Of a DNA stretch of 64,000 bases, positions 1-64,000 are shown piece after piece (position 1 is the stretch's first letter; the number at the start of each line of letters is the position of its first letter). The translations under genes were made by a program, and so were the position numbers. The stretch is from Anderseniella sp. (GTDB lineage: Bacteria > Pseudomonadota > Alphaproteobacteria > Rhizobiales > Aestuariivirgaceae): the NCBI GenBank assembly GCA_030626025.1, contig DAOUPT010000011.1, forward strand, positions 1 to 64,000, given 5' to 3'. The notes beneath the pieces are model-generated. The model saw only the letters and a program-made list of their open reading frames with translations, did no database searches and was not told the origin of the DNA.

Positions 1-1376
1 AACTGCTGATTTTACCGCCGATTATCCTCGGCGTGGTGGTCTTCATATATATGAAAGGCCAAAAGCAGGCGCCGCAAATTATTGAGGCGGTGGAAGTTGC
101 CCGTCATGTCAGGGTGATTGAGGCCCAAAAAGTTGCCGTGACACCGCGGGTTCACGGCTTTGGTGCGGTTTCTCCCAGCAAGGAATGGGTGGCGATTGCC
201 CAGATTTCCGGCGAGATTATTAAAGTCCACCCTGATCTGAAAAAGGGGGCGATTATCAAGGCCGGTACAACCATTGTCACCATATCACCGGTCGATTTCG
301 ATCTGGCCATTGCCCAGGCCAACGCCAACATAAGATCAACCGCTGCGAAAATCACCGAGCTTGCCGTAAGCCGCCAAAATACCCAGGCGGTTCTTGATCT
401 TGAAAAGCAAAGCCTGAAAATTCGTGAAGGCGAACTGGCTCGGCAAGAAAAACTGGTCAAAAGCGGCACCGTTTCACGCACCGCATTTGATCGCGAAAGA
501 CGCGATACATTTTCCCAACGCAAAAAGGTTCAGGATCTTGAGAATGCAATGCGCCTCATCCCGACCCAACTGGTGGTACAAAAAGAACAGCAAGAGGTTT
601 TCAAAGCCCAGTTGCAGTCAGCAAAGTTGAATTTGCAACGCACCAAAATCATCTTGCCCTTTGATGCCCGGATTTCAGAAGTTGATGTCGAAGTGGCGCA
701 ATTTGCCCAGACCGGTAAAATACTGGCCAAGGCCGATGGTGTGGCCAGTGCCGAGATTGAAGCGCAGATTCCAATCGGCCGGTTTATGAGCCTGTTAAAA
801 GCAGCTTCCGGTGATCTGCCGGTTGGTGGCATTGACAGCAAATCCCTCACTATGATGATCGACAAGCTTGGTCTTAAGGCATCGATATATTTGAACACCG
901 GCGGCAAGCGGATCAGTTGGAAGGCCCGACTGGCCCGCATCAGTGACATCATCGATCCCAAAACCCGCACCGTCGGCATTATCGCTGTAGTTGACAACGC
1001 TTATTTGCAAGCTGTTCCGGGCGAACGCCCGCCGATGGCCAAGGGCCTGTTTGTTGAAATGGAAATAACCGCCCGGGCGCTCGGCACCCATCTGATTGTA
1101 CCGCGACTGGCCCTCAAGCCCACCGAAACCGGCAACGAAATTTATCTGGTTGGTAAAGACCAGCGTCTGGAAATGCGCCCGGTTGAAACCGGGCTGGTGC
1201 AAGACGATTTTGTCGTCATCACCAAGGGGCTTGAGCAAGGCGATAAAATCGTTGTCTCGGACCTTAGCCCGGCCATCAAGGGAATGTTGCTGGCAACCGA
1301 AACCGATACCGCTCTGACCAGACAAATTATTAAACAGGCAGTCGGGCAGACAAAAGGTGCGGAGCAAAGCAAATGA
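1..1376 (+). CDS. RND efflux periplasmic adaptor subunit (HlyD/AcrA type), 5' truncated by the window edge
   Basis: The reading frame is already open at base 3 and encodes a hydrophobic stretch (LLILPPIILGVVVFIY) just before the first ATG at 51. The true start therefore lies outside the window, and the hydrophobic run is the N-terminal membrane anchor. About 458 codons are visible. A lipoyl/barrel-sandwich half-motif comes first, then a long alanine/glutamine/lysine-rich coiled-coil hairpin (roughly bases 310-650), then beta-barrel and membrane-proximal domains, as in membrane fusion proteins. Such proteins bridge an inner-membrane RND pump to an outer-membrane channel. The stop overlaps the start of the RND permease by four bases (ATGA at 1373), so the two are translationally coupled. 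The substrate cannot be read from the sequence, and no TolC-like gene follows. Confidence 0.92.
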   Translation, partial: LLILPPIILGVVVFIYMKGQKQAPQIIEAVEVARHVRVIEAQKVAVTPRVHGFGAVSPSKEWVAIAQISGEIIKVHPDLKKGAIIKAGTTIVTISPVDFDLAIAQANANIRSTAAKITELAVSRQNTQAVLDLEKQSLKIREGELARQEKLVKSGTVSRTAFDRERRDTFSQRKKVQDLENAMRLIPTQLVVQKEQQEVFKAQLQSAKLNLQRTKIILPFDARISEVDVEVAQFAQTGKILAKADGVASAEIEAQIPIGRFMSLLKAASGDLPVGGIDSKSLTMMIDKLGLKASIYLNTGGKRISWKARLARISDIIDPKTRTVGIIAVVDNAYLQAVPGERPPMAKGLFVEMEITARALGTHLIVPRLALKPTETGNEIYLVGKDQRLEMRPVETGLVQDDFVVITKGLEQGDKIVVSDLSPAIKGMLLATETDTALTRQIIKQAVGQTKGAEQSK

Positions 1377-4300
1377 TCAGGTTTTTTACCGGCCACCCAA
1401 CGGCGGCCAATCTGGTGATGCTGGCCTTTATCGTTCTGGGCCTTTTTGCCGCCCCGACTTTGCAACGCGAAACCTTTCCACGCCTTGAACCTCGCCGGGT
1501 CGAAGTACGGGTGATCTATCCCGGTGCCCGTCCCGAAGATGTCGAAGAGGCTGTCTGCCAGCGCATCGAGGATGCGGTGGATTCGGTCAGTGATGTTCAT
1601 GAGATTTCCTGTGAGGCCAATGAAGGTCTGGCCCGTGCCGTCATTGAGATGGTCGATGGCGCAGACCTTGACCGCTTTACATCGGATATCAAAACTGAAA
1701 TTGAAGCGATTACCGACTTCCCCGAAAAGACCGAAAAACCGGTGATCTCGCAATTGGGCCGGACAGATTTTGTCGGCAATGTGGTTGTCAGTGGACCGGA
1801 CAAAAAGACCGATTTAAAAGTTTATGCCGAATACATAAAAGATGTTCTGCTCGCCGCTGGCGGCATTCCAAAAGTCGATATAACAGGGTTTTCAGATCGT
1901 CAGATCCGCATCGAAGTTTCTGATCTGACCTTACGCCAGTACGGTCTTAATGCCGGAGACATCGCCCGTACCATTCAGCGCCAAAATATTGACTTGCCAT
2001 CGGGCAGTCTGAAAACATCCAACCGGGACTTGCTGGTCCGCTTTGCCGATGAACGCAAAACCGTCAATGAAATTGCCGAACTGGTGGTGGTTTCGTCATC
2101 TGGTGGCGGACAAATCCGGCTGGGCGACATTGCCAAGATCACCGACCGCTTTGAAATTGATGAAGAAACAATTATTTTCAACGGCAAGCAGGCTGCAGTT
2201 CTCAAGATCACCAAAACCGAGCGCGAAGATACCATCAGGGTTGTCGACCGGGTGCGCGAAGTGCTGGCGCTGGAGCGTAAAAAAGCCCCGCCCGGAATTT
2301 CGCTGGTGGTCACCAATGATGTTTCATCCAATGTCCGTGACCGGTTGCGATTGCTGATGACCAATGGCAGTCAGGGCTTGCTGCTGGTATTTTTAACCCT
2401 GTGGCTGTTTTTCGGCTTTCGTTATTCCTTCTGGGTTGCGGCCGGATTGCCGGTATCATTTCTTGGCGCCATCGCCCTGATGTCAGCCATTGGCTATTCA
2501 ATCAATATGCTGACCATGGTCGGCCTGCTGATTGTCATTGGCCTGTTGATGGACGACGCAATTGTTATTGCTGAAAATGTTGCCTCGGAACGAGCCAAGG
2601 GCAAATCTGCCCGTCAGGCAGCCATTGATGGCACCAGCCAGGTTTTACCCAGTGTATTTGCCTCTTTTATCACCACCACCTGCATATTTGGCTCGCTGGC
2701 CTTTCTCAAAGGCGACATCGGCCAGATTTTGAAAGTGGTGCCGGTGGTCATGTTGCTGGTTTTGGTGGTGTCGCTGGTCGAAGCCTTTTTCGTACTGCCA
2801 AATCACCTTTCCCACGCGCTTGCCAAAATTGATGGCAAACAGGGCAAGGTGCAGGAAGTCGTCAATAACTTTGTCAGTATGGTCGGCGAAAAAATTGTTT
2901 TCCCGACCGCCACCCTTGCCGTCAAATGGCGCTATCTGACCATGGGTATTGCCATAGGCACACTGATTATCACCCTTGGGGCAATGGCTGGTGGCTTGTT
3001 GAAATTTGCCCCGTTTCCAGAGCTTGAGGGCGATGTGATGGAGGCCCGCATTTTGTTGCCACAAGGCACCCCGCTCAAACGGACACAGGAAGTAGTGGCA
3101 CGGGTCAATGCCGCCCTTGAAAAGGTCAATAAGGACCTGACACCCAAACAGCCGGGCGGTGCAAAACTGATCGAAAATGTTACCTTCAAATTCAACACCA
3201 ATGTCGATGCCCACGAAACCGGTGCCCACGTGGCAACCATTACCGTTGATCTGCTGCCATCGGAAAAGCGCAACGCTCGCATTGACGACGTCATGGCCGA
3301 CTGGCGGGCAGGTGCCGGCCAGATTGCCGATGTCATTGCCATCAAATTCACCGAAACCACCACCGGTCCCGGCGGTCTGGCCATCGACATCCGCCTCAAC
3401 GGACGCGATCTTGGCCAACTTAAAAAAGCCGCTGTCGAATTATCCGACTGGTTGCGCCAGTACAAGGGTGTCCTCAATGTCATTGATGATTTGCGACCCG
3501 GCAAACCTGAAGTGCGCATTCGTTTGAAAGACGGCGCTTCAAGTCTTGGTGTCGATGCCCGAACCATTGCTGATCAATTGCGCGCTTCATTTTTTGGCTC
3601 AACAGTAAGTGAAATTCAGCGCGGGTCTGAGTCCTTTGAAATTGACGTCCGGCTTGATGCAAAAGACCGCAATTCGCTCGCCGATCTTGACTATTTTACT
3701 GTTCTGACCACAGAGGGAAAGCGAGTGCCGCTGAACGTTGTGGCTGACCTGACGTTTGATCGCGGATTCTCGCGCATTAACCGCGTCAACGGCCTGCGTA
3801 CCGTCACCGTGCAGGGTGATGTGGATGTCAGATATGCCAATGCCGGGGAAATTCTCAACAGGGCAAAAGCTGAGTTTTTTCCTGATCTGCTCAAACGCTA
3901 TCCCGGCATTTCAACCGCCCTGCAAGGCTCCAATAACGATGCAAAGAAGACTCAAAAGTCAATGATTGCCGGTTTTTCCATTGGTCTCATCGGGGTTTTC
4001 CTGCTGTTGTCCTTCCAGTTCCGCTCTTATGTTGAGCCGATTGTGGTGATGCTGATTGTGCCGTTCTCATTTATCGGTGCGGTATGGGGCCATGTGCTGC
4101 TCGGCCTTGATTTCACCATGCCCAGCATGTTGGGCTTTGTGGCGCTGGCCGGTGTGGTGGTCAATGACAGCATCCTGCTGGTCAATTTCATTAAACACCA
4201 TCATGGCACCACAAAATCGGTAATTGAAGCCGCCCCGCTGGCCAGCAAAGCCCGCTTCCGGGCTATCCTTTTGACCTCGCTGACAACAATTGCCGGTTTA

Positions 4301-4459
4301 ACCCCGATGCTGTTTGAAGGCAGCTTGCAAGCCCAAATCCTCATCCCGCTGGTTACCAGTCTGGCCTTTGGCCTGCTGTCAGCCACCGTCCTCGTCCTGT
4401 TCCTTGTCCCGGCCTTTTACTCGATCATCGATGATGCCGGTTTTGCCCGATTGGATTAA
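1373..4459 (+). CDS. RND family efflux transporter permease
   Basis: The 1028-residue product has the normal length of a hydrophobe/amphiphile-efflux RND inner-membrane pump. An N-terminal transmembrane helix follows the start (FFTGHPTAANLVMLAFIVLG). Large periplasmic loops sit between TM1-TM2 and TM7-TM8, and paired acidic residues occur in the proton-relay helix (GLLMDDAIVIAEN). A second conserved helix reads VVNDSILLVNF. It is the partner of the overlapping adaptor gene and runs on proton motive force. The adaptor/pump pair without an adjacent outer-membrane factor is common in alphaproteobacteria, where TolC is encoded elsewhere. Exported compounds are unknown. Confidence 0.95.
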   Translation: MIRFFTGHPTAANLVMLAFIVLGLFAAPTLQRETFPRLEPRRVEVRVIYPGARPEDVEEAVCQRIEDAVDSVSDVHEISCEANEGLARAVIEMVDGADLDRFTSDIKTEIEAITDFPEKTEKPVISQLGRTDFVGNVVVSGPDKKTDLKVYAEYIKDVLLAAGGIPKVDITGFSDRQIRIEVSDLTLRQYGLNAGDIARTIQRQNIDLPSGSLKTSNRDLLVRFADERKTVNEIAELVVVSSSGGGQIRLGDIAKITDRFEIDEETIIFNGKQAAVLKITKTEREDTIRVVDRVREVLALERKKAPPGISLVVTNDVSSNVRDRLRLLMTNGSQGLLLVFLTLWLFFGFRYSFWVAAGLPVSFLGAIALMSAIGYSINMLTMVGLLIVIGLLMDDAIVIAENVASERAKGKSARQAAIDGTSQVLPSVFASFITTTCIFGSLAFLKGDIGQILKVVPVVMLLVLVVSLVEAFFVLPNHLSHALAKIDGKQGKVQEVVNNFVSMVGEKIVFPTATLAVKWRYLTMGIAIGTLIITLGAMAGGLLKFAPFPELEGDVMEARILLPQGTPLKRTQEVVARVNAALEKVNKDLTPKQPGGAKLIENVTFKFNTNVDAHETGAHVATITVDLLPSEKRNARIDDVMADWRAGAGQIADVIAIKFTETTTGPGGLAIDIRLNGRDLGQLKKAAVELSDWLRQYKGVLNVIDDLRPGKPEVRIRLKDGASSLGVDARTIADQLRASFFGSTVSEIQRGSESFEIDVRLDAKDRNSLADLDYFTVLTTEGKRVPLNVVADLTFDRGFSRINRVNGLRTVTVQGDVDVRYANAGEILNRAKAEFFPDLLKRYPGISTALQGSNNDAKKTQKSMIAGFSIGLIGVFLLLSFQFRSYVEPIVVMLIVPFSFIGAVWGHVLLGLDFTMPSMLGFVALAGVVVNDSILLVNFIKHHHGTTKSVIEAAPLASKARFRAILLTSLTTIAGLTPMLFEGSLQAQILIPLVTSLAFGLLSATVLVLFLVPAFYSIIDDAGFARLD

Positions 4460-4558
4460 GGACGCGCGTTATGGTTAAGCATATATTAATCTAGCGTTTT
4501 GGTTGTGCTGCCCGGTCTGGTACTTTTACCGTCCATATAGGATTGGGACCCGGAAGTA

Positions 4559-5305
4559 ATGGGCTTTATTGCAGATATAGACGAGGGCGGGTTTGCCCAT
4601 GAGCGACGCGATGATCATGCTTATGATTTGTCGTTTGAGCTGCGCGGCAGGCTGGCACCATTTCTTGAAGTGACGCTTGGCGCCGGTGAGGGTCTGATTT
4701 GTGACCGTTCATGCGTTCTGCAACATGATTACGGGTTGGCGGTAAAATCATGGCCGGGGTTGGCAGGCAGCCGCTGGCTGGTGGTCAATTCCAGTACCGA
4801 AGCTGAAGCAACCGTCATGCTGACAACCACCGAACCCGGCTTTGCCGGAGCCTTTGAACTGGCTGAATATGGCGGCAAGCTGATATGCCTTGCCGAAAAC
4901 CTGATGGCCAACGGTCCCGGTGTAACCGCCAGTTATTACGCCCGCTTCCAAAAAATGGGGCTGTCGCTGGTTCTGCTTGAGGGCAATGGCTGGGCTTTCT
5001 TGCGCAGTAGAGGCGATGTGTTTAAACACCGCCTGACACCGGGCGAGAAAATCTGCATGCGGGCGCAAAATGTCGCCGCCATCACTGCAACGGTGAATTT
5101 TGAACCAATAACTCCAATCTGCGATACGCCAACCAACAAAGGTCAACCCGAATTCGTCACCCTGACCGGCCCGGGCACCATCTGGATGCAATCCATTTCG
5201 CAGTCGGTCGAACCACGATTACCGGCCCGCACAAAGCTCGAACATATGCCCTTGCGCAAAATGCGCACCGGCGGGCTTGCCTTTTTGAATGGAACCGGCC
5301 CATAA
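4559..5305 (+). CDS. AIM24 / TIGR00266-like family protein
   Basis: The 248-residue soluble protein is rich in beta strands and has the short glycine-turn motifs of the AIM24 (DUF124) family, for example LGAGEGLICDRSCVL, LTGPGTIWMQS and the C-terminal segment LRKMRTGGLAFLNGTGP. Members form a double-psi beta-barrel-like fold. Their biochemical role is not established; the yeast homologue affects mitochondrial inner-membrane organisation. The start at 4559 is preceded by GGAAG at a suitable distance. The gene lies 100 bp after the RND permease and 6 bp before the SDR gene, so it probably belongs to the transcription unit of the pterin genes downstream. Confidence 0.75.
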   Translation: MGFIADIDEGGFAHERRDDHAYDLSFELRGRLAPFLEVTLGAGEGLICDRSCVLQHDYGLAVKSWPGLAGSRWLVVNSSTEAEATVMLTTTEPGFAGAFELAEYGGKLICLAENLMANGPGVTASYYARFQKMGLSLVLLEGNGWAFLRSRGDVFKHRLTPGEKICMRAQNVAAITATVNFEPITPICDTPTNKGQPEFVTLTGPGTIWMQSISQSVEPRLPARTKLEHMPLRKMRTGGLAFLNGTGP

Positions 5306-5311
5306 CGCCTT

Positions 5312-6076
5312 ATGACAAACACAATTAAAACTGCGCTGGTAACCGGTGCCGGCAAACGCATAGGCCGCCAGATCGCCATTGATCTGGCCAAAGATGGTTG
5401 GGCCGTTGCCGTTCATTATGTATCTTCTGATCACGAAGCCCAAGCCGTCGTCGATGAAATCGAAAACGCTGGAGGCACTGCCGTCAAAGTTGAGGGTGAC
5501 CTGAGCCAGGCCGATGCACCCAAACACACCATTGATGAAACCACAAAACTGCTCGGACCGCTCACCCTGCTGGTCAACAATGCCTCACTGTTCGAGCGCG
5601 ATGGTATTGCTGATATGTCTGTCGATAGCTGGGGCCAGCATCTTGATATCAATTTGCGCGCCCCGCTGTTTCTGGCCCAAGCCTTTGCTGCCCAGCTGCC
5701 AAAAGACCAAAAGGGCAATATCGTCAATCTGATTGACCAGCGCGTCTGGCAACTCACCCCGGATTTTTTCTCCTACACGATTTCAAAATCAGCCTTGTGG
5801 ACAGCAACCCAAACCCTGGCCCAGGCCCTGGCACCTAATATCCGCGTCAATGCCATCGGCCCCGGCCCGGCTTTGCCCAGCGCCCGGATGGGCATTTCCG
5901 AGTTCGAAAAGCAATGTAAACTGATGCCGTTGGAAGTTGGCACCAACCCGCGCGAGATTTCGTCGGCTTTGGGCTTTATACTGTCGGCACCGGCAATGAC
6001 GGGACAGATGATTGCATTGGATGGTGGCCAGCATCTGGGGTGGAAAACCCCCGACTTTACCGACGTTTCGGAGTAA
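5312..6076 (+). CDS. SDR family oxidoreductase, FolM-like (dihydromonapterin/dihydrofolate reductase candidate)
   Basis: The 254-residue product is a classical short-chain dehydrogenase. The N-terminal nucleotide motif is TGAGKRIGR (about residues 11-19), the NNAS motif is at about residue 90, and the active-site region has YTISKSAL with the YxxxK pair. The pteridine-reductase branch is suggested by the Arg in GKRIG, which selects NADPH, and by the position four bases before folB. FolM-type enzymes reduce dihydromonapterin or dihydrofolate with NADPH. The usual catalytic Ser before the Tyr is replaced by a segment reading NLIDQRVWQLTP, which is also seen in pteridine-reductase-like SDRs. The exact substrate is an inference from family and neighbour. 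Confidence 0.8.
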   Translation: MTNTIKTALVTGAGKRIGRQIAIDLAKDGWAVAVHYVSSDHEAQAVVDEIENAGGTAVKVEGDLSQADAPKHTIDETTKLLGPLTLLVNNASLFERDGIADMSVDSWGQHLDINLRAPLFLAQAFAAQLPKDQKGNIVNLIDQRVWQLTPDFFSYTISKSALWTATQTLAQALAPNIRVNAIGPGPALPSARMGISEFEKQCKLMPLEVGTNPREISSALGFILSAPAMTGQMIALDGGQHLGWKTPDFTDVSE

Positions 6077-6080
6077 AATT

Positions 6081-6485
6081 ATGAATGACATCAGCAGAAC
6101 AGAAGTTGGCGGCATTGCCAGTAACAAAGACAGCATCCGCCACGTCTTCATCCGCGATTTGCAATTGCGCGCCATGCTCGGGGTTTATGACAGCGAAAAG
6201 CTCGAACCCCAGCAGGTCATCGTCAATGTCGATCTTTCTGTGAAAGAGCACGGCGAGCCCCTTGATGATGACATTCAAAATGTGGTTTCATACGAGCACG
6301 TTGTGAATCATGTTAAAGAGCTGATTGCCGAGGGCCATGTGCATCTGGTTGAAACGCTGGCCGAAATGATTGCCAACGAATGTTTAAAAAATCGCTGGGT
6401 GGTTGCTGTTCGGGTCCGTGTGGAAAAACCCGACATCATTCCCGAAGCTGTCAGTGTTGGTGTGGAGATTGAACGAACCAAGTGA
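6081..6485 (+). CDS. folB: Dihydroneopterin aldolase
   Basis: The 134-residue protein matches FolB. It has the early motif [17 protein letters not shown], the conserved Glu/Lys region around [11 protein letters not shown], and the C-terminal [14 protein letters not shown] segment with the catalytic lysine. FolB converts 7,8-dihydroneopterin to 6-hydroxymethyl-dihydropterin and glycolaldehyde in folate synthesis. The start is set at the ATG at 6081, four bases after the SDR stop. A longer in-frame extension upstream lies inside the SDR gene and lacks family similarity. Placement directly behind the FolM-like reductase suggests coupled tetrahydropterin/folate metabolism. Confidence 0.9.
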
Positions 6486-8379
6486 CATTAATGAGCCTGC
6501 CCAAAACGAGGAACCTGATGTCCCTCGCGGTGTTACGGTTATCCAGTCTTTTGTCAAAACCCTGCCCAACAAGCCGGGCGTTTACCGGATGTATAACCAT
6601 GCCGGTAACGTGCTTTATGTCGGCAAGGCCCGCAGTTTAAAAAACCGCGTCACCAGCTACACCCGTCTTGGCGGCCACACTAACCGCATCGCCGCGATGA
6701 TCGCTGCAACCGTGTCGATGGAGTTTGTCACCACCTCCAGCGAAGCCGAAGCATTGTTGCTCGAAGCCAATTTGATCAAAAAGCTCAAACCCCACTACAA
6801 TGTAATTCTGCGCGACGATAAATCCTTCCCCTATATTCTGATTACTAATGAGCACCAAGCCCCCGAACTGACCAAACACCGCGGCGCCCGCAATCGCAAA
6901 GGGCAATATTTTGGCCCCTTTGCCTCAGCTGGAGCCGTCAACCGCACCATCAACGCCCTGCAAAAAGCCTTCCTGCTGCGCACCTGTTCAGACAGCGCTT
7001 ATGACAATCGCACCCGCCCTTGCCTGTTATTCCAAATCAAGCGCTGCGCTGCTCCGTGTACTGGCGAGATTTCCCTTGAAGGCTACGCCCAACTTGTCCA
7101 TTCAGCCCAGCAATTTCTGGCCGGCAAAAGCTCCAACATCAAGGAACAATTGGCACTGGCCATGGATCAGGCCGCCAGCAACCTTGATTTTGAGCAGGCT
7201 GCCATCTATCGCGACCGCATATCGGCTCTGGCTCAAATTCTGGCCAGTCAGGACATCAACCCCAAAAACGTCCCCGAAGCCGATGTCTTTTCAATTTTCC
7301 AGCAAGGTGGCCAAAACTGTATTCAGGTGTTCTTTTTCCGGGCCGGACAAAACTGGGGCAACCGGGCCTATTTTCCCCGGGCCGACAAGAGTGTCGATGA
7401 ACCCGGCGTACTGGCCTCATTCATTTCGCAATTCTATGACGACCGCCCGATCCCCAAACTGGTGCTGATGTCTCACGATATCGAGGAACGCGAGCTGCTC
7501 GAATTGGCCCTGTCAACCAAAGCTGAACGCAAAATTCATGTCTATGCGCCCAAGCGTGGTGAAAAACGGGCGCTGGTCGATCACGCCATGACCAATGCCC
7601 GCGAAGCCCTGGGCCGCAAAATGGCCAATGTGCAATCACAATCCAAATTGCTTGATGGCATCAAAACCCTGTTTGACCTGCCGCACCAGCCCCGTCGGAT
7701 TGAAGTCTATGACAACTCCCACATACAGGGTTCCCATGCGGTCGGTGGTATGATTGTCGCTGGCGGTGAAGGCTTCATAAAAGCCCAATACCGAAAGTTC
7801 AATATCAAAAGCACAGATATCGAGGCCGGAGATGACTACGGCATGATGCGCGAAGTATTGACCCGGCGCTTTTCGCGACTGGTCAAAGAACACGATGATG
7901 ACCGCGGCGACCAGCAAAGCGATGCTGCCCATTGGCCCGATGTAGTGTTGATTGACGGTGGCCCCGGTCAATTGTCGGTGGTTAAAGAGGTAATGAAAGA
8001 ACTCGGCCTTGATGATATTTTCGTTGCCGGTGTGGCCAAGGGCCCTGATCGTGATGCCGGGCGCGAACATATCTACCTGACCGGCAAAAAACCGTTCATG
8101 CTCGAAAAGCGCGACCCGGTTTTATACTATATCCAGCGCCTGCGCGATGAAGCCCACCGCTTTGCCATTGGCGCCCACCGCACCCGCCGCAAAAAAGCCA
8201 TCGGTTCCAACCCGCTCGATGAAATTGCCGGTATCGGCCCCGGTCGTAAAAAAGCTTTGTTAAGGGCTTTTGGCTCAGCCCGTGAAGTTTCTCGCGCCAG
8301 CGCCAGTGATTTGGCCCAGGTCGACGGGATAAGCCAGTCGATCGCAAAGACTGTTTATGAGCATTTTAATGAGTCCTGA
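6454..8379 (+). CDS. uvrC: Excinuclease ABC subunit C
   Basis: UvrC makes the 3' and 5' incisions in nucleotide excision repair. The N-terminal GIY-YIG nuclease begins at [11 protein letters not shown] and continues through [18 protein letters not shown] motif lies near [14 protein letters not shown], the RNase H-like EndoV domain carries [17 protein letters not shown] and [11 protein letters not shown], and two helix-hairpin-helix motifs close the protein ([15 protein letters not shown]). The start is uncertain. No ATG precedes the GIY-YIG domain, so translation must begin at a GTG (6454 or 6460) or TTG (6469), all inside the end of folB; a still longer frame opens at 6403. The overlap implies cotranscription with folB. 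Confidence 0.95.
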
Positions 8380-8433
8380 ATAAAATAATAAGTAAACTAA
8401 ATTTTTCGCCACCTATTAGTGGATTTAATTTTG

Positions 8434-9048
8434 ATGAGTGATATGAGTATTAACATGCAAGCCCGTCAGCAAAAATTCATTCAGGTCGCGCTCAGTTGGC
8501 CGAACATTCTAACCTACGCCCGTATCGTTGGCGTGCCGGTGGTTTCAGCCTGTCTGCTCTATGGCGGTGACACAGCCCGCTGGATTGCCTTGGCGGTTTT
8601 TATCGTTGCCGCAATTACAGATTTTTTTGATGGCTATCTCGCCCGCCTGTGGTCACAGCAATCATCCCTAGGTCGCATGCTTGACCCGATTGCCGACAAA
8701 CTTCTGGTCGCCGCCATCCTGATTGTGCTGTCTGTCGACAACACCATTCACGGACTGCATGTCTGGGCGGCAATCATCATTTTGTGTCGTGAGATACTTG
8801 TCTCGGGCCTGCGCGAATTTCTCGCCGAACTGCGTGTTTCAGTTCCCGTCACTCAACTGGCCAAATGGAAAACCACCCTCCAGATGGTTGCCTTCGGCTT
8901 CCTGATTGCCGGACCTGCCGGTGACAAAGTCCTACCCTACAATACCGAGATTGGTCTGACCGGTTTATGGATTGCTGCCGTCATTACCCTGTACACCGGC
9001 TACGACTACTTCCGCGTTGGTATTTTGCACCTGGCCAACGAAGAATGA
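8434..9048 (+). CDS. pgsA: CDP-diacylglycerol--glycerol-3-phosphate 3-phosphatidyltransferase
   Basis: The 204-residue membrane protein carries a CDP-alcohol phosphotransferase signature: DFFDGYLARLWSQQSSLGRM followed by LDPIADK. It makes phosphatidylglycerol phosphate, the committed step of phosphatidylglycerol and cardiolipin synthesis. The ATG at 8434 is chosen over an in-frame GTG at 8419; both precede the family-conserved SWPNILTYARI. uvrC-pgsA is a conserved order in many alphaproteobacteria, where moaD and moaE often follow. Here they are missing and a Sel1 gene follows instead. The last 111 bp of this gene recur, diverged, at 9995-10105. Confidence 0.95.
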   Translation: MSDMSINMQARQQKFIQVALSWPNILTYARIVGVPVVSACLLYGGDTARWIALAVFIVAAITDFFDGYLARLWSQQSSLGRMLDPIADKLLVAAILIVLSVDNTIHGLHVWAAIIILCREILVSGLREFLAELRVSVPVTQLAKWKTTLQMVAFGFLIAGPAGDKVLPYNTEIGLTGLWIAAVITLYTGYDYFRVGILHLANEE

Positions 9049-9240
9049 AATTTTAACCTGACCGGGGTTGAGATAACGACGCAATTCTAACCCGCCTCTC
9101 GTTTAGCTTGGATCAGAAACGCAACGGTGCCAATTACTTAGAGGGGCATTTCGTATTCATTCTGAATCCGGATACTCAGGCGTTGCCTTCAAGGCAAATA
9201 TATTTTTCGTTGGTAACTGAGGCATATGCGTAAATAGAAC

Positions 9241-9963
9241 ATGAGTAAAAACACCAGCAAACAAAAAATTAAATCAGCCTTAAATCATTTTAGGCTGGAT
9301 GAAAACAAAGACGCAATTTCTATTCTGGAGACAGATGAGCTAAGTGAAAATGCCGATGCTTTATTACTCTTAGGACAGATATATAACACAACAAGCAAAT
9401 CTGTCGGCGGAGTGAGCCGGAATACATCAAAAGCCAGAAAAAGTTGGCTAAAATCTTTCGAACTTGCCAATATAAAGGCAGCAGGCGAGCTTGCTGAAAT
9501 GTACTATTACGGAGAAGGTGTAAAAGAAAACTACAATAAAGCAGAACATTATTGGCAAGCAGCAGCAGTGGCTGGCGACGAATTGGCCCAATTTAATCTC
9601 GCCAATTATTATTATGATGATCTGAACGAAAAAATTGATGCTGCAATCGAATTATATAAAACATTAATTGAGCGCAACGAGTTTGTCGGAAGTAGTTATT
9701 TAAAGCTGGGAAGAATTTACCACAGAGGTTTGGGGGTAAAGCAAGACCCGAAAGAAGCATATTTTTGGCTGTCTAAAGGAGCAGAAATTGGTCACGGTAA
9801 TTCATGTATGGATTTAGCCTATATGTATTACAGGGGTGAAGGTGTAGAAAAAAATATTGATAAGGCGATCTCATTAGTCGAAATAGCTGGAAAGACAGAG
9901 TGGCTAAAAGATGAAGCGCTGGAAATTGCTGAACTTATAAGAAAAGGAACATTAGTTCATTAA
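9241..9963 (+). CDS. Sel1-repeat protein, AT-rich cargo gene between two pgsA 3' ends
   Basis: The 240-residue protein has at least four Sel1-like (TPR-like) repeats, visible as AAGELAEMYYYGEGVKENYNKA, SYLKLGRIYHRGLGVKQDPK and SCMDLAYMYYRGEGVEKNID. Sel1 repeats form alpha/alpha solenoids that bind partner proteins. There is no signal peptide or membrane segment, so it is probably cytoplasmic. The gene is much more AT-rich than its neighbours, has codon use dominated by AAA/AAT/TTA, and lacks an obvious Shine-Dalgarno before the ATG. It sits alone between pgsA and a duplicated pgsA 3' fragment, so horizontal arrival is likely. The function and partner are unknown. Confidence 0.85.
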   Translation: MSKNTSKQKIKSALNHFRLDENKDAISILETDELSENADALLLLGQIYNTTSKSVGGVSRNTSKARKSWLKSFELANIKAAGELAEMYYYGEGVKENYNKAEHYWQAAAVAGDELAQFNLANYYYDDLNEKIDAAIELYKTLIERNEFVGSSYLKLGRIYHRGLGVKQDPKEAYFWLSKGAEIGHGNSCMDLAYMYYRGEGVEKNIDKAISLVEIAGKTEWLKDEALEIAELIRKGTLVH

Positions 9964-9994
9964 AATTTGGAATCACCTTAATTCGCATAATTTT

Positions 9995-10105
9995 TACAAT
10001 ACCGAAATCGCCCTAGCTGGCTTATGGATTGCCACTATCATTACCCTATACACCGGCTACGACTACTTCCGCGTTGGCATTTTGCACCTGGCCAACGAAG
10101 AATAA
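9995..10105 (+). pseudogene. Duplicated 3' end of pgsA (displaced fragment)
   Basis: These 111 bp align without gaps to the last 111 bp of pgsA (8938-9048, offset 1057). I count 15 mismatches, about 86% identity. Most differences are at third codon positions: the encoded 36 residues differ from PgsA at four sites, all conservative, and both copies end in a stop (TGA in pgsA, TAA here). The fragment has no start or body. Together with the real pgsA end it brackets the Sel1 gene, as expected when a foreign segment carrying its own pgsA 3' end recombined at this spot. Confidence 0.9.
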
Positions 10106-10145
10106 CAACCAGCAACTTGCCCTTTCAACTTGGCCCCAAACAGGC

Positions 10146-10166
10146 TATGAATCTTATCGATTCATA
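10146..10166. promoter_or_regulatory. Short inverted repeat upstream of the DUF2853 gene
   Basis: An 8-bp perfect inverted repeat (TATGAATC ... GATTCATA, 5-nt loop) lies about 30 bp before the DUF2853 start. It could be an operator or a 5' leader hairpin. Only the symmetry is seen; no regulator is implied. Confidence 0.4.
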
Positions 10167-10194
10167 TCACAACCAAAATTTAGGGGACAATCCA

Positions 10195-10536
10195 ATGAGT
10201 AAAAGAGACGATCTAATTGCAAAATATGCAGCCGACCTGAAAGACAAATGCGGTATCACACCAGACATGGACCTGCTTACAAAAGTAACAATCGGCTGTG
10301 GTCCAGCTATTTATAATGACGATGCCTCAACCGTTTCAGGCACAGACAAAGCAGAACTTGAAACAGTCAAAAACAATTTCCTGATCAAAAAACTTGGTCT
10401 TGCCGACAGCCCGGACCTTGATGCCGCCATCGACAGCTGCATGGAAACCTACGGCCGTTCAAACCGCAACAAATACCGCGCCGTCGTATACTACATGCTG
10501 GCTACTCACTTCAAAAAACAAGCCATTTACGGCTAA
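10195..10536 (+). CDS. DUF2853 family protein
   Basis: The 113-residue acidic protein matches the DUF2853 family, with an N-terminal helical segment (DDLIAKYAADLKDKCG) and a conserved C-terminal YRAVVYYMLATHF. No function is known. The ATG at 10195 is selected because AGGGGA lies about eight bases upstream and because sequence further upstream in this frame only reads through the pgsA fragment out of frame. It is the first intact gene after the Sel1 insert, followed by a hairpin at 10551-10587. Confidence 0.8.
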   Translation: MSKRDDLIAKYAADLKDKCGITPDMDLLTKVTIGCGPAIYNDDASTVSGTDKAELETVKNNFLIKKLGLADSPDLDAAIDSCMETYGRSNRNKYRAVVYYMLATHFKKQAIYG

Positions 10537-10550
10537 GCGAACTTAATTCG

Positions 10551-10587
10551 GGGACAATCGCTGCTGGTATTGCTGGCAGATTGTCCC
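10551..10587. terminator. Hairpin after the DUF2853 gene
   Basis: GGGACAATC and GATTGTCCC form a perfect 9-bp stem with a 19-nt loop starting 14 bp after the stop codon. No T-tract follows, so it may be a factor-dependent or weak terminator. The left arm resembles the GGGGACAATC around the ribosome-binding site of the same gene. Confidence 0.4.
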
Positions 10588-10666
10588 TGATAGCAATTCC
10601 TGATGGAAATCAAGAAACCCTCCGTATTATCTGCTATAATGCCTCCACAAAGCAGGAGAAAAAATT

Positions 10667-10870
10667 ATGGCTTTTGACCGACTTAAATCTGAAATTTCCA
10701 TGTTGCTGACCCAGATGCAAAATCAGCCCGAGGATAAATGGGAATTGCATGAGATGTTGCTGGAAAAGCTCAACGAAATGCGCGGCCTCGGCCTTCCCCT
10801 CCCGCAGGATCTGGTCGAGTTGGAAAAAAAACTCAACGAAGAACTGATTGCAGCGAGCAAAGAAGCCTAG
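10667..10870 (+). CDS. Small conserved hypothetical protein (67 aa)
   Basis: The 67-residue protein is helical and charged, with a leucine-rich amphipathic pattern (MLLTQMQ ... ELHEMLLEKLNEM ... LVELEKKLNEELI) suggesting a short coiled coil. A good ribosome-binding site (CAGGAG) sits about eight bases before the ATG. Similar small proteins occur in alphaproteobacteria, but I cannot assign a function. The stop codon coincides with the left edge of a dispersed repeat. Confidence 0.65.
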   Translation: MAFDRLKSEISMLLTQMQNQPEDKWELHEMLLEKLNEMRGLGLPLPQDLVELEKKLNEELIAASKEA

Positions 10871-11100
10871 GGCCTGTGCCGCTGCTGTCCGGTTTAACCG
10901 ATCACCTCACAATTGTCATTCCCGCCTGCGCGGGAATGACATGGTTGGGTTTTTGTACAACTGTTGCGTTTGCCATCCCAGACAGCAAAACTTGCAAATT
11001 ACATAGTAAGTCCGACAACTTACCTACAATCAGAAATTTTAAACTGGACAGTAGCAGACTTGTCTCGCTGATGAGGGATACAGGGTCGTGAAGCCGACTG
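10865..11100. repeat. Dispersed repeat region with a REP-like palindrome
   Basis: The 340-bp gap before the multicopper oxidase holds no gene. It begins with GCCTAGGGCCT at the stop of the preceding gene, contains a perfect palindrome at 10915-10940 (GTCATTCCCGC-CTGC-GCGGGAATGAC) and ends with a TGATGAGGGATACAGGGTCG-type segment. The same opening and closing segments recur at 13391-13505. Palindromes of this kind are common dispersed repeats in proteobacteria and can also end transcription. Confidence 0.6.
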
Positions 11101-11210
11101 GGCACGGCAGGTTTTAAATGTGGTTTTTCAATAATTTCTCTTGAGGCTCCAGTTGCCGGAAGGTCTATCATTCACCTTCAGAATTTGTTCAAATCATTGA
11201 GGTGATCAAA

Positions 11211-12710
11211 ATGCAGCGACGTGTGTTTATTCAAGCTTTATTGGCCGGGGTTTCTACAGCGGTGATGTTACCGTTTTCAAAATTGCCTGCAGCAGCCCAG
11301 ACAAACCAGCTCACGCCCCTGCCAATCCCAGAACTCATGCGCGGCGAGCTCAAAGACGGGGTTCGGGTCTATAATCTCAATATGCAACGCGGCACACATG
11401 AATTTTTTGCCGGTGTAAAAACCCCAACGCTAGGCATAAATGCCTCTTATCTCGGCTCCACCCTGAAGATGCGGGCCGGTGAAAAAATCCGCTTGAATGT
11501 CACCAACAATATTGGTGAAACCACCACGTTGCACTGGCACGGTCTGCATTTGCCGGCCAAAGCCGATGGCGGCCCACATCAGGTGATTGAGCCCGGCAAA
11601 ACATGGTCGCCTGAGTTTAAAGTCATTCAGGAAGCTGCAACCTTCTGGTACCACTCGCACATGCATGAAAAAACCGGCGAGCAGGTTTGGCGCGGACTGG
11701 CCGGGGTGATCATTGTTGAAGATAACAAAACCAACGCCCTGAACCTGCCGAACCAGTACGGCGTTGATGACATTCCTGTCGTGTTACAGGAACGCCAGTT
11801 TAGCCGCGATGGTGGCCTTTACTATGGCAATTCCAGACATAATATGATGATGGGCATGAGTGGCGATGTGCCGGTGGTCAATGGTGCCGTCGCACCGGTG
11901 TTTACCGCAAAAACCCAGAAAATCCGGCTGCGCATTCTCAACGGTTCAAACGCCAGTTTTTACAATCTCGGCTTTGACGATAATCGAAAATTCTTGCAGA
12001 TTGGCAGCGACGGAAGCCTGTTACCCGAAAGCTTTGAAACCACACGTCTGGAACTTGGGCCAGGCGAACGGGCGGAAATTATTGTCGATGTCAGCGATGG
12101 CAAGCAGACTGTTCTCGCCAGCTACGGCGACACCGGAACAAGCCCTATGGGCCGCGGCATGATGATGGGGCGTGGCATGATGATGGGCGGTGGCGGTAGT
12201 TCACAATTTGAATTTTTGCTGATTAAGCCTGAAGGCACCTTGACCGCATCTGCCGAAGTACCACAAAAACTGGTCTCCCTTGATCGCTTGTCAGCCAAAG
12301 ATGCCAACAAAACCCGGCGGTTCAATCTTGAAATGACCATGGGCCCAATGATGATGATGGGACTGGGCACGCCTTTTACCATTAATGGCAAAGCCATGGA
12401 CATGAGACGTATTGATGAGGTGATCAAACTGGGCGACACAGAAATATGGCAGATCCATAACAGCTCTGCCCTGCCCCATCCGTTCCACATTCACGATATC
12501 CAGTTCCAGATTCTCGACCGCAACGGCACCCCTCCCGGTCCCGGTGAACGTGGCCTGAAAGATACGGTGACCGTTAATTCCGGTGAAACGGTGCGGATTA
12601 TTGCCAAATTTGAAGACTACGCCGACGACAAAAGACCCTTCATGTACCACTGCCATATTCTCGAACACGAAGATGCTGGCATGATGGGACAGTTCACGGT
12701 GGTTGCCTAA
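11211..12710 (+). CDS. Multicopper oxidase, CueO-like, Tat-exported
   Basis: The product (499 residues from the ATG at 11211) starts with a twin-arginine signal (RRVFIQALLAG ... AAAQ), so it folds in the cytoplasm and is exported by Tat. All four copper-binding motifs are present: HWHG, WYHSHMH, HPFHIHD, and the C-terminal YHCHILEHEDAGMM, which supplies the type 1 copper Cys, His and axial Met. A methionine-rich insert (MGRGMMMGRGMMMGGGG) precedes the third domain, as in CueO, where such segments bind Cu(I). The likely role is periplasmic cuprous oxidase activity in copper tolerance. It is followed by a MarR gene. No copper ATPase or CueR is in the window. Confidence 0.93.
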   Translation: MQRRVFIQALLAGVSTAVMLPFSKLPAAAQTNQLTPLPIPELMRGELKDGVRVYNLNMQRGTHEFFAGVKTPTLGINASYLGSTLKMRAGEKIRLNVTNNIGETTTLHWHGLHLPAKADGGPHQVIEPGKTWSPEFKVIQEAATFWYHSHMHEKTGEQVWRGLAGVIIVEDNKTNALNLPNQYGVDDIPVVLQERQFSRDGGLYYGNSRHNMMMGMSGDVPVVNGAVAPVFTAKTQKIRLRILNGSNASFYNLGFDDNRKFLQIGSDGSLLPESFETTRLELGPGERAEIIVDVSDGKQTVLASYGDTGTSPMGRGMMMGRGMMMGGGGSSQFEFLLIKPEGTLTASAEVPQKLVSLDRLSAKDANKTRRFNLEMTMGPMMMMGLGTPFTINGKAMDMRRIDEVIKLGDTEIWQIHNSSALPHPFHIHDIQFQILDRNGTPPGPGERGLKDTVTVNSGETVRIIAKFEDYADDKRPFMYHCHILEHEDAGMMGQFTVVA

Positions 12711-12844
12711 ATAACTACAGAAAGAATTGCAGAAAGAATTATAGGGTGATTTACCTTGAATTAAGCACCTTCTAACAGCCACTGGAAAAATACCGCCATC
12801 TGGTGTAGGTATTGACGCGAGTCGCTACATGAGAGGTTAGGTTA

Positions 12845-13399
12845 ATGGCAAAAAAGAAAACTAAAAAGCAAAACGAAAAGAAAATCTCGAACGAAAAAAA
12901 ACCCGCCGCCAAAACAGCAAAAAAGAGCGTAAAAGCAGTCAATGTCATATCAGACTTGGCCCGACTGGCCCGGTTGATGCGCTCAGCCGAACATGAAATT
13001 GGCTTGAACCCGGCTCAGTGGGAAGCCCTGCGGTTTTTATCACGCTGCAATGAAAACTCCAATTCACCCATCGCCCTGACTCGCTACCTGGGCGCCACCA
13101 AGGGCACCATATCGCAAACGGTTATCGCGCTCGTCAATAAAGGCCTGGTCAACAAAACCAACCGCGAAGGCGAACGCCGCTCGGTTGTCCTGACCCTGAC
13201 TGATGAAGGCCGTGAATTTCTGAAAGCCGACCCCTGGAAACGGGTTGAGCAGGCATTCAGAAAAACAGGTACGAAAAAGCAAAGAAAAACCGCCGCAACT
13301 TTGTCGGCCCTGCTCGATCAGGAACTCGAAGTCCGCCGCACCAACGGCGCCAGCGCCTGGCCATCTTCTGAATTTTTCGGCAAAGTGAAAAAGGCCTAG
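12845..13399 (+). CDS. MarR family transcriptional regulator with lysine-rich N-terminal tail
   Basis: Of 184 residues, the first ~35 are almost all Lys/Ala/Asn/Glu, a histone-H1-like basic tail. A winged-helix MarR domain follows (NPAQWEALRFLSRC, LGATKGTISQTVIALVNKGLVNKT, wing ERRSVVLTLTDEGREFL). MarR proteins are dimeric repressors that often sense phenolics, oxidants or metals. It lies 134 bp downstream of the multicopper oxidase on the same strand and has its own AGAGG ribosome-binding site, so it may or may not share that transcript. The basic tail is unusual for the family and may add nonspecific DNA binding. Confidence 0.85.
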   Translation: MAKKKTKKQNEKKISNEKKPAAKTAKKSVKAVNVISDLARLARLMRSAEHEIGLNPAQWEALRFLSRCNENSNSPIALTRYLGATKGTISQTVIALVNKGLVNKTNREGERRSVVLTLTDEGREFLKADPWKRVEQAFRKTGTKKQRKTAATLSALLDQELEVRRTNGASAWPSSEFFGKVKKA

Positions 13400-13505
13400 G
13401 GCCTACGCTTGCTTGTATTCATTACTCACCCCCTCATTTACCGGGCTCTCATTACCGGGACAAGCCCAGTGATGAGGGATAGGGGATCCTGAAGCGGATT
13501 AAACG
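13391..13505. repeat. Second copy of the dispersed repeat
   Basis: This region starts with GGCCTAGGGCCT across the marR stop and ends with GTGATGAGGGATAGGGGATC, matching the ends of the repeat at 10865-11100. Its centre has an imperfect palindrome (CTCATTACCGGG / CCCAGTGATGAG, ten of twelve positions pairing). It lies between convergent genes and may terminate transcription from both sides. Confidence 0.55.
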
Positions 13506-13525
13506 TAAGACTCTAGAAATAGCGC

Positions 13526-15145
13526 CTACTTCTTGCCATTCGACAAAAGCGCCGTGATCAAATTCTTGTCGCGGCTATAGACGTCTTTGCGGAAATTGAT
13601 CTGGCCGTCTTTATTGACCCACGCAGTCAGATAAGTAACATGTACCGGGATTTTGGTTTTCAACCGAACAATACGCCGCTTGCTCGAAGCTATCTGGTTT
13701 TTAATCCGCCCTTCGCTCCACCCCTGTGCTTTCAACAAAATCGCAGCAAGTTTAGTCGGGTGTTGAACCCTCACGCAGCCATGAGAAAAATAGCGGGTAT
13801 CCCGGTTAAACAGGCTTTTGGACGGGGTATCGTGAATATAGACATTAAATTTGTTGGGAAAAATAAACTTTATCCGGCCCAGCGCATTACCCTTTCCGGT
13901 GTCCTGACGAAGCCGGTAAGGAATCCGCGAAACCGTATTCCAGTTGACACTATAGGGATTGATTTCACCCCCAGCGGCCATAATACGGATGTTTTGACGT
14001 TTCAAATACCCCGGATCACGACGCAATTTGGGCAAATATTCCTTGTTGGCAATCGATGATGGCACGTTCCAGTAAGGATTGATCACCAGATATTCCATCT
14101 TGTCATCAAAAATCGGCGTTTTATGATACGGTTTGCCAACCACGATGCGGGCCACATGAATGGTTTTCTCACGCGTCGCCAGCGTATCAACCACCTTGAG
14201 ATATTGATCGGCCAGATTGACAAACACATAGCGCTTGCCAAGGTCATCTTTCATCCAGCGTCGCCGCTCGAGATTGATCACCATCTGTTTGATGCGGTGC
14301 GACAGCGGCACATTGAGAGCTTTAAGGGTATTGGGTCCAATAACCCCGTCATCGGCTGAACCATGACGAATCTGGAAGGCTTTTACCGCCGCAACCAGTG
14401 TCTCGTCATAAATTGTGCTATCAGGCGTTTCGTTGGTTTTCAGATCACCACTAGCCAGCAGGCGCTTTCTCAATACTGGAACCCGCGGATCATCCATACC
14501 GCTTTTGAGGGCTTTGCCTTTGGCAATTTGGGGCCATTCGCCATGGGCAACCATCTCGCGATACTGCCCGAGGGCTTTTTTCAACCGGTGATAACGCGGT
14601 GACTTCGACGCCAGCTTGGCGATATAAGGTTCTAAATCTTCAGCCTGCTCGGCCCCGTCAATTAACGTAACAGCCCCGGCCGAAAACGTTTTGATATGGA
14701 TACCACGATTGATCTTGGTAGGCTCCAACCGCCCTTTTGACAGATCAGTGGCAAAGGAGGAAAAAGCCAGCGACATCAGAATATCCAGCTCGCCAAGTTC
14801 TTCAGGATTAGTCGAGCCAATCCGTTCGGCAATCTCGCTGGTGTTGTAGAATTTCGGATCAAGCCCATGCTCATGCGCATTCTGCAAGGCTTTCAGCAGC
14901 GCCTTGCCTTTGCCTTTTACACCGGCATCCCGGGTCCAGACCGGCTTGAAGCTTCGGTCTTCGTAAAAGGTGAAAATCTGAAACAATCGCTGCTCTTCAA
15001 TCCCACCGTTAATATTGATCTGCCCTGATGTGACAAACTGCTTGATGCTGTCACCAACCGACTGATTATTTCCCGCGTAAAGTGGACCGGCAAACAACAA
15101 CAGCCAAAGGACAGTACTGATAACAAATTTTGACAAAATGCGCAT
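13526..15145 (-). CDS. L,D-transpeptidase (YcbB/LdtD type) with peptidoglycan-binding domain
   Basis: The 539-residue protein has a signal peptide (VISTVLWLLLFAGPLYAG), an N-terminal scaffold domain of the YcbB type, a PG_binding_1 segment (VKAFQIRHGSADDGVIGPNTLKALN) and a C-terminal YkuD catalytic domain. The catalytic motif HDTPSKSLF ... SHGCVRV (about residues 440-460) includes the nucleophilic Cys. Enzymes of this group form 3-3 (meso-DAP to meso-DAP) crosslinks in peptidoglycan and resist most beta-lactams. It faces the dispersed repeat at its 3' end and follows ilvE on the same strand after 77 bp. Confidence 0.92.
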   Translation of the reverse strand: MRILSKFVISTVLWLLLFAGPLYAGNNQSVGDSIKQFVTSGQININGGIEEQRLFQIFTFYEDRSFKPVWTRDAGVKGKGKALLKALQNAHEHGLDPKFYNTSEIAERIGSTNPEELGELDILMSLAFSSFATDLSKGRLEPTKINRGIHIKTFSAGAVTLIDGAEQAEDLEPYIAKLASKSPRYHRLKKALGQYREMVAHGEWPQIAKGKALKSGMDDPRVPVLRKRLLASGDLKTNETPDSTIYDETLVAAVKAFQIRHGSADDGVIGPNTLKALNVPLSHRIKQMVINLERRRWMKDDLGKRYVFVNLADQYLKVVDTLATREKTIHVARIVVGKPYHKTPIFDDKMEYLVINPYWNVPSSIANKEYLPKLRRDPGYLKRQNIRIMAAGGEINPYSVNWNTVSRIPYRLRQDTGKGNALGRIKFIFPNKFNVYIHDTPSKSLFNRDTRYFSHGCVRVQHPTKLAAILLKAQGWSEGRIKNQIASSKRRIVRLKTKIPVHVTYLTAWVNKDGQINFRKDVYSRDKNLITALLSNGKK

Positions 15146-15222
15146 TTAGTCATCTCCTGAAATACCGGTCGCACCGACATTACATGACTAAAGGTCAAAA
15201 TGAAATGAAAAATTTTGTCTGA

Positions 15223-16101
15223 TTAAGCCCGAACTTCTGTTTCGTAATCGCTCATCAGCATCTGTGTGATGTCACCAACCTCAAAATTATAAGGTCCTAT
15301 TTCTGAAACCGGTGTCACTTCAGCCGCTGTACCAACCAGGAAGCACTGCTCCATGTCGGCCATTTCTTCGGGCATAATGACCCGTTCATTGACCTTGATC
15401 TGACGCTTTTCAGCCAGAGCAATAACAGTCTGGCGGGTGATGCCATTCAAAAAACAGTCAGGCGTCGGGGTGTGCAATTCACCATCCTTGACAAAAAACA
15501 CATTGGCCCCGGTCGCCTCAGCAACCTGCCCACGCCAGTCAAACATCATCGCATCCGTATAACCCTTGGCTTCGGCTGCGTGTTTGGACATGGTACAAAT
15601 CATGTAAAGCCCGGTGGCTTTGGCATGGCAGGGAGCAGTCGCAGGATCAGGCCGGCGCCATTCTGAAATATCAAGACGGATGCCTTTAAGTTTCTGGGCC
15701 GGATCAAAATAAGATGGCCATTGCCAAACCGCGATGGCAAGATTGATCGTTGTGTCCTGGGCAGAAATCGCCATCATTTCAGAACCACGCCAGGCCAATG
15801 GGCGAACATAGGCATCTGTATAGCCTTGTTTTTCCAGCGTATCGATGCAAGCCTGATTGATTTCTTCAAGCGTGTAGGGAATTTTCATACCCAAAATCTC
15901 GCCCGAATCGAGCAACCGCTGGTTATGTTCGCTCATCTTGAAAATCTTGCCATTATAGGCCCGTTCACCTTCAAACACGCCCGAACCGTAGTGCAGACCG
16001 TGTGAAAGAACATGCAAGTTGGCGTTTTCCCACGGGACAAACTCGCCATTCATCCAGATGACACCTTCACGCTTGTCAAAAGGGAGACCAGCCATTTTCA
16101 A
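15223..16101 (-). CDS. ilvE: Branched-chain amino acid aminotransferase
   Basis: The 292-residue class IV PLP-dependent aminotransferase has the features of IlvE: WMNGEFVPWENANLHVLSHGLHYGSGVFEG near the N-terminus, LAWRG, the lysine segment in CHAKATGLYMICTM, and GATGANVFFVKDG / GITRQTVIALA. It exchanges the amino group between glutamate and the keto acids of Leu, Ile and Val. It is divergent from the MarR/two-component operon and shares with it a 129-bp intergenic region containing a strong inverted repeat, so both sides may be regulated there. Confidence 0.95.
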   Translation of the reverse strand: MKMAGLPFDKREGVIWMNGEFVPWENANLHVLSHGLHYGSGVFEGERAYNGKIFKMSEHNQRLLDSGEILGMKIPYTLEEINQACIDTLEKQGYTDAYVRPLAWRGSEMMAISAQDTTINLAIAVWQWPSYFDPAQKLKGIRLDISEWRRPDPATAPCHAKATGLYMICTMSKHAAEAKGYTDAMMFDWRGQVAEATGANVFFVKDGELHTPTPDCFLNGITRQTVIALAEKRQIKVNERVIMPEEMADMEQCFLVGTAAEVTPVSEIGPYNFEVGDITQMLMSDYETEVRA

Positions 16102-16168
16102 ATACTCCTAAACATAACCATAAAATGCCTGCTATAAGGGCAGGTGAGGATATACTATTATTGAAGAA

Positions 16169-16201
16169 CAAAAATATGTCAATAGTACTGACGTATTTTT
16201 G
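16169..16201. promoter_or_regulatory. Inverted-repeat operator in the ilvE/marR divergent promoter
   Basis: CAAAAATATGTCA and TGACGTATTTTTG are 13-bp arms with one mismatch, separated by 7 bp. The site lies 29 bp before the marR start, next to a TATAAC-like -10 box near 16207. Size and symmetry fit a MarR-family dimer binding site, so autoregulation by the downstream regulator is the simplest reading. Binding is inferred. Confidence 0.65.
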
Positions 16202-16230
16202 TTTACGATATAACTATTAGGGTACCAGGT

Positions 16231-16743
16231 ATGGCAAAAGAGGGCAAAACCAGCAAAGAAACCGGCGAAATCGTCGAGTTGATGGAATTGTTATTTTTTG
16301 CTTATCGCGATTTCATCTCTGATCCTGACGAAATCCTCAGCAAATACGGCTTTGGGCGCGCCCATCACCGGGTTATCCATTTTGTCGGTCGCCACCCCGG
16401 CATCCGGGTGGCCGAGCTCCTCGACATTTTGCGCATTACCAAACAAAGTCTTGGTCGGGTTTTAAAAGAATTGATCGAAACCGGTTATGTTTTTCAACAG
16501 GAAGGCGAAACCGACCGGCGGCGGCGGCTGTTATATCTAACCGATAGCGGCTGTGATCTGCATCGCGAACTAATGGCCCCGCAAATCGAAAGGTTTAAAT
16601 CAGCGATCAAAGGAACCGGCACAAAAATCAACGGTGTCCACCGAGACTTGTTGTTCCAGTTGATTGACAAGGATGATCGCGACCACGTCAATAAATTATT
16701 CGGTCAGGCCGCCACCCACTGCAAACAGAAACAGGACATTTAG
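16231..16743 (+). CDS. MarR family regulator (PetP-like)
   Basis: The 170-residue winged-helix MarR protein contains the recognition region AELLDILRITKQSLGRVLKELIETGYV and the wing EGETDRRRRLLYLTDSG. It is followed after 6 bp by an OmpR-type response regulator and then a histidine kinase. A MarR gene (petP) directly before a response regulator (petR) is known from Rhodobacter capsulatus, where it is linked to cytochrome bc1 expression; that assignment is not proven here. The inverted repeat just upstream is its likely binding site. Confidence 0.85.
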   Translation: MAKEGKTSKETGEIVELMELLFFAYRDFISDPDEILSKYGFGRAHHRVIHFVGRHPGIRVAELLDILRITKQSLGRVLKELIETGYVFQQEGETDRRRRLLYLTDSGCDLHRELMAPQIERFKSAIKGTGTKINGVHRDLLFQLIDKDDRDHVNKLFGQAATHCKQKQDI

Positions 16744-16749
16744 ACAAAA

Positions 16750-17442
16750 ATGGTTTCGGCAAATGAAAACACCATGCATTTACTGGTTGTCGATGATGAC
16801 ACCCGCATTCGCCAATTGCTGTCTTCCTATCTATCCGACAACGGTTTTCGGGTAACATCAGCCCCCGATGCTTCGGCAGCCCGGGCCCGGATGCGGGCAG
16901 TGGCCTTTGATCTGATCATTCTCGACATCATGATGCCCGGCGAAACCGGTCTGGAATTATCACAATCCCTACGGGCAGAAAATGACAACGTTCCGATACT
17001 GTTTCTATCCGCTCTGGCTGATGCCGACGACCGGATCGCCGGTTTGATGGCTGGCGCTGATGACTATCTCGGCAAACCGTTTGAACCGCGCGAACTGCTG
17101 CTCAGGGTAAGTTCCATTTTAAAGCGCCAACCGGTCAATGATCCGGGACCTGCCATCATTTCATTTGGCCCGTTCGTCTTTCATCTACAACGCGGTGAAT
17201 TGCGCAATGATGATGAAATCATCCACCTGACCACCCGCGAAAAAGAAATGCTGCGAATTCTGGCGACAAACCCCGGCACAGTTATTGAACGCAGCAACCT
17301 GTCCCAACCGGGCAAATCTGAAAACACCCGCGGTGTTGATGTCCAGATCAACCGGCTGCGGGCAAAGATTGAAACCAACCCGACCCAGCCGGTTTATTTG
17401 CAAACAGTCCGGGCCAAAGGCTATGTGTTGCATGTGGATTGA
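16750..17442 (+). CDS. OmpR-family response regulator
   Basis: The 230-residue protein has a receiver domain with the acidic pair in LLVVDDDTR, the phospho-acceptor Asp at about residue 59 (LDIMMPGETG), and the conserved Lys in GADDYLGKPFEPREL. A C-terminal winged-helix DNA-binding domain follows (LTTREKEMLRILATNPGTVI ... GVDVQINRLRAKIE). It is sandwiched between the MarR gene (6 bp) and the kinase gene (24 bp), forming one operon. Its targets are not visible in the sequence. Confidence 0.93.
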   Translation: MVSANENTMHLLVVDDDTRIRQLLSSYLSDNGFRVTSAPDASAARARMRAVAFDLIILDIMMPGETGLELSQSLRAENDNVPILFLSALADADDRIAGLMAGADDYLGKPFEPRELLLRVSSILKRQPVNDPGPAIISFGPFVFHLQRGELRNDDEIIHLTTREKEMLRILATNPGTVIERSNLSQPGKSENTRGVDVQINRLRAKIETNPTQPVYLQTVRAKGYVLHVD

Positions 17443-17466
17443 TATACCAAAAGTTGGATACGACTG

Positions 17467-18876
17467 ATGTCAGACATAATCAAACAACCGCGAGAGCCCG
17501 AGCAGACGCATTCGTTGTACTGGCATTTCAACCGCTTTCTTGAGCGCCATTTGCCCGAGGGGCTTTATCCACGCTCACTGATCATTATCATTGTGCCGAT
17601 GGTACTATTACAATCCTTGATGATTTACCTGGTCCTTGAGCAACACTGGAGCGAGGTCACCAAACGGCTGTCGCGGACAGTGGCCCGTGATATGGCCTTC
17701 GTCGTTTCCATGTATGAAAATTCAGACCACTCGCCAAAAGCCCTGAAAGAAATTAAGGCTCTGGCCAACCGGCATTTGAAACTCGGTATGACCTCCCTGC
17801 ACCAGACCCAACTGCCAAAGGCCGTCCCCAGAACATCATTTTCGCTGGTGGATAACGACTTCGCCACATATCTGGTGGAAAAGAAACTATCCAAATACAT
17901 CGGCAACCGGGTTTTAAAACCGTTCCATCTCGATATGAGCGGCCATGAAGGTTTTGTTGACGCCCACATTCTGGTCGAAAAAGGTTTGGTATTTCGGTTT
18001 TTGATTGCAGAAAACCGCGTTTCGGCCCCCAAAACACTGGTCTTGCTGCTGTCAATGATCGGCTCATCACTTATCCTCATTGCTGTCGCTATTGCTTTCC
18101 TGCGAAAACAGGTTGAACCGATTGTCCGGCTGGCCAACGCCGCAAAAGATTTCGGCATGGGTCGCGAAGTGACCGATTTTCACCCCTCCGGAGCATCCGA
18201 GGTAAAAAGCGCTGCCCGGGCTTTTTTGCATATGAAAGACCGTATCGCCCGGCATGTGGAACAACGCACCGCCATGCTGGCCGGGGTCTCCCACGACCTG
18301 CGCACCATCCTGACCCGCTTCAAACTGGAATTGGCTTTTCTCGGCAGTAACGAAAAAGTTGATGCCCTCAAGCAGGACGTCAACGAAATGCAGGACATGC
18401 TCGAAGGTTATATGTCTTTTGTAAAAGGCGATGGCGACGAAGATGCAGTCGACACTGACATTGTTGAAATCCTGACCAGCATCCAGACCGATGTCAAACG
18501 CACCGGCCATCACATGCGCCTCATTCACCGGGCTCCGATTATGGCAATGATCAAACCCGATGCTTTCAAACGTCTGATCGTCAATCTGGTCAGCAATGCA
18601 GTTCGCTTTGGTGATCGGGTTGAGCTTGACGCAGAGCTAAAACAGCACACGCTTTTTGTCTATGTCGATGATAACGGTCCCGGCATCGCCAAGAAATCGC
18701 GCGATGACGTATTTCGCCCCTTTGTCCGCCTTGACCAGGCCCGCAATCAGGACACCACTGGCACTGGCCTTGGTCTTACTATCGCCCGCGACATCGCCAA
18801 CAGCCACGGCGGCCGGGTAATTTTGGCCAACAGCAAACTGGGCGGCCTGCGTGTCATTGTCGAAATCCCGGTTTAA
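17467..18876 (+). CDS. Membrane sensor histidine kinase (EnvZ-like)
   Basis: The 469-residue kinase has two transmembrane helices (about residues 37-57 and 188-212) that flank a periplasmic sensor of about 130 residues. A HAMP-like linker follows, then a HisKA domain with His276 in GVSHDLRT and an HATPase domain (N box NLVSNAVRFG, G1 DDNGPGI, G2 TGTGLGLTIARDIANSHGG). It is the cognate kinase of the response regulator upstream. The ligand is unknown. Three short tandem repeats begin at its stop codon. Confidence 0.93.
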   Translation: MSDIIKQPREPEQTHSLYWHFNRFLERHLPEGLYPRSLIIIIVPMVLLQSLMIYLVLEQHWSEVTKRLSRTVARDMAFVVSMYENSDHSPKALKEIKALANRHLKLGMTSLHQTQLPKAVPRTSFSLVDNDFATYLVEKKLSKYIGNRVLKPFHLDMSGHEGFVDAHILVEKGLVFRFLIAENRVSAPKTLVLLLSMIGSSLILIAVAIAFLRKQVEPIVRLANAAKDFGMGREVTDFHPSGASEVKSAARAFLHMKDRIARHVEQRTAMLAGVSHDLRTILTRFKLELAFLGSNEKVDALKQDVNEMQDMLEGYMSFVKGDGDEDAVDTDIVEILTSIQTDVKRTGHHMRLIHRAPIMAMIKPDAFKRLIVNLVSNAVRFGDRVELDAELKQHTLFVYVDDNGPGIAKKSRDDVFRPFVRLDQARNQDTTGTGLGLTIARDIANSHGGRVILANSKLGGLRVIVEIPV

Positions 18877-18919
18877 ATCCTTCTGTACACAAATCCTTCT
18901 GTGCCCAAAATCCTTCTGT
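18875..18919. repeat. Triple tandem repeat after the histidine kinase stop
   Basis: The 12-mer AAATCCTTCTGT occurs three times in a row (18875, 18891, 18908), spaced by 4-5 variable bases. The first copy overlaps the kinase stop codon. It has no inverted symmetry and no T-tract. The rest of the 168-bp gap to the next gene shows nothing else. Confidence 0.6.
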
Positions 18920-19044
18920 GGAAGAATCACCCCCCTCCCCTTGCGACCCGTCGGCTCATAAGCCATCGTCAGTCATCTGATAACAGCTTGATTCGCGGCA
19001 TTAAAACCGCATCGCACAGGCTTACTGCATGAAAGGCTCTAGCT

Positions 19045-19545
19045 ATGGCGGCGGTTGCTTTACAACAGGATTTCTCGACCAATCCACTTGATCTTGTTGA
19101 AGATATTGCGGGGACAAGAGACTGGATTGTCGAGCGGGCAACGCAAGATGAGGTTAATCTGGTAATCGCTGGATCGTGGTGCGACCTGCATCTGTCACTC
19201 AACTGGCACGAAGAAATGGAAGGCCTCCATCTGGCTTGCACCTTCGACCTTAAAGTACCCCGCGCCCGGCGTGAAGAAGTCTGCCGGGTCATTTCCATGA
19301 TCAATGAGCAATTATTTTACGGACATTTCGACTTGTGGCGGACCGAGGGCATTTTGCTGTTCCGCCACTCAACCTTGCTGGCAGGCGGGGCTTCAGTAAC
19401 CCCGGAACAATGCGACGGTCTGCTGGCCATGGCTCTTAAAACTTCCGAAAAATTCTATCCCGTATTCCAATTTGTCATCTGGGCTGGTAAGACCGCGGAA
19501 GAAGCAATGCAGGCATCAATGCTTGAAACAGAAGGCGAAGCGTAA
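19045..19545 (+). CDS. YbjN domain-containing protein
   Basis: The 166-residue soluble protein belongs to the YbjN/type III secretion chaperone-like fold family common in alphaproteobacteria. Recognisable parts are NLVIAGSWCDLHLSLNWHEEMEGLHLACTFDLKV, the Arg-rich VPRARREEV and LFYGHFDLW. The role is undefined. It sits 13 bp before proC, a conserved pairing in the class, and its stop is followed by AAAAGGTCC, a ribosome-binding site for proC. Confidence 0.8.
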   Translation: MAAVALQQDFSTNPLDLVEDIAGTRDWIVERATQDEVNLVIAGSWCDLHLSLNWHEEMEGLHLACTFDLKVPRARREEVCRVISMINEQLFYGHFDLWRTEGILLFRHSTLLAGGASVTPEQCDGLLAMALKTSEKFYPVFQFVIWAGKTAEEAMQASMLETEGEA

Positions 19546-19558
19546 AAGGTCCTCAAAA

Positions 19559-20392
19559 ATGAGTAGAAAAATTCCAATTCCCCTTTCCGGCAAACTGGTA
19601 TTGCTCGGCGCCGGTAAAATGGGCGGTGCAATGATGGAGGGCTGGCTGGCTGCCGGTATCATTCCTTCACAACTGATAGTCTTTGACCCCGCCCCAACCA
19701 AAGAAGTCCTCACCCTGATCAAAAACCACAGCCTGTCTCACAATCCCGACATAGCCACGCTGACAAATGTTGAGGTTATTCTGACCGCCGTCAAACCGCA
19801 GATCATGGACATGGCACTGGAATCGGTCTTACTGCTCAAATCGCAAAAGCCGCTGGTTATATCAATTGCAGCAGGCAAAACCATCAACAGTTTTGAAGGC
19901 CATTTCGGCACCGACGCCAGCATAATCCGCACCATCCCCAACACCCCGGCAGCAGTGGGCCGAGGCATCACCGCCATGGCCGCCAATAGCAATGTGACTG
20001 AGGCCCAGTCACTACTGGCCAGCGCACTTTTATCATCGCTCGGCGAAGTCGTGACCGTTGATAATGAAGACCAGATCGATGCGGTGACCGGGCTTTCAGG
20101 CTCGGGCCCGGCCTATGTTTTTTACCTGACTGAATGTCTGGCAAAAGCTGGGGAAGCACAAGGCCTGAACGCCGAACTTGCCATGCAACTGGCCCGGGCA
20201 ACAGTTGAAGGGGCCGGAGAGTTGATGCGCGCCACTGGCACACAGGCCGCTACCCTGCGCGAAAACGTAACATCGCCCAATGGCACAACCCATGCTGGCT
20301 TACAGGTTTTGATGGCCAATGGCGGTCTGGCCGAATTAATGGAAAAAACCGTTGATGCTGCCACCAAACGGTCAAGAGAACTGGCAAGCTGA
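19559..20392 (+). CDS. proC: Pyrroline-5-carboxylate reductase
   Basis: ProC catalyses the last step of proline synthesis, NAD(P)H-dependent reduction of pyrroline-5-carboxylate. The 277-residue protein has the Rossmann motif LLGAGKMGGAMMEGW, the conserved AVKPQ, the segment RTIPNTPAAVGRGITAM and the signature region GLSGSGPAYVFYLTECLAKAG. The ATG at 19559 fits the family N-terminus; a longer frame from 19472 lies inside ybjN. The stop overlaps the start of the next gene by one base (TGATG), indicating coupling. Confidence 0.95.
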   Translation: MSRKIPIPLSGKLVLLGAGKMGGAMMEGWLAAGIIPSQLIVFDPAPTKEVLTLIKNHSLSHNPDIATLTNVEVILTAVKPQIMDMALESVLLLKSQKPLVISIAAGKTINSFEGHFGTDASIIRTIPNTPAAVGRGITAMAANSNVTEAQSLLASALLSSLGEVVTVDNEDQIDAVTGLSGSGPAYVFYLTECLAKAGEAQGLNAELAMQLARATVEGAGELMRATGTQAATLRENVTSPNGTTHAGLQVLMANGGLAELMEKTVDAATKRSRELAS

Positions 20393-20733
20393 TGAGTAAC
20401 GAAATCAGTTTCGATGATTTCCTCAAAGTCGATATCCGCGTTGGCAAAGTGGTTCGCGCCGAACCCTATCCCGAGGCCCGTGTTCCTGCCATCAAGCTAT
20501 GGATAGATTTCGGCCCTGAGATAGGCGAGAAAAAAACCTCGGCCCAAATCACCGATCACTACACCCCACAAACCCTGATCGGCCAACAAGTCGCCGCTGT
20601 GGTAAACTTCCCACCCCGGCAAATTGGCAAATTCATGTCAGAGGTTCTGACCCTGGGCTTTAGCGATAAAAACGGTGCGGTGGTGCTGATCCAGCCGGAA
20701 AAACCCGTCCCCAACGGCTCACGACTGCATTAG
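20392..20733 (+). CDS. tRNA-binding domain protein (CsaA-like)
   Basis: The 113-residue protein is a stand-alone OB-fold tRNA-binding domain with the motifs VDIRVGKVVRAEPYPEAR, LIGQQVAAVVNFPPRQIG and MSEVLTLGF. It matches CsaA, a dimeric protein with export-chaperone-like properties and similarity to the C-terminal domain of methionyl-tRNA synthetase. It is translationally coupled to proC. A dispersed repeat follows its stop. Confidence 0.88.
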   Translation: MSNEISFDDFLKVDIRVGKVVRAEPYPEARVPAIKLWIDFGPEIGEKKTSAQITDHYTPQTLIGQQVAAVVNFPPRQIGKFMSEVLTLGFSDKNGAVVLIQPEKPVPNGSRLH

Positions 20734-20753
20734 GTTGACGCAACTCCTGTGCT

Positions 20754-20909
20754 GTCATCCCAGCCAAGTGCAGGCAAAGCCGGAGCGCCGAGCAGGGATT
20801 CAGCATAAAAAGTGCCTCAGGCTCAACAAAAACTAAAGTGGCTTCACCGCTTCTTGCGCTGGTTCCCCGATCTCGAGATGGGGCTGCGCCCCACACGGTC
20901 AGGGATGAC
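20754..20909. repeat. Dispersed repeat bounded by GTCATCCC / GGGATGAC
   Basis: This 156-bp segment fills the gap between two convergent genes. Its outer ends are perfect 8-bp inverted repeats (GTCATCCC, GGGATGAC), and an inner hairpin (GGGGCTGCGCCCC) lies near the right end. It has no open frame with family similarity. The ends resemble the GTCATTCCC palindrome at 10915, suggesting a related class of non-autonomous repeats. Confidence 0.5.
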
Positions 20910-20919
20910 GAGCAGGGTA

Positions 20920-21225
20920 TTACCCGCTCTTCTTGGCTGCTTTCTTCACAGCTTTTTTAACCGGTTTCTTGACAGCCGGTTTGGCTGTTTTCTCCAGTTC
21001 AGCGATCCGCGCCGCCAAAACATCGTTCTCTTCACGGGCTTTGGCCGCCATTTCTTTGACCGCTTCAAACTCTTCCCGCTTGACGATCTCAAGCTCATTC
21101 AGCCCCCGTTCAATCTGGGTCTTGATCAGCGTATCAATCTCGCGGCGCGCGCCCTGGGCGGCACCGGCAGCGTTGGTCATCATTTTGGCCAGTTCGTCAA
21201 AAACCCGGGTCGAAGCTGTTGTCAT
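20920..21225 (-). CDS. ubiK: Ubiquinone biosynthesis accessory factor UbiK (BMFP domain)
   Basis: The 101-residue protein has the BMFP/UbiK pattern: VFDELAKMMTNAAGAAQGARREIDTLIKTQIER followed by a C-terminal coiled coil (EEFEAVKEMAAKAREENDVLAARIAELEK). UbiK assists the aerobic ubiquinone synthesis complex with UbiJ in other proteobacteria. The end is a lysine/alanine/proline-rich tail (AVKKPVKKAVKKAAKKSG), which is common in alphaproteobacterial members. The ATG at 21225 is preferred; an in-frame ATG also exists at 21237. Confidence 0.85.
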   Translation of the reverse strand: MTTASTRVFDELAKMMTNAAGAAQGARREIDTLIKTQIERGLNELEIVKREEFEAVKEMAAKAREENDVLAARIAELEKTAKPAVKKPVKKAVKKAAKKSG

Positions 21226-21296
21226 GGAATTTCTCACTCATAAATCTAATGGCTTTTGTTTAAGCCGAATTCGCTTTGCGTTCAAGACACAGGTTT

Positions 21297-23282
21297 CTAC
21301 TTGCCCTGTTTGCGCATCTGCTTTTTCAACTTCTTGCGCTTCTTCTGAGCCGGACTGAGTTTACTTTTTAGCGGTGTAACACCATCACCAGCCAGATCGG
21401 TTTTTTTCTTCTTGCGCTGAACCGGCTTGTCAGCCTCACGGTCCAAACGTCTTCGCGCATAACCGGTTTTGTTTTCAAATCCTGCTTCACTTGGGGCTTT
21501 ATCAGCTTCAGGTGTATAATCACGATCTTCACGCGGCTTGCCGCCCCCGCCAGCATTGCGGTCACGATAAGGTTTCTTCTTGCCGTAAGGCTTGTCGCCA
21601 CCCTCTTTGGAATACCGGTCTCTTGAAGATGGCCTGCCGCGTTGCCCGCGACCTTCTTGTGAAACCACCGGCTTTTTATCAAGTTTCTTGATCAAAACGT
21701 TTTTCTCAACTTTTCCACCCGGACCAACCGCGGCAAGAAAACGGTCTATGCAATCAGGCGCCAGTTCCACATAGGTCTCTTCCTGATCGATCTTGATCGC
21801 CCCGATTTGAGTTTTGGTAATGTCACCTGCCCGGCACAACATCGGCAACAACCAGCGAGGCTCGGCGTTGTGCTTGCGCCCGACAGAAACAGAAAACCAC
21901 ACACCACCGGTAAAATCTTCCCGGCGTGATTGTTTGCGCTCACCTCTTTCGCGGCCTTCGCGTGGCGGTGGCGCATCCATCAATTCTTCTGGTGCCGAAT
22001 GACCCGCCCGGTAAATGCGAGCAAAGGCAGCGGCAACCTGTTCAGGACTGTGCCGGGACAAAAGCTCTTCAACAAAGCCCTGTTCTTCGGCCTCAATCGG
22101 TGCACTCAATGTCGGGTCTTCCATAATCCGTTCATTATCACGAGCCAGAACGTCTTCAACCGAAGGCGGTTTGGCCCAGTCAGCTTTAACGCTTGCACTG
22201 TCTAGCAGACGTTCGGTCCGGCGACGGGCATTATAGGGAACAATCAGAACACTGACACCCTTGCGTCCGGCCCGGCCGGTACGGCCCGAGCGATGCAAAA
22301 GAGATTCGCGGTTTTTGGGCAGGTCGGCATGAATAACCAGTTCTAGATTGGGCAAATCAATGCCGCGCGCCGCCACATCGGTTGCGATACAAACCCGAGC
22401 CCGTCCATCGCGCATCGCCTGCAAGGCGTGAGTACGCTCATTCTGGCTCAACTCACCAGACAGGGCTACAACCGAAAATCCGCGATTGGAAAACCGGGCG
22501 GTCATGTGATTAACCGTGGCTCGCGTGTTGCAAAAAACAATGGCGTTTTTGGCCTCATAAAACCGCAACACATTGATAATGGCGTTCTCGCGGTCATTGG
22601 CAGCCACCGTAAAGGCCCGGTATTGAATATCGAGATGCTGTTTTTGATCGCTGGTAGTGGTAATCCGCACCGCATCACGCTGATAACGCTTGGCCAGCGT
22701 GGCAATAGTGCGCGGTACCGTGGCTGAAAACATCAGGGTGCGACGCTCGGCCGGTGCCGCATCAAGAATAAACTCAAGATCATCACGAAAGCCCAGATCA
22801 AGCATTTCATCGGCTTCATCAAGAACGATAGCCTTCATGCCGGTCATGTCCAGCGACCCGCGCTTGATATGATCACACAGGCGCCCCGGCGTGCCGACAA
22901 CAATATGAGCACCTTGCGAAAGGTTGCGCCGCTCGGTACGCATGTCCATGCCGCCAACACACGAAGCAATGCTGGCCCCGGTCATCGCATACAGCCATTC
23001 CAGCTCGCGCTTGACTTGCAAAGCCAGCTCGCGAGTTGGCGCAATGGCCAGCGCCAAAGGCTGTTTGGCCCGCTCAAACCGGTCTTTGCCTTCCAGCAAT
23101 GTCGGCGCCAATGCCAACCCGAAAGCCACTGTTTTACCAGACCCGGTCTGGGCCGACACCAGCATATCAGCATCTTGTAGTTCCGGTGCCAAAACAGCTT
23201 CTTGCACCGGGGTCAATTCGGTGTACTCGCGCTTATTCAACGCTTGGCTGAGCGCGCCAACAACGTGTTCAAATTCAGTCAT
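21297..23282 (-). CDS. DEAD-box ATP-dependent RNA helicase (DeaD/CsdA-like)
   Basis: The 661-residue protein shows the full helicase core: Q motif region (ALNKREYTELTPVQEAVL), AQTGSGKT, PTRELA, GTPGRL, DEAD, SAT, and HRSGRTGRAG. A DbpA/CsdA-type RNA-binding domain follows (GGVWFSVSVGRKHNAEPRWLLPMLCRAG), then a long basic, glycine- and lysine-rich tail ending in KKLKKQMRKQGK. Such helicases unwind rRNA during ribosome assembly and help RNA decay, especially in the cold. The start at 23282 is chosen over an upstream in-frame ATG because the family N-terminus begins at MTEFEHVVGAL and a GAAAG ribosome-binding site precedes it. Confidence 0.93.
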   Translation of the reverse strand: MTEFEHVVGALSQALNKREYTELTPVQEAVLAPELQDADMLVSAQTGSGKTVAFGLALAPTLLEGKDRFERAKQPLALAIAPTRELALQVKRELEWLYAMTGASIASCVGGMDMRTERRNLSQGAHIVVGTPGRLCDHIKRGSLDMTGMKAIVLDEADEMLDLGFRDDLEFILDAAPAERRTLMFSATVPRTIATLAKRYQRDAVRITTTSDQKQHLDIQYRAFTVAANDRENAIINVLRFYEAKNAIVFCNTRATVNHMTARFSNRGFSVVALSGELSQNERTHALQAMRDGRARVCIATDVAARGIDLPNLELVIHADLPKNRESLLHRSGRTGRAGRKGVSVLIVPYNARRRTERLLDSASVKADWAKPPSVEDVLARDNERIMEDPTLSAPIEAEEQGFVEELLSRHSPEQVAAAFARIYRAGHSAPEELMDAPPPREGRERGERKQSRREDFTGGVWFSVSVGRKHNAEPRWLLPMLCRAGDITKTQIGAIKIDQEETYVELAPDCIDRFLAAVGPGGKVEKNVLIKKLDKKPVVSQEGRGQRGRPSSRDRYSKEGGDKPYGKKKPYRDRNAGGGGKPREDRDYTPEADKAPSEAGFENKTGYARRRLDREADKPVQRKKKKTDLAGDGVTPLKSKLSPAQKKRKKLKKQMRKQGK

Positions 23283-23434
23283 GTCTATTCTTTCAGAAAT
23301 CAATGGTTTTGCACCGGTTTTGAAGGTGCAGATGCCAGCCAGTATTTGCGGCAATGATGTTGGCACGTGTCATACTTCGAATCACCAACAATGTACAGTG
23401 CGGCCGATTGGTTTGCTTAATGTCTCACATCCCA

Positions 23435-24208
23435 TCATCCCGCCAATATCTCCTCAACCAGCTCCTTGTCCTCCGGCTTGTCCACATCCACTGCCGCATT
23501 GGCGAAGGGGAGCAACACCGGGCGGGCGGTTATGCCTAAGCGTCGTGAGGCGAGTTCGAAGGCTTTGTCGAGGTTGATGTTGCCGGTCAGATAGGCAAAC
23601 AGTGCCTTGAAGCCAAAAGCTGCGATGAGTTTAATCGGGTTCTTGCGGTTTTTCTCAACCCGCTGCCAGAGCTCCAGCACTTGTTTGGCCCGTGGCGTTT
23701 TGAAGGCAAATAAATTGCAGCCTGATACCCGGTCGGGGCCGAATTTGAGGAAAGTTCGTTTGGCATCGGGGTAAGCTGCCAATATCACCTCAGCCCGGGC
23801 CAGACCAACCAGCAGATCAGCGTCGGCCTCCTGCGCACCGGATAAAAAACTGTCCAGCATCTGATGATCAAGCAGCGCATGATCGGCCGTTGTCACCAGC
23901 ACCGGACCATCGCCACCTATTTCCTGCAAAGCCGATAGAACCGATGCCGGGGCACTGTTTTTGGCCTGATGAAACTCCACCCGGTCAGCATTTTCTCCCA
24001 ATGCCGGGCCAAGGACGTCTTTAACCTCAATAGAAATCCCAATCGATCTAACCGCGCTATGGGACAGCAGCGTTTCGACCACCCGGGCCAGCATCGGCTT
24101 GCCGCCGACTTCAATCAGGCATTTGTGACTAACGCCATAACGGCTGGCCATCGGGTCGTTCGGCCCGCGACTGCCAGCCAACACCAGAACCTGCCACTTG
24201 TTTTCCAT
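23435..24208 (-). CDS. MobA-like NTP transferase in the ceramide synthase operon
   Basis: The 257-residue protein has a nucleotidyltransferase Rossmann fold with LVLAGSRGPNDPMASRYGVSHKCLIEVGGKPML at the N-terminus and TTADHALLD as the metal-binding region. The family (NTP_transf_3) activates small phosphates or sugars with CTP or GTP. The start at 24208 directly follows the stop of the GNAT gene, so it is the last gene of a three-gene operon with the ceramide-synthase-like acyltransferase and the lipid hydroxylase. A role in supplying an activated headgroup for sphingolipids is inferred from position only; the substrate is unknown. Confidence 0.75.
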   Translation of the reverse strand: MENKWQVLVLAGSRGPNDPMASRYGVSHKCLIEVGGKPMLARVVETLLSHSAVRSIGISIEVKDVLGPALGENADRVEFHQAKNSAPASVLSALQEIGGDGPVLVTTADHALLDHQMLDSFLSGAQEADADLLVGLARAEVILAAYPDAKRTFLKFGPDRVSGCNLFAFKTPRAKQVLELWQRVEKNRKNPIKLIAAFGFKALFAYLTGNINLDKAFELASRRLGITARPVLLPFANAAVDVDKPEDKELVEEILAG

Positions 24209-24209
24209 C

Positions 24210-25355
24210 TCAAATTGCCTGCTCATAAACCCGGTAGGTTTTGTAGGGTTGGCCTCCAAGGTTTTCAATCACCTTGCGCATCGGCATATTATCTTCCAGC
24301 ACCCACGACAACTCGCCCTGCTTGACACCGCGCGCCCTATGGCTCTCAAAAACCTGTTCAATTACCAACAGCGCCAAACCGGAACCAACCATAGTGCCGT
24401 GAAATTCCTTTTTCACCCCCATCAGCGGCATCCGCACCGATTTGGGTGGTTTGGAAAACATCCGCCACAACAATTTTACCACACCAAACGGCAGCAAACG
24501 ACCATTAAGGTCTTTGATCCAGTCATTAATATTAGGCAGCGTAACCGCCATCGCCGCCGGTTGGCCCTTGTAGCTGGCAATCACCACATAGTCTTCTTTC
24601 ACCAGCAATTTAAGCGCTTCACCCAAAGCATTAATTTCCGCCTTGGTCATCGGTACGAAATTCCAGTTCTGCGACCAGGCATCATTAAAAATGTCAATAA
24701 TGATATCCAGGTCACGGGCCAATTTCTTTTTTGACAAAACCCTGATAGTCAAATCACCAGATTTTTTCACCCGCTTGACCATCCTTTGCATCCCGCCGGG
24801 CGGCACAGCCAGACCGTCAAAATCATAGGCAACCAGATCTTTGGCTTTTTGCAGCCCCAGACTCTCCATATGCTTTTGATAATAAGGCAAACTGTGCGGC
24901 ATCATCACCGAGGGCGACCGGTCAAAACCGTCGATTAAAACCCCACTCTCTTCATTGATTGAGAAACTGAACGGCCCCTGCATCCGTTTCATGCCGCGCT
25001 CGGCCAACCACTCCGCTGCACGATCCAGCAAAGCTTTAAAAACTTCAACATCATCAACAGCGTCAAGAAATCCAAACTGGCCAGTCGCATCGCGATAACG
25101 CTCAATGTGCAAATGGTTGACCTGCGCCGAAATCCGCCCGACGATTTTTCCATCACGTTCAGCCACGAACAATTGCACATCCGCATGATCGTAAAATGGA
25201 TTCTTTTTCGGGCTGATATGCTCGTTCCGCTCAAAAAACAATTGCGGCACAAACATCGGGTCACCAGCAAAAACATCTAGCGGCACCTGCAGAAATTTAT
25301 CGCGATCAGCCTTGCTGACGACCTCGCGAACAACAACGTCGTGACCTGTCATCAA
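24210..25355 (-). CDS. GNAT-fold N-acyltransferase, candidate bacterial ceramide synthase (bCerS)
   Basis: The 381-residue protein belongs to the long GNAT-like family that includes the Caulobacter ceramide synthase and E. coli YghO. It begins with the family segment REVVSKADRDKFLQVPLDVF followed by GDPMFVPQL, then FVAERDGKIVGRISA, the conserved MQGPFSFSINEESGVLIDGF, and a second acyltransferase half (VVIASYKGQPAAMAVTLPN, VGSGLALLVIEQVFE). bCerS attaches a fatty acyl group to the amino group of 3-ketosphinganine. The assignment rests on family plus the sphingolipid genes around it; homologues exist outside sphingolipid producers, so it is not proof alone. Its ATG overlaps the stop of the hydroxylase gene. 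Confidence 0.78.
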   Translation of the reverse strand: MMTGHDVVVREVVSKADRDKFLQVPLDVFAGDPMFVPQLFFERNEHISPKKNPFYDHADVQLFVAERDGKIVGRISAQVNHLHIERYRDATGQFGFLDAVDDVEVFKALLDRAAEWLAERGMKRMQGPFSFSINEESGVLIDGFDRSPSVMMPHSLPYYQKHMESLGLQKAKDLVAYDFDGLAVPPGGMQRMVKRVKKSGDLTIRVLSKKKLARDLDIIIDIFNDAWSQNWNFVPMTKAEINALGEALKLLVKEDYVVIASYKGQPAAMAVTLPNINDWIKDLNGRLLPFGVVKLLWRMFSKPPKSVRMPLMGVKKEFHGTMVGSGLALLVIEQVFESHRARGVKQGELSWVLEDNMPMRKVIENLGGQPYKTYRVYEQAI

Positions 25356-26176
25356 TTATCCCGATCACTCATTTTTTCAAGATTGTCAGCCGCCCGTTGG
25401 GTTGCCGCTTCGAAACGGTCTTCGAAGGTTTCCATATTCTTTTTCGGCTCCTGATAAAACGCCGTCATCTTCATCGCCGCAATTGAAAACCGGTTGGCCA
25501 GTCGTCCCGACCACTTCATCGGCCGGTCAAAATCAAACAACAATATGACCCGCTCTTCATCGGTTTCATTCCACACTTCATGATTATAGGTATCATCAAG
25601 AATAAACAATTTGCCTTCCTGCCAGGCGCGAAATTGATCGCCAACCCTGATCCGGCATTTTTCATAATCCTTTGGAATGATCAAACCGAGATGGACCCGC
25701 AAAACACCTTTGGTAACGCCTGTATGGGCCGGGATATGATAACCCGGTGCCAGAATAGAGAACCATGCGGTTTGCAGGTTGGGCACCGTCTCCAGCAACC
25801 GGGTGGTTTCCGGTGCCATTTTGGCATTTTTTTCCAGCCGCTTGCCAAACCCGAACAGAATGAACGTCCGCCAGTTTTTTCCCTTGGCTATCCTGTGCTG
25901 GTCGCGCGAAATCTCCTGGAACGCTGGAATCGCATCGCGGAATTTCAAGACCTCGCGCGCCTCATCAGCAATCACCTGCCAGTTTTCCTGCAAGGGTTCG
26001 AGAAATTTGAACTGCTCTGACGGTATAATTGGTGTCGTTTCAACCAGCGATTGCTTTTCCATAAAGCTTGCCAGTTTATAGATCAGCTTTTTGCCATAGC
26101 GTTTGACCGCCCAGCGCTTTTTCTCTTTAAATTTTTCAAGCAGCGTTTTTCGCTGCTCATCCGATACCGATGGCAT
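25352..26176 (-). CDS. Aspartyl/asparaginyl beta-hydroxylase family lipid hydroxylase (LpxO-like)
   Basis: The 274-residue protein matches the Asp/Asn beta-hydroxylase family of Fe(II)/2-oxoglutarate dioxygenases. It has TAWFSILAPGYHIPAHTGVTKGVLRVHLGLIIP with the first iron His, and LFILDDTYNHEVWNETDEERVILLFDFDRP with the second His and the 2-oxoglutarate Arg. Bacterial relatives such as LpxO hydroxylate acyl chains of lipid A. Coupling to the ceramide-synthase candidate (4-bp overlap) suggests hydroxylation of the ceramide acyl or base chain. The ATG at 26176 has GAAGG upstream; a longer frame from 26416 adds 80 residues of unlikely sequence. Confidence 0.82.
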   Translation of the reverse strand: MPSVSDEQRKTLLEKFKEKKRWAVKRYGKKLIYKLASFMEKQSLVETTPIIPSEQFKFLEPLQENWQVIADEAREVLKFRDAIPAFQEISRDQHRIAKGKNWRTFILFGFGKRLEKNAKMAPETTRLLETVPNLQTAWFSILAPGYHIPAHTGVTKGVLRVHLGLIIPKDYEKCRIRVGDQFRAWQEGKLFILDDTYNHEVWNETDEERVILLFDFDRPMKWSGRLANRFSIAAMKMTAFYQEPKKNMETFEDRFEAATQRAADNLEKMSDRDN

Positions 26177-26493
26177 GTCAAAACCTTCACTGTCACAATG
26201 GTCACTCCTTGTACCCCACCAGACAGACCCCACACAATGAAAAAAACCGGCAAAAAACAGCCGAAAGAAGTAGACGCAATCGCGCCACCATGATATCAGC
26301 GATTTCAACATTATTGAAATAAGATAACAAAATGACCTGCGGTATTTTGCACAGAGAACGGCGACGAGGATTGCGACATGCATTTCTTTCCTCAGCTTTT
26401 GTGCGCGCCGTTTCATTTTATTGATAAATCACCTATGAACGTGCCCAACAAAAGCTGCACCCTGCAAGCTTTTCAGTAAATGGCACTTTTCTC
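26177..26493. promoter_or_regulatory. Divergent intergenic region, 317 bp
   Basis: The space between the lipid hydroxylase operon (minus) and the GNAT gene (plus) must hold both promoters. I see no strong inverted repeat, RNA gene or insertion sequence. A longer frame of the hydroxylase runs through part of it, but codon pattern and family similarity do not support coding. Confidence 0.4.
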
Positions 26494-27045
26494 ATGACCA
26501 ATCATAAATTTCACATCCTCGAACAATCAGATGCAGATCATGCTGGCGTCGAGCACTTGCTTGATACTGCTTTTGGCATCGACCGGCGCACCAAAACCTC
26601 TTACCGGCTGCGCGAGGGCGAAAAGCCATTACCTGGTTTGTCGTTCATTGCCCGTGATGATGAAAACCACCTCATCGGCACTATAAGCTTCTGGCAAATC
26701 CATATTGGCGAAATGGGCCCTGATGCAATCCTTCTTGGTCCCCTTGCGGTTATGTCCGGTCGTCAAAACAACGGACTTGGCCAGGCCTTGATGGCCCACG
26801 GCATCAAGGTGGCAAAAAAGACAGGCCATCAATTGGTGGTTCTGGTCGGTGATGCGCCTTATTACGCCCGTATCGGTTTTAAACAAATCCCGACCGGTCA
26901 GGTCATCATGCCCGGCCCGAATGAACCTGAAAGACTGCTCTATCTCGAACTGAAACCGGGAGTTATTGAAACATCAACCGGACTGATCAGGTCACCATCG
27001 CGCTATCGCACCGCCCCTTTTCGCAACAACCACGGCAGCAAATAA
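26494..27045 (+). CDS. GNAT N-acetyltransferase (YhbS-like)
   Basis: The 183-residue protein is a GNAT acetyltransferase with the acetyl-CoA motif ILLGPLAVMSGRQNNGLGQALMAHGI followed by VVLVGDAPYYARIGFKQIP, typical of the YhbS group. The acceptor is unknown. It is the only plus-strand gene among the minus-strand sphingolipid genes. Its last 43 bases overlap, on the opposite strand, the end of the Tam41-like gene, so the C-terminal residues of both are constrained by the same DNA. Confidence 0.85.
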   Translation: MTNHKFHILEQSDADHAGVEHLLDTAFGIDRRTKTSYRLREGEKPLPGLSFIARDDENHLIGTISFWQIHIGEMGPDAILLGPLAVMSGRQNNGLGQALMAHGIKVAKKTGHQLVVLVGDAPYYARIGFKQIPTGQVIMPGPNEPERLLYLELKPGVIETSTGLIRSPSRYRTAPFRNNHGSK

Positions 27046-27869
27046 ACCGCCGCCAACAACGGATGTCGCCGCTGCCAGGGTTTCAGTTTCACTTCAACAC
27101 CCGAGTGGCGGGAAATTTTCCAGGACAGATAGTCAGCCCCACCGGTAAAAGTGAAGGAAGCTTTCAGCAGCCGCAGCACTGAAAACAATTTGCCCTGCAC
27201 GCGGCGCAAAAACCATTGCGCCTTTATCGGTTGAACATCATCAAAATGTTCACCGGTGGCGCGATAATACTCCTTATTGCGGTCAACAATTTCACCAGCC
27301 CGCGAGGGACCTTCGGCCCGCAACTCAGTACGATAGGTTTCAACCAGACCGCGCTGCCATAAATCATCGCCCCCACTCACTCCTCGACAATGCCCAAACA
27401 TGGTGCGCACCGCCTGCCTGACGTGACCGACAATTTGCGCCCGTTCATCATCACCAGCAGCCCAAACCAGTGAACACGGTTGCGAAAACCGCGCCCAAAA
27501 ATAGGGATTTTTTGTTCCGGCCCCAACCCATGCACCAAAGGTTTCAATATCCAGTACGGCAAATTTTGTCCGTAATGTTCGGTCCTGATAAGGCATTTCG
27601 GCGTAATAAACATTGGGCGGCAATATCGAGCACGCCCGGGCCGAAATCGCGCTGGAACTAACCTGAGACGGTTTGCGCACCAGCACATAAAAATCAATCA
27701 GGCTATCTGCTGTACTAACCCCACGCAGACAAGAACCATAGCCGAGCACTGCAACAACGCTATCGGCATCAAACTGCGCCCTGACATAATCAGCCATCGC
27801 GACAATATCATCATCAACAGCACCGGCAAGGCTGTCAGCAACAAATTGTTCTTGCTCAAGCGCAGACAT
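27003..27869 (-). CDS. Tam41-like CTP transferase, candidate for CDP-ceramide or related activation
   Basis: The 288-residue protein resembles Tam41 (mitochondrial-type CDP-diacylglycerol synthase). It has GYGSCLRG (residues 43-50) followed by the acidic SLIDFYVLV, then PPNVYYAEMPYQDRTLRTKFAVLD, which corresponds to the Tam41 region with conserved Tyr and Lys, and a helical C-terminal part with ETYRTELRAEGPSR. Tam41 transfers CMP to phosphatidic acid. The gene follows a lipid kinase and a CDP-alcohol phosphotransferase in one operon, and its start overlaps the kinase gene by 14 bp. I infer that it converts ceramide phosphate, or the headgroup phosphate, to a CDP derivative. Confidence 0.72.
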   Translation of the reverse strand: MSALEQEQFVADSLAGAVDDDIVAMADYVRAQFDADSVVAVLGYGSCLRGVSTADSLIDFYVLVRKPSQVSSSAISARACSILPPNVYYAEMPYQDRTLRTKFAVLDIETFGAWVGAGTKNPYFWARFSQPCSLVWAAGDDERAQIVGHVRQAVRTMFGHCRGVSGGDDLWQRGLVETYRTELRAEGPSRAGEIVDRNKEYYRATGEHFDDVQPIKAQWFLRRVQGKLFSVLRLLKASFTFTGGADYLSWKISRHSGVEVKLKPWQRRHPLLAAVYLLPWLLRKGAVR

Positions 27870-28821
27870 AAGAAAAGTCCGGGCCGGTTTCGATCCGCAA
27901 TGGCTCATTCGCTGGCGGGTCAAAAAACTCGCCATCAATAACAAATGGGCATTTGGTTTCAATCAACACTTCACCAGCGCAAAAGCTCAGACACCCCTCA
28001 GGCACCTTTCGATCTTCACCGCCACGCATTAATGGCAGGGCCCAGCGAAACACATTCGGCACTGGATAGGGAATAATGGTAGAGCGCAATGGCCCATTAG
28101 CCCCGCCCCAAAACGGGGTAACGCCCAAAATCAACTTCTGCAAAGTTGTTGCCAAAAACATCAATTGCCCTCCCTTTGCCACCATATTACCATCAGCCGT
28201 AATATCCATATCATAGGGTCGGTCTATTCGGCTAATATCATCAGGGTTGGCTGGAAAAAATGCCGCTTTGCCGATCGCAGATGCCAGCGTCGCAAAAGTC
28301 GCCCAATTGCCCTTGAGTCCGGTTTTGTGCACATCGGTCTGACAATACAAAGTTCCCTGCCACGCAGCACCCGTGCCCAGAAACATCCCGTGTCTGACCA
28401 TGCCGTCAGCCGGATTAGCAACTTTAACTGTCGGGCGCACTCGCACATCTTGTGGTATTTTCCCGGCCCCGGTTGCAATGATAAAATCGGCCTGACCTTG
28501 CAGGTTTTTAATACCAAAACCCAAATCCGCTGCAGTCATATTGGTGGTGCCATGGGGCAACAGGCAAAGGTGCGGTTGCCGGGCAAATTTGCCACGCTCG
28601 GCTATATCTGTCTGAATGGCCTGCACCGTTCCATCACCCGATGAGATAAACAGGATATCAATCTGACGGGCGGCAAAATCATCCATCATTTCCGGCAGGG
28701 CTTCAAACCGTTCAATAATTTTAACTTCGACACCATCCTGACCGATCAGCAGTTTGGCCAAATCAACACCATAGCTGCTTTTTTTGCCTGCTTTGGGGTT
28801 AACGATCAGCCCGACACTCAT
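27856..28821 (-). CDS. Diacylglycerol-kinase-fold lipid kinase, candidate ceramide kinase (CpgB-like)
   Basis: The 321-residue protein has the DAGK catalytic domain: GLIVNPKAGKKS (residues 4-15), the ATP motif SGDGTVQAI (about 61-69), PHGTTNMTAADL (89-100), and the C-terminal DGEFF. The Caulobacter ceramide kinase CpgB belongs to this fold. Phosphorylation of the ceramide primary hydroxyl would give ceramide 1-phosphate. The start overlaps the stop of the CDP-alcohol phosphotransferase gene by four bases and its end overlaps the Tam41-like gene, so the three products are probably made together. Confidence 0.82.
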   Translation of the reverse strand: MSVGLIVNPKAGKKSSYGVDLAKLLIGQDGVEVKIIERFEALPEMMDDFAARQIDILFISSGDGTVQAIQTDIAERGKFARQPHLCLLPHGTTNMTAADLGFGIKNLQGQADFIIATGAGKIPQDVRVRPTVKVANPADGMVRHGMFLGTGAAWQGTLYCQTDVHKTGLKGNWATFATLASAIGKAAFFPANPDDISRIDRPYDMDITADGNMVAKGGQLMFLATTLQKLILGVTPFWGGANGPLRSTIIPYPVPNVFRWALPLMRGGEDRKVPEGCLSFCAGEVLIETKCPFVIDGEFFDPPANEPLRIETGPDFSYVCA

Positions 28822-30029
28822 TGGCCCGCTCGCGATTTTTTCATCCAGGTTTCCAGCGGTTTACCACGCTCCTTGCTGACAAAGGCCTGCACCAGTTGCA
28901 AACCGTGAATAACAAGGCAAATGAAGGTCCAGGCTGCAACACCAACCAACCCCCAATCAGGCCGCCCGATAACAACAGCAAATGTCATGATCACCAGATT
29001 GGGGTTGCGTCGGGCGGTAATCGATCTGAAAAACGTATCGATGGGGCGCCAGATATGAATCTCGATCCCCAGCCACTTGATTGCAATACCTTCCATGATC
29101 CGCTGCACAACATAGCCGCCCATAATCGCTGCCAGTACCAGCCACATGAATGAATCAGACCACTCAATGCCAGCCACCGCAAGACCAACTGCCCAAGCAT
29201 AATACCAGAACGGCGGATGGATCAAATCAATACCATGGTCAAAAATATCACCCCATTTGCTGGCCGTAAGCGTGGTTCGGGCCAGCTTGCCATCAACCGT
29301 ATCAAGAAAAGTCATCATCCAGGCAGCGATAATCCCTAACCCGTATTGCCCCTGCCAGAACCACCAGAAGGCCAGCACCACCATAACCGCACTCAGCGTT
29401 GTCACCATATTGGGGGTGATCGATGTCGGCGCAATTGCCCGGGTCAGATAAAAAGCCGGTCGCGGCCAGACATGTTTGGTAACAAAATCCGTTGCCCCCT
29501 TGTAGGTGCCCATAAACATCCGCCATTCAATGGCATCTTTCTTTTCCGGCGTTACGGTCAATGCATAGGGCACTTCATTCTTGCGCAATTTATCCCAAAA
29601 CGCTGCATCCAGCTCAGCTGGCGTCCGGACCAGCAGATGCAAATCATCAGGCGCATTTTCACCGGCAAATATTTTCTCAACCGCTTCAGCATTTTTCCCG
29701 TTAGTGGCCACTGCAACCGAACGGCTGGTGTCATCGCCACTTAGCAACAACAAATTCAACCGACGGGCCAGGGTCGGAATAATCGGCTGATCAAGAACGA
29801 CATCCCCCCGGACAAAAACCACCGGCCCATCGCGCTCGATCGCCTCGGCCAGCGTTACTGTCTCAACCAGACCTTCACGCTCAAACTGTTTGCGCAGCCT
29901 TTGTGAAGTAGTCATGCCCCAAACTGACATTCCACCATCACTCCCAGCATTTTCAACAATGCACAAAGCCGGTGACAAATGATGTGGTGTTACCACTCCA
30001 GAAACATGTCCAGGCACTTTTTTGTCCAT
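28818..30029 (-). CDS. CDP-alcohol phosphotransferase with N-terminal nucleotidyltransferase-like domain
   Basis: The 403-residue protein has a soluble N-terminal domain of about 175 residues (VFVRGDVVLDQPIIPTLARR, HLLVRTPAELDAAFWDKL) and a polytopic C-terminal domain. The latter carries a perfect CDP-alcohol phosphotransferase motif, DGKLAR-x8-G-x3-D-x3-D, at residues 246-268. The linker KGATDFVTKHVWPR resembles bifunctional inositol-phosphate cytidylyltransferase/phosphotransferases; no intact NTP-binding glycine loop is seen, so the N-domain may be degenerate. The expected reaction is displacement of CMP from a CDP-activated substrate by an alcohol. Operon position points to sphingolipid headgroup formation. 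Confidence 0.85.
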   Translation of the reverse strand: MDKKVPGHVSGVVTPHHLSPALCIVENAGSDGGMSVWGMTTSQRLRKQFEREGLVETVTLAEAIERDGPVVFVRGDVVLDQPIIPTLARRLNLLLLSGDDTSRSVAVATNGKNAEAVEKIFAGENAPDDLHLLVRTPAELDAAFWDKLRKNEVPYALTVTPEKKDAIEWRMFMGTYKGATDFVTKHVWPRPAFYLTRAIAPTSITPNMVTTLSAVMVVLAFWWFWQGQYGLGIIAAWMMTFLDTVDGKLARTTLTASKWGDIFDHGIDLIHPPFWYYAWAVGLAVAGIEWSDSFMWLVLAAIMGGYVVQRIMEGIAIKWLGIEIHIWRPIDTFFRSITARRNPNLVIMTFAVVIGRPDWGLVGVAAWTFICLVIHGLQLVQAFVSKERGKPLETWMKKSRAGQ

Positions 30030-30058
30030 TTCAAGTCCATTCCGTAATCTGAAAATTG

Positions 30059-31135
30059 TCAACCGACAGTTTCGGCCTGCAAGGTCATATAAGAGCCAAT
30101 ACCAAAGAAAATCATCACCGGTGCCCATGCCGCCATCCACGGTGGTAGCACTCCTAGCTCGCCCAAGGTCAACGAAATACCATCAAACACAAAGAAAACA
30201 AAGCCCAGCAAAACGCCGACCGCAAACATAGTGCCAATTCCACCACCACGGCGAAACTTGACCGTTAGCGGGACGCAAATCACCACCATCAACAAAGCTG
30301 AAACCAGTAGCGAAACTCGTTTATGCCACCAGGTTTCATAAACATGGGCCGGACGAATACCAAAACCAGCATTTTCGATAAAATAACTCAAACCGGCCAG
30401 TGACATTTCTTCCGGCGCACCAGAGCGGGCACCGGCTGCTGCCGGGCGCATAGCTCCCGAATAAATCAGTTTATCAAGACGGCTCGGCGCCAGATTTGCC
30501 CGATAATATACAACAACATTTTTCAATTCCCAGCGGCCATTGTGAAGTTTAGCATCGGTTGCCATAATCTGCTCGGTAAGGTGACCGCGGGTATCACGGC
30601 GAAAAATTGTAACACCGCTCAGTTCCGTTGATTTGGCATTCGATGAAACCGCCCGCAAAATATCATTGTCAGAACGCATCCAGATCGGGTCTTTCTCGCC
30701 AACTTTAAGCTTTTTAGACCCGTACTCACCAATACCCCATGAGTGAAGCACCGGTTCTGCCTTTGGCACTGCCACATCATTAATAAGAAAGTTGGCAGCT
30801 CCAAGAATAATGGCCAGCGGCGTCAGCATTACCATGATCTGTAACGGTGACACACCGCTGGCCCAGATCGGCACCAGTTCACCACGATAACTCAACTCGC
30901 TCAATGTCAGCAACAAAGCCAGCAGCGTGCTCATACCGATAAAGGTTGATAGAATTGCAGGAGACCGTAACAAGGCATAATACGCCAGCCCGGAAAGCTG
31001 CCGGTCATTCAATTCCAGTATGGCATCAACATAAGAAATCACTTCAAGCGTGATCACAAAAATCGAAATCCCGAGCAGTATTACAATAAATCTTACCAGC
31101 ACCATGCGGGTTATCATCAAACCGATTTGCTTCAT
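30059..31135 (-). CDS. lptG: LptG-like YjgP/YjgQ permease
   Basis: The 358-residue protein has six predicted transmembrane helices in two groups of three that flank a periplasmic beta-jellyroll domain, as in LptF/LptG. The N-terminal segment includes ILELNDRQLSGLAYYALLRSPAILSTFIGMSTLLALLLTLSELSYRGELVPIWASGVSP, matching the cytoplasmic loop that contacts the ABC ATPase LptB. LptFG with LptB extracts lipopolysaccharide from the inner membrane. The neighbours are sphingolipid headgroup genes rather than lptD, surA or pdxA, the usual alphaproteobacterial companions. It could be the housekeeping LptG or a paralogue dedicated to another lipid. Confidence 0.85.
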   Translation of the reverse strand: MKQIGLMITRMVLVRFIVILLGISIFVITLEVISYVDAILELNDRQLSGLAYYALLRSPAILSTFIGMSTLLALLLTLSELSYRGELVPIWASGVSPLQIMVMLTPLAIILGAANFLINDVAVPKAEPVLHSWGIGEYGSKKLKVGEKDPIWMRSDNDILRAVSSNAKSTELSGVTIFRRDTRGHLTEQIMATDAKLHNGRWELKNVVVYYRANLAPSRLDKLIYSGAMRPAAAGARSGAPEEMSLAGLSYFIENAGFGIRPAHVYETWWHKRVSLLVSALLMVVICVPLTVKFRRGGGIGTMFAVGVLLGFVFFVFDGISLTLGELGVLPPWMAAWAPVMIFFGIGSYMTLQAETVG

Positions 31136-32352
31136 GAACGCACCCGGTTTTTGGGCCTGACAAACCTGATAATTTTATGAATAACCTCAGACACTGCATC
31201 AATCATCGGCTCAAGCCGGTCTTTGGGTAACGTAAAGCTCAACCGCCAAAATCGCCATAAAGAAAAAACCGCCAAGACAGTAAAGGGCAGCCAAATTGCC
31301 ATAAACGGTTCGGCATGTCCTTCCTTGACAGACACCGCTCCTATTTGAATGATCTCATGAAAAGCCACCAGCACGATCAGGGCAAGGCCAAAACGGTACC
31401 CGCGCTGTCCGCGCCGACGCCCCATGGCAAAGGGCATCGCCAAAAACGGCAAGATAAAAATCGTCGCCACATTAACCAGCCGCTTGTGCAAAGAGCCTCG
31501 CAATTCAGAAGGTTTCATTTTTCGGCTTGGCTGCATTATCTCTTCAACCAGCTCTATAATTGTTAACTCCCTTGGCGAGCGCCCACGCGGTGGAAAAGCT
31601 TTTTTTGAAATTTTACCAACCGGCGTATCAAGTGTTTCAAATGTACTGACAAACGATCCCGGCAGTGGTTTGTCTTTTTCAAATGTCGGCCAGGATTTTA
31701 TCTCCAGTTGATGTCCGTCTTTCAAGCGCAAGATCGGGCGCGTCTTTCCGGGCACTTTAATCAGCTTGCCATCAACCGCCGTCGTTGCCTTGGATCCCTT
31801 AGGACCGCGATAATCAAACAGGAAAATACGCTGAAAACTACTGTCTTCGCGCGATAATTTATCAAGCACAAAGGTCCGCGTTCCAGCCTGCATAAACACA
31901 CCTTCTTCAGCCAGATAAAAAACCTCGACATTCTTGACCGTAAAAATCACCGAGCGGTAAGCATATCGTGCATGAGGCTCCATCCAGCCAAAAATCAAAA
32001 ACGATACAAGAGCCAGCACACCTGACAAAAAGATGATCGGCCGCAAAAGCCGGTGATGTCCGACCCCGGCAGCCAGAAAGGCATCGATTTCACTGTCTTT
32101 GGATAATTTGTTAAAACCAAACAAAAGCCCCAAGAACATCGCTGCCGGCAATGCCAGGCCGAGATAATGCGGCACCAGATAAGCCAGCGCCTCAAACACA
32201 AAGCCAAACGAGTTCTGTTTGCCCATCGATATATCAAGCAGGCGAACCAGCCGTTCAGCCAACAATAACAAAAGACCAATACTCATTGCCGCCAGCAAGG
32301 GTTTGATGACCTGAGCGATAATATATCGATCTATGATGGGTATCGAAAACAT
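31132..32352 (-). CDS. lptF: LptF-like YjgP/YjgQ permease
   Basis: The 406-residue partner of the LptG-like protein starts with IPIIDRYIIAQVIKPLLAAMSIGLLLLLAERLVRLLD, has the coupling-loop region AMFLGLLFGFNKLSKDSEIDAFLAAGVGHHRLLRP, a periplasmic domain, and a C-terminal helix bundle preceded by ELRGSLHKRLVNVATIFILPFLAMPFAMG. The lptG-like start lies four bases inside its end, and its own start overlaps the HIT gene stop. The pair therefore lies in the middle of a seven-gene unit running from the metallophosphoesterase to the Tam41-like gene. Confidence 0.85.
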   Translation of the reverse strand: MFSIPIIDRYIIAQVIKPLLAAMSIGLLLLLAERLVRLLDISMGKQNSFGFVFEALAYLVPHYLGLALPAAMFLGLLFGFNKLSKDSEIDAFLAAGVGHHRLLRPIIFLSGVLALVSFLIFGWMEPHARYAYRSVIFTVKNVEVFYLAEEGVFMQAGTRTFVLDKLSREDSSFQRIFLFDYRGPKGSKATTAVDGKLIKVPGKTRPILRLKDGHQLEIKSWPTFEKDKPLPGSFVSTFETLDTPVGKISKKAFPPRGRSPRELTIIELVEEIMQPSRKMKPSELRGSLHKRLVNVATIFILPFLAMPFAMGRRRGQRGYRFGLALIVLVAFHEIIQIGAVSVKEGHAEPFMAIWLPFTVLAVFSLWRFWRLSFTLPKDRLEPMIDAVSEVIHKIIRFVRPKNRVRS

Positions 32353-32783
32353 CAGGACCAGAATGCTTTCAGGGTTGCGAGCAAACTGGCAAACTCGTCG
32401 CCATCAGGTATTATCGCATTACCCAGTTGGGGCACCGCCGGCCAGCCACTATCAACATAACGGGTGGCTTCAAAAACCTGATCGGCACCATAGCGCGGGA
32501 TAACATGAAAATGCACCTGTGGATCAACCATCATCAAGCCCAGATAGTTGATTTTATCCCACTTGCGAAAGTTGTTGAGATTAGTCTCGATATCGGTTGT
32601 CACCTGCTTCATTTCAGCAAATGCAGCGGCAGAAATCTCGGAAACCTGTGTCACATCCTCTTTGCAGATCATCACCAGCGAACCAAGTGTGACCTGTGCC
32701 GGGCGCAACAAAACGCACCAGTGCTGATATTCATGCACCAAGGTTTGCGGATAACCGAATGTTTTCAGGGTTTGATGTGCCAT
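32352..32783 (-). CDS. HIT family hydrolase
   Basis: The 143-residue protein is a histidine-triad family member. The motif region DPQVHFHVIPRY keeps the last two histidines of the usual triad pattern, and the N-terminal part (EYQHWCVLLRPAQVTLGSLVMICKE) is typical of the branch. HIT proteins hydrolyse nucleoside phosphoramidates or dinucleoside polyphosphates, and some release CMP- or AMP-linked groups. The gene overlaps the lptF-like start by one base. A link to CDP-lipid turnover is possible but only inferred. Confidence 0.82.
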   Translation of the reverse strand: MAHQTLKTFGYPQTLVHEYQHWCVLLRPAQVTLGSLVMICKEDVTQVSEISAAAFAEMKQVTTDIETNLNNFRKWDKINYLGLMMVDPQVHFHVIPRYGADQVFEATRYVDSGWPAVPQLGNAIIPDGDEFASLLATLKAFWS

Positions 32784-32803
32784 ATGCTCTACTTTTGAAC
32801 CAC

Positions 32804-33727
32804 TTAATCCCTATGATCAAGGCACAATTGTGATTGATTTACCATCTTTGCGCCTTGCCCCTCATAAGAGCGTATCGTCATAGTATTCGTCCACGCCCCA
32901 CTACGCCGTTCAATAGCAAATTGATACCACGCCGCAGCCGGTTTTTTCTCGGTTTTAAGCGCTGAAGCAGACGGTACACCAACAACATGGGCCAGCCCGG
33001 TTCTGGTTTCCAACTCAGTATGCATATGCTCGTGATTATGACCATGCAAAACCAGCTCCGCCCCGCACTTTTCCAGCACCAGTTTCAAGTCCTGCGCATC
33101 CCGCAACGCCTTGCGGTCCTTTGCCAAACCGGGCAGCGGCGGATGATGGATCATCACAATCCGGTAAAATCCTTTCTCGTGCAACTTGTTGAGTACTTCA
33201 GTCAACGCCTTTAGCTGCCGTTGTCCCACATGCCCCCAGGCTTTATTCCACGGCGCCGGAACCCCGCTATTGACCCCGATCAGGGCAATATTGCGCCGCT
33301 GACGAACATAGGGAAACAACCCGGCATTATTCCCCTTCATTCGCACGCCGGGCATATTAAGGTCACCGACCATATAATCGCCCCACTTGGCCAACCCTGC
33401 TTCCCACGAAAGTTTCACATAAGCATCGTGATTACCGGGCACAAAAGACACCTTGTCAGGTTGCCCAAACTCACTCAGCCAGCGCTGGCCCCGTGAAAAC
33501 TCTTCGGGCAGAGAAATATTGGCCAAATCCCCGGTAAAAGCCACATGGTCGACATTGGCCTGCTTTATGTCAGTCACCAGCCGGTTAAGCACATCCATAT
33601 TATGAATGGCCCGCCGTCGGAATTTCCACGACATCAGGCCGATAAATCGTTTACCAGCCAGTTGCACCGGTGAGGCCGCTGGCATAGGTCCTAAATGGAC
33701 ATCAGAAAGATGGGCAAGCTTGAACAT
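32804..33727 (-). CDS. Calcineurin-like metallophosphoesterase
   Basis: The 307-residue protein contains all binuclear-metal motifs of the family in order: LSDVHLG, FTGDLAN, VPGNHDAY, MIHHPPLPG and HGHNHEH. No signal peptide is seen, so it is cytoplasmic. It is the first gene of the minus-strand unit, 20 bp before the HIT gene. The substrate may be a nucleotide or a lipid phosphate. Related enzymes such as LpxH cleave UDP-lipids, but this protein is longer and not a clear LpxH. The role in the sphingolipid locus is inferred from position. Confidence 0.83.
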   Translation of the reverse strand: MFKLAHLSDVHLGPMPAASPVQLAGKRFIGLMSWKFRRRAIHNMDVLNRLVTDIKQANVDHVAFTGDLANISLPEEFSRGQRWLSEFGQPDKVSFVPGNHDAYVKLSWEAGLAKWGDYMVGDLNMPGVRMKGNNAGLFPYVRQRRNIALIGVNSGVPAPWNKAWGHVGQRQLKALTEVLNKLHEKGFYRIVMIHHPPLPGLAKDRKALRDAQDLKLVLEKCGAELVLHGHNHEHMHTELETRTGLAHVVGVPSASALKTEKKPAAAWYQFAIERRSGAWTNTMTIRSYEGQGAKMVNQSQLCLDHRD

Positions 33728-33807
33728 TGGTTGACTTTATCATTTACAGGTGTAGAAAACGCACGCACACCCTATTACTCCTGTTCGCATAAAAGGTTCA
33801 AGCACCC

Positions 33808-34542
33808 ATGAAAGTTATTATTTTAGGTGCCGGTCAAGGCAAGAGATTGCTACCGCTCACGCAAGACGTCCCCAAAGCCCTGCTTGATATCGGCGGCCGG
33901 ACACTGGTGCGCCGTCAAATCGATGCTTTTGCCGCCTGTGGCCTGAAAGAATTTGTCGTCATTACCGGCTACAACGCTAATTTAATGGAAGCCCAGCTGG
34001 AAGAAATCGCCGCTGAAACCGGTGTGGTGATCAGGCCGGTTTATAACCCTTTCTTTGCTGTTTCCGACAATCTTGCCAGTTGCTGGATGGCTCGTCACGA
34101 AATGGGTGGTGATTTCATTCAGGTCAACGGCGACAATGTTTTTCAGGCCGATCTGGCTCAATGTATTATTGACGGATCAAATAATGACGTAACCGTAGCC
34201 ACCAATTTCAAAGACACCTATGACACAGACGACATGAAAGTCATGATGGACGGCAATCATTTGACCGAAATCGGCAAGATGCTGCCGGTTGAAGCAGTGG
34301 ATGCCGAAGCCATCGGCATCTATGTGTTTAAAAACAACGGCGGCCCGGCCTACCGTGCCGTGCTCGAAGAAACCATGCGCGATCCTTCCGGCCTAAAACA
34401 ATGGTTCCCCTCAGCTGTCGGTACTCTGGCCAAACAAATTCCCATCAATGTGATCAACGTCGGCAACCGCGAATGGGCCGAGGTCGATTTCCCGGTCGAT
34501 TTGCAAGCCGCCCGCCAGATGGTTGCCGGTTGGGACCAGTAG
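33808..34542 (+). CDS. Sugar/alcohol-phosphate nucleotidyltransferase (phosphocholine cytidylyltransferase-like)
   Basis: The 244-residue single-domain enzyme has the NTP-transferase signature IILGAGQGKRLLPLTQDVPKALLDIGG at the N-terminus, the metal-binding Asp in IQVNGDNVFQ, and C-terminal EWAEVDFPVDLQAARQMV. Enzymes of this branch activate phosphocholine, phosphoethanolamine or similar small phosphates with CTP. It is divergent from the sphingolipid headgroup/permease operon with only 80 bp between starts, so it may supply a CDP-headgroup. The AEC transporter follows after 31 bp. Confidence 0.82.
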   Translation: MKVIILGAGQGKRLLPLTQDVPKALLDIGGRTLVRRQIDAFAACGLKEFVVITGYNANLMEAQLEEIAAETGVVIRPVYNPFFAVSDNLASCWMARHEMGGDFIQVNGDNVFQADLAQCIIDGSNNDVTVATNFKDTYDTDDMKVMMDGNHLTEIGKMLPVEAVDAEAIGIYVFKNNGGPAYRAVLEETMRDPSGLKQWFPSAVGTLAKQIPINVINVGNREWAEVDFPVDLQAARQMVAGWDQ

Positions 34543-34573
34543 CTGTACATAAAAACCTGTAAGGAGCAAAAGT

Positions 34574-35506
34574 ATGCTGCAGGTTTTTGGCTTGGTCGCC
34601 CCATTGTTCACAATGATCATTCTTGGCTACATCGCCGGGAAGCTGGCCAAACTTCCCATTGCAGGGCTGGCCTGGCTAAACTTTTTCGTTATATATCTGG
34701 CTCTGCCGGCACTGTTTTTCAAGCTGCTGTCCAAAATCAATCTGGCTGAATTCGTCAGTGTAAAATTTCTGTTCATCACCACCTACGCCACATTCATCAT
34801 CTTCATCCTGTCCTTTACCATCGCCGTCTGGCGCAGCAAGGGCGATATTGGCGCTGCGGCCATTCAGGGTTTTGCCGGGGCTTATGGCAATGTCGGCTAT
34901 ATGGGGCCGCCGCTGGCCCTGGCCGCCTTTGGCGCCCCGGCGATTGCCCCTGCCGCAATGATTTTCAGCCTCGACAACGCCCTGCATTTCATCCTCGCCC
35001 CGTCCCTGATGGCCCTGCGCAAGGGTCAAAAGCAGAACCCGTTCAAGCTGATGGGCAAAATCGTGTTGGCCATCCTCAGCCATCCCTTCATTCTTGCCAC
35101 CATCGCCGGCCTGACCGCTGCTGCAATGCAATTCATCCCGCCTGCCCCTGTCGATAAAGCTCTTGCCCTGCTGGCCGGAGCCGCTGCGCCTTGCGCTCTG
35201 TTCACCATGGGCGTCACCGCCGCGCTGCGCCCCCTCAAAACCGTTCCCGTAGAGTTAACCTGGTTGGTCCCGATAAAACTGCTCCTCCACCCGCTCCTGG
35301 TTTATGCCCTGCTGACATGGCTGGGTCCGTTCGATCCCCTCTACATAAAAACCGCCGTCCTTCTGGCCTCCCTCCCCGCCGCCACCAACGTCTTCGTCAT
35401 AGCCCAGCAATACAACATCTGGCAAGAACGAGCCTCAAGCGCCGTGGTGGTGTCAACCCTGGCCGCGATGGTGACGGTGACAATGGTGATTTATCTGCTG
35501 CGGTAG
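34574..35506 (+). CDS. AEC family (auxin efflux carrier-like) transporter
   Basis: The 310-residue membrane protein has ten predicted helices in two inverted halves and the family features MIILGYIAGKLAKLPIAGLAWLNFFVIYLALPALFF and FAGAYGNVGYMGPPLALAAFG. AEC proteins are secondary carriers, often for dicarboxylates or amino acids. AAGGAG precedes the ATG. The 3' end matters: its last bases recur perfectly at 37582-37625 and, diverged, at 42550-42636, marking this gene as the left anchor of an insertion slot. Confidence 0.9.
   Translation: MLQVFGLVAPLFTMIILGYIAGKLAKLPIAGLAWLNFFVIYLALPALFFKLLSKINLAEFVSVKFLFITTYATFIIFILSFTIAVWRSKGDIGAAAIQGFAGAYGNVGYMGPPLALAAFGAPAIAPAAMIFSLDNALHFILAPSLMALRKGQKQNPFKLMGKIVLAILSHPFILATIAGLTAAAMQFIPPAPVDKALALLAGAAAPCALFTMGVTAALRPLKTVPVELTWLVPIKLLLHPLLVYALLTWLGPFDPLYIKTAVLLASLPAATNVFVIAQQYNIWQERASSAVVVSTLAAMVTVTMVIYLLR
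35462..35505 (+). repeat. 44-bp direct repeat, copy 1 (3' end of the AEC gene)
   Basis: The last 44 bp of the AEC gene, up to the second base of its stop codon, recur without mismatch at 37582-37625. The two copies bracket the adenylate cyclase gene. Confidence 0.92.
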
Positions 35507-35570
35507 TAAAATCCAAATTGCCACGTTTACGATCATAACTTCTAACCACGCCCTTCGGCAGCAAGGAGCC

Positions 35571-35620
35571 TATAACCAACATTTTCGCCTCTATAGATTT
35601 TTAGTCGCTGGTTGGTTATA
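35571..35620. repeat. 10-bp inverted repeat ahead of the adenylate cyclase gene
   Basis: TATAACCAAC (35571-35580) and GTTGGTTATA (35611-35620) are perfect inverted arms 30 bp apart, ending 21 bp before the cyclase start. It may be an operator over the cyclase promoter or part of the mobile cargo boundary. No matching copy is seen after the gene. Confidence 0.5.
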
Positions 35621-35641
35621 CTGCCGTGCAGGAGGATGGAA

Positions 35642-37558
35642 ATGGAGCGGCGTCTAAGCGCCATATTTGCTGCTGATATGGTTGGCTATAGCCGACTAAT
35701 GGAAGCTGACGAGATCGGCACCATTCAACGGCAGAAGACCCATCGGGTCGAATTTATTGATCTCAAATTCAAAGAATTTCACGGGCGCATCGTCAAAGAG
35801 ATGGGCGATGGAATACTTGTCGAGTTTCCCAGTGTCGTTGAAGCAGTCCAATGCGCGGTCGCTATTCAACGAGAGATGGTGAACAGGGAAGCGGGTGTTT
35901 CCGAAAACCGGCGCATTGTATACCGGATTGGTATTAATCTCGGCGACATCGTCATTGAAGGCGACGATATATTTGGCGACGGTGTTAATATCGCAGCGCG
36001 TCTGGAACAAATTGCTGAGCCCGGAGGCATTTGCATCTCAGGCACCGCTTACGACCAGCTCAAATCCAATGTTAAAGTTGGGTATGAAGCCCTCGGTGAG
36101 GTACAGATTAAGAATATTCAACAGCCGGTTCGCGCTTATCGGGTTCTGACAGACCCTGATCAAGTGGGCGAGGTAATAGAAAAGAAACACACAGGTCAGA
36201 CAAACATCAGGCAATTTGCGGCAATCGTTGCAGTGTTGCTTGTTGCAATCGTCGCTGGTGGCGCATGGTGGTGGTCGTTACAATCAAATACCAACAGCTT
36301 GGTGTCGGCAAAGGATGGTGACACGGCTCAACAAAAAACTGCAAAACATTCACCTGCCCTGACAATGGATACTTCAAGCAAGCCCTCAATTGCCGTTTTG
36401 CCTTTTGATAATTTAAGCAATGATCCCCAGCAAGAATTTTTCAGTGATGGCATCACTGAAGACCTTATCACTGACCTGTCGCAGGTCTCTGGACTGTTCG
36501 TTATTGCCCGCAATACAGTTTTCACCTTCAAGGGCAGAGCACACGATATTCAACAAGTGGGAAACAAGCTTGGTGTGAAATATGTTCTGGAAGGAAGCGT
36601 GCGCAAAGTGGGTAATAGCGTGAGGATTAATGCGCAACTGATTGATGTGCAAAACGGCGGCCACATTTGGGCGCAACGTTATGATCGTAAACTTGCTGAT
36701 GTGTTTGCGTTACAGGATGAGGTTGTCCAGAAAATTGTTGCGGCACTGGCAATAACGTTGAAACCAACCGAGAAAAAACGACTTGCCCGCAAACAGAAAG
36801 TGCACCCGCAAGCCTATGTTCTTTTGTTACGTGGACTTGAACAATTGCGACGATTCTCTCGCGAAACAAATCTCGAAGCACGAGAATATTTTGAACGCGC
36901 CATCGCACTTGATCCGAAATTTACCCGTGCCTACTCTGCTCTGGCCCTCACCCATGCCCTGGACTTTGACCAGGATTGGAGCAATGACCTTAAAAGGTCG
37001 AACCTGAAGGCATTGAATATTGCCCAACAGGCCTTGAGCCTGGACAAAACAGTCAATCAAACATATTTCACACTTGCAATCATCTATCGGAATCTGAAAC
37101 GTCTGGATGATGCAACGGCTGCAGCAAAGAAAGCCATAGCCCTTGATCCCAATTATGCAGACGGGTTTGCAGGCCATGCAATAAACTTGAATTTTAATGG
37201 CCAACCTGAGAAGGGGCTGGTGGCAATCAGGCACGCGATCAAGCTCAACCCTGAAAAACCGTTTTTCTATATTTGGGTCATGGGGCAGTCGTATTACCTT
37301 CTCGGGCGTTATGCAGAAGCGGTAAAATTGTTTGAGGATGTAATGGTGAGCAATTCACAATTCCCATTGGTGCATAAAATGCTCGTCGTCACTTACAGTG
37401 AACTCGGGCAAATCGAGGATGCCGAATGGGCTCTCGAGGAATTGCTAACGCTGCTTCCCAATTTCACTGTTTCTCAGGAAATGGAGAATATTCCCTACAA
37501 AGACAAAACGGTTCTAAACCGTTACATCGAAGGATTTCGTAAAGCCGGAGCTAAATAA
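35642..37558 (+). CDS. Class III adenylate/guanylate cyclase with TolB-like and TPR domains
   Basis: The 638-residue protein starts with a class III cyclase domain. Metal and substrate residues are seen in AIFAADMVGYSRLM, VKEMGDGILVEF and RIGINLGDIVIEGDDIFGDGVNIAARLE. A transmembrane helix follows near residues 195-215 (AIVAVLLVAIVAGGAWWW), then a TolB-like/FlgO-like domain (SIAVLPFDNLSNDPQQEFFSDGITEDLITDLSQ) and C-terminal TPRs. This architecture is common and multicopy in rhizobia-like alphaproteobacteria. The ATG at 35642 has GGAGG seven bases upstream. Base use is more AT-rich than the AEC gene, and 44-bp direct repeats flank it, so it is probably an acquired cargo gene. Confidence 0.9.
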   Translation: MERRLSAIFAADMVGYSRLMEADEIGTIQRQKTHRVEFIDLKFKEFHGRIVKEMGDGILVEFPSVVEAVQCAVAIQREMVNREAGVSENRRIVYRIGINLGDIVIEGDDIFGDGVNIAARLEQIAEPGGICISGTAYDQLKSNVKVGYEALGEVQIKNIQQPVRAYRVLTDPDQVGEVIEKKHTGQTNIRQFAAIVAVLLVAIVAGGAWWWSLQSNTNSLVSAKDGDTAQQKTAKHSPALTMDTSSKPSIAVLPFDNLSNDPQQEFFSDGITEDLITDLSQVSGLFVIARNTVFTFKGRAHDIQQVGNKLGVKYVLEGSVRKVGNSVRINAQLIDVQNGGHIWAQRYDRKLADVFALQDEVVQKIVAALAITLKPTEKKRLARKQKVHPQAYVLLLRGLEQLRRFSRETNLEAREYFERAIALDPKFTRAYSALALTHALDFDQDWSNDLKRSNLKALNIAQQALSLDKTVNQTYFTLAIIYRNLKRLDDATAAAKKAIALDPNYADGFAGHAINLNFNGQPEKGLVAIRHAIKLNPEKPFFYIWVMGQSYYLLGRYAEAVKLFEDVMVSNSQFPLVHKMLVVTYSELGQIEDAEWALEELLTLLPNFTVSQEMENIPYKDKTVLNRYIEGFRKAGAK

Positions 37559-37581
37559 TTGATAACTATCAATCCAACTTA

Positions 37582-37625
37582 GCCGCGATGGTGACGGTGA
37601 CAATGGTGATTTATCTGCTGCGGTA
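37582..37625 (+). repeat. 44-bp direct repeat, copy 2 (orphan AEC 3' end)
   Basis: This segment is identical to 35462-35505 and would encode the last residues of the AEC protein (AAMVTVTMVIYLLR) in frame with a TAA stop. No upstream AEC body is present; homology stops just before it. It lies 23 bp after the cyclase stop. Confidence 0.92.
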
Positions 37626-37651
37626 ATAATCGGTGTGAAGAGTTTTAAAAT

Positions 37652-39220
37652 CTACACACCAATTAGAGTCCGCGCCGCACGCAATAAGACAACGGGGTCA
37701 AGGTCGGTTCGCGCGACCAACGGTGGCCGGTGGCCTTTTCCAGTCATCTCATGCACCGCATTCATTGCTGATCGGACAGAATATTCAACGGTAAAAACTG
37801 TGTCTCGTGGCATCTCGCAGTACTGCCCAAGCACCGCAAAATTTTCTGCCCCCTCAGGGCGCACCGCCGGACGGTCATCCAAAAGTCGAGGCATAAACTG
37901 GCTGGTTATATGAGGCATCCTGCAAGTGAAAACAATCGCTTTTTTAAGGGCTCCCTGCACCTTGTTATCCAACCTGAGTTGCCCTGCCAGTTCGACAAGA
38001 ATTTCGTCACCAGAGCATTCCCACATCGGTTTTTGAATAAAATCGCCCGGCCGGTCTCCGCGCAAACCATAGCCCCAGAACACATAGGTGCCATCTGCTT
38101 GATCTCTGAAGTGAGGTTGATGAAACATCACCACAGATAATATCCATCCGGAGTCGGCAAAGGTGACCAATCCGCCTGTACCGGTCGCATTACCCGTGAA
38201 CTCTTCCATGAAATCAAAGAACTCTGGTGACTGCATGGTCGCGGTAAATGACATCCATGTTGTTTTGTCGGTATCTTTGCAGAAGGCATCCGGATTCCCA
38301 AAGCCCGGATATTGTGCGCTCAATTTGCGCCAAAGGCTCCAGGCCCCGCCCGTGGTTTTTGGCAATGGCGGTGATTTAGAGTTAGATCCAGTCGTAGAGG
38401 CATCGGTCATCGACCCCAATGTCAGGTACACACGGTCTTGCGGCAAGACGGAAACGGGGTCAGTTCCTTCAAACAATAGCTTTGTGACGTTCCGCGCCTT
38501 TCCATTCTGGCTGATCTCGATATCGTTCACCCGTGCACCTGTCTCAAATTGTACGTTGCGGACCGATAGCCAATCAATGATCGGCGCAATGATGGAATCA
38601 TATTGATTATAGCGCGTCCTCAAGATGCCTTTGATCCGGCTAAAGCCTGGAACAAGGTGAATAAACCGCCTCAGATATCTTCGCATTTCAATCGCGGAGT
38701 GCCACGTTTGAAAAGAAAACATTGTGCTCCACATTACCCAGAAATTGGTGTCAAAAAATTCTTTTGAAAAGCAACGGTAAATTGTCTTGCGCTGCAATGC
38801 TCGCTCCGGGCGCAAGATCAGCCGATTAATATCCATTATGTCCTTCGCGCTCAGTCCCAGTGCATTATCGGCCTTCTTGCCACCCCGCACCAAGCGGCAG
38901 TTAGATGAACCAGGCACGATTTTGTTAAAGGCAAAAATATCCTCCTTGACCGACTGTTCCGGGTTGTCAGGCGATGGGATCGTGTCCAACAGATCAAAAG
39001 TGCAGGCAAAGTGTTCTTCAAATATCCGCCCGCCGCGCACAAGATAACCATCTGTCGACCCACCTGAACCATCAAGGCTGCCACCAAGCAGGTCCAATTG
39101 CTCAAATATCTTGATGTTTTGACCGGGAACTTCGCAGTCGCGAACAAGAAATACCGCAGCAGCCAGGGAGGCAATGCCGCCTCCTACAAGATAGTGCATT
39201 CCGATGTTTGCATCTGGCAT
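37652..39220 (-). CDS. ohyA: Oleate hydratase (myosin-cross-reactive antigen family)
   Basis: The 522-residue flavoprotein matches fatty acid double-bond hydratases. It has the FAD motif YLVGGGIASLAAAVFLVRDC, IFEQLDLLGGSLDGSG, the RGGRIFEEHFACTFDLL segment with the catalytic Glu region, ECSGDEILVELAGQL, and FAVLGQYCEMPRDTVFTVEYSVRSAM near the end. It adds water to the cis-9 bond of oleate or other unsaturated fatty acids, giving 10-hydroxy acids. The start at 39220 has GAGGAG nine bases upstream. It lies inside the AEC-spt insertion slot, divergent from a TetR/acyl-CoA ligase/enoyl-CoA hydratase operon, so it may be part of one fatty-acid detoxification or modification module. Confidence 0.93.
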   Translation of the reverse strand: MPDANIGMHYLVGGGIASLAAAVFLVRDCEVPGQNIKIFEQLDLLGGSLDGSGGSTDGYLVRGGRIFEEHFACTFDLLDTIPSPDNPEQSVKEDIFAFNKIVPGSSNCRLVRGGKKADNALGLSAKDIMDINRLILRPERALQRKTIYRCFSKEFFDTNFWVMWSTMFSFQTWHSAIEMRRYLRRFIHLVPGFSRIKGILRTRYNQYDSIIAPIIDWLSVRNVQFETGARVNDIEISQNGKARNVTKLLFEGTDPVSVLPQDRVYLTLGSMTDASTTGSNSKSPPLPKTTGGAWSLWRKLSAQYPGFGNPDAFCKDTDKTTWMSFTATMQSPEFFDFMEEFTGNATGTGGLVTFADSGWILSVVMFHQPHFRDQADGTYVFWGYGLRGDRPGDFIQKPMWECSGDEILVELAGQLRLDNKVQGALKKAIVFTCRMPHITSQFMPRLLDDRPAVRPEGAENFAVLGQYCEMPRDTVFTVEYSVRSAMNAVHEMTGKGHRPPLVARTDLDPVVLLRAARTLIGV

Positions 39221-39225
39221 CAGTC

Positions 39226-39275
39226 GGTGCTCCTCTAGATGTACTCCTTCAAGATATACTCCTTCAAGCCTGTCA
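39226..39275 (-). repeat. Tandem repeat of ribosome-binding-site-like sequence upstream of ohyA
   Basis: Read on the minus strand, CTTGAAGGAGTA occurs twice 15 bp apart, followed by CTAGAGGAGCAC just before the ohyA start. The result is three Shine-Dalgarno-like GGAG cores in about 45 bp. An upstream in-frame TTG or ATG would translate it as repeated LEGV units. It may be simple slippage duplication of the translation initiation region. Confidence 0.5.
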
Positions 39276-39561
39276 GTTTTTCGCAAGCAGAGCATTGATC
39301 TGTATTAAGCAGTCAATACTCAAAATATCATCTGGGTTTAGAATATGATCACAGGGATCGCTGGCAAATTTTGCCAAATAACCTGATGTTTCTTCTGAGA
39401 TAAAGATCGCGCGCCGTTTACTATGGAGCGGCGGGAACCAAAGCAATCCCTGAATCAAGACACTTGGAAAACTCAGTGCCTGTCACGACAAACTCAGACA
39501 ACATTTAAATACGGGAACCTCACGACACGCTGTTTCAAGTGCATGAACACCACATAATTTA

Positions 39562-39603
39562 TTGACAAAACACACAAATATGAAAATGATGTCATAATCA
39601 TAT
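39562..39603 (+). promoter_or_regulatory. Promoter and palindromic operator of the TetR operon
   Basis: TTGACA at 39562-39567 is followed, 17 bp later, by AATGAT (39585-39590), a plausible -35/-10 pair. An imperfect palindrome covers the -10 box at 39578-39603 (ATATGA ... TCATAT with inner TGA-TG-TCA; ten of thirteen positions symmetric). It ends 11 bp before the TetR start, the usual place for a TetR autorepression site. The remainder of the 394-bp gap between ohyA and tetR shows no gene. Confidence 0.6.
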
Positions 39604-39614
39604 CAGGAAAAGAC

Positions 39615-40289
39615 ATGAAGCCCGCTAACCATTTGGAAAATCATCAAAGGTTTAATTTCGGACAAACCTTGCTCTTTGAGGCAAAAACCCGGTTGAAGCG
39701 TGATCGAACACAGGCAGAAATTTACAATGCCGGGTACCGCCTGCTTAGCCGCATTCCGCTGTCATCATTAAAGGTATCAGATATTTGTCAGGAAGCTGGC
39801 ATTGCCCATGGCACATTTTATATTTACTTCGCCAACCGGCGCGCTTTTGTTGCAAGCTTGTTGCTTCATTTCGTTGACTACCTGCAAGCGGCAATGCATC
39901 AAGCATCACAATCAGCTGAAACAGACAGCGTACGCAACACGATGTCTGCGTATTATCACCTGTTTGAACAAAACACAGGCATGATGAAGTGCCTGATTAA
40001 TGATCTCGAAGATTACCCCAACTCTCGGGAAGCTTTCCAGAGGCTCAATCGACAATGGGCAACAACCATTGTCACTTCAAGGGAGAAGGAGTTGGCCCGG
40101 TCAGGCAGAGCCGGCAAAATATCGCGCCAAGAACTTTATCGCCGTGCTTACGCGCTAGGTGGTATGGTCGACCAGTATCTCTACGCACTTCTGATCGGTC
40201 GTGATCAATCACTAAATAGCGTTTCGCAAGACCAGCAAGCCGTGATTGAAACGCTTTCACTTATCTGGAAACGAGGGATGGCCGAATGA
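39615..40289 (+). CDS. TetR/AcrR family transcriptional regulator
   Basis: The 224-residue protein has an N-terminal TetR helix-turn-helix with DRTQAEIYNAGYRLLSR and LKVSDICQEAGIAHGTFYIYFANRRAF, followed by a helical ligand domain. Its stop overlaps the start of the acyl-CoA ligase gene (ATGA at 40286). It likely represses its own operon through the palindrome at 39578-39603, and perhaps the divergent ohyA. Inducers of this kind of operon are often acyl-CoAs, which fits the neighbours but is inferred. Confidence 0.88.
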   Translation: MKPANHLENHQRFNFGQTLLFEAKTRLKRDRTQAEIYNAGYRLLSRIPLSSLKVSDICQEAGIAHGTFYIYFANRRAFVASLLLHFVDYLQAAMHQASQSAETDSVRNTMSAYYHLFEQNTGMMKCLINDLEDYPNSREAFQRLNRQWATTIVTSREKELARSGRAGKISRQELYRRAYALGGMVDQYLYALLIGRDQSLNSVSQDQQAVIETLSLIWKRGMAE

Positions 40290-41590
40290 CTATTTTAGAA
40301 AACGCGTTATCAGTGACAGCCGCTAAGCTGCTTTCGCACCAGCAAGCAGCATGGGCAGTACAGCGGAATTATGTCTTGCAAAATTCGGCGTTTTACAAGT
40401 CGCTGTGGAATGGAAAAAAACCGCCAAATGACCTGTGCGATCTCCCTGAACTCCCCTTGTCAGATAAATCTCAATTGAGGGTTTCACAAGAACGTCATCC
40501 ACCCTTTGGCAATTATCTCGGCGCAAAGCGCGAAGTTGTAAACCGCCTTCATCGCACCTCTGGCACCACCGGACAGGCAATGAATTTGGGTTTGTCTGCC
40601 CGAGATTGTGAAATCACCGAAATCATCGGGGCCCGTTGTCAGTCCGCTGCCGGTCTTGGCCCTGGGCACACGGTTGTTCATTGCTTGAATTACCAGATGT
40701 GGATGGGCGGGGTAACCGATCACATGACGCTGGAAAGGACCGGCGCAACGGTTGTGCCTTTCGGTGTCGGTGGCACTAAACGCCTCATTCGCACCATTCG
40801 CGATATCGGGATCAATGCTATTTCGTGTACACCGTCTTACCCGGCGGTTCTCGAGCGTGTGCTGCAAGAACACTTCCCCGACCTGCACCCCGCAGATCTC
40901 GGATTGAAACTCGGGTTGTTTGGCGGTGAACCAGGCCTTGATGATCCCACCTTGCGGCAACGATTGCAGGAAACCTGGGGAATGGAGCCACGCAACGCAA
41001 ACTATGGTGTATCAGATGTTTTCTGCAATTTTGCTGCCCAGTGTGAACATGATACCCGACTGCATTTTCTGGGTGCAGATGTGTTGTATCCAGAATTGAT
41101 CAATCCTGAAACAGAGGCCGCCATCCCCATTATCGCTGGCCAAAAGGGAGAACTGGTGCTCACACACCTCACCCGTGATTGTCAACCTTTGGTGCGGTTT
41201 CGAACCGGAGACATAATTGCTGTTGACGAGAAAGACCCTTGCAAATGTGGCCGCAATGGCATGCGTTTTCGGGTTGTTGGACGCAGCGACGACATGGTGG
41301 TGATACGCGGCCTCAACCTGTTCCCGACAATGGTTGCAGCAGTTATCAGCCAGTTCAAGGAATTATCCGGTGATTATCGCATCGTTCTTGATCACCGCCC
41401 GCCGTATGATTTTCTGCCAGTCCATATCGAACTGGCCAAAGGACAGGTCGCCGGAGACGAAATCGGGCAAGCTGTTGAACAGGCAATCAAATCCAGATTG
41501 GGGGCAACAGCGCAGGTCACCGTCCTGCGCCAAGAAAGTTTCCCCGTCACAGAGGGCAAAACCATACGAGTTGTGAGGACATATAAATGA
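40286..41590 (+). CDS. Phenylacetate-CoA ligase-like AMP-forming acyl/aryl-CoA ligase
   Basis: The 434-residue protein has the PaaK-type architecture of the adenylate-forming family: LHRTSGTTGQAMNLGLSARD (P-loop motif), NANYGVSDVFCNFAAQCE, ELVLTHLTRDCQPLVRFRTGDI and VVGRSDDMVVIRGLNLFPTMV. Such enzymes activate aryl or short/medium carboxylates to CoA thioesters. The next gene is an enoyl-CoA hydratase overlapping by four bases, so activation is followed by hydration of a 2-enoyl-CoA. The substrate is not phenylacetate by necessity; no other paa genes are present. Confidence 0.85.
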   Translation: MTILENALSVTAAKLLSHQQAAWAVQRNYVLQNSAFYKSLWNGKKPPNDLCDLPELPLSDKSQLRVSQERHPPFGNYLGAKREVVNRLHRTSGTTGQAMNLGLSARDCEITEIIGARCQSAAGLGPGHTVVHCLNYQMWMGGVTDHMTLERTGATVVPFGVGGTKRLIRTIRDIGINAISCTPSYPAVLERVLQEHFPDLHPADLGLKLGLFGGEPGLDDPTLRQRLQETWGMEPRNANYGVSDVFCNFAAQCEHDTRLHFLGADVLYPELINPETEAAIPIIAGQKGELVLTHLTRDCQPLVRFRTGDIIAVDEKDPCKCGRNGMRFRVVGRSDDMVVIRGLNLFPTMVAAVISQFKELSGDYRIVLDHRPPYDFLPVHIELAKGQVAGDEIGQAVEQAIKSRLGATAQVTVLRQESFPVTEGKTIRVVRTYK

Positions 41591-42348
41591 ATACATTTGA
41601 GTATGACACCATAAAGAGTGAAATCAATTCCCATGGGGTTCGAACAATTGCCCTGAACCGACCCGATAGTCTAAATGCCATGAACCGGCAGTTGATTGAT
41701 GATGTGGCGCGCGCATTTGACGACGCAAATGCCGACCCGGCCACAAAGGTTATTTTGTTTACCGGAACCGGCCGGGCTTTTTGTGCCGGTGACGACCGCC
41801 GTGAACATGTTCATCCTGAAACCGAAGCTGAGGCCCGCAATCTTGTAGACGCTATCCAGCGGGCAACCCAATCAATTGTTATGGGAGCAAAGCCGGTGGT
41901 TGGCGCAATAAATGGCTGGGCAGTTGGCGGCGGTTTCGAATGGGCCATCAATTGTGATTTTCCAATTTGGGCACAAAGCGCCAAAGGTTTCTTTCCCGAA
42001 GTATCACTGAATTTGTTTGTCACCGGGGCAGTCACATCGCTTCTTCCAGCATTGGTCGGACTAAACAAAGCACGCGAAATGCTATTGCTCGGCGATCGCT
42101 ACAGCGCCCCCGAGCTTCTGGAAATTGGCTTAGCCTGGCGCGTTGTCAGCGATGATGATTTGATGGATGAAGCACACCAAGTCGCAAAGCGGCTAAGCCA
42201 ACTGCCGATATTATCTGTACGAGCCATGAAACGGGTATTGAACCAATCTGCATCAGGCAATCTGAATTTAGCACTTCATCTGGAAACCGAAGCAACGATT
42301 GCCGGATTTCTGGACCCCGAAACCACCATTCGACTTAAGGAATTTTAG
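41587..42348 (+). CDS. Enoyl-CoA hydratase/isomerase family protein
   Basis: The 253-residue crotonase-fold protein keeps both catalytic glutamates at the expected places: GGGFEWAINCDF (first Glu) and FFPEVSLNLF (second Glu). The oxyanion-hole segments are FCAGDD and NGWAVGGGFE. It probably hydrates a 2-enoyl-CoA made after activation by the upstream ligase. It is the last gene of the TetR operon. The pseudogene scar of spt and AEC 3' ends begins 40 bp after its stop. Confidence 0.88.
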   Translation: MNTFEYDTIKSEINSHGVRTIALNRPDSLNAMNRQLIDDVARAFDDANADPATKVILFTGTGRAFCAGDDRREHVHPETEAEARNLVDAIQRATQSIVMGAKPVVGAINGWAVGGGFEWAINCDFPIWAQSAKGFFPEVSLNLFVTGAVTSLLPALVGLNKAREMLLLGDRYSAPELLEIGLAWRVVSDDDLMDEAHQVAKRLSQLPILSVRAMKRVLNQSASGNLNLALHLETEATIAGFLDPETTIRLKEF

Positions 42349-42388
42349 CGGAAAAGATCCGGCAAAACCACTAATCCCAAGCCCTCCC

Positions 42389-42552
42389 TACCCTGCCTTA
42401 GCCACCCCATGCCCAGCCGCAACCACCTGTCCGAACAACTCGATAATCCGGTCGATTTTATCATCAAAATACGCCGTAGAGACTGGGCAACGTAACAGGC
42501 ATATTTTGTTTGGGGTACTGGGGGACGGCTATGTTTACGTACACACCTGCAC
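42389..42552 (-). pseudogene. Orphan 3' end of spt (serine palmitoyltransferase), diverged copy
   Basis: This segment aligns with the spt 3' end (43474 onward) at roughly 83% over the first 120 bp, with a 2-bp indel further in. Read on the minus strand it encodes the SPT C-terminus almost unchanged (DRIIELFGQVVAAGHGVAKAG and a stop), so the differences are mostly synonymous. The frame breaks where it joins the AEC fragment. It is not expressed as a protein in any obvious way and marks an old recombination junction. Confidence 0.88.
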
Positions 42553-42636
42553 CAATGTTTTCGCAATACAACGTCTGGCAAGAACGAGCCTCAAGCACCG
42601 TGGTCATAACAACACTGGCGGCTATGGTGACCGTGC
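42550..42636 (+). pseudogene. Orphan 3' end of the AEC transporter gene, diverged copy
   Basis: This segment matches the AEC gene from about 35387, with an 11-bp deletion, then aligns without gap to 35407-35479 (offset 7156) with ten mismatches in 73 bp, about 86% identity. The reading frame QYNVWQERASSTVV is conserved with mainly conservative changes. It is fused directly to the spt fragment on its left, with the two gene interiors facing each other. This arrangement is the opposite of the genomic AEC-to-spt order. Confidence 0.88.
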
Positions 42637-42685
42637 GAGGGTAAAGCTGCCCTTCACTTAATGGCTCTTAAAGCATCATTCCCGG

Positions 42686-43306
42686 TCATCGAGTTGTGGC
42701 CATCAATACGCTGCCACCAATCATAAATGTCCCGCCTGTATATCCGATACGTTTTCTGGCCGACTTACTTTGGAAAAATTGGCGTGTGCGCCCGGCAACT
42801 AAAGCATACCCCGTGAGCAGAACAGCAACTACAATTGTAGAGGTTATCGTCAATATGACCATTTGTAGAGCCATATCTCTGGCTGGATCAATGAATTGCG
42901 CGAGAAAGGCCATGTAGAAAATAATGGCCTTTGGATTGAGAACAGCGGTTACAGCCCCGGCCCAAAGACTTCCCCAAGCGGATGAGGTCTGATGAGCTTC
43001 GGCAAAATAGCCGTTATCGTTTCGAGCTTCAGCGATTTGGCGACACCCAAGATATGCTAAGTAAATTACGCCAGCCCATTTAACGATCTGAAACAGGAGC
43101 GCAGACGCGGCGAGTATGGTTCCAACGCCCATAAATGATAGCCCCATTAACACGACGCCACCTACTATATCGCCAGCGATGCACATCATGGCGGCTTTCT
43201 TTCCTCTGGTCAGAGACTGCCCAACAACAAGCAGAACACTCGGACCGGGAATAAGGGTCAATACAATTCATGCTGTCGCAAATGCGAACCATGATTCTAA
43301 ACTCAT
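42686..43306 (-). pseudogene. LysE/RhtB family amino acid exporter with premature stop at codon 13
   Basis: From the ATG at 43306 the frame encodes MSLESWFAFATA, then a TGA (43270-43268), then continues as IVLTLIPGPSVLLVVGQSL, the standard LysE N-terminus. The remaining 191 codons are open and keep family features (AGAVTAVLNPKAIIFYMAFLAQFID, several membrane helices). A single nonsense change thus interrupts the first helix. Restart at the in-frame TTG at 43261 would drop part of that helix, so I call it a recent pseudogene, unless the stop is read through. It lies in the insertion slot just before spt. Confidence 0.8.
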
Positions 43307-43472
43307 AAGAGTGGTTTTCCAATTGAATTGTGCTCGGAGATTAGCAGACCATAGGTGAATTATAATTTTTATTATACCAAATAATCTCCATCACAGGTTT
43401 GTAACCTGAAACGGAATGTTCATGCCTACCTACTGATTTTACCCAACCTCCATGGCACAACACATCGCACTT

Positions 43473-44681
43473 CTACCCCGCTTTGGCCACCCCATGCCCG
43501 GCTGCAACCACCTGTCCGAACAGCTCGGTAATCCGATCGATCTCATCATTAGAATGGGCCGTAGAGACTGAGCAGCGCAGAAGGCATATTTTATTGGGGG
43601 TGCCGGGTGGCAGGGCTATGTTTACGTATACACCGGCATCCAGCAAGGCGTTCCACATGGCAATCGTTGTTGGTTCATCAGGGCAGCGCACGGCGATAAT
43701 CGGGCTGACTTCGTCACAGCCCATCTCCAGACCAAGTGCCTTGAAACCGTTGAACAACCGGGTTGAGTTTTCCTGCAACCGGTCACGGCGCTCGGGCTCG
43801 CGGGCCAGCAATTTGATCGCTTCCAGCGCCGTTGCCACCGAGGCCGGTGATGGCGAGGCGGTAAACATATAGGGTCGTGAATGATGGCGGATGGCCTCAA
43901 AATACGGGTGATTTCCCGCCCCGAAACCACCAATGGCGCCGACGCTTTTCGAGAACGTGCCAACCACAAAATCAGCATGTTCATAAAGCCCTGCTTCATC
44001 GGCAAGCCCGCGCCCGTTCGGCCCCAGCACGCCAAATGAATGAGCCTCATCCATCATCAATTGAAAACCGTATTGTTTTTTGACTTCAACAAAATCAGCC
44101 ATCGGTGCCCGATCGCCCATCATCGAATAAATGCCTTCCAGGACCACCAGTTTGCCACCTTCACTATCTTTTGAACGGGCCAGCCGCTTGGCCAGATCAT
44201 CGGCATCATTGTGGCGAAAGCGTACCAGACGGGCACCAGACAAAGTACAACCGTCATAAATTGAAGAGTGAGAATCCGCATCCAGATAAATGGTATCTTT
44301 CGGCCCGGCCACCCCGGCAATCATGCCCAGATTGGCCGCATAGCCGGTGGAAAAAACGATGCAGTGTTCAAGATCAAGGAACGCCGCCAGTTCAGCTTCC
44401 AGTTCCTTGTGCAAACCATAGGTGCCGTTGGCAATCCGCGAACCGGTCGTGCCGGTGCCAAACTCATCCAGCGCTTTTTTACCCGCTGCGATACAAGCCT
44501 TATCAAAGGTCACACCCATATAATTGTTGGTACCGGCCAGAATGGTTTCCTTACCATTGATCAGGCCGCGGGTCGGTGACAGAATTTTCTCATTGACCAG
44601 ACCAATGGCGTCCGACCCCGCCTCCAGCATCGCCTCATAACGTGCCATCAAAGGCTCAAATTTTTTCAGCAAGTCTACCAT
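43473..44681 (-). CDS. spt: Serine palmitoyltransferase
   Basis: The 402-residue PLP enzyme belongs to the alpha-oxoamine synthase family. It has GTNNYMGVTFDK, GTGTTGSRIANGTYGLHKELE, DEAHSFGVLGPNGRG (Asp211 binds the PLP ring nitrogen), and GTFSKSVGAIGG with the PLP lysine at about 245. Relatives include KBL and BioF. The SPT call rests on the gene order acyl-AMP ligase, SDR, acyl carrier protein, SPT, which is the core bacterial sphingolipid cluster known from Caulobacter. SPT condenses serine with an acyl thioester to 3-ketosphinganine. The 3-bp gap to the ACP gene suggests acyl-ACP as donor. Its 3' end is duplicated at 42389-42552. Confidence 0.88.
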   Translation of the reverse strand: MVDLLKKFEPLMARYEAMLEAGSDAIGLVNEKILSPTRGLINGKETILAGTNNYMGVTFDKACIAAGKKALDEFGTGTTGSRIANGTYGLHKELEAELAAFLDLEHCIVFSTGYAANLGMIAGVAGPKDTIYLDADSHSSIYDGCTLSGARLVRFRHNDADDLAKRLARSKDSEGGKLVVLEGIYSMMGDRAPMADFVEVKKQYGFQLMMDEAHSFGVLGPNGRGLADEAGLYEHADFVVGTFSKSVGAIGGFGAGNHPYFEAIRHHSRPYMFTASPSPASVATALEAIKLLAREPERRDRLQENSTRLFNGFKALGLEMGCDEVSPIIAVRCPDEPTTIAMWNALLDAGVYVNIALPPGTPNKICLLRCSVSTAHSNDEIDRITELFGQVVAAGHGVAKAG

Positions 44682-44684
44682 CGT

Positions 44685-44930
44685 CTAGCCCATTTCCTTT
44701 TGCACGACTTTGACCAGATCACTCATGGTGCGGGTATCTGAGAGCACATTTAATGGAATATCGATGTCATAGGCATCTTCAACTTCCATGATGAAATCCA
44801 TCACCGCAACCGAATCGATATTCAAATCGGTTGAAATATCGGTGGTTTCGGTCAGCTCGATATTATTGCTGTTAAACTTCTGCAACAGCTCTTTAAGCTT
44901 GCCGAGAATTTCCGCACTGCTGGCACTCAT
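44685..44930 (-). CDS. Acyl carrier protein dedicated to sphingolipid synthesis (AcpR-like)
   Basis: The 81-residue acidic protein is an acyl carrier protein with the phosphopantetheine Ser at about residue 40 in DLNIDSVAVMDFIMEVED. The usual DSL is DSV here, as in several specialised ACPs. The gene lies between the SDR gene (4-bp overlap) and spt (3-bp gap). The likely role is to carry the fatty acyl chain from the upstream acyl-AMP ligase to SPT. Confidence 0.9.
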   Translation of the reverse strand: MSASSAEILGKLKELLQKFNSNNIELTETTDISTDLNIDSVAVMDFIMEVEDAYDIDIPLNVLSDTRTMSDLVKVVQKEMG

Positions 44931-45919
44931 TTTACCGATTCTCCATGTTCTGATTTATCCTGACTTTTAACGCCCTGACCGCCACCGGGCAACCATCCGT
45001 TTTGCTGATACCAGTCAAGGGTAAGACAAAAGCCTTTTTTGAATTGCACTTGTGGCTGCCAACCCTCGATCTCCACCCCCTTTGCCACCCATTCAGGGTG
45101 ATAAAGTTCACGCACCTTTGCCGGTGAAAGAATAAACGCTTTGCCGCTCAATCTCGAAAACCATGACGTCAATACAGCGGCCAAGACCACCACTGGCCGC
45201 GGCAACAATGTCAGTGAAATGTGACGCCCTTGTGCCTGTCCAGCCAGATCAACAAGGTCGCCAAACCTATAACCGCCTTCACGACCATCATCCACCTCGA
45301 TGATGTCGGTTGGCACTTTGTTACTGCCCGTAACGCAAACCAGCAACGCCACCAGATCTTCAACAAAAATCCACGAAATCTTTTGATCCGCAAGTCCCGG
45401 CAATACTGCCCGCCTGCCGGTCAGCGCCTTAATCAATGGTAGCGTTGCTCTGTCACCGGGCCCGTAAACGGCCGGTGGCCGCACGATAACCAAACGGTCT
45501 TTTGCAATAATACCGGCCACAATGTCCTCTCCAGCCCGTTTGCTGGCTGCATAGTCAGACAATTGCGGCTCGCGCGCTGCCAGAGATGACACAAGAATAA
45601 AACGCCCTACCCCGGAAGCCTTTGTCACTTTAGCAACGTTCTCCGCCCCGGTCCGGTTCACGTCAAAAAACCCACCCCGGTCAACAGCCATAATCGCCCC
45701 GGCACAATGGACAACCGCATCAGCCCCGGAGATAAGCTTTTCAAGCGCCGCAGCATTATTCAGGTCACCGGCGACAATTTCCACCTGATCACTGACAAAA
45801 TCCACCTTTGCCACATCGCGCACCAGAACCCGCACTCGATAGTCAGCCGCCAGCAATGCAGACAGCAAATGGCCACCGACAAAACCTGTAACGCCGGTTA
45901 CTGCAACCAGTTTTTGCAT
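44927..45919 (-). CDS. Extended SDR (NAD-dependent epimerase family), candidate ceramide reductase CerR
   Basis: The 330-residue protein has the extended-SDR Rossmann motif VTGVTGFVGGHLLSALL, the acidic loop after VLVRDVAKVD, VVHCAGAIMAVDRGGFFDVN, and an active site with LVSSLAAREPQLSDYAASKRAGE containing YxxxK. In the Caulobacter cluster the SDR between ACP and acyl ligase reduces the 3-keto group of the oxidised ceramide. The same position here supports that call. It starts 34 bp after the acyl-AMP ligase stop. Confidence 0.82.
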   Translation of the reverse strand: MQKLVAVTGVTGFVGGHLLSALLAADYRVRVLVRDVAKVDFVSDQVEIVAGDLNNAAALEKLISGADAVVHCAGAIMAVDRGGFFDVNRTGAENVAKVTKASGVGRFILVSSLAAREPQLSDYAASKRAGEDIVAGIIAKDRLVIVRPPAVYGPGDRATLPLIKALTGRRAVLPGLADQKISWIFVEDLVALLVCVTGSNKVPTDIIEVDDGREGGYRFGDLVDLAGQAQGRHISLTLLPRPVVVLAAVLTSWFSRLSGKAFILSPAKVRELYHPEWVAKGVEIEGWQPQVQFKKGFCLTLDWYQQNGWLPGGGQGVKSQDKSEHGESVK

Positions 45920-45953
45920 AATTTCAGACCCGAAGGGTTAGAGCGGCTTTGGT

Positions 45954-47804
45954 CTAACCTACCGCAACCAGCGCTTCCTGACAAACAACATCAAGTGGCG
46001 CAATTTCACCTGACAGCAATTTGGATTTTGCCCCGGCCCGCGAAAGTTTGCCTGATGATGTAAAGGGCAGCGAACGGGTCGGCACCAGCAACACATCACA
46101 CTCGACTCCGGCAGAACGGTGGACAATTTTACTGACCTCACGACGCAAAGTCTCGCGGCGTGTCTCATCGGCATAACGGCACTGAACCAGAACCGTGACC
46201 TGTTCCTCGCCCAAGTCATCCTCAACGCCAAAGGCTGCAACATCACCACCGCGCAAATCATCTAATTGCTCGGCAGCCCATTCAATGTCCTGCGGCCAGA
46301 TATTACGACCATTATTCAAAATCAGGTCTTTGGCCCGTCCGGTCAGAACAATCTGACCATCCAGCATATAGCCCATGTCACCGGTATCCATGAAGCCATC
46401 AGCACCCATAATCGCATCGGTGGCTTCAGCATTAAGATAATAACCAACCATCAAGCTTGGCCCCTTGACCAGCACATGGCCAATTTCACGATCAGCCAAT
46501 TGCCGCCCGCTATCATCGCGCACAACCATTTCATGACCTGGCATAATCGAACCACAGGCGACAAAAGACCGGACTTTTTCCGGTTGGTTCAATTTATCAA
46601 TTTCACTGGCCGGAACAGCTTTGCCCGATGCTTTCATTTGAGTTCGGTCAACCACATCAACAATAATTTCGCTTTTCGGCGCTGCAAAAGAAATCGCCAG
46701 CGTAGCCTCTGCCATACCATAGCTGGGCATAAAAGCATTTGACTTAAACCCGGCCACACCGAGGCGGTCGACAAAATCGCTCAACACATCAGCGCGAACC
46801 ATATCACCGCCAATGCCGGCAATGCGCCAGTTGGAAAGGTCAAGCTCTTTGGCTCCACCATTGATCCGCCGTGCTGCCAAATCATAGCCAAAGGATGGTG
46901 CATAAGAAATCGTTGAACGATTTTCCGCCATCAATTTAAGCCACAAGGCAGGCCGGCGGGCAAAGGCTGGCGTTGCCATATAATCAACCGTTGCCTGCCC
47001 CATCATTGCCGCCAGACAAAACCCGACAAGCCCCATATCATGATAAAGCGGCAACCACGAAAAGGCCCGGTCATCATCGGTCAGCTGCATGCCGTGCTGC
47101 AAAATGGCTTGCGAGTTGGCGGTAATTGATTTTTGCGAAATCAAAACCCCTTTGGGAGCCGAAGTCGAACCCGAGGAATACTGAATATAGGCAACCTCGT
47201 CAGCTTCGAATGCTTGTAAATCACCATCTGAGGAAAATTCCGCCAATGCCTCATGGGTCAGAACCAAATGAACACTGGTTGTTCCAACCGCTTCACAAAT
47301 AATATCTTTGAGCGTTTCCGGGGTGATGATTGCAGAAGCATCGGCCGCATTCAACATGCCTGCAATTCGGATCACATAGGCATCATGGCCACCGATAGTC
47401 ATGGCATAGGGCACCGGACAGGGCACCAGACCGGCATATTGACAGGCAAAAAAAGTCACCACAAATTCAGGTCCGGTTTCAGCAACAATCGCAACCCGCT
47501 CACCGCGTTTAAGACCGGCATTCAAAAGTTTTGCACCGGTTTCAAGCGCCCTGGCACGCAGTTGACTGTAAGGCATAACATGCTGCAACGCCCCGCGCGG
47601 TGCATAAAAATTAAGCCCGGTATCGCCCTGTGCGGCGTAATCAAGCCCTTCAGTCAGTGTCGCAAACTCTCCCAGTATTTTCTTCATACCCACCGTCTTG
47701 CGCGGTGTTCTTGCAAGCACAACATCATCCTGCTGCGCTGCTGTATCGGCCGGTACTGTAGTCTGTACTTTAGCCTGTGTTTTGGAAAGTTCCTGGTTAA
47801 TCAA
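45954..47804 (-). CDS. Fatty acyl-AMP ligase / acyl-ACP synthetase of the sphingolipid cluster
   Basis: The 616-residue adenylate-forming enzyme has YIQYSSGSTSAPKGVLIS (P-loop), SWLPLYHDMGLVGFCLAAMM (FAAL-type motif), SYGMAEATLAISF, and DGFMDTGDMGYMLDGQIVLTGRAKDLIL. It groups with fatty acyl-AMP ligases that load ACPs rather than CoA. As the first gene of the SPT unit it probably charges the dedicated ACP. The start is a TTG at 47804 with AAGG upstream; an ATG at 47687 is an alternative that removes a 39-residue polar extension. Confidence 0.88.
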   Translation of the reverse strand: MINQELSKTQAKVQTTVPADTAAQQDDVVLARTPRKTVGMKKILGEFATLTEGLDYAAQGDTGLNFYAPRGALQHVMPYSQLRARALETGAKLLNAGLKRGERVAIVAETGPEFVVTFFACQYAGLVPCPVPYAMTIGGHDAYVIRIAGMLNAADASAIITPETLKDIICEAVGTTSVHLVLTHEALAEFSSDGDLQAFEADEVAYIQYSSGSTSAPKGVLISQKSITANSQAILQHGMQLTDDDRAFSWLPLYHDMGLVGFCLAAMMGQATVDYMATPAFARRPALWLKLMAENRSTISYAPSFGYDLAARRINGGAKELDLSNWRIAGIGGDMVRADVLSDFVDRLGVAGFKSNAFMPSYGMAEATLAISFAAPKSEIIVDVVDRTQMKASGKAVPASEIDKLNQPEKVRSFVACGSIMPGHEMVVRDDSGRQLADREIGHVLVKGPSLMVGYYLNAEATDAIMGADGFMDTGDMGYMLDGQIVLTGRAKDLILNNGRNIWPQDIEWAAEQLDDLRGGDVAAFGVEDDLGEEQVTVLVQCRYADETRRETLRREVSKIVHRSAGVECDVLLVPTRSLPFTSSGKLSRAGAKSKLLSGEIAPLDVVCQEALVAVG

Positions 47805-48011
47805 TTTGCTGACCTTACTAAATTACTCAATCGCTGCGTTTACAGCATTGTCGACTGAACAACTCGATTCAGCAGACCCTCATCCCATTTCCTGATGAGA
47901 GGTGACTATCAGTTTGATGTAAGTAAATAAAATCAAATGGTGTTTCAGTTTGTAACAAAGCGAAACAGCAGAAACACAGCAAAATATCAACGCCCGGAAA
48001 CACGGTGATTT

Positions 48012-48566
48012 TCAGCCCCCTGAAAACCACACACCAAAAGAAAAAAGTCCAATCACACCCAGCAAAACACCCAAAAACCACGCCATAACCAGCGCCGCAG
48101 ATGAGTATTTTTGCTCTGACACCTCATTTATCACGACGTCAGGCACTACACCGGGCAACATCTGTCGCTCGCGCAGCACAATGCGATTTGCGATATATTC
48201 GGTAATAGCCTCAATCATTTCAGCCTGGTTTTCAGTCTCAAACAACACTTCGCTAGAGTCCTGCCGGTCCCGCACCAGCTGATAATGCCGGGGCGTCGGC
48301 TTCATCACCACATAGGACACCAGATCAATCCATAATCGCGGCTTGTCACCACCAAGCAATTGCAGCTCGATAAACCTTTCCGCCTCAACCCGTCCTTTAA
48401 TCAGACCAGCCAATTCAAGCCGTAAAACCTCAAGCCGCAGCGTCGTGGCATCCAGATAGTCACTGCGCGCATCAAAATGCGACCCTTGCGCCTCGCGCGC
48501 ATGGCTAACGGCCTTGTCAAGCTGACTGGATGTTGCCAGTTCTGAATCTGACTGGTTACGCCCCAC
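48012..48566 (-). CDS. Conserved hypothetical protein with a C-terminal membrane helix
   Basis: The 184-residue protein has a mostly helical and charged body (LDKAVSHAREAQGSHFDARSDYLDATTLRLEVLRLELAGLIKGR), a beta-rich middle (RFIELQLLGGDKPRLWIDLVSYVVM ... YQLVRDRQDSSEVLFETEN), and one C-terminal transmembrane helix (AALVMAWFLGVLLGVIGLFSFGVWF). Similar small proteins are seen in alphaproteobacteria without known function. It lies 207 bp upstream of the acyl-AMP ligase on the same strand, so it may or may not be cotranscribed with the sphingolipid genes. Confidence 0.7.
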   Translation of the reverse strand: MGRNQSDSELATSSQLDKAVSHAREAQGSHFDARSDYLDATTLRLEVLRLELAGLIKGRVEAERFIELQLLGGDKPRLWIDLVSYVVMKPTPRHYQLVRDRQDSSEVLFETENQAEMIEAITEYIANRIVLRERQMLPGVVPDVVINEVSEQKYSSAALVMAWFLGVLLGVIGLFSFGVWFSGG

Positions 48567-48741
48567 TATAACTTACTCTCAAACTCTCAGGTACCAAAGC
48601 ACCTGTACACACCGCATCCTGACGCCACTATAAAGCAAATTTTCACCTGAAACAATTTACTTGCCTGCAACTCATATTACCGGTTGCGCATCCACATTAT
48701 AATACGTAGTATATTTCCAGATACTCCGGGGAGAACAGGAA

Positions 48742-49527
48742 ATGACGCGTCAGTCTCATCGACTTGCGCATGGCAGCGAGCATGCACTCAACATTTCAAG
48801 ACCGACTCTGCGGGCGATGATCGCCCTTGCAACCCTTTATACTGCCACATCTCCTCTCATGGCCGGACAGGGCTATATTACCGCCGGGTTTGCAGGCGGT
48901 CCAAAGGCATTGAACTCATATCAGGGCATCATCTACGCCCCCTTTGGCAATCTGTCAGAAACCGGACTTGTTTTACGGACCTGGAATAAAGCCTTCCGCT
49001 TTTCCTACAAAACCGACCTTGGACCAACAGCACTAAATGTGCCAATCACCGCACTGGGCCTCAGCCTTGAAGGCGAAGCAGGCTGGCAATTTGCCAATGA
49101 TCAGGGCCGCATCGCCCTTTATGGCGGCATTGTCTGGCGTGATCATTTTCTGACCCCCGATGACTCCCGTTCAAGTTTAAGCAAAAGCCGTATAGGGTTT
49201 TCTGCCACACTGGATGGCGAATACAAACTCTCAGCCGATTACGGCGTCATGGCCAATGCCAGCTTTCTGCAAGGCTTCAACCAATATTGGGTCCAGTCCC
49301 GCCCCTATATGAAAGTTGGTGACGGTTGGAAAGTCGGCCTAGATGCGGCCAGTTCCGGCGGCAAAGATTATAACAATACTCGCCTTGGTATTTTCGCCAG
49401 TGATTTCGAATATTCATTCTGGTCCAAAAAGCGCATGTTTTTCGGTGCCGAAGCCGGCATCCAATTCTCTTTAAAAGACAACAGATTCACCCCCTACGCC
49501 GGGTTGAACATGGGCTACTTGTTTTAA
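48742..49527 (+). CDS. bcsS: BcsS-like outer-membrane beta-barrel protein
   Basis: The 261-residue protein has an N-terminal export signal (MIALATLYTATSPLMAG) after a polar leader. It then shows alternating beta strands rich in Gly and aromatic residues, closing in an outer-membrane-like end (FTPYAGLNMGYLF). It resembles the cellulose biosynthesis protein BcsS family, including LEGEAGWQFANDQGRIALYGGIVWRDHF and NTRLGIFASDFEYSFWSKKRMFFGAEAGIQF. No bcs synthase genes are present, so a role in cellulose export cannot be shown here. The gene ends with a 4-bp convergent overlap with the oxidoreductase operon. Confidence 0.7.
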   Translation: MTRQSHRLAHGSEHALNISRPTLRAMIALATLYTATSPLMAGQGYITAGFAGGPKALNSYQGIIYAPFGNLSETGLVLRTWNKAFRFSYKTDLGPTALNVPITALGLSLEGEAGWQFANDQGRIALYGGIVWRDHFLTPDDSRSSLSKSRIGFSATLDGEYKLSADYGVMANASFLQGFNQYWVQSRPYMKVGDGWKVGLDAASSGGKDYNNTRLGIFASDFEYSFWSKKRMFFGAEAGIQFSLKDNRFTPYAGLNMGYLF

Positions 49528-50063
49528 CGATTCAGGCCCATTTCCCAGCCCTTTGCCAGCGCATCCTGATTAAGGTCAATATAAGCTTTGGGTGATCCGG
49601 CAGTGACCACTTTCTCCAGCGTTTCACGCTCGCACAATTTCCCTGCCGCACACAAGGCAGCCAGGGCAATGGTATTGGCAATGCGCCGGTTACCAAGACT
49701 GATCGCGGTTTCCAGCATTGGCAAGGCAACCAGTTGAAAGTCACCCTTTGGCGGTTCGGTAACGGTTTTGCTGTCAGTCACAACCACCGCTCCATCACCG
49801 ATCATGTCCTTGCTTTCTTCCACTGCCACCTGATCAAGCAGCACCAGAAAGTTCAGCTTGCTGACCAGCGGATAATCAGCCGGGCCATCACTGACAACCA
49901 AATCAGAACGCGACAGGCCACCGCGTGAGGTTGGTTCATAACTTTGTGACTGGGCCACACTACGCCCTTCCGAGACCAGCGCCTTGGACAACAAGCTGGT
50001 CGCCAGCATCAAGCCCTGTCCACCCGAGCCAGCAAGTCGAATTTCAATGTTTTGTTCCACCAC
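49524..50063 (-). CDS. korC: 2-oxoacid:acceptor oxidoreductase, gamma subunit
   Basis: The 179-residue protein is a Pfam POR gamma-type domain with RLAGSGGQGLMLATSLLSKAL, SYEPTSRGGLSRSDLVVSD and NTIALAALCAAGKL. In KorABC-type complexes it works with the alpha (pyrimidine-binding) and beta (TPP-binding) subunits to oxidise a 2-oxoacid to acyl-CoA and reduce ferredoxin. It is the last gene of the five-gene operon, separated from korB by one base. Confidence 0.85.
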   Translation of the reverse strand: MVEQNIEIRLAGSGGQGLMLATSLLSKALVSEGRSVAQSQSYEPTSRGGLSRSDLVVSDGPADYPLVSKLNFLVLLDQVAVEESKDMIGDGAVVVTDSKTVTEPPKGDFQLVALPMLETAISLGNRRIANTIALAALCAAGKLCERETLEKVVTAGSPKAYIDLNQDALAKGWEMGLNR

Positions 50064-50064
50064 T

Positions 50065-50925
50065 TCAATCCTTTTGCACAGGTTGCACAGGTTGTATTGG
50101 CCGGTTCATGTCGCGGTATTCAGGCCGTACACCTTTAACCAGCACCCCGGTTTTAAGTGCATTGGGCCGGAACGGGTCATCTACTTTGGTGCCATATGAA
50201 TCAGGTCGGGTTGAAGATTTCTGCGACAGGATCATCTCGGCAGACTCACCCAACTGGTTTTTACGTCCGAAAATCTCGGTACAGTCAGACATGATCTCAA
50301 CAAAGGAAAAACCGTTATAATCATATGCTTCCTTGATCAAATCCTTCAGCGTTGGCACCTGCATCGTCACTTCGCGTCCGACAAAACCAGCCCCAGCCGC
50401 CTCAGCCAGCTTGCAAGCATCAAACACCGGCTCGCGATTGCCACCCGGTGTGGTGGTAGTGTATCGGTCAGCCGACGTAGTTGGCGATACCTGGCCGCCG
50501 GTCATCCCATAAACCTCATTATTGAGCATCAGGCAGGTCATATTAACATTGCGCCGGCAGGCATGAATCAGATGATTTCCGCCAATCGCCAGACAATCCC
50601 CGTCACCAGTGATCACCACCACATGCAAGTCAGGCCGGGCCAGCGCCAGACCGGTTGCAAAAGCCAGTGGACGACCGTGCGTAGTATGGAATGTATTTGA
50701 ATCGATATAAGCCCCGAGCCGTCCCGAACAACCAATGCCACAAACCACCGCCAGCTTGTCCATCGAAATGTTGTTTTCATACAGCGCCCACATCATCGCC
50801 CGCAGGGCCATGCCGTGACCACAACCGGGACAGAGAAAATGCGGAAACAAATCAAGCCGCATATAATCGCGAACATCGAACTCTTCGGCGGAAACGTGAG
50901 CCTGAACACCCTCTTGTATATTCAT
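50065..50925 (-). CDS. korB: 2-oxoacid:ferredoxin oxidoreductase, beta (TPP-binding) subunit
   Basis: The 286-residue protein has CPGCGHG, GIGCSGRLGAYID, and the TPP motif GDGDCLAIGGNHLIHACRRN ending in MLNNEVYGMTGGQVSPTT. This is the beta subunit typical of 2-oxoglutarate or branched-chain oxoacid ferredoxin oxidoreductases. It overlaps korA by four bases. Cys residues near the N-terminus may bind a [4Fe-4S] cluster as in related enzymes. Confidence 0.9.
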   Translation of the reverse strand: MNIQEGVQAHVSAEEFDVRDYMRLDLFPHFLCPGCGHGMALRAMMWALYENNISMDKLAVVCGIGCSGRLGAYIDSNTFHTTHGRPLAFATGLALARPDLHVVVITGDGDCLAIGGNHLIHACRRNVNMTCLMLNNEVYGMTGGQVSPTTSADRYTTTTPGGNREPVFDACKLAEAAGAGFVGREVTMQVPTLKDLIKEAYDYNGFSFVEIMSDCTEIFGRKNQLGESAEMILSQKSSTRPDSYGTKVDDPFRPNALKTGVLVKGVRPEYRDMNRPIQPVQPVQKD

Positions 50926-52064
50926 GACATTACCTCTTTAACAGCCGCTTGCAATTCATCGGGCGTAATCACTTCACCGTCAATTCTGTTAACCCGGTGA
51001 ACTTCGGGTTTACCGGCACATATACGCTCAATTTCCAGCACCAGCTGCCCGGCATTCATTTCAGCCACAATAATCGCCTTGGCATTTCCGGTGACCTTCT
51101 TATAGGCAGCCTCTGGAAACGGCCACATGGTAATAGGTCGAAACAACCCGACTTTGACGCCTTGCGACCGCAAATTTTTAACCGCCTTATGCGCCGCGCG
51201 GGCCGTAATACCAAAGGCAGTTATAATGACATCTGCATCCTCACACATCACTGCTTCATAGGATTCAATCAGCTCAGCATGATGATCAAGCTTGTCCAGA
51301 AGCCGTGTAACCGCATGCTCGGCTTTTTCCGGCACCTGCGTCGGGAACCCGCGATCATCATGGGTCAGCCCTGTGGTGTGAACACGATAGCCATCGCCTG
51401 GCCGCGCCATCGGCGGCACCAGATCATCGGTATCGGCATAGGGTAGAAAATCCTTGGCATCACCACTTGCCCATTTGCGATCAATCAACTGATCATCATC
51501 AGGCGTGGTTAATTCAATGGTTTCCAGCAGATGCCCGATAATTTCATCATACAGCACCACAACCGGCACCCGCAAACGTTCAGACAGATTGAAAGCCCGA
51601 ATGGTTTCAGAATAAATCTCACCAACCGAAGCCGGTGTCAAAACGATGATCGGGTGATCACCATGAGTGCCCCAACGCGCCTGCATAATGTCGCCTTGCC
51701 CCGGACGGGTCGGCATGCCGGTCGATGGCCCGCCGCGCATGACATTGGCGATCACGCAAGGGGTTTCGGTCATTGCCGCATAGCCAAGATTTTCCTGCTT
51801 GAGCGAAAACCCCGGCCCGCTGGTCGCCGTCATCGATTTAACCCCGCCAAGCGAAGCCCCGATGGTCGCGGCCATGGAGGCAATCTCATCTTCCATCTGG
51901 ACAAAAGTCCCGCCGACCTTTGGCAATTCACCGGCCAGTCTCTCAGCGATCTCAGAGGATGGCGTAATCGGATAGCCAGCAAAAAACCGGCACCCCGCAG
52001 CAATCGCCCCAAGCGCACAGGCCGCATTGCCCTGAACATTTTCACGTTTTGTAACAGCCAACAC
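50922..52064 (-). CDS. korA: 2-oxoacid:ferredoxin oxidoreductase, alpha subunit
   Basis: The 380-residue alpha subunit shows GNAACALGAIAAGCRFFAGYPITPSSEIAERL, MEDEIASMAATIGASLGG, TATSGPGFSLKQENLGYAAMTETPCVI, and VFLYDEI-like VVLYDEIIGH. It pairs with the TPP subunit to form the active site. The assignment as 2-oxoglutarate versus branched-chain enzyme is not certain from sequence alone. It follows the IorB-like gene by 5 bp. Confidence 0.9.
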   Translation of the reverse strand: MLAVTKRENVQGNAACALGAIAAGCRFFAGYPITPSSEIAERLAGELPKVGGTFVQMEDEIASMAATIGASLGGVKSMTATSGPGFSLKQENLGYAAMTETPCVIANVMRGGPSTGMPTRPGQGDIMQARWGTHGDHPIIVLTPASVGEIYSETIRAFNLSERLRVPVVVLYDEIIGHLLETIELTTPDDDQLIDRKWASGDAKDFLPYADTDDLVPPMARPGDGYRVHTTGLTHDDRGFPTQVPEKAEHAVTRLLDKLDHHAELIESYEAVMCEDADVIITAFGITARAAHKAVKNLRSQGVKVGLFRPITMWPFPEAAYKKVTGNAKAIIVAEMNAGQLVLEIERICAGKPEVHRVNRIDGEVITPDELQAAVKEVMS

Positions 52065-52069
52065 TAGCC

Positions 52070-52978
52070 CTAAGCCTCCATCATCCGTGTTTGCACAACC
52101 GGATTTTCCGGCGCCCGAATTTTATGTACCTTGATGGCAAAATCCGGGCACAACCATTCACATATCCGGCAGCCTGTACAATCGTCGGGACGCGGGAAGG
52201 TGACGATCTGCTCGTCATTCAATTCAAGACATTTCTGCGGGCACATGCGTACGCAAATATCGCAGCCCTTGCACCATTGCGGTACGATATCGACTTCATT
52301 GCGCAAAATAGCCCGCGAAACCGGCACCGGCGCACAAATCGCCCCGTCATCAGGCACGCTTGCCGTTTTCACCCATTCACGCCCGGCAACAAAAGCCTGC
52401 CGGTTGATGTCAATAGATGCCGGCGGCACAAATTTGGTAATGATCTCGAGCCAGTCTTCACTGTCAAAATCAAACGCCGTCGATAAAATCCCCAGCAAAA
52501 TCGTGTTGGCCGCCCGTTCATTGCCAAGCGCGCGGGCTTTTCCCGCTGCATCAACCGCATAACCCTGACTGACCTTGCCCAATATCTCTGCCGGGGTTTC
52601 ACGCGAATAAACCGGCTCCTGATCCCGGCCCCGATTACGGCAGGCAAAGGGGGGAATAATTGTCTGAGTATCGGAAATAAACGTACCGGTGTGCGGCCGC
52701 AGCTGCCCGAGCCAGCGCATGCCCTCGGCCCATTCAAGCGCCACAATCACATCGGCTTCACCATCTGGAATGGTTGGCGAATGCACTTTTTCACCGAAGC
52801 GCACATGACTGAACACCGCCCCGCCGCGCTTGGCCATACCGTGCACCTCAGACTGCTTGACCTCAAAACCCTGACGTTGACAAAGCAACGCCAGCACTTT
52901 GGAGATCATAATAACGCCCTGACCGCCAACCCCGACGATCAGCACATTGGTAACTGGATTTTTCATCATTGCGCCCAT
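52070..52978 (-). CDS. iorB: IorB-like gamma domain fused to a 2[4Fe-4S] ferredoxin
   Basis: The 302-residue protein combines an N-terminal POR gamma domain of indolepyruvate oxidoreductase beta type (VLIVGVGGQGVIMISKVLALL, SEVHGMAKRGGAVFSHVRFG, ALEWAEGMRWL) with a C-terminal bacterial ferredoxin domain carrying two clusters (CKGCDICVRMCP and CTGCRICEWLCP). The usual IorB lacks such a ferredoxin. The fusion may supply the electron carrier, or the KorD role, for both enzymes of the operon. Its start touches the stop of iorA. Confidence 0.87.
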   Translation of the reverse strand: MGAMMKNPVTNVLIVGVGGQGVIMISKVLALLCQRQGFEVKQSEVHGMAKRGGAVFSHVRFGEKVHSPTIPDGEADVIVALEWAEGMRWLGQLRPHTGTFISDTQTIIPPFACRNRGRDQEPVYSRETPAEILGKVSQGYAVDAAGKARALGNERAANTILLGILSTAFDFDSEDWLEIITKFVPPASIDINRQAFVAGREWVKTASVPDDGAICAPVPVSRAILRNEVDIVPQWCKGCDICVRMCPQKCLELNDEQIVTFPRPDDCTGCRICEWLCPDFAIKVHKIRAPENPVVQTRMMEA

Positions 52979-54792
52979 TAATTCGGCACCGGACGGATGC
53001 CATCAACCGGACAAACCTGCGTACAGATCGAGCAGCCGATACATTTTGTCGGATCAATTTTGATCTTGTGCTGACCATCATACATTTCATCATCCCAGGT
53101 AATCGCCGGGCAACCGAGATTCATACAAGACTGACAGGCGGTGCACTTGTCAGTACGCACCGCAACCGGTTCACCCTTGATCCGCATCGGGTCAAGCACA
53201 CAAGGCCGGTTGGAGATAACCACCGAAACACCGCGATACAACGTTGCCTCACGCACGGTTTTAAACAGTTTTCCCACGTCATAACTGTCAACTTCACGGA
53301 TCCATTCCACCCCGATCGCCTTGCACATCTCGGCAAAATTAATCCGCGGCGTTTCAACCCCGCGAATGCTCTGGCCGGTGCCCGCATGATGCTGGCCACC
53401 AGTCATGGCGGTGATGTGATTATCGAGCAAAAGAACCGTAATATTAGCCTTGCTGTAAACCGCATCAATCAGTGGCGTGATGCCGGAATGCAAAAAGGTT
53501 GAATCGCCAATGGTGGCAACAATCGGTCGGGTCTCATTACCCGAACGGGCCATACCAACCGCATTGCCAATCGAGCAGCCCATGGCAACCGTGGTGTGGA
53601 TAGCATGCAATGGCTCAATCGCTGCCAACGTATAGCAGCCAATGTCCCCGGCAACCCGGGCATTAACCCCGTTCAGCGCCATATAGGTTGTAATATGCGG
53701 ACAACCGGCACATAGCAGCGGCGGTCGGGCAATTGCTTCAGCCGTAATCGGTGCAGGCCGCCCCTCACCTTCAAGAAAACCACATTCCTCAAAGCCTTGA
53801 CGGACCAGCGATGGCGATAATTCACCCTGGCGGGAAAAATACTTTTTACCTTCGATTTTAAAACCAGCCACTTTCAACTGATCTTCTACCACCGGCTCCA
53901 GTTCTTCAACCACTACAACCTGATCAACCGAGGCTATAAATTTCTCAATGGTTTCTATCGCCAGCGGAAACGACGAAGCAAGTTTCAGAACGCTGGCCTC
54001 AGGCAAAACTTCTTCAACATAAGTCGACACCAGCCCGACGGTAATCACGCCAACTTTTTTCGACCGCTTCTGCCATGTGTTGAGATCGCTGGCATCAAAA
54101 TATTCACCAAGCAGCCTTTCGCGTTCAATAACCTTGGGGTGTCGGGCTTTGGCGTGGGTCGGGATCATGACATTTTTTGAAATGTCATTGATAAATTCTT
54201 TCGCATCGGGTTCCTGGCGAATGCCCTGAATGACCACCGAGCGAGTATGTGACAGTCGCGTGGTGCCGCGCACGATAACCGGGGTATCAAACTGCTCTGA
54301 AATATCAAAAGCGATGCGAGTGAAATCCAGCGCTTCCTGCCCGTCCGCCGGTTCCAGTATCGGTACCGAGGCAAATTTGGCAAAAATCCGCGTGTCTTGC
54401 TCATTCTGCGAAGAATGAATGCCTGGATCATCACAAACCGCCAACACCAGCGCGCCGTTTACCCCGATATAACTTTGCGACATCAAACTGTCCGATGCCA
54501 CATTCAGCCCCACATGCTTCATCGAGCAAAAAGCCCTGACGCCGGAAAAAGACGCGCCAATGGCAATATCAAGCGCGGTTTTTTCGTTGGTCGCCCATTC
54601 AGCACTGAGATCTTCAACAGGATACTTAGCCAGATTCTCCATAATCTCGGTTGAAGGTGTCCCCGGATAGGCCGCACAAACCCTGGCCCCGGCCTCCCAC
54701 ACACCCCGTGCAATAGCTTCGTTACCCATCATCGGATAGGACTTAACCGATTGTTTTTCAGGTATTAAATTAGCTTCAGACAACTGATCCAT
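52978..54792 (-). CDS. iorA: Indolepyruvate ferredoxin oxidoreductase, alpha subunit
   Basis: The 604-residue protein has the pyrimidine-binding half (MMGNEAIARGVWEAGARVCAAYPGTPSTEIMENL), a TPP half (GDIGCYTL ... GDSTFLHSGITPLIDAVYSKANITVLLLDNHITAMTGGQ) and a C-terminal ferredoxin-like end with CTACQSCMNLGCP and CIGCSICTQVCPV. IorA oxidises aryl pyruvates from aromatic amino acids. The gene is the first of the operon iorA-iorB-korA-korB-korC. A 272-bp AT-rich region separates it from the divergent peroxiredoxin gene. Confidence 0.92.
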   Translation of the reverse strand: MDQLSEANLIPEKQSVKSYPMMGNEAIARGVWEAGARVCAAYPGTPSTEIMENLAKYPVEDLSAEWATNEKTALDIAIGASFSGVRAFCSMKHVGLNVASDSLMSQSYIGVNGALVLAVCDDPGIHSSQNEQDTRIFAKFASVPILEPADGQEALDFTRIAFDISEQFDTPVIVRGTTRLSHTRSVVIQGIRQEPDAKEFINDISKNVMIPTHAKARHPKVIERERLLGEYFDASDLNTWQKRSKKVGVITVGLVSTYVEEVLPEASVLKLASSFPLAIETIEKFIASVDQVVVVEELEPVVEDQLKVAGFKIEGKKYFSRQGELSPSLVRQGFEECGFLEGEGRPAPITAEAIARPPLLCAGCPHITTYMALNGVNARVAGDIGCYTLAAIEPLHAIHTTVAMGCSIGNAVGMARSGNETRPIVATIGDSTFLHSGITPLIDAVYSKANITVLLLDNHITAMTGGQHHAGTGQSIRGVETPRINFAEMCKAIGVEWIREVDSYDVGKLFKTVREATLYRGVSVVISNRPCVLDPMRIKGEPVAVRTDKCTACQSCMNLGCPAITWDDEMYDGQHKIKIDPTKCIGCSICTQVCPVDGIRPVPN

Positions 54793-55064
54793 TGCCTCTC
54801 CCTCCTGTTGTTCCGTCAGCGAGCATCCTCATTGTCTGTCATCGACCGGACGACTGATCGCGCAATACAAGCACAACAGCGTCTATCAGAAATTGATTTG
54901 GGTCAACCCAACCATGGTCTAAACAGGCGGGGCGTTAGATTAATCGGTTTTTACGATTATATTTGTAATTTTATATCGTTTATTTATCTTCAAATCTTCA
55001 TGTATTAGAAATGTCTAATATAAACGGTTTGTCAAACAACGGCAGCCAAAACGAGGACTGAACA

Positions 55065-55709
55065 ATGACCGAAACAACTCAAACCTCAATGCCCCGCCTG
55101 AATGAACAAGCTCCGGCATTTGAAGCCAAAACCACCCACGGCATGAAAACCAATGCTGATTACAAAGGCAAATGGCTGGTGCTGTTCTCGCACCCGGCCG
55201 ATTTTACCCCGGTTTGCACCACTGAATTCATGGCCTTTGCCAAAGCTGCAGACAAATTTGCCGAACTCAATACAGAACTGCTGGGCCTTTCCATCGACAG
55301 CATTTTCTCCCACATCGCCTGGGAACAAAACATCAAGCAAAACTTCGGTGTCGAAATTCCATTCCCGATCATCGCTGACCTCGATATGAAAGTTGCCAAT
55401 GCCTATGGTATGATTCAACCCGGTGCCTCTGACACCTCGGCCGTGCGCGCCACCTTCATCATCGACCCGCAAGGCGTCTTGCGTGCCATGGTCTATTACC
55501 CAATGACCAATGGCCGCTCAATCGATGAATTCCTGCGCCTGATAACCGCCTTGCAGACATCTGACGAACACGGCATCGCCACTCCTGAAAACTGGCACAA
55601 GGGCGAAAAAGTAATCGTCCCGCCACCTGCCACCAGCCAGGAAGCCGACGCCCGCCGCGATGCAGGTTATGAATACACCGATTGGTATTTCTCACAAAAA
55701 AGTCTGTAA
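55065..55709 (+). CDS. Peroxiredoxin, 1-Cys Prx6 type
   Basis: The 214-residue thiol peroxidase has the peroxidatic Cys at about residue 51 in HPADFTPVCTTEF and the Prx6-type C-terminal extension (GEKVIVPPPATSQEADARRDAGYEYTDWYF). No second conserved Cys is present, so it works as a 1-Cys enzyme that needs an external reductant. It is divergent from the oxygen-sensitive ferredoxin oxidoreductase operon, which may be relevant. A terminator hairpin follows at 55726. Confidence 0.92.
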   Translation: MTETTQTSMPRLNEQAPAFEAKTTHGMKTNADYKGKWLVLFSHPADFTPVCTTEFMAFAKAADKFAELNTELLGLSIDSIFSHIAWEQNIKQNFGVEIPFPIIADLDMKVANAYGMIQPGASDTSAVRATFIIDPQGVLRAMVYYPMTNGRSIDEFLRLITALQTSDEHGIATPENWHKGEKVIVPPPATSQEADARRDAGYEYTDWYFSQKSL

Positions 55710-55725
55710 ATTAACAAACCCAAGC

Positions 55726-55753
55726 AACCCGCGCTCACACGAACGCGGGTTGT
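55726..55753 (+). terminator. Rho-independent-like terminator after the peroxiredoxin gene
   Basis: CAACCCGCG and CGCGGGTTG form a perfect 9-bp stem with a 10-nt loop 17 bp after the stop. The stem extends further with GC/GC pairs, and a short T-rich stretch follows (TTGCATAAGTTT). Confidence 0.65.
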
Positions 55754-55833
55754 TGCATAAGTTTAACTAAAATAGCCAACAACCACCGCGAACCCTGGCC
55801 TATTATGGTGCTCATGAACTAACCCATGTCACC

Positions 55834-56124
55834 ATGTCGCAAAAACTTGGCTGGATCAGGTTCCACCTGATGCCGAAATGGATTCGCGAAGGTCTGCCTG
55901 ATTATGTAGCAATGCCCAAACAAAGCGCCGCATCACTGTATAACAAAATAGGCCAGCGAGATGCCGACCTTGCCATGATCAAAGCCCACGGTGCTTATCC
56001 GCCTTACAGGCTGCTGGTAACATATTTTCTCGATCAGGCGCACTGGACACTTGATCAGCTCATGGCCAGCAATCTAACCCTCAACCAAGCCCGCGCCATA
56101 GCCTTCAAAGCGCTGGACTCCTGA
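55834..56124 (+). CDS. Small hypothetical protein (96 aa)
   Basis: The 96-residue protein is helical with a basic, aromatic N-terminal half (KLGWIRFHLMPKWIREGLPDYVAMPKQ) and a C-terminal segment LDQAHWTLDQLMASNLTLNQARAIAFKAL. No signal or membrane helix is seen. I do not recognise a family. The frame and codon use look coding, but the Shine-Dalgarno is weak. A 290-bp stretch without genes follows before the LicC-like gene. Confidence 0.55.
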   Translation: MSQKLGWIRFHLMPKWIREGLPDYVAMPKQSAASLYNKIGQRDADLAMIKAHGAYPPYRLLVTYFLDQAHWTLDQLMASNLTLNQARAIAFKALDS

Positions 56125-56415
56125 TCAGGCAACAAACACCAACGTCTGCTGTGCGGACTTTGCAGACTTTAGAAACCTAACACTGAGTGACCGGTTCTGA
56201 CCCACAACAGCCGCTGGATTTTTGAAAGAAAAATTGCAGTTTTGCCTTACTCCATTTACCCTACTAGCCAAAGGCAACGTGATCGAATAGATTGATGCAA
56301 GCATTTCAAAATTGCATCCTCACTCTTCTATATAGGACCGCTTGCTACGTTGCGTGGCACTCTCATGGCGCGGACCTTCCCTCGCCGTGTTGGATGTTGC
56401 TGTGGAGAATAGTAT

Positions 56416-57222
56416 ATGAAGGTAATCATGCTGGCAGCCGGGGTGGGTGTCCGACTTGAAAATCTGGATACGAAACCACCACCGAAGATTTTACTGCGCT
56501 TCGGGGGCAAATCTTTGCTGCAATACCATATCGAAATTCTCAGGCGACTCGGCATAAACGAGTTGGTGCTTGGCGTTGGATATCACCATCAGGATATCGA
56601 GCAGGAGATTGCTGCCCTTGGGGCAGAAGATTTTGTGCGAACCGTGTTCAACAAAGATTTTCAAGAGGGCAGCATTATCACCTTGTGGACCCTTCGCGAT
56701 GAATTGTGTTGCGAAAACCAGGTTTTGTTGATGGATGCCGACGTCCTCTACTGCGAAGAACTGTTAAAGCGTCTCGTTAACTCACGACACAAGAACTGCC
56801 TTCTCATTGATCGTAATTTCGAGCCGGGTGATGAGCCTGTAAAAGTATGCGTCCGGGATGATGAGATCGTCGAGTTCCGCAAATGGCTAAGCGCAGATTT
56901 CGATTTTTGTGGTGAATCTGTGGGGTTTTTCAAGCTATCAGCTGAGGTGGCCAGGAAGGTCATCCTACAGACACAGCTCTATTTACGTCTGGGCCGCCGC
57001 AACGAGCCTTACGAAGAGACTATCCGCGATGTTCTGCTAACCTCACCACGCGGCACATTCGCATTTGAAGATATCACCGGCATGCCTTGGACCGAGATCG
57101 ATTTTGCCGCCGATGTCGAGCGCGCCAATAACGAAGTCCTGCCACGTATTCTGATGGTGCAGGACAATCGCTGCGCGGAAACGACAACTAAACGAAACAT
57201 GGGCGAAAGCGAGACACTATAG
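56416..57222 (+). CDS. LicC-like nucleotidyltransferase (phosphocholine/phosphoethanolamine cytidylyltransferase candidate)
   Basis: The 268-residue enzyme has the NTP-transferase signature VIMLAAGVGVRLENLDTKPPPKILLRFGGKSLL, the metal Asp in LLMDADVLYCEELL, and a C-terminal TEIDFAADVERA. The sequence GVGVRLENLD in place of the common GxGxRL(G/R)PLT resembles LicC/choline-phosphate cytidylyltransferases. It lies 2 bp before a LicD-like gene. The pair suggests activation of a small alcohol phosphate and its transfer to a surface glycan. It is distinct from the similar gene at 33808. Confidence 0.8.
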   Translation: MKVIMLAAGVGVRLENLDTKPPPKILLRFGGKSLLQYHIEILRRLGINELVLGVGYHHQDIEQEIAALGAEDFVRTVFNKDFQEGSIITLWTLRDELCCENQVLLMDADVLYCEELLKRLVNSRHKNCLLIDRNFEPGDEPVKVCVRDDEIVEFRKWLSADFDFCGESVGFFKLSAEVARKVILQTQLYLRLGRRNEPYEETIRDVLLTSPRGTFAFEDITGMPWTEIDFAADVERANNEVLPRILMVQDNRCAETTTKRNMGESETL

Positions 57223-57224
57223 CC

Positions 57225-58532
57225 ATGATTGGCATCGAAACAATACTGACCAACCAGGTGATTTCCGCTCTGACCGCCTCTGCCTTTTACCTTGCTACCT
57301 ATCTATCCTTTGTCCGCCTCTTGAGGCATCCACGAAATTGGAATCCTCCGACCTTGCCGTCGGCACTGGTGACGGTAGGTTTCGCGATCATCACGGTGGC
57401 TCATATATCATTTTCCTCCCAAGGTTTCGACCTGCCGGCGTTCGTGCTATCGGCTGGTTTTATCGCTGGATTGTTCAGGATTATTGCCGCTCCTGCCATC
57501 GTCTTCAAGCCGGGTGCGCCCCGACCTATCGTTGAGTTCCTGGCCAAACACGGGGAATACGCGGGCTTATGGATGGTTCTGCCCGCTATCGTCGTTGGCT
57601 ATGCGCTACCAGACGCCAAACTCTATGGTCTGTTAGTGACTGCCACGGCCATTGAACTGGCGTGGTTTCTTCGGCACAGGGGGATGGGGCAAAGGCGATC
57701 ATATCCTCTGGTAGGGCGCGACCTGCTGGTTCTGAAGACGCAAGCGAAGGGTGACATTGAGGGTTTTGCGAAACGGCATGGTATACGGGAACTGGAGCTA
57801 TCGCCCGATGGCAGCGTCAACTGGCTTGGTTGCAACAAAGATACTCACCCTTGCCCGTTCAATCTTTATCTCAATCGCCTTGGTCTCAATACAGCTCCAT
57901 GTTGTCGCGAGCACATGAAGGAGCTGAGCAATTTTGTCATTGCCTGCCTGCAAGATATGGGCGCCGAACATTGGCTGGACGGTGGAAGCCTGTTGGGGGC
58001 TGTGCGGGAGAACGGCGCACTCCTTGCCTGGGAGGACGATGTCGATATCTCTGTCTTGCTTGACGGGGAAACGACCTGGGAGTCGCTTACCGCTACCATT
58101 TCCAAACGCGGCGCGCAGGAGGGTTATTATGTCGATGTATTTGAAACGAAACGATGCTTCGCAATCTCCTATGACCCACCAAAAACATGGCCATTCCATT
58201 GGGAGCGCAACCGAATGCGGGGTGAAATAAGGCTCGACCTCGTGACCTTTCGGCATGCAATGAGCGGGGCTCAGTCAGTACTGGAGAGACAAAACCTCAA
58301 GGGCGCTATGCCGGTGATGGAGAGTGGATGGCACGGTGTGCCCAAAGAGATTATACTTCCAACCTCGACAATTAATTTTCTCGGTGATGACATCTCCTGC
58401 CCGAACCAGCCGGACGCTTTTCTGCGCATTCTTTATGGTGATTTTGAAAAAATCGAACTTACCTACGTTGATGCCGATGCCGCCAGAGCTCGCGCCGAAA
58501 TTGACACGGTCGACGATATGTTGGTCCGGTAG
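57225..58532 (+). CDS. Membrane protein with C-terminal LicD-type phosphotransferase domain
   Basis: The 435-residue protein starts with about five predicted transmembrane helices (residues 10-150) and ends with a LicD/FKRP-like domain. The key motif is LDGGSLLGAVRENGALLAWEDDVDISVLL (about residues 250-280), where the acidic DDVD binds metal. LicD enzymes transfer phosphocholine or related groups from CDP-carriers to glycans. The fusion with an N-terminal membrane part is less usual than stand-alone LicD. The LicC-like gene is 2 bp upstream. The acceptor is unknown; no glycan cluster is near. Confidence 0.8.
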   Translation: MIGIETILTNQVISALTASAFYLATYLSFVRLLRHPRNWNPPTLPSALVTVGFAIITVAHISFSSQGFDLPAFVLSAGFIAGLFRIIAAPAIVFKPGAPRPIVEFLAKHGEYAGLWMVLPAIVVGYALPDAKLYGLLVTATAIELAWFLRHRGMGQRRSYPLVGRDLLVLKTQAKGDIEGFAKRHGIRELELSPDGSVNWLGCNKDTHPCPFNLYLNRLGLNTAPCCREHMKELSNFVIACLQDMGAEHWLDGGSLLGAVRENGALLAWEDDVDISVLLDGETTWESLTATISKRGAQEGYYVDVFETKRCFAISYDPPKTWPFHWERNRMRGEIRLDLVTFRHAMSGAQSVLERQNLKGAMPVMESGWHGVPKEIILPTSTINFLGDDISCPNQPDAFLRILYGDFEKIELTYVDADAARARAEIDTVDDMLVR

Positions 58533-58869
58533 GTGACGCAAATGGACTTGATCACCCCGTCATACCTGGAATACTGGGCATGGCACCGCTAGCGAAGAAA
58601 GTGACTTCGAGCGAGCCGTGTCCGCCATGGTCTGAAGTTTGAGTTGAATCCACGCCGGCGAAGTCGATCATGTCGCCTGTTGGCACGAACTGCCGTATAG
58701 AATTGCAAAACGAACGACTGCAAAGGGCTCAAAGCAGCCTTCCAGTTGTCGCAAAAGCCATTGATGACGTTGAAAAACGGGCCGTTTTGAGCATCTTTAC
58801 TCACGGTTGTCGGGTCTTTCAACAGCGTCAATGGTTTTTACAACATCACCAAACCTTCACAATGCCCGA
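58533..58869. other. Intergenic stretch with a possible decayed gene 3' end
   Basis: No intact gene is seen in these 337 bp between licD-like and htpG. On the minus strand, bases from about 58690 to 58550 give an open, codon-like stretch (RQFVPTGDMIDFAGVDSTQ, then SDHGGHGSLEVTFFASG) that ends in a TGA and has no start or body. It could be the remnant of a lost gene. I do not recognise the family. No insertion-sequence ends are visible. Confidence 0.3.
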
Positions 58870-60807
58870 TCAGCCAAAAGCCTTCGTTAGAACATCTGAC
58901 ATCCGCTTGGCAAAAGCGGCCGGGTCTTCCGGGCGTTCGCCTTCAAGGATGTAAGCCTGATCAAGCAGCAACAAAGCTGCATCTGATACACTCGACTTGT
59001 CTTTCTTAGCCTGCCCGGCCAAGCTTTTGATCAGCGCATTAGACGCATTGATTTCCAGAATTGGCGCACTGACGCTCATGCTTTCGGCATTTTGCTGGGC
59101 CAGAATTTTTTCCAGATTACGATCAAGGCCTTCAGCACCTGCAACAATACAAACCGGGCTTTCAGTCAAACGGGTCGATTTGCGCACTTCGGCAACCTTG
59201 TCACCCAGTGCATCTTTCATCGCCACCAGCAAGGCGCTAATTTCATCTTCAGCACCCTCATCCTTTTTAGCCTCATCATCTTTAGTTTCAGGTTCGATAT
59301 TCTCAAGATCATCGGCACCTTGGGTAATCGACTTGAACGGCTTGCCGTCAAAACCAAGCGCTGTCCGCACCCAGAAACTGTCAACCGCATCACTTAAATA
59401 CAACACATCAAGACCGCGAGCTTTGTAGCCTTCCAGCTGCGGGCTTTGCGCAACTTTTTCGGCGTTTTCGCCGGTGACATAATAAATCGCCGACTGGTTT
59501 TCCTTCATCCCTGCGACATAATCTTTCAGGGAAACGGTTTCACCTTCACTGGATGAGGTGCGAAAACGGGCCAGTTCAAACAAATCATCACGGCGCTCCA
59601 TGTCCTCATACAAACCTTCTTTGAGGACCGGACCGAAACTCTCCCAGATTTTGGCATATTTGTCAGCATCATTTGTGGCACATTTTTTGAGTTCCGAAAG
59701 AACCTTTCCAGTCACCGCCTTGCGAATTTTTCCAACCGTCGGGTTGTCCTGCAGCATTTCCCGCGACAGATTAAGTGGCATGTCTTCAGAATCAATCACT
59801 CCGCGCACAAAGCGCAGATAGGCTGGCAGCAATTGCGCATCATCAGTAATATAGACCCGACGCACATATAGCTTCTGGCGGCCGCGCCGTTCAGGGTCAA
59901 ACAGGTCGTAGGGTCGTTCGCCCGGCACATAAAGCAGCACCGTATATTCGTTCAGCCCTTCGGCCTTGTAGTGCAATGTCAGTGCCGGATCAGAATAAAC
60001 CCCGGAAACCGCCCCAAAAAATTCCTTGTGCTGAGCTTCGGTAATATCGGCTTTTGACCGCGTCCAGATCGCATTACCGGCATTGAGTTGCCGCGGCTCC
60101 GCGCCATCAAGGGCAATCGGATAGGTTATATGGTCAGAATAAGTGGTGACAATCTGTTCAATCCGAGATTCTTCGAGATATTCCAGCGCATCATCACGCA
60201 GTGACAGATAGATTTCCGTACCGCGGGTGCGCGCATCATCACCAACAGCTTCTTCAATGCTGTAGGAACCCTCACCATCAGATGTCCACTTCCAGCATTT
60301 GTCTTCCCCGGCCTTGTGGGAAACAACCTCAACCTTGTCAGCTACCATAAACGCCGAATAAAACCCGATGCCAAACTGACCAATCAGATTGACATCATCA
60401 CCGTCTTTGGCGGCACTGGCCATCTCCATAAACGCCTGTGTACCCGAACGGGCAATGGTGCCAAGATTTTCAACCAGTTCATCATGGCTCATACCAATGC
60501 CGTTATCACCGATGGCAATGGTTTTATTGTCTTTATCAATCGCAATAGCGATGCCAAGATCGCTCTCCTTGCCCATCAGGTCCGGGTTCTGGATTGCCTC
60601 ATAACGCAGCTTGTCGCAAGCATCAGCACCATTGGAAATCAGTTCACGCAAAAAGATCTCACGTTCAGAATAAACCGAATGGACCATCAGTTTTAACAGC
60701 TTGGAGACGTCAGCCTGAAACGCGTGCGATTCGGACTTTGATTTTTTTGCAGTTTTCTTAGTGGTTTTTTTCGTTGCCGGTTTCTTAACCGCTGGTTTCT
60801 TGACCAT
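58870..60807 (-). CDS. htpG: Molecular chaperone HtpG (Hsp90) with lysine-rich N-terminal extension
   Basis: The 645-residue protein is bacterial Hsp90. The ATP-binding N-domain shows YSEREIFLRELISNGADACDKLR, GDNGIGMSHDEL, LIGQFGIGFYSAFMVADKV and GTEIYL. The middle domain carries YVRRVYITDD and RGVIDSEDMPLNLSREMLQ, and the C-terminal dimerisation domain follows. Before the conserved start there is an extra tail of about 25 residues, nearly all Lys, Ala, Pro and Thr (VKKPAVKKPATKKTTKKTAKK), which is unusual for HtpG. The ATG at 60807 has AAGGA upstream and is used here. Confidence 0.95.
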   Translation of the reverse strand: MVKKPAVKKPATKKTTKKTAKKSKSESHAFQADVSKLLKLMVHSVYSEREIFLRELISNGADACDKLRYEAIQNPDLMGKESDLGIAIAIDKDNKTIAIGDNGIGMSHDELVENLGTIARSGTQAFMEMASAAKDGDDVNLIGQFGIGFYSAFMVADKVEVVSHKAGEDKCWKWTSDGEGSYSIEEAVGDDARTRGTEIYLSLRDDALEYLEESRIEQIVTTYSDHITYPIALDGAEPRQLNAGNAIWTRSKADITEAQHKEFFGAVSGVYSDPALTLHYKAEGLNEYTVLLYVPGERPYDLFDPERRGRQKLYVRRVYITDDAQLLPAYLRFVRGVIDSEDMPLNLSREMLQDNPTVGKIRKAVTGKVLSELKKCATNDADKYAKIWESFGPVLKEGLYEDMERRDDLFELARFRTSSSEGETVSLKDYVAGMKENQSAIYYVTGENAEKVAQSPQLEGYKARGLDVLYLSDAVDSFWVRTALGFDGKPFKSITQGADDLENIEPETKDDEAKKDEGAEDEISALLVAMKDALGDKVAEVRKSTRLTESPVCIVAGAEGLDRNLEKILAQQNAESMSVSAPILEINASNALIKSLAGQAKKDKSSVSDAALLLLDQAYILEGERPEDPAAFAKRMSDVLTKAFG

Positions 60808-61216
60808 CTCATATCCTTGAACAAAGCAAATATTGAAATTCGACCGCATATATCGGTCATTGTGCTGTCAGGTTCAAGGGGTGTTGAAGGTCTTAACCTT
60901 AAAATAAAAAAAGACCCGGCTCTGATTACGCGAAACACTGGAAGGGGCTGGGGGGCTGAGATATCCAGTGGCTTCAAAACTAGCCGGGCCTTTGAGGCAA
61001 CATCAACAATCTGGAGTTGGAATTTGTCACCAATAAGGCGACAAATTGGCCATTTAAGGACTCCGGCATAACCTTGCATTTTCTGAAAAACTGCGCCATC
61101 ATTCGACAATGACAGATCAGCGGACGCGAAAAGCAACGCTTTTTAAGGACTAGCGCCATTGCGGCACGCAGCATGCGTGGCACCTGAACGCAAACTAATC
61201 CGAGAGGAAATACGAG
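60808..61216. other. Intergenic region between htpG and DUF2794, with a long-range stem
   Basis: These 409 bp must hold the divergent promoters of htpG and the DUF2794 gene. Complementary segments AAGACCCGGCT (near 60912) and AGCCGGGCCTT (near 60983) could form an 11-bp stem with one mismatch, enclosing about 60 nt, preceded by a run of A. A small RNA or terminator is possible. No open frame with family support is seen. Confidence 0.35.
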
Positions 61217-61615
61217 TTGAGTGACCTGGAACCAATAATTTCACTGCGTCCCCGCCATCTCACACGAGACAGGGGCCGCAGCAAAAACCAACCTCAGCAG
61301 AAACATGTTCCGCCTATACAAATCGCTTTTGACCGGCACGAACTCAACACCATTTTATCGGTTTACGGCCATCACGTTGCCGCTGGCGACTGGCGTGACT
61401 ACGCCATCGATTTTGGCCGTGAACGGGCTGTCTTTTCAATCTTCAAACGCACCTCGGAATGCCCGCTCTACCGCGTTGAAAAAGACCCTAAACTAGCCAA
61501 AAAACAAGGTGCCTATTCAGTAACAGACCAAACCGGCCGCATTCTAAAACGCGGCCATGATCTGGCCCAGGTGCTAAAAGTGCTGGCTTTAAAACCCAGG
61601 CTTTCAGTGGTTTAA
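61217..61615 (+). CDS. DUF2794 family protein
   Basis: The 132-residue protein matches DUF2794, a small alphaproteobacterial family: FDRHELNTILSVYGHHVAAGDWRDYAIDF and VFSIFKRTSECPLYRVEKDPKLAKKQGAYSV. Its function is unknown. The start is a TTG at 61217 with GAGAGGA nine bases upstream; no ATG fits. A bidirectional terminator at 61626 separates it from the convergent Bax-inhibitor gene. Confidence 0.87.
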   Translation: MSDLEPIISLRPRHLTRDRGRSKNQPQQKHVPPIQIAFDRHELNTILSVYGHHVAAGDWRDYAIDFGRERAVFSIFKRTSECPLYRVEKDPKLAKKQGAYSVTDQTGRILKRGHDLAQVLKVLALKPRLSVV

Positions 61616-61625
61616 GCGGGCAATA

Positions 61626-61655
61626 AAAAACCCCGAACTTTCATCCGGGGTTTTT
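61626..61655. terminator. Bidirectional Rho-independent terminator
   Basis: AAAAACCCCG and CGGGGTTTTT form a perfect 10-bp stem with a 10-nt loop, with A-rich and T-rich tracts on the two sides. It serves the convergent DUF2794 (plus) and Bax-inhibitor-1 (minus) genes. Confidence 0.85.
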
Positions 61656-61675
61656 CGTTTTTCTGTCAAACAATA

Positions 61676-62413
61676 TCAGTCGCTGTTGGCAATACCCAGA
61701 ATATTCAGGATATGGATAAACAGGGTAATAAAGCTGCCATAGAGCATAAATGCGCCAAAGATGGCTTTGCCCTGAGCGATGCCGTTGTCATCATGTTGCG
61801 AATACATGTTTTTGATCATTTGTGTTTCATAAGCAGTGATGCCGGAAAACAGCAACACAACACCGATTGAGGTGAACAGGCTAAACATGGTGCTTTGGAA
61901 GATAAACACGTTCAGCAATATAGCCACCAATATACCAATAGATGCCATCATGAAAAAGCCGCTAAGGCCGGACATGTCACGCTTTGTGACATAGCCAAAC
62001 AGACTGGCTGAGCCAAAGGTCACCGATGTAATCGCCAGCGCCTGAATAATCAACTGGCCACCGTTAATACCCATAAAGTGAGCAATCATTGGCGAAATCA
62101 GCAGGCCCCACAGAGCCGCATAACCCCAATAAGCTGCATGAGCAACCATGGCGTTACCGCCCATAATCAGGCGTGGAGCAAACCAGCCAAGGCCAAGAAC
62201 ACCGGCAAACAGAACCCACTTCATTGGTCCCATGGCAATAGTCGCCATCAACGGGATGTTGCTAGCCATATAAAGCGTGATAACCGCCGTCAGCGCAATG
62301 CCAAGGCCCATAAAATTGTAGACCCGCAGCATGTAAGAGCGAAGGCCCTCATCTATCTGCACCGCAGTGCGACCGCGCACGCCGGTATTGAGTCTTGATC
62401 TGTAGTCAGCCAT
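61676..62413 (-). CDS. Bax inhibitor-1/YccA family membrane protein
   Basis: The 245-residue protein has seven predicted membrane helices and the BI-1 features: YMLRVYNFMGLGIALTAVITLYMAS, FGSASLFGYVTKRDMSGLSGFFMMASIGILVAILLN, and FSGITAYETQMIKNMY with the conserved acidic residue near the end. Bacterial members act as proton-sensitive calcium leak channels or interact with FtsH. The ATG at 62413 has GAGGG upstream and is preferred over the longer frame from 62440. The gene is monocistronic, ending at the shared terminator. Confidence 0.92.
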   Translation of the reverse strand: MADYRSRLNTGVRGRTAVQIDEGLRSYMLRVYNFMGLGIALTAVITLYMASNIPLMATIAMGPMKWVLFAGVLGLGWFAPRLIMGGNAMVAHAAYWGYAALWGLLISPMIAHFMGINGGQLIIQALAITSVTFGSASLFGYVTKRDMSGLSGFFMMASIGILVAILLNVFIFQSTMFSLFTSIGVVLLFSGITAYETQMIKNMYSQHDDNGIAQGKAIFGAFMLYGSFITLFIHILNILGIANSD

Positions 62414-62528
62414 AAAATTTCCCTCTATCTGGATTGGCAAAATAATAAGTTGGATCGAATATGGTAAATTTCAATCTGATTTGCAAGGTAAACAGCCACA
62501 ACGGTTAATTAAATTGTGGTTAGTTTTG

Positions 62529-62816
62529 TCAGGCCACGCGGTTCATATAATCAGCCAACTCAACATCCAGTTGTGTCACTCCACCTGCAGAATGGGTGGT
62601 CAGCATCACTTCAACCTTATTATAAACGTTAAACCATTCGGGATGATGGTCGATTTTCTCCGCTTTCATCGCCACATCGGTCATCCAGGCAAAAGCTGCC
62701 CTGAAGTTGTTGAATTTAAACGTTTTGCAAAGAGCATCGCGTCCCGCGCATTGAGACCAGCCAGTCAGCTGCGACAGTGCATTTTCGCGTTCCTGATCCG
62801 TCAAAACATCGGCCAT
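62529..62816 (-). CDS. phhB: Pterin-4a-carbinolamine dehydratase
   Basis: The 95-residue protein has the active-site motif KIDHHPEWFNVYNKVEVMLTTHSAGGVTQLD, with the conserved His-His-Pro and later His residues. It dehydrates 4a-hydroxytetrahydropterin formed by aromatic amino acid hydroxylases, or works as a recycling and moonlighting protein. No hydroxylase gene is adjacent. It is divergent from the phosphatase gene by 52 bp. Confidence 0.92.
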   Translation of the reverse strand: MADVLTDQERENALSQLTGWSQCAGRDALCKTFKFNNFRAAFAWMTDVAMKAEKIDHHPEWFNVYNKVEVMLTTHSAGGVTQLDVELADYMNRVA

Positions 62817-62868
62817 ATCAACTCCATTTCATCTAATACCAAACCTCTAATGCCAAATCCGGTGAATC

Positions 62869-63369
62869 ATGTTAACACTTTTTCCCATGAGACCTCGTGT
62901 GAAAAAAGTACTGTTTGTCTGTCTTGGCAACATCTGCCGCTCCTCCATGGCCCATGGCATATTGCAGGCCGAACTGGTCAGACGCGACAGGTCCGGTATT
63001 GAAGTTGATTCGGCTGGCACCAGCAACTGGCATATTGGCAGCCCGCCAGATTCCCGCGCTATTGATATCACTGCCAAACATGATATCGATATTTCCGGTC
63101 AGCAAGCCCGGCAGGTCAGCATCAAGGACTTTGACGATTTCGACCTGATCATTGCCATGGATGCCAACAATTTCGCCGATTTGAAAGCGATGGAACCTGC
63201 CGCCAATCCCAAACAACTGGTCATGTGTCTTGATTTCAGTTCAATGACCAATCGCGGCGATGTGCCCGACCCCTATTACGGTGGAAACGACGGTTTCATC
63301 CACTCTATGACCCTACTGACAGATGCCTGTCAGGGCATCGCAAATCACATCATTTCAGCATCGAGATAA
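62869..63369 (+). CDS. Low-molecular-weight protein-tyrosine phosphatase
   Basis: The 166-residue phosphatase has the P-loop VLFVCLGNICRSSMAHG with nucleophile Cys18 and Arg24, and the general acid in DVPDPYYGG. An ATG at 62887 could also serve as start. Members dephosphorylate protein tyrosines or act on arsenate; no ars genes are near, so the former is more likely. Its last 20 bp overlap the end of the convergent esterase gene. Confidence 0.92.
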   Translation: MLTLFPMRPRVKKVLFVCLGNICRSSMAHGILQAELVRRDRSGIEVDSAGTSNWHIGSPPDSRAIDITAKHDIDISGQQARQVSIKDFDDFDLIIAMDANNFADLKAMEPAANPKQLVMCLDFSSMTNRGDVPDPYYGGNDGFIHSMTLLTDACQGIANHIISASR

Positions 63370-64000
63370 CCACTGGCAACAACCGTCTGACGATTTCATC
63401 AATGCCTTTGGCCGTCGGGTGCAGGCCATCGGGCTGGTTAAGCTCGGGCCGCGATGCAACGCCATCGAGAAAAAATGGATAAAGCACAACCCCGTCAAGC
63501 GCCCCCAAATCAATATAAATCGCTTTGAACCGCTCGCCATAATCCTCGCCCAGATTTGGCGGCGCCAACATTCCGGCCAGCAAAACTTTCTTGCCGCCCG
63601 CCAGCAATTTGGTGACAATGGCGCTTAAAGCTTTGCGTGTAACCGATGGATCAATACCTCGTAGCGCATCATTGGCCCCAAGCTCGACAATAACGATATC
63701 AGCATCATCACCCACCGCCCAATCCAGCCGTTGCAAACCACCGCTGGAAGTATCACCGGAAACACCGGCATTAACAAAGACTGTTTCAAAACCTTTGGCC
63801 GCCAGCGCCTCTTGCAGTTTGACCGGATAGGACTCATCTATGGCCAGACCGTACCCGGCGGTCAGACTATCACCAAACGCCACAATCTTGACTGGCTTTG
63901 CCAAAGCATTCCCGAAAGGTAAAAAAAGCAGCATCAACAAAATTGTGAAAGATCGACGGAATAGTTTCTGTCGCACGTTTAGTGAATCAATTAATGTCAT
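63350..64000 (-). CDS. SGNH-family arylesterase/lysophospholipase (TesA-like)
   Basis: The 216-residue protein has a signal peptide (FTILLMLLFLPFGNALA) and the SGNH blocks: IVAFGDSLTAGYG (Ser45), NAGVSGDTSSGG, ELGANDALRG and QPDGLHPTAKG, which supplies the catalytic Asp and His. It is a periplasmic esterase, thioesterase or lysophospholipase. The frame begins with an ATG on the last base of the window, so the start is probably complete, but a longer N-terminus outside cannot be excluded. An ABC transporter gene often lies divergently upstream in relatives, but that is outside this window. Confidence 0.9.
   Translation of the reverse strand: MTLIDSLNVRQKLFRRSFTILLMLLFLPFGNALAKPVKIVAFGDSLTAGYGLAIDESYPVKLQEALAAKGFETVFVNAGVSGDTSSGGLQRLDWAVGDDADIVIVELGANDALRGIDPSVTRKALSAIVTKLLAGGKKVLLAGMLAPPNLGEDYGERFKAIYIDLGALDGVVLYPFFLDGVASRPELNQPDGLHPTAKGIDEIVRRLLPVVISMLK

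Follow-up and report, generated by a model that had tools for sequence, protein, structure and literature searches.

Duplicated gene ends between convergent AEC and spt genes of an Anderseniella genome, most likely left by ordinary recombination with homologous DNA of relatives

In a plasmid-based lacZ assay in Escherichia coli, linear DNA homologous to its target at one end gave recombinants of which 56 of 60 had duplicated part of the homologous gene on the flanks of the insert. These duplications were attributed to trimming, recircularisation and a single crossover, whereas true homology-facilitated illegitimate recombination (HFIR) gave deletions (PMC3240628). For the T6SS arrays of Vibrio, HFIR and serial additions with displaced 3' ends have been proposed (PMC5361080). 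Small variable segments that involve no integrase are common in species-level comparisons; about 10-18% of them are flanked by direct repeats, and illegitimate recombination is invoked (PMC2884548).

The locus described here lies in the window, which is the whole 64,000-nucleotide stretch of Anderseniella sp. DNA that was analysed, and its genome (G000) was compared with three genus mates (G001, G002 and G003). As with recircularised linear DNA in E. coli, partial gene duplications flank the inserts (48-166 bp here; 109-950 bp in the sequenced E. coli recombinants), free of any integrase; the E. coli system is a laboratory plasmid assay, whereas the present case is natural, repeated at one site and cargo-bearing, in an alphaproteobacterium (PMC3240628). 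As in the Vibrio cholerae T6SS loci, successive additions at a conserved gene would have moved older cargo and 3' ends outward; there, however, the anchor is placed upstream of the module, with replacement of the resident effector, while here the boundary gene remains whole and the cargo genes have metabolic or regulatory roles (PMC5361080). The small variable segments are likewise small integrase-free insertions, some with direct repeats, but they come from within-species comparisons of E. coli, S. aureus and S. pyogenes, and gene-end scars at convergent pairs are not singled out in the available portion of the report (PMC2884548). The AEC-spt locus is a clear natural example of an already described process, and its gene-end copies were most likely left by ordinary homologous recombination with DNA of relatives, not by a new capture system. 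The initial annotation had proposed a new, integrase-free mode of gene capture; this claim to novelty does not hold, as both such duplications and serial 3'-end displacement are already described (PMC3240628, PMC5361080, PMC2884548).

The features of the AEC-spt slot are as follows.
34574-35506, + strand: AEC-type transporter, left boundary gene (Pfam Mem_trans, 9.1e-28)
35642-37558, + strand: cargo 1, cyc, a class III adenylate/guanylate cyclase with TPRs (Pfam)
37582-37629, + strand: displaced AEC 3' end, 47/48 identical, stop codon changed
37652-39295, - strand: cargo 2a, oleate hydratase (ohyA, MCRA family; Pfam MCRA, 7.4e-186)
39615-42348, + strand: cargo 2b, tetR - AMP-ligase - enoyl-CoA hydratase operon (Pfam)
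42388-42551, - strand: displaced spt 3' end, 82.5% identical, two 1-bp deletions
42552-42635, + strand: displaced AEC 3' part, fused directly to the spt fragment, 86% identical, 11-bp deletion
42686-43318, - strand: cargo 3, LysE-type transporter, likely pseudogene (Pfam LysE, 9.5e-31; in-frame stop at codon 13)
43473-44681, - strand: spt-like (AONS-family) aminotransferase, right boundary gene (Pfam Aminotran_1_2)

The order is thus AEC, cyclase, AEC 3' end, oleate hydratase with the tetR/ligase/hydratase operon, fused spt 3' and AEC 3' ends, lysE and spt. This is the arrangement of cargos and 3' fragments given in the initial annotation, and the Pfam assignments agree with its cargo identities. 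They also place its lysE-like cargo in the LysE family, but the gene is probably not intact: counted from the likely ATG, a stop lies in frame at codon 13, and the sequence indicates that lysE is probably decaying. The absence of an integrase or transposase, also noted earlier, agrees with the Pfam scan of the cargo genes between AEC and spt, in which neither was matched.

Alignment and a self-BLAST of the window bear out that the 3' end of AEC is present three times and that of spt twice. The first AEC copy (37582-37629) differs from the gene at a single position, where the stop TAG has become TAA. The second (42563-42635) is 86% identical over 73 bp and reaches left to about 42552 across the 11-bp deletion. 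The spt 3' end (43473-43638) recurs at 42388-42551 with 82.5% identity over 166 aligned bp, including the two 1-bp deletions. With E-values of 1.9e-41, 1.5e-17 and 6e-16 in the self-BLAST, these repeats are real and well above chance. Over the whole genome, the AEC 3' end has no further copies beyond the two in the slot, and spt has a single second match that is not a paralogue, at 42391-42525. Assembly artefact was rejected as the main explanation: the diverged repeats occupy different contexts on a 77-kb contig, and the fragments are not simple assembly duplicates because they differ from their genes. Direct repeats of a homologous segment flank the inserts (AEC 3' end at 35462/37582 and 35407/42563; spt 3' end at 42388/43473), as they do at a second locus in the window (pgsA 3' end at 8938/9995). 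Near 42551-42556, the interior of spt joins the interior of AEC directly, which is the joint expected from fusing the two ends of an incoming fragment; it is not diagnostic, as other models can yield the same joint.

The slot is empty in one genus mate. In G002, AEC and spt are convergent and about 12 bp apart, without cargo, and because this junction is tight and empty, the ~8 kb in the window represents extra DNA in a genuine filled slot. In G001, about 360 bp separate AEC from spt, and none of the genes of this array are found there. AEC is 65-67% identical in these two genomes and adjoins spt in both. Among the loci examined, the AEC-spt adjacency occurs only in this genome and in these two of the three genus mates, and it was not found outside the genus among 60 relatives compared by spt and 71 loci compared by AEC; spt adjoins epimerase and fadD-like genes throughout the family. 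Upstream of AEC is a nucleotidyltransferase gene in the window, in contrast to an oxidoreductase gene in G002 and likewise in G001; the region has therefore been rearranged more widely, and the ancestral state of the wider AEC region is uncertain.

Relatives of the cargo are patchily distributed. In the three genus mates, no relatives were found for cyc at a cut of 1e-80, for the AMP-ligase at a cut of 1e-60 or for the oleate hydratase at the cut-off used. The cyclase, the ligase and the oleate hydratase have only patchy relatives, all in other genera, with those of cyc sharing 39-51% identity. In other genera of the family, the ligase and the hydratase are kept together as a conserved pair, located elsewhere in the genome (ligase 59-72%, hydratase 46-79%). 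Alternative cargos, which the initial annotation had expected in the slot of relatives, were not found in any of them; contig C465 of G001, looked at for such cargo, begins within AEC and then runs for the ~360 bp up to spt. The ~360-bp insert on this contig (L136, 308-582) has at its borders a 42-bp inverted repeat (97.6%), which belongs to the ATCTTCGGACTTGATCCGAAGAT palindrome type. AEC 3' ends are located at the contig ends of both C101 (L135) and C465 (L136) of G001 and are 97.6% identical over 255 bp, with C101 stopping 18 bp past the end of AEC. These two AEC 3' ends may represent variants between strains or a further duplication of the AEC end in the slot.

A second slot is present in the window between pgsA and ykuD, with the following features.
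8419-9048, + strand: pgsA-like left boundary gene (Pfam CDP-OH_P_transf)
9241-9963, + strand: cargo, Sel1-repeat protein, 37.6% GC
9995-10105, + strand: displaced pgsA 3' end with 87% identity, reading frame open and stop codon intact
10195-13399, no single strand assigned: remaining insert, with a DUF2853 gene, a small ORF, a multicopper oxidase and an ORF at 12845-13399
13526-15145, - strand: YkuD L,D-transpeptidase, right boundary gene, convergent to pgsA

Comparison of the window with itself identified the pgsA 3' end (8938-9046) again at 9995-10105, so that the two copies flank the low-GC Sel1-repeat gene. The spacing between pgsA and ykuD is 4.5 kb in the window versus about 4 bp from stop to stop in G002, and G003 has a small moaD-like gene at this position. 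The DUF2853 gene, the multicopper oxidase and the further ORF (10195-13399) have relatives at unlinked loci in genus mates, which suggests that this set was relocated rather than gained from afar. Positions 9112-9170 of the window are a degraded piece of a MITE-like, ~105-bp dispersed repeat with inverted ends (TAGAGCGTTTC ... GAAATGCTCTA). The genome holds eight or more copies of the repeat (L285-L291); several fall precisely between two convergent genes and lie at a stop codon or overlap one. It was considered as a possible anchor, given its position after pgsA, and rejected, since the AEC-spt slot contains no copy.

The account that we favour, held as a whole with moderate confidence, is that the compact convergent AEC-spt pair took in DNA fragments of related bacteria repeatedly. 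The anchor would be RecA-type homologous recombination within the final 50-170 bp of a boundary gene. In this scheme, most likely, a linear fragment consisting of an AEC 3' end, cargo and, in some cases, an spt 3' end would have its ends joined to form a circle, and the circle would enter by one crossover in the shared gene end, of either AEC or spt. Such a crossover would rebuild a complete AEC beside the new cargo and leave the old or duplicate 3' end in place as a scar; the fusion of spt 3' and AEC 3' ends would then correspond to the joined ends of the incoming fragment. At a tight junction of 4-12 bp (~12 bp for AEC-spt), insertions that spare both genes would nearly always duplicate a gene end, and selection would enrich such scars because the junction leaves hardly any other gene-sparing insertion. 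By this reasoning cyc would be the newest addition, because its AEC scar is near-perfect, and the spt side the oldest, because the scars there have decayed and lysE is broken. At 48 bp, the AEC scar beside cyc offers little length for RecA anchoring, and the spt-AEC joint counts against the account, as the homology between the fragment ends, scored against present-day alleles, is only 2-3 nt and an 11-bp deletion is nearby.

Gene content points to plausible sources of relatives' fragments. Contig C81 (L282) of this genome carries, at 1018-13248, an RcGTA-like gene transfer agent (GTA) cluster with genes for portal, capsid, gp10, DUF2460, baseplate hub and GTA_TIM, and ComEC is also encoded in the genome. 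ComEC uptake delivers single strands and fits circularisation poorly.

An alternative route to nearly the same product, which we consider possible though unlikely, is HFIR: a linear (single-stranded) fragment would pair with AEC at one end, and its other end would be joined illegitimately to the recipient AEC slightly upstream, without a circle. The ComEC and GTA genes would be in keeping with this route, which is known in competent bacteria and has been proposed for the serial displacement of 3' ends in the Vibrio T6SS arrays (PMC5361080; PMC2884548). However, HFIR typically deletes recipient DNA by the insert (PMC3240628). At the present locus, by contrast, gene ends have been duplicated and neither boundary gene is truncated. 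Since the duplications in E. coli arose by the single-crossover route and HFIR gave deletions, the former appears to be the better precedent for this locus (PMC3240628). Under HFIR, homology would be confined to one side of the insert; what this genome itself shows is gene-end homology. The microhomology at the spt-AEC joint, 2-3 nt when judged against present-day alleles, appears weak next to the 3-10 bp expected under HFIR.

If the fragments were local duplicates instead of foreign alleles, a ~265-bp segment comprising the AEC 3' end, the gap and the spt 3' end would first have been duplicated in tandem, and the cargos would have been inserted later by unrelated events while the fragments decayed. 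Duplication of 265 bp in an ancestor resembling G002 would produce precisely the observed order of spt 3' and AEC 3' ends, and the indels in the fragments are typical of decay. The differences between fragments and genes bear directly on this alternative. Compared in frame with their genes, the spt fragment has 14 synonymous and 6 nonsynonymous differences and the diverged AEC fragment 6 and 4, giving 20:10 (33% nonsynonymous) for the two pooled and 31:14 (31%) when pgsA is included; the 48-bp AEC copy, being nearly identical to the gene, is uninformative about alleles. In a codon simulation in which the fragment decays neutrally and the gene is under selection (kappa 3, omega 0.1, equal branch times), ~55% nonsynonymous differences are expected, in excess of the 33% observed for AEC and spt (P=0.004; P=0.008 for spt alone), while the data do not reject divergence between two functional alleles (P ~0.10 for AEC and spt); the AEC and spt test rests on only ~200 bp. 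In-place duplication with neutral decay is disfavoured because the differences are rich in synonymous changes. Such a duplication also leaves the separate 48-bp AEC copy and the pgsA case unexplained, and we regard it as improbable. The diverged spt and AEC fragments and the pgsA fragment look like alleles from relatives, so that the two copies of each gene end would be donor and recipient alleles, and a mixture, in which a foreign allele subsequently decayed, also fits and is consistent with the indels. None of the three genus mates is consistently the closest to the fragments, which offer too little sequence for polarisation. The earlier proposal that relatives' DNA was added by homologous recombination at convergent gene ends is therefore partly supported, by the slot itself (12-bp junction in G002; ~360 bp with no gene of the array in G001), the synonymous-rich fragments, the lack of an integrase match and the recurrence at a second slot; the order of the additions we only infer.

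Classically, att sites are recognised as direct repeats at the 3' ends of genes, through which the target gene is restored. Remains of an integrative element that used gene 3' ends as att sites, with the integrase lost or acting in trans, would fit the 48-bp repeat flanking cyc taken alone but are very improbable, as the Pfam scan found no recombinase among the cargo genes, the AEC, spt and pgsA repeats differ in length and share no core, and neither the spt-AEC fusion nor a displaced 5' end elsewhere in the genome (see below) is att-like. Comparison of the pgsA, AEC and spt-AEC breakpoints side by side revealed no shared sequence that could serve as a common att core.

Read as recombination with relatives' DNA, the locus preserves an unusually legible natural history of gene gain without an integrase: its scars indicate which gene served as anchor, how old the additions are relative to one another and that they are likely foreign. 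If a duplicated gene end is what it costs to enter a tight convergent junction, such duplicates could provide a genome-wide marker with which to find and order gains of this kind at sites that no longer retain a mobile element. A broader proposition is that, in this lineage, tight convergent pairs act as directional accretion slots, where relatives' fragments, possibly delivered by the resident GTA, are added again and again beside the same boundary gene and the arrays record the order of arrival, integrase-free. This is doubtful. The idea of tight convergent pairs as recurrent, ordered slots is perhaps worth pursuing.

Gene-end scars were surveyed in ~866 kb of slightly overlapping stretches of this genome and in 400 kb from two relatives of other genera. 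The ~866 kb contained one further convincing case, on contig C42 (L217, 868-1091 / 2274-2500), where the 5' end of a threonine dehydratase gene is displaced with 82% identity and an NADP-dependent oxidoreductase gene sits between it and the complete threonine dehydratase gene. This is likely a 5'-end case of a gene-end scar, and the restriction to gene 3' ends in the initial annotation was accordingly too narrow. The pgsA/ykuD slot and this 5'-end case indicate that the phenomenon is not specific to AEC and spt. From the 400 kb of the two other genera came about one candidate, consisting of 58 bp from the 3' end of a gene. This makes gene-end scars a general feature of low frequency, one that extends beyond 3' ends. 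The 58-bp sequence is on contig C11 (L237) of G005, from another genus of the family, where a 96.5% identical copy of the 3' end of a gene encoding 966 aa (3831-3888 / 4268-4325) lies ~440 bp downstream and is a possible gene-end scar.
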